NCBI GenBank assembly: GCA_959347315.1
Contig: OY365810.1
Span: 522,001-586,000, forward strand
DNA: 64,000 nt
Direction of reading: 5' to 3'
Source of the DNA: Bimastos eiseni
Taxonomy: Eukaryota > Annelida > Clitellata > Crassiclitellata > Lumbricidae
Shown here one piece after another: positions 1 through 64,000 of this stretch. The first letter of the stretch is position 1; each line of letters starts with the position of its first letter. Both the position numbers and the translations under genes were made by a program. The notes under the pieces are model-generated. The model made no database searches, was not told the origin of the DNA, and was given only the letters and a program-made list of their open reading frames with translations.

Positions 1-618
1 AACTACACAACATTTTCTTAAATAAAATTCTTATTCGTCTGTTACTTTTAGTTTCTTAGATTTGCTTCAGAGTAAAGAAAAATTTTCTAGAACCATAATC
101 GAAAAAAAAGTATATGCTGACGGAACATAAGTTGACGACAATTGTCTCCACCTTTACAAACCTGATCCGTAATAAACTCCGAGTCAAAACCAAGATGAAA
201 CTGTCAGCAATCAAATATAAACTCTAAAAATAATGTAACCCTACAATGCACATGCGTCAAGCGACAGTAGCCTTATTCGCTGTCTATAGTAGGTCTACCT
301 GATGATTACGTAATTTTCTGATCGTTATATTTTGGTTTTTGAAAAGGGAATTGTCCATTCTCAAGAACATTCTAGCACCACATTACTAAAAGACAAACCT
401 GCTGTAGAATCATCTAAGGATATATATGATCGGAAGAAATATGGAAATCTCGGCTATGTTGATAAGTGAGAACAGGTTAATAACAATTAGACCTACTGTT
501 CTGAGTGATTTTCTTTATTCTGTAGCAATGCTAACATTAACTGGCTGTGCTGCTTGACATAAATGCATTACGAAGTGTAATACTGCATGTCTAATACACG
601 AACTTTCTTCTGACTCAC

Positions 619-1039
619 CTCCAAATATCACTGGCCTTGGAAAACGAACCGTCGTCAATGACTTCTGGGGCCATCCAGGCATAAGTTCCAGCATCAGACA
701 TGACTACCGTTCGCTCATGTTCCCGAATCTGATCAAAATCTGTTATCTTTAGTGTTTTCCCGCAAGGATTGAAGTCTGCATCAGGTTCCATTATTACGAC
801 TGATAAATAAAGGAGAACAGTTAAAGAAACGTTTACTAAATTTAATATACTGCACTTCCGTCCCGTGTGAACCAAACTTTTTAGGTTGTTAATTGGTTAA
901 CCAAGGCATTCGATAAATAGAGTAAGTCTAATGCTACTTACAGTTTAAAATGTGTATACGAATGGTGTTTTTGAATGAGAAATCCGAACATTTCTCAGCA
1001 ATCTCACCTCACTCAAGAAGTCTATGGAAGAGAGAGAGA

Positions 1040-1093
<54 letters not shown>

Positions 1094-1582
1094 GAGAGAG
1101 AGTGAGAGAGTCTAGGGTCATAATATCTGTAGTTGATAAATAGAATGTACAAACTTACTGTTTGGTGACTTGAGATCCCTGTGAACAATATTGCTTTGAT
1201 GAAGATATGCCATGCCTTCAGCGATCTGAATGCCCCAGTCCTTCAGAATTTCTGGCTGAAGATCAGATACGTACCGTTCTAAGACTCCTTGCAACGATCC
1301 TCCTCCTGCGTATTCCATCAATATATAGAGAGCTGGTGAATCAAAACTTACGTCGTGAACGGTTATCAGGTTCTTATGCTGTAGTGACATCCAAATACTG
1401 CAAGCTGTAAGTTGTTTATCGATGACAACATTCGACGCATCTGCGCCAAACATTCGTTTCTTAATGGCAAATGTTTTATCATTCCAATTGCATGGACCAT
1501 ATACATCCCCGAAGTTTCCTTTTCCTACGAAGAGACGATCGGAAGTGATTTCTTTGAAGATCTTTTCATTGAATGTAGCCAT
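619..1582 (-). CDS. Kinase A: TKL-type protein kinase, 3' part off the window
   Basis: Two exons are visible: 1159-1582 (N-lobe and catalytic loop) and 619-799 (activation segment). Exon 1 starts at MATFNEK; an in-frame ATG lies 9 bases upstream. It has the glycine loop GKGNFGDVYG, the lysine in FAIKKR, and HRDLKSPN. Exon 2 has KITDFDQIREH, so DFG reads DFD, then WMAPEV and the start of helix F (DIW). The donor is A|GTAAGT (phase 1), the acceptor TTATCAG, and the next donor GGAG|GTGAGT (phase 2). The exon lengths and phases match kinases B and C. The C-lobe exon (SYGVVLWEIL in kinase C) is not in bases 1-618, so the gene continues leftwards. The family resembles MLK/ZAK/DLK-like TKL kinases; substrate unknown. 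Catalytic activity is plausible but doubtful because of DFD. Confidence 0.82.
1029..1108. repeat. (GA)n microsatellite
   Basis: About 80 bases of nearly pure GA dinucleotide repeat with a few interruptions. It lies in the intron between exons 1 and 2 of kinase A. Confidence 0.95.
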
Positions 1583-1599
1583 TTGAAGCATCTCTCATT

Positions 1600-3000
1600 T
1601 GAATTTCTGGTCAGGATATGATGGCTCTTATCTAAAGTTAGACAATTAACAGCAACTGTACTATCGATACGAAGATGTTGATGTCTTAAATGTTCCCTTT
1701 ACCTGCTCACTCTGCATTAGGCCTACTTATTATTGATTATGTTGCCGGTCTCAATATAAACACGTTCTTATGTCAGCGTAGTTTAATAGGCTCCTCAGTC
1801 TGCCTCTCCGACTTATAAGGTGAGCCTCAGAACTGACTGAATTCTGATTTCGTTTGAAGAATGCCATGAATTTACAGTGATGCCTATCAAATGGCGCTAC
1901 ATATGTCTTGAGACTAGAACAGGTTGATTGGCTCAACATGTGTACAGTCTTCTGAAAACCAGTTAGGCCTATAATAATAGTCGCCGATTAACATTCAGGT
2001 CGTGATTGCTATTTTAAAACACATGGGCTTTTCCATATTAGATGAAACTTTCCCAGATTCTTGATGACTATGTCACTCTAGGAACTTAATCCTAATGGTT
2101 GCTTTACAATAAATTTATTAAGGGACAGAAACAATCTTAATGCAGCGTAGACTGTGGTTTACTCTTTCACTGTGACCACATAAAAATTAATTCGTACCTG
2201 CACTTGCCGTTTAGTCGGCCTATCATCGAATAATATTAGAACATCAACCTGTTTATGATATGCCTAAGCTACTCAATAATAGTTTGTAAACAATAGCCCA
2301 AAAGTAGCCCAACGTCAGCGGGTTAACTACGATTACGAATAAGAGAAAAATAGAAGATCATATTTGTTCCAAAAATACGGTCGTGACTATGAAGTGTTCA
2401 AGTAGAGACTGACTCTCTGGAGTTTGACCCTCTGCCTATCGATTCTGTTTGATAAAGCGCCTGTGAATAAGCTGGTTTCCGCGATTTCGCTTTTGTGGGC
2501 GCTGTAGAAATGTTGAGATTACGATTACTGATACGATAGCGACTGTGCATTTGCTATAGGCCTATAACCTACGGAGGCCTACATGTAATCATATGATATG
2601 ACGGCAGGTCTTCTCCTTGCAAATGAACTTAAGAAATGATATGTAAGCCTATAATTCCAACGTTAATATCTTTGCGCATACAACTATTAGCCGGTATAGA
2701 TTGAATTTGTTTATTTAACAGGTTGATATATGCTAAGATAGTCTATTTTATTATCAGTGGGGTAGTTTAGAGTGGCATAGAGTGATGCAAGGGTGGCAAC
2801 GACGATTATTGTGTAGTCCTATACCCAGGCTCACAATAAAGTGAAGCCTTCCAAATATTTCGTATCATCTGATCACTTTAAGTCTCAAAATTTATCCTGA
2901 TCATGTTAAAAAGGGGAAGAACCCATAATATTATGTAGGCCTATGTATCTGGCTATTTATATGGCGCCTTATTAAAACCTCTCGAAGGCGCTTAACGTAG
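1600..3000. other. No gene seen upstream of kinase A
   Basis: AT-rich sequence with many TAGGCCTA-type words. I see no convincing exon, RNA gene or element. It should contain the promoter and 5' UTR of kinase A, but no core promoter motif stands out. Confidence 0.5.
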
Positions 3001-3430
3001 CTATCCGTCAGATCTAAAAAAATTTATGCGATTTGGGTAATTTAGAAAATGTTTCCTGGACTGCAAGCGGCGAAATGTCGCGAATTTGTAGTGGAAGATC
3101 GTTCCAGTCTGATGGTCCAATGCATGAGAAGGCACGGTTTGTCCGAATCGATCTATGGGAGCGCGGGCCATAAAGTCCCCACGAGCCGCGCCACGCAAGG
3201 ATTGACGACCAGACTGGCTGGAGACTGGAAGACACTCTGATGTCCTCTGGAGCCGTGCCGACCACCGATGTTCGTCCCATGAGGATGATCTTGAATGTGA
3301 TCCTATCCTCAACTGGGAGCCAGTGCAACGTTTCACGCATATAGCCTGAAATATGGAGTATTTTGGCAGTTTGGCGACGACTCGGGCGGCAAAGTATTTT
3401 GTCCCTAATATCCAAAGATTTTGCCAACGA
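3001..3430 (-). mobile_element. LINE ORF2 C-terminal fragment
   Basis: The minus-strand translation contains LHWLPVEDRITFKI and, further on, SDWNDLPLQIRD and ETFSKLPKS. These are the standard tail of CR1/L2-like non-LTR retrotransposon ORF2 proteins (LHWLPV...; W..LP..IR...F...LK). Two overlapping frames are needed, so it is frameshifted, and the reverse transcriptase core is absent. It is a 5'-truncated dead copy. Confidence 0.75.
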
Positions 3431-3726
3431 AAACCTTCAAACTCGATGAATTTGCTGCAGACAGTTAACTAGTTTAATCACTTCGTCTTATTTTGAACTT
3501 TGACAATTGCGACCGTGTTATACACGCGTAACATAACACGCTGTGTTTGTTATGTGGTGACACAATAAACCTAAAGTTTGATTAATTGAAGTAAATGAGT
3601 GCATTGAAACAGACATTGAGTGCATATACATAATATTGGATGATAGTTGCTTCCAATCCTGTTTTCCACAGCTCGAACCTGACCTGACACAGAAACAGAT
3701 CCAGCAAATTAGCTCTTCACGAACTG

Positions 3727-3890
3727 ATGCTTTGTCTATCTCTGTATGTCTCTCTGTCTGTCTCTCTGTCTGTCTCTCTGTCTATCTCTGTCTGTCTCTC
3801 TGTCTGTCTCTCTGTCTGTCTCTCTGTCTGTCTCTCTGTCTGTCTCTCTGTCTGTCTCTCTGTCTGTCTCTCTGTCTGTGTTTGTCTATT
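3727..3890. repeat. (TGTCTGTCTCTC)n simple repeat
   Basis: A pyrimidine-rich tandem repeat with a 12-bp basic unit, roughly ten copies with small variants. It keeps two plus-strand frames open (LSVCLSVC type), which is only a consequence of the repeat. Confidence 0.93.
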
Positions 3891-4408
3891 TCGTAGCTTG
3901 AGTGCATCGCTTAGGTAGCCGTATAATTATTTGGAGATTTTCATTTCTATTAGTCGCACGGAAGCCAGCAAACATAGATTATTCGTATATCGACCGAGGA
4001 ACGGCTTAAGACGATCACTATAATATTATGCAATCGCAATCAATAACACGCTAAAGTGATATATTAATTTGTATGAAACAATTAACTATAGTGTTTAATT
4101 TCGTATGAAGCTATTCTATGCAACTAAGGAACCGGAATACGGGTAAGTGAGTCAGGTAAGTATGCTAATATTAACGAGGAATTCTAATCTGAATTTAGTA
4201 GGCTATAAAATACACTTAAAGTTCTTCAGAAGAATCTGCGTATTAAACAACAGCAACGTCAATCAGACACCAGACAAAATATCAGATGCAATTAGAATCC
4301 CTCTGCAAGTAGTTTCCACCCATATCACAGCTAGCCTTAATTCTAAGATAAACTAATCTCGATCCACAAGGGAGAAATGGGGATGCTACTGGAAATGCGA
4401 ACATTGAA

Positions 4409-5625
4409 GGAATTGGTGCAAAGTAGATGATACTTGTGCACGTCCTGCATGAACGACCCAGAGGTTGAAAGATATTTATTCTATCGAAGCCTTTTCGTCA
4501 ATTACAGTACACAAAATTAAAGTTCTCCAAATCACCAAGAAACCTATATTTATACTTAAAACCAACAGCAAACGCCGGTTGCAATGCAATGTTGACAATA
4601 TCTGTCCAGTTTTATGTATTTTTATATATACTGTAAACGAATTGATGAGCACCAGGCCTTTAGCCTAGTTATGCAAAAATGCTAATTCTGCAGTTTCTAC
4701 AGTACATGGCAAACAACGAACTCATTATTTGGTAACCAACACAGAAAATAGAAGAAAAAAAACAAATTGATAATAATTAAAGTTCTCCAAATCACCAAGA
4801 AACCTAGATACTTAAAACTAACAGCAAACGCCGGCTGCAATGTTGACAATTTCTGTCCAGTTTTATGTATTTTTACATATACTCTAAACGAATTGATGAG
4901 CACTAAGCCTTTAGCCTAGTTATGCAAAAGTGCTAATTCTGCAGTTTCTACAGTACATGGCAAACAACGAACTCAGTATTTGGTAACCAACACAGAAAAT
5001 AGAAGAAAAAAAACAAATTGATAATAATTAATGAGAAGTAGGCCTACTAGTGAATGACAAATGAATTATTGTCAATGACTTCGCATTGTAGAGTCGTGTA
5101 GAGCAGTCCAGAATTGGCTCACTACTTGTAATTTTATATAAACGTTACTATAAACTGCAAATAGAATTAGAAGTCCTATAGTATTAGTTTGCTACCGCCA
5201 TCTTGACGCACAATTTGGACCAAGGTGCTAAGGTGTTTGATGCCAGCCTGCCAGATGGTAAGACCTGATCCATGCACTAAAGATGTGTTATCTGTAATAC
5301 ATATATCAGTTTAATCTCCATTATCGCCTCATAAAGCTAATTAAATATATATATATATATATTGCTCTGAAATCTGAGACATAGAATAATCATTTTGTCA
5401 CCACATAACATGCAACAATTGCATTTTTTTTAACGATAAGAGGAAAAATAAATGTTTCTATGCGACTTCGTGCCATTTCAGTAGATGAGACTCATTGCGA
5501 TTGTAAAGCAAATGTAGGACTACAAAATGAAATTAGATACCTTCAAAACCCAGTGCGATGTTGTTTGCGTCGCCCTGACAACCTAAAATGCCTGAGACGA
5601 ATGTCAACAGTTGGTCGACTGAATA
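4409..5625. repeat. Interspersed repeat R2, left copy, with internal tandem duplication
   Basis: The segment starting GGAATTGGTGCAAAGTAGAT recurs at about 9085-10043. In this copy an internal block of about 265 bp is tandemly duplicated: the stretch with ATTAAAGTTCTCCAAATCAC occurs near 4515 and again near 4779. It includes a short AT run near 5345. A weak frame in the right copy (MRLRAISVDETHCDCK) is not recognisable as a known protein. The two R2 copies directly flank the 3.4 kb repeat U. Confidence 0.8.
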
Positions 5626-8472
5626 GCACATTATCTTAAGTATTAATCTATCCAGTGAGACATGGACTGGCAGCTTACAGAGCATATGCTTGCTGGAGAC
5701 AAAATCTTGAGATATCACAGGCACAGAAAACTTGAAAGCAAACATACCGACCCGGTAAAGGTCAGCCAGTGTAAGCCAATGTAACAGAATAGTTTATGTA
5801 GCAAATGATTAGGTAGCCTACCTCGTACTGTAAAATCTCGATCAAAAGATTATCTAATAGTTTTCTAAAGGTGCATCTTAATGTCTCTAACAACGTTCAG
5901 AAGTGCACACACATCCCTCCATACGGGAAGGCGGGCTATCAGTTTAGCAGTTGTGTTCAGCAACTGACTGAAGAGTAAAGAAACGAACCTTAGAAAGAAA
6001 TGAAAAAGGAATTGTGGGAGTCATTTCAACAGCTTATTATAAGAGAGTATAAGCGCAGTCGTCGTCGTCCAAAATTTATCTCGTCACCCTTTTCGATCTT
6101 TCGAATGCGCAACAAAAACCCTCCAACTTGTACGTCAGAGATAAAGGTATACTCAGAGTTATCAATATCCTTATCTTGTCTCACCCTTCTCGACACCCAG
6201 TCACGATATAGTTTTCCAAGGGGATATATATTACACGACGCTGGAACGACCTCATCTCAGAATTCCGAAAATATTAGATTCCTCTTTCTTCACTGCCAAC
6301 TCAACCACTATCTTCTGCCTCAGGCTCCACTATCACCCTCCGTCTTTCCACTCAAAACTGAAGTGTAATCTCGTCAAGAACTCATACCCTGATCCATTCG
6401 ATCCTCCACCTCCCAACTCGACACTCGCCTCAGCAGCTACTCTGTTCCTTCAACCGATTCTGAACTTCCACTGGGGATTAGAGGATTTGTCCAAAGGGTA
6501 GCTTTGGACAAATCCCCTAATTTGGCGAAGTGATCGTGAATAGGCTAGTGTCCCGCACTCCTCTATCGAGTGGCGCTTGTGAAGTTTGGAGAATACAATC
6601 ATGACTGCGATTACATGGCTCGGAAAAAATGATTAGCGAATAACTTTTTAGGATTTGACCTACAAATTAAAAAAAGATAAGCGCTGGCCCATGAGAACAG
6701 TAGCCGTTCGCATTTGTGGAAGTCATTGAATGCACGCAACTGTTGCTAACAAAAAAACATCTGTTGCATCTTACCTTTAAAACAGACACTAATATAGTAA
6801 AAACTTCGCAAGAAGAAACTACTTTAATTAGAAGAACTTAGGGCATATTATGATTATCACATTGCGGACGTAACATACAATATCTTCACTTTCGTCGGAA
6901 ATTTCTGTGTGGGAATTCCCTCTGTAATTTCTTAATGTAGCCATTGAGGCCCATCATAGCGACGTTTTAATTGTATGGTCTGCATTTTCGTAGAGCCTAT
7001 ACAATAATGTAAATCCTCGAAAATTTCTCAGCTCCCACAAAAGCCACGTCAGGGAGACCAGCTTATTCACCGGCGCTATACCAAATCAAGTCCGCAATAG
7101 CCAATTCTCTCGTTTCCTATCGGTGCCGGGTCGAAATCCAGGGAGTCAAGCCGAGGAGACAGCATGGTGCTACGCGGTGGTGGTCGATGTGGTGGCACAG
7201 GAGTAGAATCTGGATAGAACACCTGGAAGAGTTCGGTTTTTAGGCGTGAATGGAAAGTAGCGGGCGCTAGTGAAAGCAGAGGAGAGGTTATGTTTGAAGG
7301 TGAAATGTGGGAATGAGCAAACTGATGGAGTTCTTTTGGGGCGTCCGTTCCAAAGTACTGGTGCAGCATAGACTAAGGAGCGGTCGCAGAATTTCAGAGA
7401 CGATGAGACTGGATGTCGAGATAGAGAAAGATATGACGCAGCTGCTAAATATTAGCATGACATGAGTTGAGTTTTGAAAAATAATAGGCATATCGCAGTA
7501 CCGCACAATTTGCCTCGAAGTGAAGACACGCCTTATTTCAGTTAGGCCTATATTTCAGATAAAATGCGAGCGAAGGACATGCTCAAAGTCCTACACAGCA
7601 GCTACTCCTCGGACGAGGGTCAAACACGTACCATCCCTGTTACAGGTTGACTGCGCTAAAAAAAATTGGCCACAATGATGCACGATGCGTTGGTAAAAAA
7701 ATTATGTAATGATTCGAATGCAAATCAAAATCGTACGATCTACTTGCTCTACAATTCACTCCAGAATAAGACTCGGAATCAGTCGTCACTCGGATTATTT
7801 TCACACTTAGACTGCAGCAGGGGCATAACTGTAGAAACGAACAATAGCGATGCATTTTATTCGATCGTGGCTTAGACTAGGCCTACACATTGGATAATGA
7901 TGGTCACTGATAAGGAATCCCTCAGATATTTTACTTTGAGGGTATTCCGCCTACAGAAGAAGTCTAAAAGTGTAGAAGAGAATATCATTAGGCATACGCT
8001 TATACGACCTTTTGTTTCGGGATTAATATTCATTCTGAATAAATAATTAGCAGCAGTGGGGTAGCGAAGCAAAGTGCCGCCTGGGGCGAAGGTAAAAAAT
8101 ACCGCCTCTGTCTATTTTTGTATCACTCATATTCTTGTGCATATCCCGGATATGCACAAGGGAGAGATACACATAAAACGCCTGTTTGATTGTTTTCAAT
8201 GCTGTATATTTTGATTATTAGGACCTGGAGTAAATACAACTGAAATTTTATATTGTCTTACTTCCAACAGTTTCTTCCTCAGAAGTCCATACATGTCTCG
8301 GCGACGCAATCATTAATATCATATAATAATGATGTGGCTAGAGTAAGTATAGTGATTAGAATAGACTAGTCACTGGTAAATTATCATAAAGACTACGGAT
8401 ACGTAAAGTTTCATACTTTCTTTTCTACTAAACTAAAATATTAAACAACATGGATATTCTATTCAATTCTAT

Positions 8473-8673
8473 TTACAAAAGACCCCTAGGAAAAAGAAAA
8501 GTCTTAAGAGAACGAGCAGAAACAGTTGTGCTACTAGATAAAATTGCAGCACGAGTCACAGCAGGAAGACTGTTCCATAGCAAAGGGCCAACAGAGGCAT
8601 ACATGTAGGCACGATGCTGCGCAGAGGCAGTTCTAGACCGAGGATATAGGCTGAAGGCCAAGGCACTGGGCAC
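8473..8673 (-). mobile_element. LINE ORF2 C-terminal tail in U copy 1
   Basis: The minus-strand frame reads YMYASVGPLLWNSLPAVTR and ends ARSLKTFLFPRG. That is the typical end of a CR1/L2-like ORF2 protein (LWNSLP...LKTFLF). An almost identical piece is at 45193-45393. It is truncated and dead. Confidence 0.65.
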
Positions 8674-8674
8674 T

Positions 8675-9061
8675 CAATGTTCCCTCTAATTCTTTGGAGA
8701 TTTTGTGTATTTTGGTATTTTGTGCGTGCAACATTTAATAAATGGTTCATCCTTTTGTGCGCAGGTCCCATCGAAATGTGATGATAGCTAAATCAAGACC
8801 ATACAAAATCATCTAAAGTCTATGGTGATAAGTTCTGATAACCTACGAAGAGTCCCTTGTCTAAAATGTGTCTCAGATCAGTTTGAGCAGATGATGCATT
8901 GCATTGTACGTCATTGTAATTAGCCTTCAATTTATTTGTATTGGTTTACAGTTCATCTTAATAGGTCTATTTGTTTTTCGGGGAAAACATTTGTGTGCGC
9001 ACACTAAATTCTTGTGTCCTTCGCCTCCACTGCTTAGGGAACCAGCTTAGAGGGAACACTG
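8675..9061. mobile_element. Putative nested MITE with CARTGTTCCCTCTAA ends
   Basis: The left end CAATGTTCCCTCTAA (8675) is matched by the inverted right end TTAGAGGGAACACTG (to 9061). These 15-bp ends resemble hAT-type MITE termini. I found no clear target-site duplication. The same element is at 45395-45769 in copy 2, so it predates the duplication. Confidence 0.5.
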
Positions 9062-9084
9062 CTAGACAGTTCTACTTTCTGGAA

Positions 9085-10043
9085 GGAATGGGTGCAAAGT
9101 AGATGATACTTGTGAACGTCCTGCATGAACGACCCCGAGGTTGAAAGATATTTATTTTATCGAAGCCTTTTCGTCAATTACAGTACACAAAATTAAAGTT
9201 CTCCAAATCACCAAGAGACCTAGATACTTAAAACTAACAGCAAACGCCGGCTGCAATGTTGACAATTTCTGTCCAGTTTTATTTTTATATATACTGTAAA
9301 CGAATTGATGAGCACTAGGCCTTTAGCCTAGTTATACAAAAGTGCTAATTCTGCAGTTTCTACAGTACATGGCAAACAACGAACTCATTATTTGGTAACC
9401 AACACAGAAAATAGAAGAAAAAAACAAATTGATAATAATTAATGAGAATTAAGCCTACTAGTGAATGATAAATGAATTATTGTCAATGACTTAGCATTGT
9501 AGAGTCGTGTAGAGCAGTCCAGAATTGGCTCACTACTTGTAATTTTATATAAACGTTATTATAAACTGCAAATAGAATTAGAAGTCCTATAGTATTAGTT
9601 TGCTACCGCCATCTTGACGCACACTTTGGACCAAGGTGCTAAGGTGTTTGATGCCAGCCTGCCAGATGGTAAGACCTGATCCACGCTCTAAAGATGTGTT
9701 ATCTGTAATACAAATATCAGTTTTATCTCCATTATCGCCTCATAAAGCTATGAGCTTTAAATATATATATATATATATTGCTCTGAAATCTGAGACATAG
9801 AATAATCATTTTGTCACCACATAACATGCAACAATTGCATTTTTTGTTAACGATAAGAGGAAAAATAAATGTTTCTATGCGACTTCGTGCCATTTCAGTA
9901 GATGAGACTCATTGCGACTGTAAAGCAAATGTAGGACTAAAAAATGAAATTAGATACCTTCAAAACCCAGTGCGATGTTGTTTGCGTCGCCCTGACAGCC
10001 TAAAATGCCTGAGACGAATGTCAACAGTTGGTCGACTGAATAG
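9085..10043. repeat. Interspersed repeat R2, right copy
   Basis: A direct repeat of 4409-5625 without the internal tandem duplication. It starts GGAATGGGTGCAAAGTAGAT and ends near GTTGGTCGACTGAATAG. Together with the left copy it brackets repeat U, an arrangement that looks like LTRs, but there is no gag/pol, and U copy 2 has no R2 flanks. Confidence 0.78.
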
Positions 10044-10730
10044 CTCTAAACATAATGACAAACATTATTTATAGAATCATAAATGTAGGCAACGACAACA
10101 TCCCACCCAGTGGCGCCCACAATTTTGCAATATGCCTTCTCAAAAACATTAAAGTCACTTTTGAAATAGAGGCGATGCTATCTGGATTAGGCAATTGAAA
10201 CAAAGAATAGGAAAATGAGAGGTTAGGCCTACTCATATAAAAACTAATGTGGCAAACACAAATTGATCAAAAAGATACGAATTCAGACTAAAATCAAAAT
10301 ATTTCCTGCTTGAGATTATCTCTATTCTTATTCCATTATTTCTTCACAGCTATTACTTGTTTATTATTTTGACAGCTGATTTAGAAAGCCAGAAGAATTT
10401 TAATACTCGAAAGTGAATGTTTGTGCTCAGCTGTTGTGTACATACCACTGGTATCATAAATTTTGAACTTTTGTTGTTTGCCCAAACTACACTCACTTGT
10501 ATCTCTACAAGAAACAGTTTTAGCACTTAGCGACGACATGTGAACAAAGGTTCTCACACAAAATAACTTTATAGAGAAACTTCAACTGATGTCACAATTA
10601 AGCAACATGTTATCCAACTTGTTTGTATACATTTCGTGATGATAAAATACGCGTCATACGATTTGGATCTAAACATTTGAAAATTGCTCATTAGCATTGA
10701 TAACAATTCCTGGAGCATTTACAATCTGAG

Positions 10731-13700
10731 TTACTTCGTCCTTTGCAATTTGTTACCTAAAATGCAATAAGTTATGATACTTAGATCTGGCGATTTGTAA
10801 ATCTATTGTGCAGCTAATGATCGATCAGAAAAGTATGCATTTCGCAAGAGCGCCTACGTGTAGATTCCTTGAATTAAGAGACGATTATGTCAAATTTCAT
10901 TGATTGATTGATTGAAGTATGATTAATTTAGGACTATATTAAATCAGATAGGCTATATTAGTCTATATATTAAGCGATTTTATGCTAAAATGGTATGTAA
11001 ACTTCAACTCTGAAAATATAAATCAGATTATATACTTCTGCAAAGACACTGGCATCCAGAAACTCAAATTTCAACATGCATAGAGAGTAAAATATGAAAT
11101 GCTCAGCATGGTCATACAATTGTCACTTTTTACCTGGCTTATCTAACCAGGCGTTCATGATTGCAAACTTCGGTCTTTTTGAGGTGTCCTCATTCATGCA
11201 ATCTATACAGAATCAGCATTACACGTTTGCAACAATACATCTGCCATAAACTGGTTTACTTACAGAAACGTATTCTCAAGTCTTTGAATGTGCAGTTATT
11301 AACCAATCGTGAGAATATGATCAATAGTTCAGCATATGTTTGTGAGAGGAACGTACGCAATTGATGAATAGACCTAAAAGTGCAACGGTCTGTATTCTAC
11401 AACAGTTAGTTGTCACGTCGAGTCAACACAGAAACTGCTTTGATCTACAATCGGAAAAAATTTGGGCTACGCGTAATCTGTATCTATCATCTGAAAAGAT
11501 TTTTTACAAAGTATGTAATTTAATATCACGTTTGTTCGACTCATTCTTCTTACCCGATATTTATTTAGTTCAACATATTGAGGTTTCAACTATTCAGGTA
11601 GCTCGATCGTTTACGGCTTACAACAGTCCAACTTACTTTTTATCAGATATTTGAAAACATCGGAAGTAGTTTCAGGAATGTTGAATTGCATATCTTTCGT
11701 ATCTTTTCTGGTTATCATCGCCCAAATCAGTACTCCATAGCTACAATTACCATAAATGAATGCGACAATATAATAATAAATGTCGAGCGTTCAGTAAAAA
11801 TCGCGAATAATGGCGTAATTACTGGATGCTTTGTGAATTAGCTGACCAGTGCTTTTGGCTTAAGAGGACTTTACATGCTTGAAGTATGGGATTACATTAT
11901 TACGATTGGTTGCACATTGACAGAGCGTATAATAATTGGCCAAATAAAAATAATGATAATGTTGACCAAAACCATAACCATAACCAATCATTTTATTTAC
12001 AAGCTTCAAACCGACACAATACAAAAATACCGAGTTAGCAATCAAACGAAAAACAGAAAATAATCGGTGGAGGTTCAAAGGAAGAAATGAAGAAACCCGT
12101 AAGGGACCAAAGAAGTCCAGTTTTCGGGGCCCACCCTTTTTTCACTTGAAAATACAAGTAGTGATTATGACAAGGTAGCACAGAGACAACTTCACATCTT
12201 AATTAGTTAAATAAAATTAATGAGCAGGCACCTCACTTCTAAAGAGTATTCTGCTCAAGCAATAAACGTTTGTAATTTCTTTTTGAATAATTTGCAAAAC
12301 ATTGACAACCAAATATCCAGAGGAATTACATTCCGAGCAGAGGGACCATTATATTTCAAAGCAAATTGCCTAATGGTTGTTCTGCAAAATATTGGTCTAA
12401 AGTTAAACAAAGAGCGAGTATTGTAAGGATTAATAGATGAGGTCTGAGTGAAGTAGTTTGCGAAGCACAAGAGGAGCATATTGTTAAAGTATTTGTACAT
12501 GAGCTCGTTGGTCTGGAGGGCATTTAATGAGAGACATTAAGAATGTTAGTCCTGTTGAACATCTGAATAGGTAGTATACGACAGTATTTATTGCGACCCA
12601 AGATTATCCGAATAATTCTTTTTTGCAGTAGTAGAAGTCTTTACAGTCTGGAGTTATAATTTGGGGTCCATTTAACATTGCCGTAAGAAAGGTAAGGAAA
12701 GATCATTGCATAATATAAATTGAGGAGAATGCTAGCTGGCAAGAGGTAAGCTATGCTTGATACGCCTATTATTCCCATATTTTTGGCAATTTTAGACGAG
12801 ATATTGAAGATGTAATCATTCCAAGAGAGATTCTGATCCACCTGGATACCAAGAAACTTAACAGACTTGACACAAGGAATTGTAATGTTGTTAATTTTTA
12901 GCAGTTTGTTAATAGTTGGGAGATGCTTACGATGAGATTTGAATATAATGTAGCTCGTTTTGGTTATATTTAATGATGATTTATTGATGGGGAACCAGTC
13001 ACTCACGAATGAGAGGTCGTTGTTCAAAAGTTTAACCAATCCATCAAGCGATTTGTGGGATGCAAAAATATTAGTCCGCGAATATTAAGAAAATAGAGTA
13101 AGGGTGATGCATTGGGTTATTAATGAACACTAATAATAACAGTTGTCCTAAGACAGATCCTTGAGGGACACTATAACGTATCAAATTTGGAGAGGACAAG
13201 AAGCCATCACAAGAAACGTGTTGGGACCTCTCCTGTAAGTAGGCTTGAAATCATTTAAGTGATGCCTCTAATTCCTGTATTCTATAATTACAAATTAGTA
13301 ATAAGTATGATAATAATAATGATAATAATGATAACAATAACAAGCTTCAACATGTCTGTTACTGTTTAGTGTGTCATAATCTGCAAATTGATTGAATAGA
13401 AGGTCTGTTGTTCAAAAACAAAAAAACAATAAAAGTAATAATAAATAATTATAACGAGGGATCAGTATTTACCTCGGGTAAATAAATAATAATGATAATG
13501 ATAATGATGATGATGATAAAAATAATAATGACAATAATAATGATGATAAAATTAATGAGGAACTGCAAGTGAAGTCAGAACAAAAAGAGCATCTGAACCA
13601 AAAAGAAATAGCCGCCAAATATATTTACCTCCCTGCTAATAAATAAGAAATACTCTGAAACCTACGCCTCACATTGTCGAATATTGCCCCATGACCTCTC

Positions 13701-15040
13701 TACGTGCCAAGGATTTAGGTAGCAGGCCTATGCATAAGTACCTCCAGACATCGCTAGCTTTGGAAAACGTTGCTTTCGTTCGAACCTCAGGCGCCATCCA
13801 TAAAATTGTTCCTTTAAACGACATAACCTCCGTATGATGATGTTCTCTGATGCAATCAAAATCCGTTATCTTCAACGTTTTTCCTCTGAACTCATTCGGG
13901 TCGATCGTCTCAGAAATGACAACTGTTTAAAAAATTATTATTTAATCTCTGGGCCCATAGATAAGCTAGAAATTTATCAATAAAAGTCTTATAGATTTAT
14001 GAAATTTGTATAGGCCTAATATCGCAAAAGTTGGTAAATTTTACTAATTTACTTTTTTCTATTTTGGAATTCAAAGGAAATCGTAGATATGTCTTCATCT
14101 GTTTCTGAGTCAGAAACTTTCGATAAAAGCGAGCTAACATTCGACGACATATCAAAATATCATCTGTTTTGTTTGTAATCATTAACTGTGTTTCGTGCTA
14201 TGTAATTAGTCTAGCATAGCCCAGCTGGGCATTATAGATACCATGGGGGTGTATCTTGTTAAGACTTGACTCTGTACATACATGTAGCAGCAATAGTCCT
14301 GACACCAACCATTGTTGATCCTTATTTGTTAATCACAAAGGAAACATTTTTCAGGCGGCCTTAATCAGCGGGACCTTTCGATCCGTAATTGGGTCTTCTT
14401 GGTGATCCGATAACAATTGTAGTAATTGTGTTTTTTCTGATTAGTTCGACTTATAAATAAACCATGATTGATTGATTAATTAATTGCATCACGAATTTAA
14501 TAAACATAACTTTATACTGCAATTAGCACCAACAGCCAAAACTATTTCTTGTTTTGAAAATATTACCGGAACCTACTAGCTGTTGGCTGACTTGAGGTCC
14601 CTTTGGACAATGGAGTTGCTGTGTAGATATGCCATACCACAGGCGACTTGCTTAGCCCAATTCATGACTACATCGATAGGAAGCGGAGATGTAGCTTTCT
14701 TCAAAGCATCCTCCACTGATCCTCCTCTGGCAAACTCCATTATAATGTACATTGCAGCTGGCTTGAAGTTAGCGTCACATGCCGCATGGAAAACCATTAT
14801 TAAGTTTCTGTGATTAAGAGATTTCCACTTGCTGCACGCGTCGATCTCTTTCTGCATTTGACCATCCAACTCACGCTTATTGAACACTCGTCGCTTGATT
14901 GCACATTCTCTACCTTTCCAACGAAATGGACCGTACACTTCACCGAAGCTTCCTTTACCAAGAAATCCGCTCTCTTCAATTATCCTCTTGAACGAAGTCT
15001 CCATGGAAGCGGCATCAAAACTGACGTAAGCCATCTCCAC
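10731..15040 (-). CDS. Kinase B: compact TKL-type kinase, five exons
   Basis: Exons: 14581-15040, 13742-13922, 11637-11740, 11134-11202 and (least certain) 10731-10756. The lengths sum to 840 nt, 279 residues plus stop, with consistent phases 1, 2, 1, 1. Exon 1 has GKGSFGEVYG, CAIKRR and VQRDLKSAN, so HRD reads QRD. Exon 2 has KITDFDCIREH (DFD for DFG) and WMAPEV. Exon 3 begins SYGVLIWAMITRK but is 45 nt shorter than in kinase C, removing about 15 residues around helix G. Exon 4 has NCMNEDTSKRPKF, the conserved C-lobe arginine motif. The exon 1 donor reads A|GCTAGT rather than A|GTAAGT, so splicing needs a GC donor or the gene is damaged. MLK/ZAK-like family; possibly a pseudokinase. Confidence 0.75.
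12226..13260 (-). mobile_element. LINE reverse-transcriptase fragment in intron 2 of kinase B
   Basis: The minus-strand frame 12641-13039 contains DWFPINKSSLNITKTSY, KFLGIQVDQNLSWNDYI and YLSYGNVKWTP. These are the thumb and connection motifs of jockey/CR1-like LINE reverse transcriptases. The frame 12255-12500 adds NPYNTRS and the C-terminal tail. The two are separated by frameshifts and stops, so it is an inactive copy, in the same orientation as the host gene. Confidence 0.85.
13300..13560. repeat. (ATAATG/ATGATG)n simple repeats
   Basis: Two AT-rich stretches of trinucleotide-like repeats (about 13310-13345 and 13487-13552) inside intron 2 of kinase B. Confidence 0.85.
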
Positions 15041-17000
15041 ATTAAATTATGTTTCTAACAGCTGTGTAAATGACCGACATCAACTTCATGCATTAATTTC
15101 GATCTCGATCTTTAGATGTGACCGTCTTCAGTAAGAAATTGATCGAGAATCATTGCATTAGCACACAAGTTGTAAAGTTCTTTCTTTTGGCATCTAAAAA
15201 TACATCAGGAGGCCTAATTCGAATCTTTAATATACTTATTTATTAATGCTTGGATCGAATGATTTCAATTTAAGGCTGCACAGCAGAAAAACTATTCAGT
15301 TTAATTTTGTCTACTATACGTGTAGTAAACTTAGTGCACTTGACGCGTGTGTGGGGTCGCTCTTAAGTTCATTTGAAGTCTCAAGGGTTTTTAATGGGTG
15401 ACGAAGCAAAGAGATGTTGTCAGATGGCGCGAACCTGAAATCGATCGGTTACAGACTAACCACGATACCGAATAGACAAAAATGTCCCACTTACATAACA
15501 GAGTTAGATTAATTGGAATGCCAATTATAATTAATCGATATCATGGTCTCAACGACTTAACATGACAAGGTGCATATTTTAACTAAAATGAGGCAACAAG
15601 AGATGCTAGAGGATAGAGATGTCTAACCTGCTGACGATGTCTTATCCAGGAGCAACGCCATTTTCGGTTTCTTGCGTTACTCTCTGATAGACCTACTTAC
15701 AACCAATCTCAGAGGCTTCGTTGATTCGATTTTAAAGTTAACTTTGACTGGGGTAGGGTAAAGTCGATCTAAATTAATTTATGCGTTTTATTTCGTAGGC
15801 CTACAAGTATGCAGGACAATAGTTTATATTATAGTAGGCCTATATATTTTATGTTTATTATGAAGCGCTTAAAAAGTCCCAACATCACCTTATTGACACT
15901 TTCGAAACTACCTTCATTGCCCAAACTATAATTAGCGACAACAGCGATTTGAGTCTCAATTTATGGATTACTTTGGATTAAACTCCTTAGACGCAAAGTA
16001 TATTGAAAATTGCAAGCGCACCGGAAAGCCTTTAGATCGTAAGCCTAAACCTTAGCCACGCAGAGAAGCAGACTTATTAAATTCTAACAATAAGCACCTA
16101 TTTATAAGCTCCATCTAAGTCGAATAGATCACTTCTGTTATAGAAAAACCTAGAAATTCCCAGCATAATAATTATCATTTGCACTATCTTTAGCGTCGCA
16201 ACATATAGCCTACCTACCTACAAGGTCTACATACTATGTTTAATTGCTATAAATAGAAGTGGGCTTTTTAAAATTTAACTTTCTCATTATGACGTCCACA
16301 TTACGGAATATTAAAATCAAAACTGTAAACCCAATCACGGACAATATTCCTTCCTAATAAATTTTATGTAGCATTAAAACTTTTTAAATGTAACAGCTAG
16401 CAAATATAAGCTGTTAAATATGCTTAAAAAATAAATAGCCTACGATAAAATCAATGTCTTATAGATGTCAGCTATTTAACCTTTGTAATGGGGGAGAACG
16501 GGCGGGGTTAAAGCTCAGATGTACGTACAAGGGGAGAGGGTCCGAAAATACGATTTTGTGCGTACGCAATGTATGGGTGGGCCCTTATCTGGTGAACCGT
16601 TACAAACTGTGAGCTATTCGAATAAACATAAAATGCTTGAAAAAAATGATAAATACATAATTCTTTTCGATTATTACAATAAAATCACAATTATGCAACG
16701 GATGTTCTTTCTTTGGTGGCTAATCTCAGAGCAGATTACAGCTCTGAAATCAGACGTAAGCTAATTAGACAATAGCTAAAAGAACCATGATCCTATGTAT
16801 ACATCGTAATTTCCTATAGGTCTATGTGGCATGCTGTATGCGTTGGCCAAATTGAATGTGTCAGTAATGCATCCACATGCCTACATATCGTACATAATAC
16901 AGTCGTACATTGCCATTAATTGAAGAGAAAACAGTCAAAACAAATCGCTTGTAATTTCGCCAATGTGGTAGACCTATAGTCGGTAATCTCGTATTATAGC
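15041..17000. other. Intergenic, no gene seen
   Basis: AT-rich sequence upstream of kinase B with TAGGCCTA-type words. No exon, RNA gene or bounded element is recognisable. It probably includes the kinase B promoter. Confidence 0.5.
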
Positions 17001-17019
17001 GTTTTGAATTATTTCCGCT

Positions 17020-17330
17020 TTCCATTCATGATTATTTCTCTTCAACGATCCAGTTTCCATTTAAGCGTATTTCTTTCATCAATCCAGCTTCCAATTAGGC
17101 CTAAGTATATTTCGTTTCATCAATCCAGCTTCCATTTAAGTATATTTTTTTCATCAATCAGGTTTTTGCTCGCGTACATGGCCCTGTTTACATCGATTCC
17201 ACGTCCATCGTAGCGACATTCTCGCATCAATCAAGCATGATATTTTTCACTGATTCAGCTTCCATTTCAGCATAATTTCTTTCATCAATCCAGTTTCTAC
17301 ATGGGCATTATACTTTTTCGTCGATTAGTG
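17020..17330. repeat. GAAGCTGGA-type minisatellite (TCCAGCTTCCA units)
   Basis: Imperfect units of about 30-45 bp built on TCATCAATCCAGCTTCCATT. The same core word recurs near 23230-23480, 29800-29930, 40900-41060 and 61180-61470, several times inside foldback elements. Confidence 0.75.
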
Positions 17331-17452
17331 GTATAAAACGCTATTTCTGCGGTACCGAAACTGATATGCTTACGCAAAGTTAAATAAGAAACGTTAATTT
17401 TTACTACACGAATTTAAAACATTAAAGTACGAGATAACCCCTATAGTCATAG

Positions 17453-18939
17453 CAGTGGCGTAGGCAAGGGGGGGTTTGGTGGGTTAAAAAAAACCATTGG
17501 CGTAGTTGGAAATATTTTTTTAGCAACAACCTACAGAATAAGTTGGGATAATTTAGGGACCAAACCCTCGCTAGAGGAATAACAGACACTCACAGTGCAC
17601 TGGGTGCAGCATACGCGCCGACTCCACGGAGGCAACAGCTGTGGCATAGATTTGATGTATACCCGATACCGTACACCAGGGTCACTCTGGCAGGGTGTAA
17701 ATGAAGCAGAATTTAGCCTATAATCTCTCAAGCGCAATGTATCATTCAATTATTTTCGGATATAGGACAGTTATATAAGACAGCTGTCATAGGTTTCATG
17801 CGTACTATATATAACTATATAAAATGGATGTGCGTGTATATATTTAACTAATGTAAATATATGTAAATATAAAGAGATAGAAAGAGAGACTTATGTATAT
17901 AGGTCAGTTCATCCTTAGACATGATCATTGGACGCATTATACCAAGTTGAGTTTTCAAAAGTTTAAAACAGTTTAATATAAACGATAAATTTTATAAATT
18001 GCTGCATTGTATATAGTGGATCAACTATAAAATCAGTCAGCAGAGTTATCTCTCGCTGGAAGGTGTTGTGGTAAGTTTAACTAAACATTGTTATCTCTTG
18101 CTATAAGATGTTAGGGCAAGAATAGCACTTAGCAAAGCTAAGCGATCTTTCCATAAGCAATGGCTCTCAACGTATTGGGATTCATTAGTGGCAGAACTAA
18201 GGCTTTGGTACCGTCGTCTTTCACGCAAAGAAACGGGTAGCGTGCCAAAAAATGCTTTGGACGCAATGCATTTGTGTCATTCAACAGTTCATCCAACTAT
18301 TACAGAGTTGTTGAAAATTTTGACAACATTACATTGCCTGTTTCCATCTGTACAAGTGAGCGTCCTATATAAACATTTCGCCGTCTGAAAACGTATCTCA
18401 GGAACTCGACAAGCAAACTTAGGCTGCATTGATTAGATCTTCTACAAGTTCACCGTGAAATGACCCCAACAACCGAGGAAATAATCAATGAACTACTAAG
18501 GAAGCGAAGATTAGATTTCGTTCTGTGAAGCCAAGCAAGTTAAGACCAATATTCATTATGACTAAGGAATGAATAAATAAGAAAACCTAACTTCTTCTGA
18601 TAATCAGAAGAAGTATTTTAGCCCACTAATAGAAAATCTAAGACTGACTTGCATAGGCTGGGCTATTTTATAATCATATCTAATTTAAAGCTTGAGTATA
18701 TGTTTGTAATCTTTTTGTCCATTGTTATAAAAATCACTAGCTATCCGCCTTAGCAGATTTTAAAAAAAAGTATTTATATTTTGTTATATCACAAAAAACT
18801 GTTTCAGTGCAAAAAGAGCTAAAATTAAAAAAACATCCTGGCTCATTGAGCCCCTAATTTATTGTAGATATACTGTGGAAAATGACTATCCCAAAAGTGA
18901 CTACACTAACCTCCCTTGGGGAAGTCCTGCCTACGCCAT
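17453..18939 (+). mobile_element. hAT-type transposon, degenerate
   Basis: The left end is CAGTGGCGTAGGC and the right end GCCTACGCCAT, imperfect inverted ends. They are flanked by a perfect 8-bp target duplication AGTCATAG (17445-17452 and 18940-18947), the hAT hallmark. Inside, the plus-strand frame from 18188 reads ELRLWYRRL and, further on, ALDAMHLCHSTVHP. This resembles the C-terminal dimerisation region of hAT/ZMYM-type transposases, broken by stops before the usual RSF..L..LK motif. Non-autonomous remnant between kinase B and the CARD gene. Confidence 0.75.
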
Positions 18940-19024
18940 AGTCATAGTTCATAAAATGTTCGAACCATTCAAACATAATTATTACATGTTGTACATTCAC
19001 TGAGAAGCCTTTTATTAGTGCTCA

Positions 19025-19264
19025 ATGGAAACCATTCTAGCTGTACGAAATGGAAGCTCTGTAACAGTGTACCGAACACCAAAAACTACTCCGACAGCAA
19101 TGTCCAACTGCAAGAGCTTCAAGGATAGCCACTGCAGTGTTGAAAACATTATACATTTTATCAAGGATTTATGGATGTCAGGAAGAGACAGACTCATCGA
19201 AGAGGCCAAAATATATGCAGACCGATGTGAGTTTTGTGTGATCTCCCGTTCACACACATGCTAG
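19025..19264 (+). other. Unassigned open frame
   Basis: A 79-codon plus-strand frame (KSFKDSHCSVENIIHFIKDL and on) just outside the hAT element. It does not match a family I recognise and has no clear splice signals. It may be transposon debris. Confidence 0.2.
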
Positions 19265-19499
19265 GATCTATGAAATTTAAACTATATTATATTTTTGACC
19301 TTAAAATGCTGTATCTTTGCTTTTTTTTTCTTACTGTGCAATCACATTTCATCAAAAAAATATATATATAACATAAAATTTTAATTGCAGAATATATATT
19401 AGTTGTAAGAGCAATCATATGATTACGTGACTATAAAAATAACAAGCATTTGCTCACGCATGATTAAAAGTGCACTTTAAAATTTGCATTGGTCTCTGA

Positions 19500-19505
19500 T
19501 TTATT
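19500..19505 (-). terminator. Polyadenylation signal AATAAA for the CARD gene
   Basis: A canonical AATAAA on the minus strand about 90 bases past the stop codon at 19595. It is correctly placed to end the transcript. Confidence 0.6.
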
Positions 19506-19594
19506 AGTGATCATAACAACAATAATTATTTAGCACTGTTCAAATAATTCTCCATTCAAAATGGATAATTTCTATCTTAACTACGAATTACAAT

Positions 19595-20469
19595 TCACTC
19601 CATGGAAAAGATACTGACGAGGTTCTTTTCTGGTCCATACAAAGCCATCAATTGCATCATCTCTTTGAAGAAATGTACTCGATGCACAGCCTTAGGACCA
19701 GAGTCTCCACACTCTAGCAAGACGAGTCGAGAGTCGAAGACTACCATCGGACCATTCTTCACACTACTGCAAGCATAGACCTGATCTTTGTCATCTATGG
19801 CCAGATAGTTAAAACCTTTGAAGTTCACTTCGGCAAGCAGAGCCAGAAGCTTATTCACTTCTTCTGGAACACCGGTAATCGATTGAAACATCGAATCAAA
19901 GCGTGAAATCAACTGTCCTTCTTTCGTAATCTCACACATTCCCCCTAGAACTCCAACATCTTCTTCGTAAGATACAACCAAGTTTCCCTTGGATGTTTCT
20001 ACGGCATGATTCGGTTTTAATATATGACTCGGAAGAATCAAGTGGAGAATTAGCCGGGCATCTGGATGGTAGATTTCAAGACTGGATGGAGCACCTCGTT
20101 TGACCATCACCATACGTCCATCGCTGGTCACTGAGAGAGTGAACGGATCAGCAGCCACAGAATCCAACCATCGATCAACTTTGTTATCAGGCAATGGGAA
20201 GGTAATCTTCCAGACACTAGCTGTGCCCTTATCAGTGATGTAGAGACAATTGGACTCCTTGGAGTATGCTATGTCCATGGGAGTAACGACATCATCGAGA
20301 GACAGTTCTTCACAAGGCTTCATCAAGTCTCTCTCTTCATACACAACGATTGCATTTGGACTCTGACAGAGAAGGCAAATCTTTGCCTGGAGCATTGTAA
20401 CACCAAACGCCTGTCGTTCACCAATTGTAAAGATGTGCTTAACAACAATGCTTCTGAGTTTCCGGAAAA
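19595..20469 (-). CDS. Last exon: NHL-like beta-propeller, stop at 19595
   Basis: About 291 codons from the acceptor TTCTTTTAG to TGA. Repeated blade-like units are visible: TPMDIAYSKESNCLYITDKG, then PFTLSVTSDGRMVMVKRG, HAVETSKGNLVVSYE and FNYLAIDDKDQVYACSS. The alternation of hydrophobic strands with DG/DKD turns and YITD/YACS ends fits a six-bladed NHL/SMP30-like propeller on a single exon. No RING or B-box precedes it, so it is not a TRIM protein. A ligand-sensing or scaffold role is inferred. Confidence 0.65.
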
Positions 20470-23400
20470 CTAAAAGAAAACACAAGACAAACAGAACTAA
20501 TAACTTGGGATCAATTGTTTAGTAAAGAAACAATCAGTGATACCTAGTTATAAAATAAATATATACGTCTGCCCTTCAGTTTTTATCTACTTGATATAAC
20601 AACAACGTATGGTAGCATCTCTGCAGTTTGTTATGTTAACTAGAATAAACACATTCTCAGATAGACAAGAATCCAGCAAACTGAAAACAGAGCAATTAAA
20701 CACTCTATATAGAATCTAAAGGTCATAACAAAAGTTAGTTCCATAAACATCAGCGATGATTAACAATCTATAATCATGTTATGATCTTCTGCTCGATTGT
20801 CATTCGGAGGGTTATTAAACTCTTAAGCTCAAGAGCGCATCTCTCACTAGTAAAGTATTGACATCCTAATCACGTCAAAATAACAGACACATAAGAAACA
20901 CGTGAAATGATGATGATGTCTTAGTGAAATAACACCTTTGTTGTTGCTATAGAGATAAACAAAAGAGATAAATTATAACCTAAATTGAAACTCATTACAT
21001 GAATTTAGGCAATTAAGTGATCTTACCCAAATCTTCCTCGTTATTCTCCAGGTACACATTGCTTATGGCTGGTGCAATATTTCCAGGTAGCAACAGGTTA
21101 AAGAGACCACTCAGTAGGTTCGGTTGTTTCAAGTCTGACAAACTAAGATCTTCAAATGTCTTGAGAGCTGACTTCGATTGACACCAGCACCAGATGACCA
21201 CTCCTCTCTCCTGCTGGGAACTAACGATCTCGATGTTGCCTCTCTTCAGCTGACTCACAAAGCGCCACACTTCCTCGCTCTTTGGAACAGTTTTGTCTTG
21301 CAGCTGATTAAGTTTGTCAACAATTTGCTTTTCTATTTCTTCGAGATTTGACTCAAATGTTACTTTTATCTTCAATACCACTACAGAAAGCAACATACAA
21401 AACAAGAATGAACGGAATTCGATCGCGATTTATACGACATTTGAGTCGATATTCAAGTATATCACAAATAAAAGTATAGACTCAAAGATAAATCGATTCA
21501 AAAATAACAAGTTGAACAGTAAAGTTAGTGAAGTATTAAATAGGTATTTTAAATAAATAAAGTACTATTTACAATAAAATCAAATGCAAAATAAAAAAAA
21601 TGTGTGACAAATTCAAAAAAGACTAAATAATGGAAAGAATAGTATAGTTTAAAAAGCAACTTTAATAAATAATAATGGCAAAATGCAAAGTAAAGAGTCA
21701 GTGATTTTCAACTCTGCTATAGGCCTAACATTGTTGGCTCTTTGGTCATTATTAACCTTCATGTCGTTGCTTGAGTGAAATAACTTTGCCATAAGCAGAC
21801 CGGAAGAGATATGCGCTGACATGGTTAGGTCAATTGTTGGGTAATTTTCGGTGCCAGGTGAGAATCCTTGGATGATAAGTCGGGAGATAGACAGGTGCAT
21901 TCAAGCACAAGGAATACTCACCGCCACCCTTTTCTGCAACATTGGCAACCAGCGTCTGGCCACTCTCGCGCAGTAGCGAAACGAATGTATCATAGTCCTC
22001 TGAAGAGGAATTCCTGATGACGCTCAACATCTCGTCAATCTTCTCACTTTCGTGTTCTAACGTTTTGATGTATCGTGTGTCTTCATCCGATAGGATTTCG
22101 TTGGCATGCAGTTTGTTTATGACACCTTTTGTTCGCATATGTTGGTTGAAGAATTCGGTGTTGTTTCTTAGAATGGCTGCATTAATATCCTCGTCTGTCA
22201 GAGGTTCTGCAATAAATCACTGTTAAACGTAAACCCTTCATTTACTAAATGAAATGCTACAATGATATTCTACCAATGCATTTACGTAAGCTCCTGTTGC
22301 CTTTGATTTTGTGTAGCATACATTTCTTAACCCTCATTAAAACACAATTTCTTAGATCTGATAAGTGTTTAATACATAGGCCTACACGTGGATAGGCCTT
22401 CATCGGCCTACGTATATATTAGAACACATTTAGTTTCCGTGCTTTCTTGCATGCTATTCCTCATCTATGAATTGCGCCACCATCAAGTTTGAGAGACCAT
22501 ACTCCTTAGCTTATTTCATTTTGCAAATGATTGGCAATAATTCAACTTCATTATGACCTGGAACAGTTGACAGTGAGAGGCTTCACAAAATGATTACTTC
22601 AATTTTCTCACTTACCTTCTCCAGGCTTAACAGATCCGGCACCACCTAAAAGTGGAAAACGCAGCATGATGCAAATGGAACACTTTAGAAAAGAAACATC
22701 ATTGCAAGGTTGTCAATAATAGCCTAGGATCATCTAGACGGATCCTCAACATGTTCGATCTTTTCGTTCCCTTCGTTACCTTCCCCAGCATCCTTTCCTC
22801 CAGTACCTTCGTTACCTTCCCCAGCATCCTTTCCTCCAGTACCGTCAGCAGCAGACCCCACATCGAAATATTTGACCAAACCAGCGGTGATCCTATTTTC
22901 AATCAATTTGTAGCAGAACTCTCTGTTCCCCTTCTCTCTCTTTGTTTATAATTCAGATCATACATGTAAGGGTCTCCTGGTTGAGCCTCTATCAATCATT
23001 GTAATGGGCTCTCACGTCCTTACTATTTCCGGAGCACGCAGCCGTTTTCGGCCGTTTTGGCGCAGGATGTTTTGGCGTCGATATCTGATACAATATTGTA
23101 TGTAACACGATGCATGATCGATGATAATAATTATGCTAAACTGAGAACTGGAATGAAGAAAAGAATCATGCCTAAATAGAAGCGGGATGGATAATCTTAT
23201 GAGAGTTCTACTTGTCGTAGAACCCTTTTAGTCCCAATTTTTTTCTCAATCTCGCTTCCAATTAAACGACATTATTTTTTATCAATCCAGCTTCCATTTA
23301 AGCATGATTCTTATCATCAGTACAGCTTCAACTTAAGCATGATTATTTTCATAAATCCAGCTCCCATTTAAGCACGCACGATTCTTTTCCTCTAACCAGC

Positions 23401-26400
23401 TCCCAGTTTAACAGTATCCTTTTCATTGATCCGGCTTCTAGTTTCACATGATTCTTTTCATCAATCCTTCTTCTACTGCAGACGCTCCCGAGGCTTGACC
23501 TGATTTGCCATGTGGCATAATTAACGACACTAAAGTGTAGATTGCCATATAAATTTACAGAATACATAATATACAATATTATTGTATCATAGATCTGCGC
23601 CAAAACGTCCTGCGCCAAAACGTCACGTACCATACTATTTCACACTGACTTTCAACATAGGGACCTTCATCTGGCAACTGAATAACTCTCCTTCATATTA
23701 GCATTTTTATGACAGTGCGTTAAAAAAATTTCATATTCAGTAATCAGGAGTACTAGAAACAACAAACAACAAACTGTTCAAGTTTTCACCTTGTTTCTCT
23801 CTTTCAACATCTTCACCTGGTTCCGTGAGAACACGAAACAGGATATACAACTATAATTATGAACATAATGCAGTAGATTCGCCTGACTCACATTACTTTA
23901 AATAACAGCAATATTTAAAAAATTGATATGGTGATGATGATAATAATTATAATTACATTATAATGATAGTAATATATTCATAGCAATAATATCGAAATAA
24001 AGAACTGATCTTAATCAGGGAACTGACTTTGTGTGCATTAAAACCATTTGTAATCAGTAAAATGGAAGTACTTGAAACAAAAAACTCCAAGTTTTCACCT
24101 TGTTTCTCTCTTTCAACATCTTCATCCGATTCTGTGAGAACACAAAGCAGGACATACAGAAATTGTACACATAACGCAGCAAGCACACATTATATTAAAT
24201 ACCAATAATAATACAATAATAATGGTTATGATGATGATGATGATATAATAATAATAATGATAATAAAAATGATGATAATAATGATAATAATATTAATAAT
24301 AATGTGCTAATAAAATGTCCACTTCTAACATGCCAATACCCAATGTTACTTCATAAGGATCACTATAAGTCCACAAAAAAGCGAAGTCAAAATTCAGATC
24401 AATTTTTAGAATATCAAGTTATACAAGTTGTACTATTTTATTATATGCGGCAATAGTAAGCTAATAAATTAAATACTCCATAACTACATGCAAAGGTGCA
24501 GCGTCTTCTAAACTGAAAACCTACTTCTACCAGTCTACATACCTAAAACTCTTAATGGGTGCCCAGCTTTATTGTGGACTGCTGAACTTTGTAAAGAAGA
24601 CGTTATCAAATTTCAGTTGACCTATCTGCTCCCAGTGATTGAAGAAAGGAAAATACAATACAATATGTAACTAAATTACATAATCAACGTCAGAAACGTT
24701 TTTTGACATGCCAGAAGTCCATTTATTGAGCGAGGAATTGTATATGTGAATGGATCAGTAATACATACGCACTGAATGAGATTTGCTTAGACGTTTTAAA
24801 CTTAGTGGAAAATAGCAACTTACCACTTGCTAACAGAGACCTATATCTGTATATAAATAAGCCTCTTGAAACCTATCTTCCATTTTCTTTGACTCAGATT
24901 CACTTTCGAAAACTCAAAGAGGCGAATCAATATCCACTTGAAACAAATGCAAACCACAATAGTTAGAGTGGCCGCAAATTCACTGCACTTGCCAGAAACC
25001 TATTTGCAACTCTAAATTTGCGAATACTGAGTGCAAGTGCTAGTGCGCATTAGCGCGCGTGTGTGGTACGGATGTCTCGATCTAACCGTTTTGAAAGTAT
25101 AATACAGTTATTATTTCGAATGGCTGCAGAGAGCAAAGACTGCAAGATAATTGTCATTTTGAGATTAACCTTCATTTGAGTCAGTTCCTTTGAATGCAGG
25201 AGCAACATCAACTGCGCAAAGAACACTTTCGATAACCCGAAGAGGTGAATCAATATCTAAGTGAAACAAATGCAAACCACAATAGTCATAGTGGTAGCAA
25301 ATTCACTGCACTTGCCAGAAGCCTATTTGCAACTCTAAATTTGTGAATAAATTTTTATATGTATAATCGTTGGTATACTATTATTGTTGTCCAATCGAGT
25401 TAGCCATAGAGAGTGAACAAGAGTTTTCACTTTCAATGATACTGTCTGCTTGCCTGTATCATTCCTTCGTAGTCAGTGCAAGTGCTTGCGCTCATGAGCG
25501 CGTGTGTGTGGTACGGATGTCTCGATCTAACCGTTTTGAAAGTATAATACAGCTATTATTTCGAATGGCTGCAGAGAGCAAAGGCTGCAAGATAATTGTG
25601 AGTTTGAGATTAACCTTCATTTGAGTCAGTTCCTTTGAATGCAGGTACTTGAGCAACATCAACTGCGTGAAGAAAAAAACAGTCACATTACATAATGCTT
25701 CATTAACATTTGTGAATCTTATTTCTATCAATGCAGGTGGTCTCTCAGAGCTTGAACTCAAAAGGCTGTACCGTATCCAAAACACCTTTGCTCGCACAGT
25801 GCAGCATGTTCCACTGCGAACACGCTTCTCAGCCCTACTCTACCAGCTGCATTGGCTTCCGTTCACTTCAGAATAAAATTTAAATTTGATCTACTATGCC
25901 CCCATCATCAGTATACAGATGTCTATATTCATGCTCTACTAAATCCTTACATCGCTTCTTGTTGACTACGATCATCAAGCACTGGTCTTTCAGCTCAGCC
26001 ACGATGCAGAACAGTTACGGGCTCTCGTGCGTTCCTTGCCTCTGCTGCGAAGGAATAGAATCGACTGCAACTCTCTTTGTAGTTCAAGAAGCAGTTCAAA
26101 ACTTTATTTATCCTTGCATTAATTCCTGGCAACTAACTAGCAGCAACTCAGATTCAGAATCTGCAGCGACCTGCACGTGTTACAAATTAATTAATTAATT
26201 AAATAACAATGATAAAATAATTCTGACAAGAAAATATCAAATTAGGGGAGCGGTAAAATAAAAATTTTAATTTCGCAAGACGTGAAATTCAAATTCAAAT
26301 TAATGTCGAGAGTCAAAGGAGCAAATCCAGTCAGTCCTTACAGCTGAAATTTGTTTATCAGTGGTAACTAATTACGAAAGCATAAAAATCACATCACAAA

Positions 26401-29400
26401 TTTGTTTCCTTTCCGTATCAGTTGTGCAACGAATGCATTGCAGGTGTATCAGAGCGTACAGAGAACAGAACAGGCAATAATGCTCACCGATAAAATGCAC
26501 GCAGCGGTTGAAATGGTAATAAAATAATTAAAGCCAAGAATAAGGTTTGGCTTAAGACATTTTGGACTAATCGGAAAAACTGCAGCGCACAACTTGTCTA
26601 TGGCGACCCATGTAGGCCTAGGCCTATAAGCCTATGAAAGCCTACCTTCCATTTTTTCTGGTTCCTCTTTAATTTCGTCAACCGAACGTGTTGGTGCGAA
26701 TTCTGTGCAAAAGAAGTGCTAACATAATGCTCAATTGTGCTCAAACATTTTTTTTAGCTCTACTTCAAGAGAAACTTCTCCAAGGTGATACTCTAAAATT
26801 CTTGCACGAGTGCGTGTCATGATATCGCTGTACAGTTCATTCTGATCAGTAAAAGACTATCTATTTACAGAAGGTGTTGACTGTTGATCAGTTCATGTGA
26901 CTTTCACTTACTCATTACAGCATATCAAAATAAAACTAAAGTTGTCTTAAAGGCAAATATTATGCAGCTGAAAATGCTAGACCATTTTTGGATCTATTGT
27001 GGTGGGGATAAAAATTAACATGACATGAGCAACACAATGAACAAGATTTCTACATCAACATCTATCAACATCTCCAAATTCGCGTCCATTTAGCATTGTT
27101 GGTCCATTGACGTAACATTGAGACAGCCAAAAATAGTGAAAAGAGTTTCTATTTAGACCAAGATCGGTTTTGAATTTGCAGAAGTACAACTTATGATTTA
27201 TTTTAGAAAGACTTCATGCACTAGTGGGTTGCAAAAAGAATTGCTGTCTGAGTTATTTTGATTGATTGCAAGGTCACTAAAACAGAGCCGAACTTGAAGA
27301 AAGCGTAGCAGATTTATGTAATATTACAATCATATCAACAAAGTTAAAACACGAAATAAAAACAATTGGTCACCTGTAAAATATGCTTCTAAGCGTTTGA
27401 GCTCCTCATCATTCATTGTAATATCTTTCACTGCAGTCTTTTGCAAACGAGTCAACAACTGATTAAACAGTTGTTCTGCAAAGTCCTTGAGTTGACCACT
27501 GGTCAGAAATTCATATAGACGGCATAGTTCTTCCTCTGTTTCACACCAGATGTAGAGAATAATGCTCTGTCCTTTCTTGGCAGCAATTAAATTTACCTGA
27601 ACACGTTCCAATATCCTATTGCTATCCGCTATTGATGTACCACTGAGCGCACTTGTAACTCTTGCTACAATTTCATCTTCTGTATGTTGAACATTTTCTA
27701 AAGGTCCATCGAGATGAGCATGGACTTTCACAACAACTGAAAACAAATAAGCAGTTTAAGGATGGTTAACAGTGTTGACTAAAAGTGTCTTCAAATATCC
27801 ACCGATAAAAAATATATTCAAAAATATATACCAAAGACACTCAATGATACACAAGGAGCAATTTTTACGGCTTATACACGTTATTAGTAATTATTTTTAT
27901 AAGGCGACCTTATATAGTCCAATCAATGCCAAAGAAAAGGGTGCTGCACACGAGGTCAAAAATAAATCACTGATAATTTTATCAGTTGCATGATAGTTTA
28001 AGCGAATTGCCACTAGTGTCTGAATTCCTACAAGGCAGTAGTATGGTTAGAGTAAAATGTGACAGAATTAGCCGTGGGGAGCCCACAACATCAACTCGTA
28101 CCCATTCCATAAACAAGGAGGAGTAGGAACGGTTCTGTCCTGTTTTGTGTCAAATATGTGAAGAGACTTATGATCTCCTCAAGCAGCCAAAGCATGTAGT
28201 AGGCCTTCATCTTCACAATGGTAGGCCTATGTTTATGATCAAAATACTAGGGCAATATTTCGAGGCGTTTTTATGCTCGAGTCACCAAGGCTCAGGCTCT
28301 CGATATTGTTGATTCTTATGTAATTCTAAATCTCAATCCAAAAACGTAACTTCACAAATCCAATTCATTTGTTGAAAAAGCTAAGTTCCTGGTTTAGATT
28401 CTGTCTCAAAATGTCTCAGTAATTTAACCTGGCCCTCTCGAAATTACATTCCTGGATCAGTTAACCATTGATTGACATTTGCCACCAGAGTACTGTTCAG
28501 GGCTGCAAACATGTTCGTTTATTGGATATTTGTTTTTTTGCAAAAAATCAAAAGATACGAAAAATGTCAACCTTTGCTTTTTTGTTTTCACAAATAGTTG
28601 TATTCAATTTACTAATATTACCATTATATTACTAATTGTGTGGTTTTCAATCCGAAATCAAGCTAAATTAATTTCAAAAACGAGTTGTAACCCATTTTCA
28701 TGCTGTGTTTGGTGCTTTTATAACAAAGCTGTTGTGACAAAGTCCAAAGGAAAACAAAACCCCCAAAAACAAATAAAACAAAAAAAACAACTTTAGATTT
28801 TTAAAACAATATTGGTTTTTACACTCCTTGTGCTGTTAGGCAGCTGGCTTAATAAAGAAAATACTTACTTACTCATTGAGATGGCTCGCTAACAAGACTT
28901 TGTCCTTGGGACCCACCTTCAACTTTGCCCTCCTATTGGTATCGACTATTGGATTTGTGGACAACAGAATAAATGATAATATTTTTTATCTTTAATGAGC
29001 AACCCTGTCTGTAATGACAAGCATGAAATAATATAGAAACCGGTTACAAAATTCACAATCAAAAGAGGACAGGGATCCGGAATATTTTAGAACTGAGAGA
29101 AATGAAGATTTCCATGGCTTTATTAAACACAAATATCAAGAAAGTGACTCCACCTCCGCCTGATGCAAACATGTCTGCAATATGACTTTGGTTCGAATGA
29201 CGAAGACAACTAATTGTCTGCTGATAGTGACGTTGGCTGCGTCTTCGCAAAATGTCTAAAAGATCTTCATTTTTTTTGCATGGATTTGTTTCTGTTGAAA
29301 TGACGACTCTCTGTCTACTGCTAATGACCTTTGCTGAACACAGAAGATCAAGCAGAATACTCAAATCTAGTAGATCAATCAAACTATCCTGATTGGTATC

Positions 29401-32400
29401 TATTATTGTCATTTCCTCTTCTGTCAAAGGCCACTCTCCTCCGTATTCTGGATTATATTCTGAAAAAGAATAACCAAAATTTGTAATATTTGTACCTACA
29501 ATTAAATGATCGGTCCCACACACATTTAATGCAAATTCAAATTATTATAACACACAGATCGCTTAAAATGTTAATTGATACACGAACCATTACACTTCAA
29601 AAATGGGTGCTAATTGTTAATTATTAATCAAAATTGTTGATGTTATTATTATCATAATTATTTTCAACCATGAACTTATATCAAATCAATGTCAAGGTAT
29701 TACTGGAGTACGTCAAGTCGTCATCACCCTGTAAAAACATTTATTTAATAAAAAAATCCTGTAAAATATATACCTAATAAGAACAACTGTTTAAATGGAA
29801 ACTGGGTTGGTGAAGAGACTCATACACAAGTAGAAGCTGGACGCGATGACAAAAAATGTGTTTAATTAATGGAAGCTGGACACGATGGAAAGAATTGTGT
29901 TTCAATGGAAGCTGGCAATTATAATGAATGTAGCTGAAACAAAAGAAAACAGTAACACACATTTCCCACAATGGTAAGCAAGGTGTTCACGTACTCCAGT
30001 AATACTTAATGTCAATACAGAAGGCATCACCAGTGGTGCATGAAAACCCATCATCCAAAATCACAAGTATCCAAAATCCAATTGATCAGTCCAATAAGAT
30101 AAAAAAGGCGGCTTATGGTTGACAAGCATTATGGAAAAGGTAAATCATAACGCCTTGGCAACAAGCTGCTTTGGTTTCCCAGTCGCGCTTAGTGCACTCT
30201 CGTCGTTAAAAGTATGAAGCCAGGAATAAAATGATGTAAGCGACTTAGCAATAAAAACTGAAACAGGAAAATAATTTCAAAAACTTGACCCTGCAGTCCT
30301 GCACCAAAAAATTCAATCACCAGAATAATCAAAGAGCGTTAATGAATATTAACCAACACACATTGCAAACATTAGGTCTACTTCTGGTCATTTCAACCAA
30401 AAAAAGCCATCAAAACTTTCAATGTAAGTGGTTTAGATCTATTCAGTTGAGTGGTTAACTTGCACTGATTGAGCACGCAGTTGTGCATGGCATCTTGCTT
30501 CATGTTGTTCAGTCTGATTAGGTCTGTGCATTAGGCAGATCAGTTAAATTTCAGATTCAGGTTTTTTTCCAAATAATTAGATCTCTATAGCTTCTTATCG
30601 GAATATACATTGATTTCATGCAGATTCGACTGCTGTAATTCACTGGAAAAGGAACGCTGGTGGGCTGAAATGCACAGCGATCATTGACTGCTGGTCGGAG
30701 ATTAGGAAACAATACAAATTCAGTGATAGAATATTTCATACACACAATGAAATCTCGAAGTATATTATTGGAATTGTACTTTGCCGTGCCTAATCACACT
30801 AACCTCCATTCCCGTTTATGTAATTGACAACGTGTAGTTGCTCAGTGTCTCGAAGAGCCTCAATAAAACGATCGCCTTGACGTTTCTCCAAAATATAATC
30901 CAACAGCTGAGAGTTCATCGTATAAACAGAACTCTTGGCCTTAACTTCAGAAATTTCTTTCCGAGAAAGAGTTTTGTTTGCAAGTAATTTATCCAGAAGT
31001 CCATAATCGGGTTCTATGCGATCCTCCAGGAAGTCTTTGTGCCGTTCAATTGCTTCATTGATATTGTGTGGTGCTTTATTTTTTTTACTACCACTTGTAG
31101 AAAATAAATGTTTCATCTTCCCAAATATTGAAGGACGGATACGTTTATCTATACGTTTCTCCTTCGGATCTGAGTCACCCTTAACAACCTGTCTGCTTGG
31201 TTTAATTGTTTTGTCCATTGGTTTAATTGATTTTTCTATTATGCCGATGTTATCTGAATCTGGTTCTACCTCCATTTCTTGTACACTTTGCACACTCACA
31301 TTCTGAAAACATAAAATATTGTTTCATTAATGTTGTGATCGTAATCACAGATTTACATGACATCTCTTCACCAAAGACTCATCATAAATGTCGATACTCC
31401 CGATCTAACTATAGAACAAAGGATTGAACCAAATTTATTTATTTATTACCGATATTTGATACCTCCCTTCTTTCAACATTTTTTGCTCAGAAGTACATAC
31501 ACACGCCTCGACGGTGCAATTTCAGTTGTACTGCGGAGGAATTGTGAGTGAAGAACTTGCTTTACGTCCCTACACAGTGAAGGTCCGGACGAGTGTCGAT
31601 CCCGCTCGCTCAGCGCACACTGAACATTACGGGCTGACCACTCTAACCAATCGGCCACTGTACTTATGGAATATTGGTGACGAGTTCAGTCATACCTAAT
31701 GTTCTACAACTGAAGTTACTGCATTATTTGAGTATAATTATTCGGGCTTAGAAGAGTGTGTGGGTTATGTGACCTACTCTGAAAGGCACAAAAAGTCGGA
31801 AATTCAAAGGGCGTATACACAAGATATTAACTTGGAAGGATGAACATATACTTTTCTGAAATGAGGTAATGAGTGTTTGCATTCCTGACGGTTGTATAAT
31901 CACGTGGCTGTAAAAAATTCTTGATTCGGCATCTCTTAATGCCTAACTCCATAAGTGGATTTTACACGTTGACCCACTGTAGTTATCTGAACATGCCTTA
32001 GAATACACTTTAAAATGTTTACACTCGAAATTAGTGCCATATCCAATTTTGCATATGTATTTGGCTGAAATTGCTCAATACCTTGGAGAGCACAACACGT
32101 TTTATCTCGGATAGTAAGCGTTTCAGCTATAATGTAGGCATGTGAAAAATGTTAGTTGAATATTGCCTAAAAATTTAGATATCTGGCGCAAATTGACGAT
32201 TTTTAAAGACAATTACTTGTGTAGCCTGACGTTCAAGATGAGATCTTTGAGTTATGTTTTGAACATCTGTGTGAAAATAATTTCTTACTTATCCTAGGCA
32301 TGCCAGCCTTCTAAGTTAATATCTTGTGTATACGCCGTCTCCAATGCGGTAATAAACTATTTTTGAATTTCTTCCTATTTTTAGTAGTTTCTCAAGCATG

Positions 32401-32555
32401 GACAGTGATATTTGTTGAGACAAATACAAAACGGCTGCATCTTGTGTAAAATTTCGTTCTGTCTTAGTCAAAAGAAATGGACTTACTGAGCTGCTTGTCT
32501 TTGAAACTGTGTCATCCTCTTCTTCTGACAGCTTTTCTGTTTGATCATCTGCCAT
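19595..32555 (-). CDS. CARD/TRADD-N-like/beta-propeller death-fold adaptor, multi-exon
   Basis: Exons: 32487-32555, 30804-31302, 29154-29459, 27374-27736, 26646-26702, 25615-25662, 25170-25211, 24099-24131, 22616-22645, 21922-22206, 21027-21380, 19595-20469. The total is about 986 residues, or 956 without the two VDVA cassettes. The first intron is phase 0; all later ones are phase 1. Every donor is GT and every acceptor AG. Order: acidic N-terminus, basic/proline stretch, CARD, CARD, TRADD-N-like alpha/beta domain, short acidic-glycine linker, CARD, second TRADD-N-like domain, NHL-like beta-propeller to the stop. No NACHT, kinase, TIR or protease domain and no signal peptide or membrane segment was seen, so a cytosolic scaffold is likely. 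CARDs normally recruit caspases or adaptors by homotypic contact; the propeller may sense a ligand. The role in apoptosis or immunity is inferred. Confidence 0.8.
21027..21380 (-). CDS. Exon encoding TRADD-N-like domain 2
   Basis: 118 codons, phase 1-1. It reads VVLKIKVTFESNLEEIEKQI, then RGNIEIVSSQQERGVVIWCW and SALKTFEDLSL. The architecture is the same as exon 4, with the same V-V-K-V opening and a GVVIWCW strand in place of GQSIILYI. The two domains are therefore probably paralogous. In both cases the domain follows a CARD. Confidence 0.5.
21922..22206 (-). CDS. Exon encoding CARD 3
   Basis: 95 codons, phase 1-1, acceptor TTATTGCAG, donor GGCG|GTGAGT. It reads EPLTDEDINAAILRNNTEFF (helix 1), GVINKLHANEILSDEDTRYI (helices 2-3), EKIDEMLSVIRNSSSEDYDT (helix 4 and loop), FVSLLRESGQTLVANVAEKG (helices 5-6). 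The L..L...ILSDED and LLRESGQ..VA signatures are the clearest CARD match of the three. Confidence 0.85.
22616..26702 (-). CDS. Linker region: string of tiny phase 1-1 exons
   Basis: Five spliceable mini-exons lie here: 26646-26702 (EFAPTRSVDEIKEEPEKME), 25615-25662 (VDVAQVPAFKGTDSNE), 25170-25211 (VDVAPAFKGTDSNE), 24099-24131 (ESDEDVEREKQ) and 22616-22645 (GGAGSVKPGE). All are symmetric, so any subset keeps frame. The two VDVA exons arose by a tandem duplication of about 0.4 kb. They encode a flexible acidic/glycine linker between TRADD-N-like domain 1 and CARD 3. Alternative splicing is likely but cannot be shown here. Confidence 0.62.
22731..22968 (-). other. Open frame with 36-bp tandem duplication inside a CARD-gene intron
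   Basis: A minus-strand frame beginning MYDLNYKQREKGNREF and ending HVEDPSR then TGA. Its middle repeats the 12-codon unit GTGGKDAGEGNE; the DNA repeat is 22771-22806 and 22807-22842. Each unit contains a GAAG|GTAACG site that could act as a phase 1 donor, but no good acceptor precedes it. Possibly an unused or alternative linker exon; the opening faintly resembles CARD helix 1. Confidence 0.3.
23053..23625. mobile_element. Foldback/MITE element with GAAGCTGGA minisatellite core
   Basis: The left end (GTTTTGGCGCAGGATGTTTT near 23057) pairs with the inverted right end (CGCCAAAACGTCCTGCGCC near 23597). Both arms continue for about 60 imperfect bases, including ATACAATATT. The interior (23230-23480) is tandem TCAATCCAGCTTCCATTTAA units. 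No coding capacity. It lies in an intron of the CARD gene. Confidence 0.7.
23790..23822 (-). pseudogene. Dead duplicate of the ESDEDVEREKQ mini-exon
   Basis: Nearly identical to exon 24099-24131, with the same donor CAAG|GTGAAAAC, but the acceptor AG has become GG (TCTCACGG). A downstream AG could rescue a shorter version, so use cannot be excluded. Confidence 0.6.
24190..24305. repeat. (ATAATG/ATGATG)n simple repeat
   Basis: AT-rich trinucleotide-like repeat in a CARD-gene intron. Confidence 0.85.
24877..24903 (-). pseudogene. Dead linker mini-exon (ESESKKME)
   Basis: A 27-base phase 1-1 frame aligned with exon 26646-26702 at its 3' end (AAATGGAAG). The donor GT has changed to AT (GGAAG|ATAGG) and the acceptor AG to AA. 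It appears to be a decayed copy. Confidence 0.45.
24914..25670. repeat. Tandem duplication carrying a linker mini-exon
   Basis: Unit 1 (about 24914-25220) and unit 2 (about 25243-25670) share the blocks ATGCAAACCACAATAGT, AATTCACTGCACTTGCCAGA, GGTACGGATGTCTCGATC and the VDVA exon. Unit 2 has about 110 extra bases in the middle. Divergence is low, so the event is fairly recent. Confidence 0.8.
25727..26180 (+). mobile_element. LINE ORF2 C-terminal fragment, antisense in a CARD-gene intron
   Basis: The plus-strand translation LSELELKRLYRIQNTFAR, then LLYQLHWLPF, is the conserved post-reverse-transcriptase tail of CR1/L2-like LINEs (RL..IQN...R ... LHWLPV). Frames shift after position 25875. 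It ends in a TTAATTAATTAA tract at 26188. Confidence 0.75.
27374..27736 (-). CDS. Exon 4: TRADD-N-like domain 1
   Basis: 121 codons, phase 1-1. It opens VVVKVHAHLDGPLEN (beta strand), then has an amphipathic helix, RVQVNLIAAKKGQSIILYIW (two strands), TEEELCRLYEFLTSGQLKDF and EQLFNQLL (helices). The order strand-helix-strand-strand-helix, with a GQSIILYI turn-strand and an exposed helix ending in a F..SG.L pattern, resembles the N-terminal domain of TRADD and related alpha/beta adaptor domains in invertebrate death-fold proteins. The match is by pattern, not by search. Confidence 0.5.
27770..29050 (-). other. Intron of the CARD gene, no feature seen
   Basis: AT-rich sequence between exons 3 and 4. 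Open frames here have no recognisable similarity or splice context. Confidence 0.5.
29154..29459 (-). CDS. Exon 3: CARD 2
   Basis: Acceptor TTTTTCAG|AATATAATCC, donor GGAG|GTGGAG, phase 1-1. The exon reads EYNPEYGGEWPLTEEEM, then LLDLLCSAKVIS, EDLLDILRRRSQRHY and SHIADMF. The spacing follows CARD helices (LLD.L....+S ... LLDIL ... ADM), although helix 1 is unusual, with IIDTNQDSLIDLLDL. Divergent from CARD 1. Confidence 0.72.
29696..30007. mobile_element. hAT-like MITE with GAAGCTGGA repeats
   Basis: The ends GGTATTACTGGAGTACGT and ACGTACTCCAGTAATACT are inverted copies. They are flanked by a perfect 8-bp duplication AATGTCAA (29688-29695 and 30008-30015). The interior holds several ATGGAAGCTGGA units. 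312 bp, non-coding, in the intron between exons 2 and 3 of the CARD gene. Confidence 0.78.
30016..30800 (-). other. Intron of the CARD gene, no feature seen
   Basis: No exon, RNA gene or bounded repeat is recognisable between the MITE and exon 2. Confidence 0.45.
30804..31302 (-). CDS. Exon 2: basic linker and CARD 1
   Basis: The acceptor is TTTTCAG|AATGTG and the donor GGAG|GTTAGT. The first 80 or so residues are charged and disordered-looking (KSIKPMDKTIKPSRQ). The rest matches a CARD: NEAIERHKDFLEDRI (helix 1), DYGLLDKLLANKTLSRKEI (helices 2-3), LLDYILEKRQGDRFIEAL (helices 4-5) and HVVNYI (helix 6). A CARD is a six-helix death-fold domain used for homotypic assembly with caspases and adaptors. 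Confidence 0.8.
31450..31675 (-). repeat. tRNA-derived SINE-like element
   Basis: On the minus strand a box A-like TGGCCGATTGG is followed about 44 bases later by a box B-like GGATCGACAC, the internal RNA polymerase III promoter spacing of tRNA-derived SINEs. The adjoining CTCAGAAGTACATAC stretch is related to sequence near 8280 and 45000, so it belongs to a dispersed family. It is in intron 1 of the CARD gene. Confidence 0.5.
31680..32480 (-). other. Intron 1 of the CARD gene, no feature seen
   Basis: AT-rich sequence without recognisable coding or repeat structure. Confidence 0.45.
32487..32555 (-). CDS. Exon 1 of the CARD gene (start codon)
   Basis: It starts MADDQTEKLSEEEDD and runs 23 codons to the donor CTCA|GTAAGT, phase 0. 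It is acidic and serine-rich, probably disordered. The next exon opens in phase with NVSVQSVQEMEVEP. The end of a foldback element lies 77 bases upstream of the ATG. Confidence 0.7.
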
Positions 32556-32631
32556 TTGAATGAAAACAGATTTAATTTTGGGCTGAACATAAAATTAACA
32601 GAACTTAGCGCGCATATCAATCAATCAATCG

Positions 32632-33180
32632 CTTAGTATTCATTGTTCATTATAAGAAAACCTTGGTCATTTAATTGTGGGTCTAGCCCGTGGGAGTGGG
32701 CCAGTCGGCAAGTCAATCAATCAATCAGTCAGTCAGGCAGTCAATCAATCAATCAGTCAGTCAGTCAGTCAGTCAGTCAGGCAGTCAATCAATCAATCAA
32801 TCAGTCAGTCAGTCAGTCAGTCAGTCAGGCAGTCAATCAATCAATCAATCAAAAATGTATTGTTTCCAGCCGTCATACACATGTACATTATTGATGTACA
32901 AATGTGGGCTAACTACAAATGCCATACAAGTTCGTTTCAATTAGAGTCACTGGGTTTGGTAGCAAAAGGAGGACCAATAAGAAACCTCTGCATGTACTCT
33001 GTACAGGCGACTGATCATTGTCAAATTGAGAAGTATAAAATATTGTTGAGCGATTGAAACTGTTATTGATAATCAGAAATTTTAACAAATCTTAAGTAGA
33101 CTTGCCGACTGGCCGGTCCCACGGGCTAGACCCGCAATTAAATGACCAAGGTTTTCTTATAATGAACAATGAATACTAAG
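32632..33180. mobile_element. 549-bp foldback element with CAAT/CAGT minisatellite, upstream of the CARD gene
   Basis: The left arm 32632-32714 is repeated in inverted orientation at 33099-33180, about 82 bp with few mismatches (ends CTTAGTATTCATTGTTC and GAACAATGAATACTAAG). Inside, 32714-32850 is a minisatellite of TCAATCAATCAGTCAGTCAG-type units. The inverted arms could form a long hairpin. It starts 77 bases upstream of the ATG of the CARD gene, so it probably overlaps the promoter or 5' UTR. Confidence 0.85.
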
Positions 33181-33189
33181 CTTCATTAT

Positions 33190-33480
33190 TAATATTGTTG
33201 CATTAGTTTTTGTAGAATGTAAGAGGCAGGGTCTCAGTCTTATTTAAAGATAAGAGAATAGAGAATGTGGCAGCATCACGGATGTCAGTAGGTAATGAGC
33301 TCCAGATGAAGGGGTTTTAATTAAGGGTCCCACACAATGAATAGAAAACTTGCGGCTATTTGTTTTGACAGGAGAAGCTCGGTAGAAAGAAGAAGCTCGA
33401 GTTGGGTAGCTGCATGTATGCGGATCACTGGCTAATGTAAACTAGTGGGTAAAGGTGAGGTGGAAGTAAATTGTTTGTGA
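33190..33480 (-). mobile_element. LINE ORF2 C-terminal relic
   Basis: The minus-strand translation includes PFIWSSLPTDIRDAATFSI followed by LLSLNKTETLPL. This is the usual LINE tail (W..LP..IR....F...L). Short and degenerate. Confidence 0.55.
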
Positions 33481-33753
33481 AGCGATACATGAAGGAGGCT
33501 GCTTGGTACTCTTTACTTCGTTACTTCGTCATCGTTGGAAGCGACGGTTGACTATACGACTGGAAAATGGAATCATATAGCAATTGACTATTAACTTTTA
33601 AACACTCAATCTGAGATCCAAAACCTCTGGTCTGTATGATTTCCCGGAAGATTTTCCAAGTATCTCTTATGTAATTGTAATATTTATATCTTTATATTAT
33701 TTGTAAACTTTTTCTCTAATTATTAAAAATGTAATTAATAAATCACATTTGGT

Positions 33754-33759
33754 TTTATT
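33754..33759 (-). terminator. Polyadenylation signal AATAAA for kinase C
   Basis: AATAAA on the minus strand about 100 bases downstream of the stop at 33861. Confidence 0.5.
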
Positions 33760-33860
33760 AACCAGACTTCTACTTTAATATTCTAAATTAATTCATAAGG
33801 GGGCCATTCTGGCCTTTTTGCTTGCAAAGGAATCAATAACTGAATCAAAATTTTTGCCAA

Positions 33861-34246
33861 CTACGCTTCAATGTTGCCAATCCATTGACTCTGTTTTGAC
33901 ACATAGTTGCCCGCTGATAGTTTATGACTCGTTTTAACGCATGAATGTTCTCTCTGCATTTGCAACGGAAGCTGAAAGACAACAAAAATCCTCTTGGCAA
34001 CAATTAAATTGGGGAAGAGCTTCTGTAGCAAAATTTCATGCAGTTTATTCAACAACTGAAAAGGTTGAGTAATTTTTGAGCTAATATTTTCTTGATAAAT
34101 TCGTTTTAATGAGTCAACCTCGTCTATTAAATCCTTATAAATGTCGGCAGAGTAACTTTTCACAAAAGTTTTCACAAATGATCTTGCAGTCATAATCTTC
34201 TTGGAGAAACTTCCAAAAAATTCACATTTTTTGCAAAGACTTGACA
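33861..34246 (-). CDS. Last exon of kinase C: alpha/beta tail domain, possibly TRADD-N-related
   Basis: Acceptor GTTTTGTTGCAG, then LSSLCKKCEFF. The helical part contains ARSFVKTFVKSYSADIYKDL and LIDEVDSLKRIYQ. It is followed by NLIVAKRIFVVFQLPLQM. The segment NLIVAK aligns in frame with NLIAAK of TRADD-N-like domain 1 (27374-27736); the DNA AATTTAATTGYTGCCAAGA is shared with one difference. The following strand IFVVFQL may match IILYIW, but the rest of the domain does not align clearly. Homology is a hypothesis. Confidence 0.55.
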
Positions 34247-37200
34247 CTGCAACAAAACGCTTTTTAAGTCCAGTTATTACGGAATAAAAAATCGGAAAAA
34301 ATATTCCATCTCTGAACTCATCTCTTGCAGACTTTACAAGTAAAACTTTCTCAACAATTGCAATTTATTGAATTTTTTTTGTCTTTCATTTTTTCAATTA
34401 GTTTTTTTTCCTTAAAATTAGGCATAACGAAAAAAACTTTAAATATTTATTTTCATTGTCATTCAGCCTGACTGACAGTGAGGAATGATGAGGAATCGAT
34501 GAAAACTTTGATAAGTGAGTGATGTATCATGCATGATGTAAGTTTAGTGCATATTCTAGTAGGCCTACATTGTATTACAGTATACTGTCAATCAGTCGTT
34601 CATTCATACTCAAAAATATAAGATGTACCCCCACTTTGTTCTCGAAGGGCCTGTCTGCAAACTACACTGACCAGCATGGATTTCAATGGAATAAATGTGT
34701 CAAGTGACTATAATATTATGGTACCATTGTCATAGTACAAAAAAGTACCATATTTGCTGGCAAAGAGTTAAATTTTCAAATGCTTACAATGTTGCTGTAA
34801 TGATGAAAGAATGCTATCAAACGTTGGCCGATCTTTTTTTACATAGTTTAAACAGCCTAAAACAAAAACATGCAAAAACATGCAACATATCTTGTCAATT
34901 GTTAGGTAATAATGGAAAACGAAGATTATGTATTACAACCACTTTTGTATGTTGATCAAGAAAATCATCTTCATAATTTCTTGTGATGCATAATTGTTTG
35001 AAGCCGCCTATTTTGTAATATCCTCTAACGTTTTCTGTCTCTTAATGAAATAAGCTCTATTAAACCACACATAACGTTTCTGTGTAGGCACATCTAGTGA
35101 TGCAACTTTTGCATGTTTCGAAGCAAGGACGATGATGCATAATGGCAGCCGTGGCAGGACAGGATATAAGAGCTGTTAAATAATCTAGATCACGTTGATA
35201 TCACTGCTATCAGGTTCATGTATAAAGCCGTGTTTCCTACTCAACCATGCATTTATTGTGCACAATGATGATTCCTTACATAAGAAAATTAATGTCTTAT
35301 CGATGTTGCAACAGTCGTGATATATACCTCTGCATTTGTAGCGAGTATAGTCCTACTGATAAGCCTCATAGATGTAGCATGAATGCACTTATTAAGAGCA
35401 GCAGCAGCAGCAAGGAACGGGTATTGTCTTAAAGTGGCGCAGCTAATAATAGCAATTTCGGCAGAGCAGGTGGATGTGCTGTGTGAAAGTGAGTTCTTTG
35501 TCTAGAGTTACACCAAGATTCATAGCTGACAGAAGATGAGAAAACAGACTGAGGAAACTCAAGGGCGAGGGCTTACATATCGATTTTGGCTAGCTGATGG
35601 CGAGTGCCAAACCAAATGAACTGAGTTTTAGTTAATTCTTCCAGGTACAAATTGACAACAACAACAACAATAATAATAACAAAAGCAGAATTAACAATAA
35701 CAGTAATAGTGACAATAATAACAATCACAATATTAACATTAAAAACAACAATAACAATAATAACAACAACAATAGCAATAACACCACCACCAACATTAAC
35801 ACTATCAATAACAAAAACAATAGCACTGCCAATACCAATATCAATAACAACAACAATAACGATTACAATAACGATTACAATAATAACAATAACAGTAATA
35901 ATAACAATACCGGTAACAACAACAATGACAATAACAACAATAACAATTTATTCTAGGAAGAATTAACTCCCCTGTAGTCAATTTGTCCTAGGAAGAATTA
36001 ATTCCACGGGAGTGTCAATTCACCAACGGGAGTGTGTATGTCCTAGGAACAATGAACTCCACTACTCAATTATTCCTAGGAAGAATTAACTCCACCAGTC
36101 AATGTATTCTAGGATAAATTGACCCGGAAGTGTTTAAAAGGGGGAGTGTATTTGGCTTACTACACCGGCTCATTGCACGGACCGCGGTGGCAGCTGCCGT
36201 GGCTGAACAGTGCTGATACATATGAGCTTGGAGGTTGTCCGCATAGGACTGGCTCAGGACAGCGCCGTCAATTAGCAGAGGACCTACATCTGCAGTGTAA
36301 ATTGTGTACAGGAGAGGGCCTAGGACCGAACCTTGGGGTAGGCCGAATGGAGCGGGGACCCTAGAAGACCTGGTGGACCCATAGATCACAGAGAAGGAAC
36401 GGTCCTGCAGGAAGGAACCGAGCCAACCAAGAAAGGAAAAAAGGTGCGTGAAAGACCAAACGAGGCAGATAGATGCCCAAGGAAGATACCGTGGTCAATG
36501 GTATCGAAAGCAGCGCTGACATCAAACAGCGTCAGAGAGAAACCTGAGACCCATAACATCGTTTACTAGTTAGAGTTCTTGCCGTGTAAATTGGAGAACA
36601 TGAGTAAGAGTCCTTACTGAGTAAAGACACAGTGCAAGACTTTCAAGTAATATATCAGCGCCGCTAACTAATGCATGTCGTAACACACTCACACACACAG
36701 TCACACACCTAGACACACCTATACACACATCTATACACACACCTATAAACACACCTATACACACCTATACACACACCTATACACACACCTATACACACAC
36801 ACACTGTTGACCCTACTTATAAAAATGCATACCAAAATATCTGTGTTTATTTCTGTGTCTGAAGTTAAAGACTCTCTCTAATGTATAACAAGCAACATGG
36901 ATGTGGAATAAGTAGACCTAATAGTCTAGACGCATATACTATGCAGATGTAAGTCAAACTCACCATCTAAAACAGTTCTGATGATGTCTGGACATGAATT
37001 GGGAACATCCAACGTCAATGTCTTATTTAGTATACCTGATGCAATCGCCGGGGCACCATTACCCTTGTAGGGAACTTCTCTTGTTAAGATTTCCCACAGC
37101 ACCACACCATAACTGTCAAACATCAACGAATTAATTATAATAATATGATAATGTTTGTGAAGATCTCTTGAATAGTGAAATTGGACATTTTTATACCATT

Positions 37201-38843
37201 TACAAAGTTATAACTTACTTCGCACATGAAAATTATTGTAGAATCAATGCCAACACTAAAATTATGAGTAGCATCAGACAGGAAAATAAAAAGATTTAAG
37301 CAATCTAAACTTCTTAAGTTGCTTTTGGGCTTCTAACAATAGAAATTCAGTTTTAAAGTGATTAATGATTAATGATTAACACACACACGCACGCACACGC
37401 ATATATCATATAAATATTTATATATAATATAAATATATATGAAATTTTGTAGATATCGGTAACTCTTCTTACCTAACCACATTTCCAATCTCTCGCGCTC
37501 CTGCTTCATGGTATAGAAATCATGGTCGAGTGACTGAATTATCGAATAAGTTCTGTAAATGAAGTGCTTGTTTTAAAGCCAAGTAATCTTCAACCCTTAG
37601 ACAAAATAATCTCGAGGTCCGTCGTGTATTGAGGTAATAAAAGCATTAAATCTGAAATTAACTTACCTTATCTTACTTTACACATGCCTAGTAATTCGAC
37701 TGTCAAGGACAAACTGTCAATGTGAGGTCTATGAATTGCCATAGAACAACTACACAACAGTTGGACAATATTGACTGACCTCCAAACATCACTGGCTTTA
37801 GAAAACAGGCCGGATTCAAGAACTTCTCGAGCCATCCAAGCATATGACCCAACCTTTGTCATAGTAGTTGTATGGTCAGATTCACGTATCTGATCAAAGT
37901 CAATTATCTTCAGTGTCTTTCCACGAGGTTTGGCAGCAGCATCAGCTTCCATTATGATAACTAAAACATAAAAATTAAAGCGTAAATGAAAAGTGTTTTT
38001 CCAGCCTTAAGCTGAAAATGGTTTGCTTTCTCATTTTATCTGAATCTCTGAATATGATGCATCAAGCAATCATGCAATTCTTTTGAGAAGGCCTTCACAG
38101 AGTCTATTTATAAGCCATCTTGAGAAATACGTTATTTATAGAAAATGTTTCAGACATACAGGCATACTCTTCAACGCACTTATCTATTTGATAAGTTCTA
38201 ATGCCACCGTATGCTTCTGTTGCACCTTATCGCAAAAAATGCCAGCAAACGTTCAGGCTTGTCCAATTTGTGAAATCCAATATCCAATAACTGCATAACA
38301 TTTATATGACCTTCACCTTGGCGTGCACACTAGTCTCTCGGTTTCTTCGGTTTCCAAATGTTCTGAAACCCGCTATTGTTCCGGTTGCCTTTGCTATTAT
38401 CTGCCCTCATATCTTTGCCACAGTCATTGTCCCAAGTCAGCAATCTTCACGGAGAGAAACATTCGTTCACATTCTAAACATTCGTTCACATTCTAAACAT
38501 TCGTTCACATTCTAAACATCCGTCACATTCTAAACATTCGTTCACATTCTAAACATTCGTTCACATTCTAAACATTCGTCACATTCGTTCACATTCTAAA
38601 TATTCGTCACATTCTAAACATTCGTTCACATTCTAAATCCTTTTCTGAAATCATGTTCTCAATCATTCCACATATCAGTGATTTGCTTTCAGCGATGTGG
38701 ATTCGTAGTCCTGCAGCTTTCCCTCTTCTATGGTGTAGTTTTACATTTCCATGAATGGATATAATTTCTATACCAATGACACTCAAAAACAGCGCCATCG
38801 ATTGATGCACTCAGCCTTAGACACAGTCGCAATAATAGTGCTG

Positions 38844-38874
<31 letters not shown>

Positions 38875-41800
38875 TGTTTATTATTATCATTATAAACCGT
38901 ACTGGAATGGAGTTTCTGCAAGAGCTGGACCGCCGTATGACACAGGCAACGGGAGACCCTCGCGAAACAACTCATCTTTTTCAACGTCTATCTATTTGTA
39001 CACAACGTTTTAATGCAGTGGCATTCAGGGGCTCTTTTGTTCAGCCCGATGGGGACGAAAACATATAACAGTTATTCTGACATTTGTTAATTGATAATAA
39101 TAATAATAATAATACTACTACTAATAATAATAATAATAATAACCTACATAATTATTAATTTGGCAGTTTGTTACATGTATCTGATTCAATTGTTCAGCTG
39201 ATGTCTGCAGACAACCTTGTCTTATGTCCTGCTGGGAACAAGAACCAGGGACCAAGGACATCTACCAATGTTTATACTCGACAGTACCCATCCACATCCT
39301 TAGTGAGGAGGGATACATCAATCATCTCCGATATGCAATAGTGCAATTTTAAATCAATCATGTAAAATAACTCGTGACATGCGTAACATTTTCTGCCCTA
39401 TGTACCCACGTCTGCAAGGATATCTCTGGAAAATGCATCGGTGTTCATGGTGGGATCCGTGCAATTCCTCCTAGACATTCCCCCCGCGAACAGTCCCTCC
39501 CCGTCATTTCCCCCGGATTTCCCCCAGGGTGCTTCAATAGGACAGTTCCTCTGGGGCAATTTCCCGCAGCGAATTTTATCTATGCTTTACCGTGAAGCTA
39601 AATTTGTCTAATATTTTCTGATTATTTCCTTTCTGACATATGTCTTATTTATTCGAGGATAAATAACTGTGCTTAATTGTGAAGCTTAATTTATATAATA
39701 TTTCCTGGATATTTTTTAAACAAGCCAATTTATCTGAGGGTTTGATGTTTATTGCTTCTGTTGCTATATTATCTGCCATGAATTTGTTCCAAAGTCAATT
39801 CAAGAGCAAACCGAAGAGATGCCGTTCGAAACTGTTGCTAGTATTCGTGGACATAGCAAAGTTATTCTATGTGAAACAACAAAATTAATAATGTAGCTAG
39901 TTGTGAGTGCGAACATCGTAGAGGTGAAGGAACAAATTCAAGTGAGTGCAAAGCAAAGGTAGACCTAAAATTAAATTAAATTCTATCAGTTGTTAGTCAT
40001 CTTCCTGAGCACAATCGAGCTGCTGATGCGCTCATGTGGAGATACTCAAAGTCCGGTCACGTGTCAAGGAAAGTGAAGAAACAACGCAACAAATTCTGGG
40101 TCGAGAATTACAGCTTCTCAGTCCGCAAGCAGCCGTTCAGACGCTTGTGAGACGAAACATCAGAAGAATAAAACAACAAAAGAATGTTGTTCATCCTATT
40201 GATTGCAGGAGAAATTGTCCTATTGAAGAGCCGGGGGGCAACCGGAGGAAATGTCGGGAGAAATGTCAGCAGGAATTGACCAAAACTCCTCTTTGATTAT
40301 TGTAACTCACTTCTGACTGATATCACCAAGTCAGATATCCTGTATCTACATGGAAGTTCTGAAATCTTTGGCTAGAGCGATTACTAATGCATCTAACTAA
40401 TTATGAGCATATAACCTATGTGCAGAAAGGTTCATTTAAAACTGGGGGTCATAGTTTATAAATCTGTGAACTCTGGCCAACCACAATATTAAAAATCAGT
40501 TTTTATTCCACCAGACTAACCACTATTAAATGGGGCCTTCTGATTATCTGGTCATACGTAAATCTAGAACTTTACTTGCTGATTTTCGGTTTCTGCGACA
40601 TTTTGGAGCCCTCTACATTCGTCTGTGTGTTCTGCTCAGTCATTCGTCATTTCGTTCTCGACTGAAAATTAACCTCTGTCAAGTTGCATGTCAGCAATAG
40701 GCTAATTCTCTGTCTCACAAACTGATCTTCTGAATATTGACCTTGTAACGGCTTGGTTTTTGTGCAGGCCCTAACAGAGCAATAAAGATTAGCCTGATTT
40801 AGGACATCCCAAATCATTCGAATGCTTTCATCCATCCGACTTCTGTTGGAGCAAGATACTCATCACCATTCCATCTCTACATAAACATGACTCATTTTAT
40901 AAATCCCATTCTATTTAAGCATGATTCTTTTCATCAAAACCGCTTCTCATCAATCCCGGTTCTACGTAGGATACGCGTGGTACTTTTCACCAATCATCCT
41001 GCTTCTAGTTAGATAAAAAATCTATTCATCAGTCCCGCTTCCATTAAAACCGCAATCATTATCGTCTATCGACCGGACACTACTCTTCAAACTATCGGAC
41101 CTTTGGACTAAAGACACAGAACCCAATGCCCCAAACCTACACTTAATGATCTAGAAGTCTTGATCATACTTAAAACAGATTGTTTTGATGCCTCCGTTTC
41201 CTTTCGTGTTATAATAGGGAACACAGATGATTGCCAAATATAAAAACTTCATTTCACTCCATAAAATGCAATGCTGAGGTGAGTTTTTTTTAAAGTGAAT
41301 AGGCTCAGTGCAAGGGAATAGGGCATACGGCATAGGGGATAGCAATAAGCTATTCGTGCTGTAGACAGAAATTAGAAGAGGTAAACCAACAATTGCGATC
41401 AGAAGGCGAAGTTGTTGAGAATAGCACAAGAGTAAATTTTTATTTATTTGTTGTATCAAATATAGGCCTATGTCATAAAATCTATCAAAGATTGGATTGC
41501 CATTAAGAAACTCTTGGGTTCCATTACCAATGTGTCAAACAAAATACTTGTTTATATAATAACAAACTCGCAATAACACAATATAATTATAAACTTACTG
41601 TTTGGAGACTTGAGGTCTCTGTGAATGATGTTGTTTTCATGAAGATATGCCATGCCTTCAGCTATCTGAATGCCCCAGTCTGTGAGAATCTGCACCGGAA
41701 GAGGAGATTTGCACTTTCCCAAAACATCCTTCAAAGACCCTCCACTACCATATTCTAGCAGTATATATAGAGCAGGAGGATCATAGCCTATATCGTAAAC

Positions 41801-42016
41801 AGTTACTAAATTTTTATGATGCAGCGACATCCACTGTTCACATGCTTTTTGTTCTTTCTCACATGTTTCCTTTTGTCCACACACTCGCTTCTTAACTGCA
41901 CAAGTCATATCTTTCCAAATACACGGACCATACACTTCACCAAATCCTCCTTTTCCAATAAAATTACAACCATATATAAGCTGGCTCAAGTTTATGTTCT
42001 CACTACCAACAGCCAT
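33861..42016 (-). CDS. Kinase C: TKL-type kinase with C-terminal extension, five exons
   Basis: Exons: 41599-42016, 37780-37960, 36964-37112, 34788-34856, 33861-34246. They sum to 1203 nt, 400 residues plus stop, with phases 1, 2, 1, 1 as in kinase B. Exon 1 has GKGGFGEVYG, CAVKKR and IHRDLKSPN. Exon 2 has KIIDFDQIRES (DFD for DFG) and WMAREV, so APE reads ARE. Exon 3 has SYGVVLWEILTREVPYKG. Exon 4 has CLNYVKKDRPTFDSI, the end of the kinase fold. The last exon adds about 127 residues not present in B or D. Closest family by eye: MLK/ZAK/DLK-like TKL kinases. DFD and ARE make catalysis uncertain, although the lysine and HRD remain. The gene ends 1.3 kb before the CARD gene begins. Confidence 0.8.
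35655..35955. repeat. (AAYAAY)n simple repeat
   Basis: About 300 bases of AAC/AAT-type repeats with interruptions in an intron of kinase C. The long threonine/isoleucine open frame on the plus strand is an artefact of this composition. Confidence 0.92.
36099..36545 (-). mobile_element. LINE reverse-transcriptase fragment
   Basis: The minus strand encodes LFDVSAAFDTIDH (RT motif with the first catalytic Asp), GLPQGSVLGPLLYTIYTADV (RT palm/fingers motif) and SYADNLQ, where YADD has become YADN. Frames are shifted. An inactive non-LTR element in an intron of kinase C. Confidence 0.85.
36685..36802. repeat. (ACACCTATACAC)n simple repeat
   Basis: About 120 bases of CA-rich tandem repeat in an intron of kinase C. 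Confidence 0.9.
38460..38638. repeat. 19-bp minisatellite (CATTCGTTCACATTCTAAA)
   Basis: About nine tandem copies with 18-bp and other variants, in intron 1 of kinase C. Confidence 0.9.
38846..39145 (+). mobile_element. Transposon-derived frame between (AAT)n repeats
   Basis: The frame reads GMEFLQELDRRMTQATGDPR, then QRLSICTQRFNAVAFRGSF. It resembles the end of retroelement-type proteins seen in marine invertebrates, but I cannot name the class. It is flanked by (AAT)n runs at 38846-38872 and 39095-39142. Confidence 0.4.
39463..40305. mobile_element. Possible foldback element with CCCCC-rich arms
   Basis: The left arm (around TGCTTCAATAGGACAGTTCC) and the right arm (around AATTGTCCTATTGAAGAGCC) are imperfect inverted copies extending about 100 bases each, including runs of C/G. 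No target duplication was identified. Non-coding. Confidence 0.45.
40890..41075. repeat. Degenerate TCAATCC.GCTTC minisatellite
   Basis: Four or five diverged units of the same minisatellite family as at 17020-17330, in intron 1 of kinase C. Confidence 0.5.
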
Positions 42017-42371
42017 GTTGAAAACAGACAGTTAACCAGCTGCTGAAATCCGTATTTTTGCTAAAATTCAAAATAACAAAAATCAACTTTAAAGAATCGG
42101 CGTACGCCTAGCTGTAAATGTCTAAATAATAATCTGTACTCATCATAACCATTGTAACAAGCTACGTATTTGCCAGCATGATATCTGAATAAACGAAAAT
42201 TGATTGATTGATTAAATCATGTACGAACTCACAATAGTATCTATGTTTACCTGAATAGCATTTTGTTGGCACTACTTAATGTTTTAGCTTTAATAATCAT
42301 CTTTATAAATCATGTCGTCAATATTAGCAACAACATTGAGCATCACGAGAATGGCCTGTAGAAGCTTTGTG

Positions 42372-45300
42372 AGCACATTATCTTATGTATTAATCTATCC
42401 AGTGAGACATGGACTGGCAGCTTACAGAGCATATGCTTGCTGGAGACAAAATCTTGAGATATCACAGGCACAGAAAACTTGATAGCAAACATACCGACCC
42501 GGTATAGATCAGCTTGTGTAAGCCAATGTAACAGAATAGTTTATGTAGCAAATGATTAGGTAGCCTACCTTGTACTGTAAAATCTCGATCATAAAATTAT
42601 CAAATAGTTTTCTAAAGGTGCATCTTAATGTCTCTAACAACGTTCAGAAGTGCACACACATCCCTCCATATGGGAAGTCGGGCTATCAGTTTAGCAGTTG
42701 TGTTCAGCAACTGACTGAAGAGTAAAGAAACGAACCTTAGAAAGAAATGAAAAAGGAATTGCGGGAGTCATTTCGACAGCTTATTATAAGAGCGTATAAG
42801 CGCAGTCGTCGTCGTCCAAAATTTATCTCGTCACCCTTTTCGATCTTTTGAATGCACAACAACAACCCTCCAACTTGTACGTCAGAGATAAAGGCATACT
42901 CAGAGTTATCAATATCATTATCTTGGCTCACCATTCTCAACACCCAGTCACGACATAGTTTTCCAAGGGGATATATATTACACGACGCTGGAACGACCTC
43001 ATCTCAGAATTCCGAAAATATTCGATTCCTCTTTCTTCACTGCCAACTCAACCACTATCTTCTGCCTCAGGCTCCACTATCACCCTCGGTCTTTCCACTC
43101 AAAACTGAAGTGTAATCTCGTCACGAACTCATACCCTGATCCATCCGATCCTCCACCTCCCAACTCGACACTCGCGTCAGCAGCAACTCTGCTCCTTCAA
43201 CCGGCTCTGAACTTCCACTGGACTACCCTCTGGACAAATCCCCAATTTGGCGAAGTGATCGTGAATAGGCTAGTGTCCCGCACTCCTCTATCGAGTGGCA
43301 CTTGTGAAGTTTGGAGAATACAATCATGACTGCGATTATATGGCTCTGAAAAAATGATTAGCGAATAACTTTTGAGGATTTAACCTAAAAAATTTTAAAA
43401 GATAAGCGCTGGCCTATGAGAACATTAGCCGTTCGTGGAAGTCATTGAATGCACGCAACTGTTGCTAACAAAAAACATCTGTTGCATCTTACCTTGAAAA
43501 CAGACACTAATATAGTAAAAACTTCGCAAGAAGAAACTACTTTAATTAGAAGAACTTAGGGTATATTATGATTATCGCATTCAGGACGTAACATACAATA
43601 TCTTCACTTTCGTCGGAAATTTCTGTGTGGGAATTCCCTCTGTAATTTCTTAATGTAGCCATTGAGGCCCATTATAGCGACGTTTTATTTCTATGGTCTG
43701 CATTTTCGTAGAGCCTATAAAATAATGTAAATCCTCGAAAATTTCTCAGCTCCCACAAAAGCCACGTCAGGGAGACCAGCTTATTCACCGGCGCTATACC
43801 AAATCAAGTCCGCAATAGCCAATTCTCTCGTTTCCTTTCGGTGCCGGGTCGAAATCCAGGGAGTCAAGCCGAGGAGACAGCATGGTGCTACGCGGTGGTA
43901 TTCGATGTGGTGGCACAGGAGTAGAATCTGGATAGAACACCTTGAAGAGTTCGGTTTTTAGTCGTGAATGGAAAGTAGCAAGGGAAAATGAAAGCGGAGG
44001 AGAGTATTTGGAGTTGAAATGTGGTAATGAGCAAACTGACGGAGTTCTTTTGGGGCGTCCGTTCCAAAGTGCTGGTGCAGCATAGACTAAGGAGCGGTTG
44101 CAGAATTTCAGAGACGATGAGACTGGAGGTCGAGATAGAGAAAGATATGACGCAGCTGGTGAATATTAGCACGACATGAGTTGAGTTTTGAAAAATAATA
44201 GGCATATCGCAGTACCGCACAATTCGCCTCGAAGTGCAGACACGCCTTATTTCAGTTAGGCCTATATTTCAGATCAAAATTAATGCGAGCGAAGGACATG
44301 CTCAAAGTCCCTACAGAGCAGTTACTCCTCTGACGAGTGTCAAACACGTACCCTCCCTGCTACAGGTTGATTGCTCTAAAAAAATCGGCCACCATGATGC
44401 ACGATGCGTTGGTAAAAAAATTATGTGATGATTCGAATGCAAATCGAAATCGTACGATCTACTTGTTCTACAATTCACTCCAGAATAAGACTCGGAATCA
44501 GTCGTCACTCGGATTATTTTCACACTTAGACTGCAGCAGGGGCATAACTGTAGAAAAGAACACTAGCGATGCATTTTATTCGATCGTGGCTTAGACTAGG
44601 CCTACACATTGGATAATGATGGTCACTGATAAGGAATCCCACAGATATTTTACTTTGAGGGTATTCCGCCTACAGAAGAAGTCTAAAAGTGTAGAAGAGA
44701 ATATCATTAGGCCTACGCTTATTCGACCTTTTGTTTCGGGATTAATATTCATTCTGAATAAATAATTAGCAGCAGTGGCGTAGCGAAGCAAAGTGCCGCC
44801 TGGGGCGAAGGTACAAAATGCCGCCTCTGTCTATTTTTGTATCACTTTTATTCTTGTGCATATCCCGGATATGCACAAGGGAGAGATACACATAAAACGC
44901 CTGTTTGATTGTTTTCAATACTGTATATTTTGATTATTAGGACCTGGAGTAAATACAACTGAAATTTTATATTGTCTTACTTCCAACAGTTTCTTCCTCA
45001 GAAGTCCATATATGTCTCGGCGACGCAATCATTAATATCATATAATCATGATGGGTCTAGAGTAAGTATAGTGATTAGAATAGACTAGTAACTGGTAAAT
45101 TATCATAAAGACTACGGATACGGTAAAGTTTCATACTTTCTTTTCTACTAAACTAAAATATTAAACAACATGGATATTCTATTCAATTCTATTTACAAAA
45201 GACCCCTAGGAAAAAGAAAGGTCTTAAGAGAACGAGCAGAAACAGTTGTGCTACTAGATAAAATTGCAGCACGAGTCACAGCAGGAAGGATGTTCCATAG

Positions 45301-45791
45301 CAAAGGGCCAACAGAGGCATACATGTAGGCACGATGCTGCGCAGAGGCAGTTCTAGACCGAGGATATAGGCTGAAGGCCAAGGCACTGGGCACTCAATGT
45401 TCCCTCTAATTGGAGACGGTGTGCACATGGTATTTCGTGTGTGAAACATTTAATAAATGGTTCATACTTTTGTGCGCAGGTCTCATCGAAATGTGATGAT
45501 AGCTAAATCAAGACCATGCAAAATGATCTAAAGTCTATGGTGATAAGTTCTGATAACCTACGAAAAGTCTCTTGTCTAAAATGTGTCTTAGATCAGTTTG
45601 AGCAGATGATGCATTGCATTGTACGTCATTGTAATTAGCCTTCAATTTATTTGTATTGGTTTACAGTTCATCTTAATAGGTCTATTTGTTTTTCGGGAAA
45701 AACATTTGTGTGCGCACACTAAATTCTTGTGTCCTTCGCCTCCACTGCCCCAGCTTAGAGGGAAAACTGCTAGACAGTTCTACTTTCTGGA
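42372..45791. repeat. 3.4 kb dispersed duplication U, copy 2
   Basis: Same orientation as copy 1 (5626-9083). It starts 356 bases upstream of the kinase C start codon. It contains the same LINE tails (plus strand near 42820-43210, minus strand at 45193-45393), the true hAT left end at 44773, and the nested MITE at 45395-45769. Unlike copy 1 it is not flanked by R2. Confidence 0.88.
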
Positions 45792-47998
45792 TACTTCCGC
45801 CACTAAACGAGATAATTTATTCTAATAACCGTACAAAAGTAAGAAAAATCACAAAATAAATTATTTTTATTCATAATTAAAATTAGCACAGACATATTTA
45901 GCTGGTAAGTTGAATTCAAGTTTATGTGAAAGTAATAAATATAAAATAATACAGCGCAGATGATCTTCTCGTCGGCTGTAAGTTTGTATTATATTAATCG
46001 CAAGAGGACGCTAGTTAAGTTAATTTCTCCATTACTTTCGTACCGATCGAATGAAGGAAATTAGTAACAATAATTTAATAATATCTAAATTCTCTTTTGC
46101 GCCATGTCTATCAGGGCATAGGCGACACAAGTAGGGTGACCACATTTCATTTCTGCCATTCCGGGACACCACAGTTTCTCCAATATAAGGCAAATTCAAC
46201 TGGGAGATGGGTTCATTGGGATGAGCGCTATAGACATACTTGCGCAGTAACTCAACTGAAATCCAATTCAAGATTTTTGACCTAAAAGCATCTATTTTAA
46301 GTTCTTAAATTGTAAACTCTAATTTCACAAAGAAACATGGAACGTGCACATAATCACGTAAGCTAATCATTTTGAAAATTACAGCCAATAATGGCAGAGT
46401 GCAGCACTATGGCGATGATGTAAATAGGACCTAGACTTAGAATCCACACACCTCAAGCAACTGCAACTTATCCAAAACTTACTAAACCAAGCCACTACCA
46501 GAATTCCCGGGTAGCATCATGTCACTATCATGTCACTCCTATCCTAAAATCACGACGTTGGCTAAAAATCACACAGTGAGTCCACCACAAATCCTATCAC
46601 CAAACTACAACTTCCAACCATGGTCCTACTGCAAGTTCAAATGTGTTCGTGAACTCTTCACCATCCAGTCAACTTGTTCTACCCGATCAACCTCCTGTCT
46701 CAGTCTATCTCGACCCCCGGTCACTTCTTATCTCAAGCTTTCCAACCGAGCCATATCCCGCACTGCATCACGTCTCTCAAACGCACGTCGATCTCCCTCT
46801 TGAATTTCTTCGGTTCCTCCAATGTGATTGTCATTCAGCGACTGTTACCAACCCCAGAATCTTCTATCATATCTCGAACTGTCCACTCACAACTGAAGTC
46901 TGACCTCTTCAAGAATTCTTACCCCGCCTCATTCGATCCTCCACCATCCAATTCTTAACAAATCTACATTAACACCTACTATGTATCCTCTCAACCTCTG
47001 GCAGCCGGAATCGGATCTCATTCGGATTTCGGACTACCCTCATGGACCTCATGTCATGAAAAGTTAATCCCGAGGGTGACAAGGAGACTAACTTCGGCAC
47101 TGGATGTTACTTCTGCTATCTCTGACTTGACGAGGCGCTCGTTAATATTTGGTGCCCTGTGCTTGACTTTCACGTGGCACTTTATAAGTTTGAAGTTGAC
47201 GATCGTGATTACGATTAGACATGAAATTATTATCATATATTGGAGAATGTAGGCTAATATCGTTTTAAAGGCCGCCAAATGAGTTGTTTACATAGAAATA
47301 ACATGTTTTAGTCATTTTCGCAGTTTGAAAGGGGTGTCCTGAAAAGCTAATCCCGAGGGCGACAAGGAGACTAACTTCGGCACTCGATGTTATTTCTACT
47401 GTCAAATAATTGGAAATTAAAATGGCAACTTCTACATGTTTGATCACAGAAACACCATCCCGGGACGTTACTTTGTCCCGGAATGGACCTGCTGATCCAA
47501 AAAGAAACTCATAAATTAGTTATGAAAAACTACTTTTAGGCCAATCCCAACAACGATATTCAATCTTCAAACACCTCATTGAGAATCTCTTTCCCTATTA
47601 ATTTTCCTATGCCAGAATCGTCTATAGCCTATATTTTGAAAGAAATGTATGTTCCCCGTGTAGTGTGTGCCTAGCCCCAAATTTCTCACATCTTACTGTG
47701 TACGCATTGAGGGTGGGGGCGCTATCATATAGACGCATGCACAGAGCGCCATATTTCACCAGGACTGCTCTGATGTGGATAAACACTAGGCGATATTCGA
47801 TCATTTCAATGGTACTTCGGGTATATCATATTTGTTAGTTTATGTCGAGAAAAAGCCAAAATGCCAGGTTTAGACAAGAGCAACAAGAATCTTGAAGAAT
47901 GCAACTTATACAACAATGTTTATTTTAACGAAAATGCCGCCCCTAGGACGAGTGCCGCCTGAGGCGGTTCGCCCCTTCGCCTCCTCGCTACGCCACTG
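44773..47998. mobile_element. Non-autonomous hAT transposon, 3.2 kb
   Basis: It begins CAGTGGCGTAGCGAAG and ends CTCGCTACGCCACTG, inverted ends extending into related GCCGCCT...GGGGCGAAGG sequence. It is flanked by a perfect 8-bp duplication ATTAGCAG (44765-44772 and 47999-48006). The interior has no recognisable transposase; it carries a nested MITE, a LINE tail and two copies of an AGCTAATCCCGAGGG-type motif (47060 and 47345). Only its left 1 kb is inside repeat U. Confidence 0.85.
46430..46960 (+). mobile_element. LINE tail nested in the hAT element
   Basis: The plus-strand translation HLKQLQLIQNLLNQATTRI, and further on QLKSDLFKNSYP, matches the pattern of LINE ORF2 tails (L..LQ.IQN...R; LK..LF). 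Frameshifted and dead. Confidence 0.6.
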
Positions 47999-48006
47999 AT
48001 TAGCAG

Positions 48007-48885
48007 TGAACTTTCTGTACCACTTAGACAGTCTAGCCGTAGATCATTCAAGTCGACCCGAACCAACACGTGACAATTCTCTCGTGTTTAGTTTATTGAG
48101 TCAAGTCTGTGAAATAGATTATAGAAGCAATACAACAGGACTTCATCCTGTTCTATTTTACAGAATTACTAAGTGTAGAGCCTAATTATAAGCTGCAAAT
48201 ACCATGAGTAGGTATACTGAACACAATACTGACTTAGATGTAGAAGATCCTGAAAAGCCAAGTATAGCTTCAGGATGTAGGCTAACTATATATATATATA
48301 TATATGTATATGTTATAAATATATATATATATATCACATAATAATTATTGCTATCATATAAGAGAAGTTGTTTTGTACTTCTATAGACTATTACTGCTGA
48401 TAGTTTGTGTCATTAGTCAGATAAAATTATTGTGTTGAATTGTTAAGCAATTCCTGCCTATTAAACTATATGGTCAATGTCCACATGTTTCGGAGGCGAG
48501 AAAAAAAAATTCTACATTTGCAGAAGAACTGCGTGGTTTAGGATTTGTAATCCAAAACTGTTTTTATCATGTAAGACATGTACGAATCACCCATCATAAT
48601 TATGGCGTGTCTAAACATGTTACCGTTCTTCGTTTATTTAATTCTTCGGTCGACAGTTATTGCGTGGCAGAATTGTAAGGCAGTGCTCACTAGCATGGTC
48701 CAATGTATTATTCCTAGCGACGAGCAATGCTCTTTCAATGGGAAGGCTAAATTTTGTTCCTCGACAGTGCAGTGTGTTTAGTCCTTTCTTTTACATTCTA
48801 TGTACGAGCAATGTATCATGTCCGCCACAATCCCCCTCGATAGTTGTACCTATTCATGAGTATCTAGAAATCTAGGCCTATACAT
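48007..48885. other. Intergenic with an AT palindrome, no gene seen
   Basis: AT-rich; contains a (TA)n tract at about 48288-48335 that is nearly self-complementary. No exons recognised. Confidence 0.5.
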
Positions 48886-51800
48886 GTGGCGTTCTGCCGC
48901 CCGAGCGCCTGCCTAGCGCTAACGGACGGTATCGACCCCAGCTTGCTGACACGCCTGGAGTCGCCCGAGTCACTACCTTACCAAATCTCAATGCCAAGCG
49001 GTTACTCTCTATATCTACCAGGACGTTCACTATCACCAGGCAAGATTAGGAACGGGTCTCTTCTCCAAGAAAGGAAACACGGCTCGAATTAGTAACGAGG
49101 TCTGACTCTGCCTATTCCGCGGTCGCCGGATGGGCAACGTTCTGAGGATGGCCGTACTCAAAACAGGGTTCATAATCATACCGGCAGGAGTCTTCCTCGC
49201 CTTGCATACCTTCCAAGCTACTAGCCTCGTCTTCCTCTACCTCTACCTGATGTCGTACCGTTCAGCATCTTGTGACTCTGAAACTATCGCCATTTAGGGA
49301 CACCAAACGTTCTCTTAAGTTACGAGGTTCAGACATATTTGAAACAAGTCCATAAGCCATTTCGGCCTATACAATTATCGGTAGCTAAATCCAACGTCTT
49401 ATACTCTTAGACATTACTGTCCCCAACTCTCTAACCTCTGTCGTCCTAGACACACCAGTCTCACAGCACTTCGTCATATCATGCTAGACACTTAGCTATC
49501 ACGTCTTCTGCTCAACACGTATCTCTCGATCTATTTCCGTGTATGGCATAAACGGCCGCACACGTATATTTTGTCATGCACATTTGACTGACTACGTTCC
49601 CGTCCTCTGTGTTAGCAGTTACCCACCAACACTGATATATTCTGCTTCGATAAAAATGACACTGGCATGGTATTCACGGACACTGATAGTGAAGGTCTTC
49701 TGTCTATAACCTTCGCTATCTGCACACAGATCTTCGATCCGACCTACGCACGAGGGGGCCCGACCTCGCACTTTAGTCAGCTCTCAGAACTGTGTGTGAC
49801 GACAAACAACCATGTATTCACCTGGGTACCCGATTACCCAAACGTACTCGTATCGATCACTTCGATCAGACACGCAAATAGATACACTTCGGGAAAACGG
49901 GAGGAGTATCTATGACCAACGTAGGTAGCCAACAGTAATATTTACGCATCGATCAATTCTTGGTCTGCTTACTATCGTTACCCTGGGTTCCGACTGCCCA
50001 GACTTTCACGTCGGCCTCTTGGCCCATTTCCGTGCGTGGCATACCGGCCTCACACGCATAAGTTATCATGCACACGATTGACCGTCCTCTGCGTTGGCAG
50101 TTGTCCGCCAAAACCGTAATATATTCTGATACTCGGAAAACCGGGAGGAGTAACTATGACCAACGTAGGTAACAAACAAGAGTATCTATCGAACGACTAT
50201 AAAGCCATCAAGAAGAGTTACTTGACTAGTAACCTGAAGGTATCAATCGGCACCAGTGTTTTCACTTGTTTGTCACGTGCTCTTCTAACGTGTTCACCCT
50301 CCACGTGTAATTCCAGCGGGTCCTTCGGGAATTTCCCCGATATTTCTATCGAACGTATTCAATGGGGAACTTTCCCCGTATCTGCCAACTCTCCACCGGC
50401 AGCTCTCTCGGTTTGTACGGCTGCTACTGCGAGAATCTACTCGGCTTGTATCTCTTGCGGCCACCCGAATTTTCATGTCTCCGACAACCTGGGGAAAACG
50501 GGAGGAGTAACTATGACCGAACTAGGTAGCCAACAAGTATATTCCTCGGCCGGCTTGCATCTGTCATATACTTTAATATCCGATCACCCAGACTCTCACA
50601 TGTCTGTAACTTCCTTGAACTGCACTTTTTCCTCTCATCGTAGGATCATCTAGATACTCGTCACCTAGAGCTCTGACCAACGGTAATGCACCAACTCTCG
50701 TTTCTCAGACTCGATTCTCTCACAGGCACCTGAGGTAAGTGTCACCACGTTACCTCTATGTTTCACACAGACCTGTATTATTATAATCACTTTCTCTGAA
50801 GCAATTGTACTCTGTCTCTTATACACTGGAACAAACCACTGGCAGATCTTTCGAGGAAGTCCTCGAAAAGAGATTATGTAGTTAGATCTACAAGAAGAAA
50901 TTAGTAGATGCCTCGCGGGGAAACCGCGAGCCAAGATATTGCAACTAGACACACAAGTGAATAGATTTCTGGAAAACCGAGAGGAGTAACTGTGACCAAC
51001 ATAGGTAGCCAGTCAGAATATTTACCGGAAGACCGTAAGACAATCAAGAAGACATACTGCGGGGACACCGCAAGTACAGATATTACGTTTAGTAACTCAG
51101 GTAAAGATACGCGGGGAAACCGCGACCTAAGACATTGCGATCAGACACGCAATTCAACAGATTGCTGGTAAACGAGAGGAGTAAGTATGACCACCGTTAG
51201 GTAGCCAAGCATAGATATTTACGGAAAACCGTAAATAGAAAGAATATGCGGAGACGCCCACAATTGATCAGGTTTTCGGCACCAAAGGGAACTTTCCCTG
51301 TATCTAACGCAACAGTGGGGTCACCCTCCCCGTATTTATCGAATGTATTCATGTTTTCCAGTATTTGTCAACGGCTTCTCAGGTAGCTCTCAGTCTGTTT
51401 CCAACGGCTTCACGGGGCCGCCCTCCCCGTCTTTTAACCAACGTGTACACTGGGGAATTCTTCCCGTAAATTGTCTCAACAGTCGCCATAAATCTGTTTC
51501 GATGTAGCGTTCGGTTGCTCGGGGCTTTACCCGATCTCTATTTCTCACGGCCACCGACGGGGTCACGTATCCGACAACCTGCTGGTATTCGTGAGGAGTA
51601 ACTATGACCGATCTAGGTAGCCAACCAGAATATTTCTCGGCCACCAGAACTCCCACGGTCTGTACGGTCGGGGATTTTTCCCAGTCTATCTCTCTGTCGG
51701 CCGCCGAGGCCTTTCTCGATATATGCGTCGGTCCCTTCTGGGACTCACTCAGTCTGTATCACTCACGGCCACCAATGGGGTCACCATCTTCCCCGTATTT

Positions 51801-52262
51801 CCGAACAGAACTGTCATTCATTCATTTATTTCTCACGATCGGACTTTCTCTGTCAGCCTGTTGACTCTTACGATCAGGGCACGGTCCGTCTTGCGATCGA
51901 CGGCAGAGGGGCCCACCCCACCAGATCAGCGAAAAGCAGCACCAGCCTGACCGCGAGAGCGGCTGTCACTAGAGGTCGTATTTATATGGCAACACTCAAC
52001 GATCCCTGGAGCGGTACGAGAACCACTCTACGTATGAAGCAGTACGAACCACTGCTTCACATATATAGCGATGCACCGCATGTCAGGCTATACTCAAGCC
52101 AATTCATGCGTCTGCAAGCTATGCACTCAATTAAAAACTGCCGATCGGTCTTCCTTCCTATACGCAACACTGTAAAAAAATAGACGTAAAATAACACTAT
52201 GGCGAGCCGATTATTTAAATAAATCATTCATTCAAACCTTGTGGCCTGTCCGCCACATACAT
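48886..52262. repeat. GC-rich block with six copies of a motif of about 55 bp, unclassified
   Basis: The base composition is visibly more GC-rich than the surroundings. The core GGAGGAGTAACTATGACC, followed by TAGGTAGCCAACA and AATATT, recurs near 49891, 50134, 50491, 50971, 51166 and 51582, at irregular spacings of 195-480 bp. Other pieces also recur, for example CCGTGTATGGCATAAACGG with CCGTGCGTGGCATACCGG. The edges carry short inverted ATGTGGCG / CGCCACAT near 48889 and 52252, which may be element ends. No protein family recognised. Candidates: large non-autonomous DNA transposon or scrambled satellite. Confidence 0.55.
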
Positions 52263-52639
52263 GCCTCTACTGACTCTTAGTGAGTCTTGGTTGACTCTAC
52301 AGCTTACCTTTGTAAAAAATCTACTATAAGTAGGGCCTAAAGGTCTATGCAAATAATATGATGGACTTTGATCCTGTTGTTCTTTATCTCTTGGCTTATC
52401 ACTTTAGCTTTACACTGCTTGAGTGCAAAAAACGTGTTATATCGTGATAAACAAGTATTGTTGGAGACGTAATTATATGCAACCTTATTGACTTGTTGAC
52501 CTATAGTGACATCCGATCCGCTCAAGCGTAAGCCTAGGCTTACGTGGCTCTGAATGACTTTCAATAGCAGATTATTGAATAACATTTAGGCGAGAGTTGG
52601 TAGAAATCAGAAGCGGTATGTCATAAGAATGCTTTCCAA

Positions 52640-53760
52640 TTCAATGATCATGTCATGTCATGTCACATCGTCATCGTCGCTTCGCGACGGTTGACTACAT
52701 GAATGGGAAAGTGATGTCCATTGCTTTCTGTCTCGTACGATGTTCATTAAGCTTGTGCCTTTTAAACTAGTCCATGCCATGACATTGTCAAACCAGCAGA
52801 TTCTGGGTCTTCCACGACTTCGGCCTTCTTCCACAATACTCAACATCACACTTTTCTCAATACTGTCTTTAGGCTGTCTCACAATGTGCTCGAAGTACCG
52901 CAGCTTTCGGGATTTGATGTGGCCCAAAAGTTTGCTGTTAACTTTCGCCATATGATATACTTGTTTGGTGGTCACCATTGCTGTCCATGGAATTCTGAAC
53001 AGTTTCCTCGTGCACTTGTTCTCAAATGCTTGTATGCGTTTCTCTTCTTCGTTCTTTATTACCAACGCCTCACAACCATACGTTGCTACTGGCCACGCCA
53101 AGGCCTTCATGAGTCGCAGTTTAGTTTAATTACTGACTGATTTATTCTTCCAGAGGCTTACCAACTTAAACATGACTGACATTCCCATAGCTAATCTTGA
53201 TTTTACCTCACTCGCGCAGTCTCCGTCCTTCGTTACTCTGTTCCCCCAAGTATGTAAATGAGTCCACTTGTTCCAGTTTGTATCCGTCCGCTTTGATCAA
53301 AAGTACGTCATTGTTATTTGTCATTACATTTTGTCTTTGCTACGTTAATCAGCATACTGTATTCTTTTGCTGATATCTCAACACGTTGCACCAACTCCTG
53401 TAAATCCTCAGGTGAAGTGGCCAGTAGCACGATGTCATCAGCATACCTAATTTATTTATAGTCTTCCCTCCAATACTGAAACCCTTGTTGTAGGCTAGTA
53501 GTGCTTTCCGCATTACCTGCTCTGCCAGAATGTTAAACAGGCTTGGTTATAAATTACATCCTTTTCGGACTCCTTTCTTGATACTATACCATGTCGACAT
53601 AATTCCGTCTGTCTTGACAGTAGCTCGTTGTTCTTTGTCATTCAATGATCGGTCACCATCAATAATTTTCAGTAGGCCATCATGCAGAGGTCAAGTGAAA
53701 GAGATTCATCGTGATTCATGCTGTCTCTCCCACGTGACCTCTGCATTCTGACCTGTCACC
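52640..53760 (-). mobile_element. LINE (RTE/L1-like) fragment
   Basis: The minus-strand frame 52658-53110 contains YGCEALVIKNEEEKRIQAFE, KCTRKLFRIPW, KLRYFEHIVRQ and GRPRICWFDNV. This is the well-known C-terminal region of LINE ORF2 proteins (YG.E.W......RI.AFE; RKLRYFGH; GRPR..W.DN). Further reverse-transcriptase pieces with frameshifts continue to about 53760. Dead. Confidence 0.88.
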
Positions 53761-53769
53761 GATGATGAC

Positions 53770-54650
53770 AAAACGATCTGGCTGGTTCTTACTTGATTTG
53801 ATAAAGCGCCTGTATACAATGTAGGCCTATAAACTGAATTCCCTGAAACGACTGTGACTGATATCATACTAGAATCACGCCCCAAATTTTGAACAGCCGC
53901 TCTGCCTCGCCTCTGAGTCTGTGTCAGGATGGGTCTACACGATCGCGATTGTTCCATTTGGTGAGTGCTTCGAGTGAGGTTATAGTTTTACCACAAACGT
54001 TGATTTGTAAATGAAAATTTGTCCAACCCTCACATGATGCGAATACAAATGGCGAATTGCGCAATCTAAAACTAAAATAGTGAAATCTCGGAATTTTAAG
54101 GAAATTGTATACTGAAAACAGAAAAACTGACTCAGAAAAATTCGCATCAGAACGTTGGGTGACTTTATCGGGACAGACAAAAAGACATCCCCGCTTTATA
54201 GTCAAGATTAGGTTACATGTGTAATAATCGACATTTGATCGTACATTTTAATTTCAGAATTCTTTTTCTCAGACTTGATTTACTGAAAAACTTCGAGTCT
54301 TAACAGTTGACTAGGCAGCTTGATGTCGAAGAATCCGAGTTGACAGTGATTTGTCCTCTGGATAAGTGGCAGATCGGTCGATTTTCACTGATGAGTATGG
54401 CCATGGGTGAAGCTTATATAAGGGTCGTCAACAAGACTGAAAAGTCTCACATCTTGGAGAACAGTGGGATCGGATCATCTCGTCACGAATGCAAACAAGA
54501 TAATGGGGCCTTCTGCTAAACATTAAAACATCACATGCAGTAAAGCAGCACAAACCAAAATTAAGTCGTGTTTATGGAGATAATAAACCTAGTAGTCCTC
54601 ATGACTGTCAGCGCTTTTGACGCTTCTCTCCATTCTTGTTCAAGTAATTT
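53770..54650. other. No feature recognised
   Basis: Between the LINE fragment and the end of gene D. Open frames here lack similarity to anything I know. It should contain the 3' UTR of gene D. Confidence 0.45.
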
Positions 54651-54657
54651 CTTAATC

Positions 54658-56653
54658 TTATTTGCTACATATAATTTTGCAGTGAAGTACTACATCATAT
54701 GCAGCAGTCCTCTTTTGTGTTACTGCATGGATTTCATCCACTAAGTTCCAGATAATACTTGCAGTAATCGGCCTACGTATCCTATGTCCTAGTTTTCCTG
54801 TTGAGTTGCGGTCTGAAAGGAAAAGAAAAACCTAACTTCAATACATTATGCAATTATTTAGTAACGTTGTCATCAATAAGTACGGTACGGGTTAGGGTTA
54901 GGGTACCTAATACATTAGAGATAAGCTGATCGAAACAGGACAACGATCCTAAATTTGAGAAGATGAAAGAGAGATTGGGTCCGGAGTCAACGCCTGTCAA
55001 ATCAGCAGCGGAATATCTGAGTTGTATCATACAGTTGTTTGGTATATCAGAAATATTTTCATATAGGATTCCAGATAAAATTTTATATGGCTGGACGGCA
55101 AGTTTCGTGATTGTTTGAGCTGCATACAAACATAGGCAGAGGTAAGGACTAAAGGACGGTAAAGACTTGCTTCTCTTCCAGGTTAGTAAACGTTTTCACC
55201 TGCAGCAGCATTGTTTCATACTTTCTAACAATGTCTATACTGCAGTATCTCGAGATATTTTCGCCTCAAACGTTTACAGCATAGGCCAATCTGTTTCTGG
55301 AATTTCAGTTCCGTCGTTTCAAATTTAAGATGATTCCTCCTTTAGTTTCTGTCAAATTTGGCAGCTTGAATTCTGCATCCACAATTTATTCTAAAAAATT
55401 ACACTTTGAAATTGGAAGGCGCAAAGTTCAGTCTTGGTCTCCAATAGCATTAACACTTTTCGTAATAGTATTTAACGTCTAGGCCTATTCATGTCACTCC
55501 CTCATTTGGTCTTTTGTGTAAATATCATAACCCGATCAGAGGAAGGCTTATGTGTAATTGTGTGGATGTTAAAAGTAAGTACCTACATCCCATGCTTGTA
55601 GACGTTGTACTATATCGCTAAACGTTGGTCTTTCTGAAGAGTCTATTTTCCTGCAGTCTGAATTAAACAACAACAACAACACATTAATTCAAACGAATTA
55701 AATCAAATATATCACAGCTAATATTGAAGCAGAAAACCAGAAAATAGTGTTTGCAGTGCCACATTACAGTTCACGTGTACAATTACAAGATCGTAATCGT
55801 AATCTCAACATTTCTACAACGCCCACAAAAGCGAAGTCGCGGGAACCAGCTTATTCACAAGAGCGACAACAAGAAACGGTGAGAGTCACAATCATCGTAA
55901 ACTATAAGGAGAAACTGTTTACCAAGTAAATTGACTTCTTTGATAAATCGTTGTCATTGGTTATGTCATTGATGTTATTATAACAACTTAGATGTGCGTA
56001 ACACTGCGTATGCTAACGGTTCAATAAATAATTATAAACTACTAACCAATTAAAATTCTCTTCAGTTCCTTAGGACACGAATCCGGAATCCCAAGTCGTC
56101 TGGCTCCATTCCGAATGTCGGCGATGATTTCTGTAAGTACCTTTTGATCTTTGTACGTCTGTTTTTTTGTCAGTATCTCCCAAATGATAATGCCAAAACT
56201 TTAAATGCAAGCAACATAACTGACATTGAATGGGCCGAGTAGACCGCTGGTATGTCTGTTTTTCTTCTTCAGTAACACTGCCGATACAGGGCGTCGATAC
56301 AGAGCAACGCTACTGTAAAACAAATAGGTCTGTACGAGATTTATCAATAGGTCTCATCGGCCATTGTATGTTCTATTATATAATGGTTAAGATTTCTAAT
56401 AAACACACTGATTACACATGAATAGCATTAAATAGAGACGGTTAAAGTTGTCATTGCATTGCAGCAACTCCTCTGTTAATTAAGACATTCGTTTATAATT
56501 AGTACAATCTGACAATAACGCAGATATGCTTAAATGAGTAACAGTGAGCAATAATACTACCTATAATTATAACATGGAATTATATGTTGTTGTACATTGA
56601 TCGGGAATAAATTGAGTGTGTATTTGGGAGGGAGGACATGGTTGTGTGTTCTG

Positions 56654-56685
<32 letters not shown>

Positions 56686-59600
56686 CCAAAACGATTTGAT
56701 ACAGCGCCCATTCAAGGTATCTACTCAGAGGCGCTCCCGGCCTCATCCTTGGCTAAAAAGGACTGTTTTAAGAGAGGCGTAAATGAAGATCATGAGTTCT
56801 TAGGTAGAAGACGGAGATCTATGGGAAGTCCATTCCAGATGGTAGGTCCCACGACCGGGAAAGCCCGATTCTGCATCATAGAAGTGCGCGCAAAAGGGAC
56901 GATCAGGTCGCCATGAACTGCAGAGCGAAGTGGTCGTCGACCACTGCTGGCAGTGATAGGGCGACATGGCTCCTGCAAATAAGCAGGCTCTGTACTGCGA
57001 AGACAGCGCCCAACCAAGGCAGTTCTCTAGGTCTTGGTTGTTGGGGGTGGGGTGGGTGTCGTATGAGTGAACGTCCTATGATTGAACGTCCTATGAGTGA
57101 ACGTCGTATGAGTGAACGTCGTATGATTGAACGTCCTATGAGTGAACGTCGTATGAGTGAACGTCGTATGATTGAACGTCCTATGAGTGAACGTCGTATG
57201 AGTGAACGTCCTATGATTGAACGTCCTATGAGTGAACGTCGTATGATTGAACGTCCTATGAGTAAACGTCCTATGATTGAACGTCCTATGAGTGAACGTC
57301 CTATGATTGAACGTCCTATGATTGAACGTCCTATGAGTGAACGTCCTATGAGTGAACGTCCTATGATTGAACGTCCTATGAGTGAACGTCGTATGAGTGA
57401 ACGTCGTATGATTGAACGTCCTATGAGTGTACGTCGTATGATTGAACGTCCTATGAGTGAACGTCCTATGATTGAACGTCCTATGAGTGAACGTCCTATG
57501 AGTGAACGTCGTATGAGTGAACGTCGTATGAGTGTACGTCCTATGAGTGAACGTCGTATGAGTGAACGTCGTATGATTGAACGTCCTATGAGTGAACGTC
57601 GTATGAGTGAACGTCGTATGATTGAACGTCCTATGAGTGAACGTCGTACGAGTGAACGTCCTATGATTGAACGTCCTATGAGTGAACGTCGTATGATTGA
57701 ACGTCCTATGAGTGAACGTCCTATGATTGAACGTCCTATGAGTGAACGTCCTATGATTGAACGTCCTATGATTGAACGTCCTATGAGTGAACGTCCTATG
57801 AGTGAACGTCCTATGATTGAACGTCCTATGAGTGAACGTCGTATGAGTGAACGTCGTATGAGTGTACGTCCTATGAGTGATCGTCGAATGAGTGAACGTC
57901 CTATGAGTGAACGTCCTATGATTGAACGTCCTATGAGTGAACGTCCTATGAGTGATCGTCGAATGAGTGAACGTCCTATGAGTGATCGTCGAATGAGTGA
58001 TCGTCGAATGAGTGAACTTCCTATGAGTGATCGTCGAATGAGTGAACGTCCTATGATTGAACGTCCTATGAGTGAACGTCCTATGATTGAACGTCCTATG
58101 AGTGAACGTCCTATGAGTGAACGTCCTATGAGTGAACGTCCTATGATTGAACGTCCTATGATTGAACGTCCTATGAGTGAACGTCGTATGAGTGAACGTC
58201 GTATGATTGAACGTCCTATGAGTGAACGTCGTATGATTGAACGTCCTATGAGTGAACGTCCTATGATTGAACGTTCTATGAGTGAACGTCCTATGAGTGA
58301 ACGTCCTATGATTGAACGTCCTATGAGTGAACGTCGTATGAGTGAACGTCGGATGAGTGAACGTCCTATGAGTTATCGTCGAATGAGTGAACGTCCTATG
58401 AGTGAACGTCCTATGATTGAACGTCCTATGAGTGAACGTCCTATGAGTGATCGTCGAATGAGTGAACGTCCTATGAGTGAACGTCCTATGATTGAACGTC
58501 CTATGAGTGAACGTCCTATGAGTGATCGTCGAATGAGTGAACGTCCTATGAGTGATCGTCGAATGAGTGAACGTCCTATGAGTGAACGTCCTATGATTGA
58601 ACGTCCTATGAGTGAACGTCGTATGAGTGAACGACGTATGAGTGTATGTCCTATGAGTGATCGTCGAATGAGTGAACGTCCTATGAGTGAACGTCCTATG
58701 ATTGAACGTCCTATGAGTGAACGTCGTATGAGTGAACGTCCTATGAGTGAACGTCCTATGAGTGAACGTCCTATGAGTGAACGTCCTATGATTGAACGTC
58801 CTATGAGTGAACGTCCTATGCGTGAACGTCCTATGAGTGATCGTCGAATGAGTGAAAGTCCTATGAGTGAACGCCCTATGAGTGAACGTCCTATGAGTGA
58901 ACGTCCCATGAGTGAACGTCCTATGAGCGAATGTCCGAGGACCATTTGGAGTGTTGCTTTAATTATAAATAATAAATGTAATAATAATGACGATGATGAC
59001 TTTCGAGTGACGCTCTGAAAGTTTGGAGATCACCTCTACGATTACGAAGGATTACAGAGGAGATAAAATAATGTGAGACCTATAAATCTGTCGCACAGCC
59101 ACGACCTATGGCTACTGACCTAACCATATAATTCAAATATAATATCCAATGGTACAATTTCTTGCGTACCTCCATACATCACCTTCTCCTGTGTTGGATC
59201 CATCAAAAACCTCAGGAGTTTTAAAGGAACACTTCTCATCCACTTGGGTGCTCGTAAAGTTGTCATCGATTAGGCAGTATTGCGATATTTTTAGAGTTTT
59301 GTGAGAGACATCAAGTGATTCAATAATAAGAACTGGAACCAAATTGTAAGAGCGCACTTTCAAGTGAAATCAAAATTTACCATCCGGTGCAACGCATCAC
59401 TAAAACCGAAATTATATCCCTACCTACCTGTGCTTTGCCTGGCAAACTCGCACTACGACTTTACGTGTAGCTTCTGGCTATCTTATCATGCCAGTTCAGC
59501 ATGCTATATAACGATGTGTTCCCAACAATCACTTTCGGACGCCATTCAGCTTTGACCAGATTAGATTCTGATTAAGCAGAACCAGCAACTTGCTTATTGC

Positions 59601-62600
59601 TGTGTCATTTGGCTCAGCACTTGTGAATACGCTGGTATTCGCACTGAGAAATTATGCATTATACCATATCGTATTGCTGTTGGTGGCAACACTGAACTAC
59701 GTAAGGTGTATCTTTGTCTTGTCCTCGGCCTGGCAGTAGGCCCTAGTCATTTTCGTTTTGAAGGAATACATAAAAATAAACCATAGACTTGAAAACGATG
59801 CAATTCGACCTTTTATTAACTAAATAAAACATATTGTGATTTATGCAACCATTCGAGCACAAAGTTCAAACTTTATAAAAGTAAAATAACTTCACTGATT
59901 CAGCACCTTTAGATTTTCTTCCTAAAGCATGACTTAATTTTTCATTCCAGTTTTCATACAACGACTACATGTAGCTTGTGTGTAATTTGACCTATTACTA
60001 CCTAGTTAACCTAACCTATTACTACCTAGTTAACACAACTAATTTGACACAGATTAAAAGAGTCTAAAAGGTGGCATAACTATAAAACTAATGCAACCAT
60101 CCAACATTTTTGCATCACACAAACCAGCTTATACTGCACAAATCATGGAATATTAGGTGCTAGTATTTGTAATCTGGAATAGAAAATAAGCCTTAGGGCC
60201 TGGAAAGTATTGGTAGGCATTAGGCCTATTGCCAATGTATCTTGGAATGCATGTATATTTTTACCCCGTATGTATCTTTTAGCGCCATAATCATGGGTTC
60301 AAACTTTCAGTTTTACGAATGTATACAATTTTTTTTATTAAGCCGTTGACTCTTGCTGCATTACTGTGAAGCACCGATGCTAATAGATATTTTTAAACTT
60401 AAAATAAACTCACTTTGAGTCGAACTAAGATTTTTGTGAATGATGCCTTCCTTGTGTAGATACTTCATACCACTGGCGATTTGCATGGCCCAGTCTTTTA
60501 CCATTGGTAGATTCACTTCAGACTCTGTGTATTTCTCCAATGCACTCCTCACGGATCCTCCTGCTGCATATTCCATCATGACGTAAACAGATGGAGATAG
60601 TAGGACTACGTCGTAAAACTTTATCAAATTCTCGTGATTTAACGCCATCCATTGTTGGCCTTTGTTGCAGATTTTCTCTTCTTTAGTCAACTCCCCTTCG
60701 TTGGTTTGGTTTCCTTTAGTACACATGATTCGTTCACAGGCGCAGTGTATATCTTTGTACTGCATAGGGCCATGTATTTCACCACAGTTTAATTTTTTCT
60801 CTATGTAGCGGGCTTCAGAAAAGGCATTTTTCATGACATCCTGCGGTCCAAAGAAATGACAACGTTGAATGAAGTAGGCAGAATAATTAGTAATATGCAA
60901 GACGTTTATATAACATCTAGCATAATCCGGCTAGTGTTGTTTGCATTATGAAGTTATTAATTTTTAAACTGTCTAAAAAGTGAATCTATTAGCATAATTT
61001 CTCATATGGACTAAATATTCAACGAAAAAGCAGTTCAGTCATCCATTCGGAACTGTTGCGAGGTCAGTGACGAAGTTGTATACAATGGAACGCCATCAAG
61101 TTTTCGCTATAAATTTTTCATCAGTGCACGTTTTTCCCCATCAATTTTTCGCCAGTATGTTTTTTCGCCATTTCATCGATCCAGCTTCCATTTAAGCCTG
61201 ATGATTTTTACAAATCCAGCTTCTATTTAAGAAGATCTGTTTTAATCGATCCAGCTTAGTTATATAGAAGCTAGACGAATTAAAATAATCCGGTTTAAAT
61301 GAAAGCTGGATCGATTAAAACAGATTTTTTAAGCAGAAGCTGGACTGACGAAAATCATCAGCCTTAAATAGAAGCTGGATCGATGATAAAGAATTACGTT
61401 TAAACGGAAGACAATAAGGCGAAGCTGGTTTGATGAAAATCATCAGGCTTAAATGGCAGCTGGATCAATGAAATGGCGAGAAATACGTCGGAGAAGAAAG
61501 TGTACTGGCGAAAAATTGATGGCGAAAAATTTACTACTCTGCTCTTGTATATAATTACATTCATTTTCTTCGGTTATTAGCCCAAAACTACGATAATAAA
61601 ATTGAAATTTTTTTTGCCCAAAGACAATAGCAATAGAATAATGGGTAACTTAATAGTCGGCCCACACATAGGTCCGTAGACTATGCAGTATTTAATTTAG
61701 TAAAACTTGTCAATACCATATTGTCACAGCCATTTGGCACCAGTCCTACATTCTCCTCTGGTTGTTGTGGTGATCCATGATCTACAACAGGTAATTCATT
61801 CAGTTATCAAATTCTAAAAACATTTTAAAACTAATATTAGCTAATATTAACTTGTTTTGCGCTTTGCTAATACAAATCACATCAGCTAATGGGACACCAA
61901 AACACAGCCTAAGGCCATTTCAGATTCACTGGCAGTAAGCTAAAGCAAGAAGGCATTTATTTAGCAGAACGCTGTTACCAAATAAGACTAAAAACTGAAA
62001 GACAGGATCATTATGCTATTAATCTACTTCTACCTAAGTATACCTACTGTGCTAAGTATCAACAGACAATATAATGTATTCGCTTTGACAGTGAGCCCAA
62101 TTATTAGACGGGGCGGCAAATTTATTAAATGTTTCTGACATTCTTTTCAGGCGTTTCTTAAAAGAATGACATGGAGAGCAAAAAATATGAAAAGATAGCC
62201 ATGGTGCGGTCCATCACACTCTTCCTCTAATATGTAAACATGTTTGAATTTGTTGTGTATACTGATACCCTAAATGTTGCTTTGCTGCGTATGCGCGATT
62301 GGTAAAGTTTGTCCTTGAAAGTAAAGTAAGTCTCTAAACTATTTTGCACTACAATACACTACTTTACCGTTAGAAATCGTCGCCTAAGACAATTATTAAT
62401 TCACACAAAGCAGATCACAAGTAACACTTACTCTTCTTCCGAAAGTACCGGTAGTACACTAATGCAGCAACGATGACAATAGCAATAACGAGCAGCACCA
62501 GTAGCCACAGCCAATTTAGATTCTCTGAAGTGCCTGCACTACTCATTGCTACATCAACAAAACAGATCAATAAACAAACAGATCAAAGAAATTATTTGCT

Positions 62601-63442
62601 TACAATTATATCATCGTCATCATAACCATAATCGTCCACTCTTTCATCATCGCCCGACTCGATTACTGTTACTCACTCTATGTACATGTAGGTCTCTCTG
62701 TTGGGCGGTTGGACCGGGTCCTGCGTTCTGCTGCACGTCTTGTCGTGTGCATTACGAAATGTGACCATGTCTCCGGCTATAGAAGCTGGATGTACTCCAC
62801 AGGCTCCCCCTCCAACAGGGAATCTCGCACCGTATCATCGCTTTTGTCTGGCGGTCCTTGTTGGATCTCTCCTTCTCTGCCTATCTTCGCGATCTCTGCT
62901 ACTCTATTTTGAGTGCATCGGGTCGCCACTCTCCCTCTACTGAGCGAGGCCTGCTAATTGTCCCATTTGCCCGTACAACTACTAAACAGCATTTTGCCTC
63001 CTCGGTGGTTGGTTTGGGAGGTGGGGAGGGACACTTAATGAGAGGGGTTAGAAATATGGGGAGGACAAACGTATAACGTGTCCTCTTTCTGTAAAAGGTG
63101 AGGGACTTCTCCCCCTCGACCTTCCTGGATCGCCGCCTCCGATCACTTATAATGGCGGAAGATTGTGCATAATTGTGCAGTAGAGTAATAAAGTAAATTT
63201 ACCTGCATCTGAAACGTTGACAACCATAGCAGTGAACGCACATGTGTCACTTCGTATTTTACACTCAGCCTCACATCTATAAATGCCAGAATCGCTTGGT
63301 TTCAGTGTCTGACCCAATTCCTCCGTTTTGTTGTCTTTGTACCATTTGTACGAACATGACAGGTCCTTGCTCGTGTTGGCCGAACAAAACACTTCGTCTG
63401 TCGTGGTAGTAGCTGTCGTCACTGATGTGTCCGAAAACGCAT
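54658..63442 (-). CDS. Gene D: Ig-domain transmembrane pseudokinase receptor (5' end not placed)
   Basis: Exons: 63203-63442 (Ig), 62432-62548 (transmembrane), 61717-61781 (juxtamembrane), 60414-60840, 59170-59332, 56047-56198, 55583-55657, 54658-54812. They give 463 residues plus stop from the Ig exon on. The phases (1, 1, 0, 1, 2, 1, 1) agree at every junction. The kinase part is paralogous to A-C but every catalytic motif is lost: the glycine loop is NCGEIHG, the lysine motif reads CACERI, HRD.K reads HKNLS, DFG is replaced by SQYC, APE reads TPE. The fold-defining parts persist (DVWSFGIIIWEIL; DSSERPTF). A signal peptide exon must lie further right and was not identified. Likely a cell-surface receptor signalling by docking, not phosphorylation. 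Confidence 0.8.
56690..57017 (-). mobile_element. LINE ORF2 C-terminal fragment next to the 15-bp array
   Basis: The minus-strand frame contains RSAVHGDLIVPFARTS, then NRAFPVVGPTIWNGLPIDL, a standard LINE tail. A (TCAA)n-type run at 56655-56685 marks its 3' end. It sits in the intron of gene D between 59170 and 56198. Confidence 0.8.
57063..58931. repeat. 15-bp minisatellite, about 125 units
   Basis: The consensus ATGAGTGAACGTCCT repeats without a register break for about 1.87 kb. Variant positions are G/T (AGT or ATT), C/G (CCT or CGT) and a GATCGTCGA variant. Because 15 is a multiple of 3, it leaves long open frames on both strands (MSERP plus; LIGRS minus). These are not evidence of a gene. 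The array lies in an intron of gene D. The GATCGTCGA variant occurs only from about 57879 onwards. Confidence 0.97.
61093..61543. mobile_element. Foldback element with GAAGCTGGA minisatellite core
   Basis: The left arm (ATCAATTTTTCGCCAGTA near 61140) pairs with the right arm (TACTGGCGAAAAATTGAT near 61503); the arms extend about 80-100 bp. The centre holds TCCAGCTT and AAGCTGGA units in both orientations. In the intron of gene D between 61717 and 60840. Confidence 0.75.
62432..62548 (-). CDS. Gene D exon: transmembrane segment
   Basis: 38 codons, phase 1-1. After a short Ser-rich stalk it reads WLWLLVLLVIAIVIVAALVY, a textbook single-pass helix, followed by YRYFRKK, a positive stop-transfer. 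This gives type I topology with the pseudokinase inside. Confidence 0.85.
62640..63010 (+). mobile_element. LINE ORF2 C-terminal fragment, antisense in gene D
   Basis: Shifting plus-strand frames give DRVLRSAARLVVCITKCDHV, then ERGLLIVPFARTTTKQHFAS. This is the same LINE family tail as at 56790-57017 (LIVPFART). It lies between the Ig and transmembrane exons. Confidence 0.75.
63203..63442 (-). CDS. Gene D exon: extracellular Ig-like domain
   Basis: 80 codons, phase 1-1, typical of Ig-domain exons. It has a Thr-rich start, then FCSANTSKDLSCSYKWYKDN with a Cys and the Trp of strand C, and SDSGIYRCEAEC with the D.G.Y.C motif of strand F. A second cysteine pair (SDTCAF) is also present. Ends NVSDA before the transmembrane exon. 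Confidence 0.8.
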
Positions 63443-63512
63443 CTGCATATCAAGACAAATATTTATGAAGATTATGATCTTAATATTGATCTGAGGTTCC
63501 GGCTGGCATTGA

Positions 63513-63755
63513 TCATTTGCCAGAATAAGGTCTTAAAGAACAATGGTGGTTATTCGTTACAGAACGACTTCGTGGATCAAGTAATGTTCGATATTGGATG
63601 GTGGACATTGATAGTGTTATTGCGTATCGCAGACAATAGCACTTGTTGTCCGTCTTCCAGCCTTCCAGGACTCTCAACACACTGTCATCTGGTGTTTGCA
63701 ACCAGTACATGCATGTGCGCGAGTCTGGTTCTGGTGACAGTTGTATATATAACAT
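63513..63755 (-). other. Possible further extracellular exon of gene D
   Basis: An open minus-strand frame with RTCMYWLQTPDDSVLRV and DNKCYCLRYAITLSM has Cys and Trp spacing vaguely like an Ig-type domain. A CACCAG acceptor fits phase 1, but no phase-matched donor was found. It may equally be unrelated. Confidence 0.2.
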
Positions 63756-64000
63756 TAGCCGAACATTGATTACACAATAGCCAATCCACCGGTTCTTTGT
63801 ATCTTCTTCTTAAAACCCATCACGGAGACATAAGGATCTATTTAAAGGCGAAATTTGTCTGGAAAGGCAAGTATTGCACCGCAAAGTGCTTCCGCATAAA
63901 CCGTTGGGCTAAAATATGTAACACGCGCAAAGGCCAAACAGAAATGCGAACGTAATCCACGGTTCATCAATGACCTGTGACAGAAACATGATATGCTACA

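Follow-up and report, generated by a model that had tools for sequence, protein, structure and literature searches.

A stretch of the Bimastos eiseni genome (contig OY365810.1, positions 522,001 to 586,000; hereafter the window, 64,000 nucleotides in all) appears to carry one 12-exon gene for a scaffold protein without a recognised NTPase, in which the domains follow the order CARD-CARD-TN1-linker-CARD-TN2-NHL-type propeller, TN1 and TN2 being two TRADD-N-like domains. We consider the chance somewhat better than even that this is a single gene and that it belongs to a family of innate-immune or cell-death sensors which has expanded within the lineage. The window gene is one member of a very large family within its own genome and no singleton. 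It is not a chance arrangement, because its reading frame is kept relative to a segmental copy and its exon order recurs genome-wide.

Gene model and domain content

Rebuilt from the window, the minus-strand exons between positions 32555 and 19595 join into 986 residues and a stop codon (Table 1). All 11 introns of the model are GT-AG, the first in phase 0 and the remaining ten in phase 1. A coding score derived from the codon counts of four kinase exons within the window ranked the model's frame first among the three forward frames in every exon but the 33-nt one (11 of 12). A scan between TN1 and CARD 3 for phase-1 exons of 24-150 nt, at the splice cut-offs used here, returned five candidates; four reproduce linker exons of the model exactly, and the fifth (25211-25170) has a longer acceptor choice. 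A search of the 986-residue model against a protein database gave no match at E ≤ 0.001 among 7987 scored candidates, which we take as a limit of the search and not as absence. Fusion with the neighbouring kinase genes was considered and, for the downstream one, rejected: its kinase open reading frame has Met codons ahead of the kinase match, and the sole kinase match in 13 scanned relative stretches was the downstream kinase exon of the segmental copy.

Table 1. Exons of the predicted gene (window positions; C5 is the contig with the segmental copy, L034 a related locus)
Feature	Position	Strand	Content	Observations
Exon 1	32487..32555	-	start codon, 23 codons	phase-0 donor GTAAGT; copy at C5:453600-453532
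Exon 2	30804..31302	-	N-terminal stretch and CARD 1	Pfam CARD 34.3 bits (cut-off 23.9)
Exon 3	29154..29459	-	CARD 2	phase 1-1; Pfam CARD 34.1 bits
Exon 4	27374..27736	-	TRADD-N-like domain 1 (TN1)	phase 1-1; kin of exon 11; AF2 ferredoxin-like topology
Exon 5	26646..26702	-	linker, 57 nt	phase 1-1; identical in segmental copy; similar 57-nt candidate after L034 TN1
Exon 6	25615..25662	-	linker, 48 nt	phase 1-1; identical in segmental copy
Exon 7	25170..25211	-	42 nt, duplicate of exon 6 (direct repeats)	missing from segmental copy (alignment gap)
Exon 8	24099..24131	-	linker, 33 nt	splice scan; relative at C5:445199-445164
Exon 9	22616..22645	-	linker, 30 nt	segmental copy 96.7% identical, splice sites retained
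Exon 10	21922..22206	-	CARD 3	phase 1-1; Pfam CARD 29.5 bits; 80% identity to L034 CARD 3
Exon 11	21027..21380	-	TRADD-N-like domain 2 (TN2)	phase 1-1; 64% identity to L034 TN2
Exon 12	19595..20469	-	NHL-like propeller and stop codon	family profile A3 matches Thin and TRIM71 NHL propellers

The Pfam CARD family (PF00619) passes its curated cut-off in all three exons claimed to encode CARDs. No Pfam family reached its cut-off in the TN1, TN2 and propeller exons, and their labels therefore required other evidence. The six domain exons gave no Pfam match to NB-ARC or NACHT NTPases or to RING and B-box domains, and membership of the Apaf-1/NLR and TRIM groups, respectively, was rejected on these absences. 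The first-pass annotation had described twelve phase-consistent exons encoding 986 residues, the present domain order and no NTPase; the rebuilt model agrees in length, and the order is supported, as is the lack of an NTPase match in the six domain exons. Its proposed exon-by-exon profile search bore out the CARDs, but not the remaining domains.

Its NHL-like propeller is upheld through relatives and not by the window exon alone, for which no Pfam family reaches cut-off. A profile of six related propellers (A3) matched the TRIM-NHL propeller structures of Thin (the best, E 9.7e-27) and TRIM71 (E 7.8e-26). The NHL family of Pfam was matched at E ≤ 1 by three of these six members, one of them above cut-off, and the relative L014 scored 30.9 bits against a cut-off of 20. 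Sequence comparison thus supports an NHL-type propeller at the family level. A single-sequence AF2 model of the propeller exon reached a pLDDT of 35 and was left out of fold searching.

Since the nearest solved propellers are those of TRIM-NHL proteins, the gene could encode a TRIM-NHL-like regulator with CARDs substituting for the RING and B-box. Its propeller would then bind RNA or a host protein, and its CARDs would serve for oligomerisation only, with no immune signalling. The locus L015+L014, with two CARDs, an open reading frame that looks coiled-coil by eye and a propeller, echoes the TRIM order. We nevertheless regard such a regulator as unlikely in view of the family's very large clustered expansion, since conflict systems expand in this way more typically than developmental regulators do.

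TN1 and TN2 (exons 4 and 11) are mutually related α/β domains. An AF2 model from two sequences, made for TN1 only, has an RRM/ferredoxin-like β-α-β-β-α-β fold (pLDDT 67.7, pTM 0.55). In the 50 rows of a Foldseek search with this model, the TRADD-N chain 1f3v_A ranked eighth, third among natural chains and with the top TMq (0.47), although many ferredoxin-like folds match the model equally well. The main text of Kaur et al. 2021 (PMC8195603) describes a tiny residue followed by Ser in the β2-β3 turn of TRADD-N. In our alignment, five of six TN1-type sequences carry G-x-S in this turn and the sixth carries K-S, and Ser is absent there from all six TN2-type sequences.

Searches at the sequence level were less favourable to a TRADD-N identity. 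For nine TN members, the list of Pfam families at E ≤ 10 comprised seven, none of TRADD type (best, OrfB_IS605, E 4.9e-4). The TN family profile matched one designed protein only in the PDB (E 0.14), and a sequence search with TN1 alone returned nothing informative. NCOA6_TRADD-N (PF13820) had five genomic matches elsewhere and none in the CARD-TN-propeller loci, and hhalign of TN against four genomic NCOA6-type sequences (four of these five hits, one in the wrong frame) stayed within shuffled controls. The TRADD-N label given at first pass therefore stands at the level of fold, through the TN1 model, but was not reached by the sequence-profile tests, and the modest model, the partial motif and the position in the chain suggest a TRADD-N identity with modest strength. 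We give a little under an even chance to a separate ferredoxin-like adaptor family, with the rest of the reading unaffected; such a family would account for the searches without a TRADD-N link and for the tied structural matches. The Foldseek standing of 1f3v_A and the turn motif of the TN1-type sequences speak against it, as does the location between CARD and propeller, which is that of TRADD-N in the main text of Kaur et al.

A large family with a recurrent domain order

Including those of the window, the genome contains at least 101 TN1-like, at least 150 TN2-like and at least 137 propeller matches. The candidates scored were the best 150 of 586 for CARD, 135 of 573 for the propeller, 150 of 250 for TN2 and all 147 for TN1; a few listed matches that hold stop codons were kept in the counts. 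Pieces of two split matches were left out of the propeller counts (4 of 137 for the CARD-propeller count, 2 of 137 for the TN counts). Among the matches listed, 67 of 135 propellers are preceded within 5 kb by a same-strand TN2; one has it downstream and one on the opposite strand (shifted null: mean 1.7, maximum 5 in 500 runs). A TN1 lies within 20 kb upstream of 28 of the 150 listed TN2 domains, downstream of three and opposite to two (shifted null: mean 3.0, maximum 9). At least 23 TN1-TN2-propeller trains were found on five contigs among the matches listed; one train listing additionally took in four propellers found only in individually fetched loci. When the best 150 of 586 CARDs are considered, 36 of 101 TN1 domains are preceded within 5 kb by a same-strand CARD, and none has one downstream or opposite. 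Both the expansion and the CARD-first order were seen in one genome, that of the window.

The direct CARD-propeller association is weaker than the TN figures. With the same best 150 of 586 CARDs, a same-strand CARD precedes 10 of 133 propellers within 5 kb, while one propeller has a CARD downstream and none has one opposite; within 15 kb the counts are 15, six and one (shifted null: mean 3.1, maximum 9).

The relative at L034 (contig C7) has CARD, CARD, TN1, CARD 3 and TN2 upstream, on the same strand, of a propeller 61% identical to that of the window. Its N-terminal module is more diverged (44, 39 and 32% identity) than CARD 3 and TN2 (80 and 64%). Phase-1 donor candidates accompany all five of its domain exons and phase-1 acceptor candidates four of five; no acceptor candidate of CARD 3 passed the splice cut-offs, and the CARD 1 acceptor candidates are in phase 1, compared with phase 0 in the window. 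Other loci are partial or irregular. L033 (contig C9) has CARD 3-TN2 before a 64% identical propeller, with no N-terminal module in the 6 kb upstream of CARD 3. In L016+L031 and L028+L032, CARD-CARD-TN1 is followed by roughly 11 and 8 kb, respectively, that contain no propeller. In L022+L023, TN2 is followed by five CARD exons and a propeller, and the stretches L009-L012, L017 and L021 contain CARD exons without a TN or propeller match.

Selective constraint and the extent of the gene

The segmental copy (C5:436-454.6k) is 92-96% identical, lies 100 kb away and keeps the reading frame without a stop. Its exons differ by one in-frame 3-nt indel and by no frame-breaking indels, with 8.9 expected from introns (Poisson P = 1.4e-4). 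It lacks exon 7 within a larger gap, and GT-AG is conserved at the aligned exons, leaving aside the absent exon 7 and exon 8, which this alignment paired with a neighbouring repeat and not with its better match at C5:445199-445164. It is possibly an assembly haplotig, and the dN/dS figures presuppose a true duplicate; the family is real even if it is a haplotig, because third and more distant copies exist. Between the two copies, dN/dS was 0.73 over 972 codons. By module it was 1.6 for CARD2+TN1, indicating no amino-acid constraint, and 0.37 for CARD3+TN2+propeller, which is constrained (Fisher p = 0.03 on rounded counts; CARD 1 was omitted because a gap truncated its blastn piece to 26 codons). 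This module difference is also compatible with two genes. The overall ratio is what a decaying or non-functional duplicate might give, but such decay is very improbable given the intact frame and given that dN of CARD3+TN2+propeller is lower than the divergence of the introns (P = 2.9e-5).

A less probable reading, which we would put well below an even chance, is a pair of neighbouring genes that have often duplicated as a unit, one for CARD-CARD-TN1, possibly with a short tail, and the other for CARD-TN2-NHL propeller. Each module also occurs without the other, both in the loci examined and in the match lists, which show no TN1 in the 25 kb upstream of 44 of the 67 TN2-propeller pairs. The unequal constraint and the greater divergence of the N-terminal module on C7 fit two genes as well, and the TN1-CARD 3 gap of 5.2 kb is the longest between adjacent domain exons. 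Two separate genes would not, however, readily explain the excess of TN1 upstream of TN2, or the phase-1 linker exon candidates after TN1, one of which resembles a 57-nt candidate on contig C7 (8 of 19 residues; 5 of 20000 shuffles). A single gene is the likelier alternative and is supported by the same domain order and similar linker candidate at L034. The joining of the exons into one transcript, predicted from genomic sequence, is made much more likely by these relatives, which are not proof of it.

Proposed function and comparison with known systems

As a single protein, the scaffold would bind a ligand through its propeller. This ligand could be a molecule that is foreign or damaged, or else a host protein reporting such a molecule. 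Ligand-driven clustering, and not a nucleotide switch, would bring the CARDs together, and these could seed a homotypic CARD assembly, to which a caspase or kinase adaptor would be recruited. TN1 and TN2 may act as bridges that separate the flanking domains at rest or bind a partner, by analogy with what Kaur et al. propose in their main text for TRADD-N. A caspase- or inflammasome-like platform, as first suggested, is a plausible putative role.

A bolder and rather doubtful possibility is an NTPase-free receptor class of inflammasome-like size and variety, in which more than 100 NHL-type propeller sensors would gate CARD filaments via two distinct, previously undescribed ferredoxin-like adaptor families, TN1 and TN2, with CARD-TN1 diverging fast and CARD3-TN2-propeller conserved. 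If true, this would be the reverse of the layout with constant signalling and variable sensor parts. If the single-gene reading is right, NHL-type propellers, and not NACHT/LRR or Apaf-1-like NTPases, are the basis on which a very large CARD receptor repertoire arose in an animal lineage. Two questions would then become testable: whether clustering of the propellers is enough to license CARD assembly, and whether the missing switch lies in the TRADD-N-like domains. Related copies are numerous enough to give the sequence depth that structure prediction and tests of selection require.

Apaf-1 joins a CARD to a sensor-like propeller in one chain, as does the window gene, which has several CARDs, an NHL-type in place of a WD40 propeller and no NTPase match in its six domain exons. 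TRIM-NHL proteins (Thin, TRIM71, TRIM2/3, Brat) share the propeller family, and L015+L014 has a coiled-coil-like exon ahead of the propeller; in the window gene, however, CARD exons occupy the N-terminal place and the six domain exons have no RING/B-box match. TRADD differs in that the window gene has no Death domain match, no sequence link to it was found, and TN2 is without the turn serine.

The first-pass annotation had not recognised this domain order in any described protein. The exact combination of CARD, TRADD-N and NHL was likewise recognised in no paper surveyed by title and abstract (a legend in PMC8242945 names CARD and NHL among other domains), but the general scheme is in print. 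According to the main text of Kaur et al. 2021 (PMC8195603), in which the word NHL is absent, proteins with a Death-fold domain, TRADD-N and a variable C-terminus, β-propellers included, are expanded in marine invertebrates, among them DED, TRADD-N and WD40 propeller proteins in amphioxus and proteins with one to three Death-like copies in Amphimedon; TRADD-N tends towards a single copy. Compared with the class as described there, the window family has CARDs, an NHL-type propeller and two distinct TN subfamilies. It appears to share the N-terminal Death-superfamily domains followed by a TRADD-N(-like) domain, linker and β-propeller, as well as the large lineage-specific expansions. The window gene is best read as a member of a lineage-expanded, NTPase-free sensor or scaffold family, with a putative mechanism, akin to the Death-fold, TRADD-N and propeller proteins of Kaur et al.

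Gene model and exon modules

The 986-residue protein proposed in the first-pass annotation was reproduced from twelve minus-strand exons, and its consistent splice phases hold, with intron 1 in phase 0 and the next ten in phase 1, which makes every exon from 3 to 11 a symmetrical 1-1 unit. In 11 of 12 exons the frame of the model has the highest codon score of the three forward ones. A profile search of the six domain exons placed all three claimed CARD exons above the Pfam CARD cut-off, and a Pfam search of the TRADD-N-like exons 4 (TN1) and 11 (TN2) found no family at cut-off. The latter two are mutually related (BLASTP E-value 1e-5 in one comparison; phmmer 8e-5; hhalign of their family profiles 92.6%). 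Linker exons are directly duplicated with their flanks (90-94% identity), and thus linker length changes via exon duplication.

The propeller exon alone matched no Pfam family and, among PDB sequences, nothing credible (best E-value 0.45, a designed protein). The NHL-like propeller claimed earlier was supported instead by a family profile of this exon and five relatives from the same genome, which matches solved TRIM-NHL propellers (Drosophila Thin, 9.7e-27; TRIM71, 7.8e-26) as well as those of TRIM3, TRIM2 and Brat. One relative exceeds the Pfam NHL cut-off (30.9 versus 20 bits). The window propeller is divergent (19-24% identity to four distant relatives in the alignment), its predicted model has a pLDDT of 35, and the NHL-type assignment rests on the family profile.

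Features of the window and related loci
Feature	Location	Strand	Remark
Protein-kinase exon array	window 1118-1594, 14576-15046, 37668-38006, 41552-42031, 60361-60930	minus	Same strand as CARD gene; solved kinases best matching one exon include MLK-type MAP3Ks and Src/Abl-like kinases; downstream exon also in segmental copy
Duplicated linker exons	window 24901-25645, 23779-24158		One absent from segmental copy
Long repeat	window 56808-59029		Probable minisatellite; several frames are open, with MSERPMIERP-like peptides
Retrotransposon-like frame	window 36099-36494	minus	Only one of the two with a reverse-transcriptase match, below cut-off
Retrotransposon-like frame	window 12641-13084	minus	
Segmental copy	C5:436-454.6k		Whole locus
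Third copy	C5:675.8-710k		
CARD-CARD-TN1-propeller	L026+L030		Variant order
CARD-CARD-partial CARD-TN2-propeller	L025+L024		Variant order
CARD-CARD-coiled-coil-like-propeller	L015+L014		Variant order
TN2, five CARDs, propeller	L022+L023		Irregular order
Coiled-coil-like exon (by eye), L014	C5:10888654-10889091		Between CARD pair and propeller, in the position of TN in other loci
Similar exon, sister locus L009	C5:10793970-10794551		Followed by retroelement-like open frames

Recurrence and copies in the genome

Genome matches, counted as lower bounds and including the window's own exons where listed, numbered at least 150 for CARD, 137 for the propeller, 101 TN1-like and 150 TN2-like. Among the matches listed, the TN1-like and TN2-like sets share no exon; 36 of 101 TN1-like exons are preceded on the same strand by a CARD at most 5 kb away (downstream 0, opposite 0), and 31 are followed by a propeller within 20 kb (upstream 7, opposite 2). 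Of the 135 propellers listed, 67 have a same-strand TN2-like exon no more than 5 kb upstream (downstream 1, opposite 1), against a mean of 1.7 and a maximum of 5 in 500 shifted null runs. The listed matches form 23 TN1-TN2-propeller trains on five contigs (C5, C7, C9, C13 and C17) and 44 further TN2-propeller pairs with no listed TN1 within 25 kb upstream.

The segmental copy is 92-96% identical by piece, with 3.8% intron divergence. Its exons differ by a single 3-nt indel and contain no stop codons (frame-breaking indels 0 versus 8.9 expected, P = 1.4e-4); a 42-nt duplicate exon is missing inside a larger gap. The third copy retains propeller (91%), TN2 (90%), TN1 (60%) and two CARD exons. 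On C7, a propeller 61% identical follows CARD-CARD-TN1-CARD-TN2 on the same strand (44, 39, 32, 80 and 64% identity, respectively).

A splice scan of the C7 copy, run blind to the window exons, gave three exon candidates, one of which (57 nt) aligns to the 57-nt window exon 5 at 8 of 19 residues, a level reached in 5 of 20,000 shuffles. Separate units, with no frame running past TN1, would fit the N-terminal and propeller modules also found apart and the C7 CARD1 acceptor candidates, which are phase 1 versus phase 0 in the window; the exon 5-like candidate after TN1 argues against them and, at the sequence level, favours a reading frame continuing beyond TN1.

Selection and relation to known architectures

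Between the two closest copies, with CARD1 left out of both sums, CARD2+TN1 gave a dN of 0.058 and dS of 0.036 (ratio 1.6), and CARD3+TN2+propeller 0.017 and 0.046 (0.37), a modest gap (Fisher p = 0.03). The latter module is strongly constrained relative to intron divergence (P = 2.9e-5), and the trend recurs in the third (TN1 60% versus TN2 90%) and C7 copies. Thus, as judged from these coding comparisons, the propeller end is the conserved end here, unlike a quickly changing recognition surface.

The propeller may act as a sensor and the CARDs as the assembling part, with TN domains as bridges or locks and clustering in place of a nucleotide switch. Kaur et al. 2021 (PMC8195603) described expansions combining Death-like domains, TRADD-N and a variable C-terminus, including amphioxus DED-TRADD-N-linker-WD40 and 357 Amphimedon proteins, with 1-3 Death-like domains in most architectures; they proposed that TRADD-N keeps the domains on either side inactive as long as no signal has rearranged it, and that propellers possibly recognise invader molecules. 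Their amphioxus proteins carry DED and WD40, whereas the predicted window gene carries CARDs and an NHL-type propeller. Since the main text of that paper does not mention NHL, and a literature search found no paper recognisable as describing CARD+TRADD-N+NHL proteins, the CARD, TN and NHL-type propeller combination would be a new form of the already described Death-like plus TRADD-N scheme.
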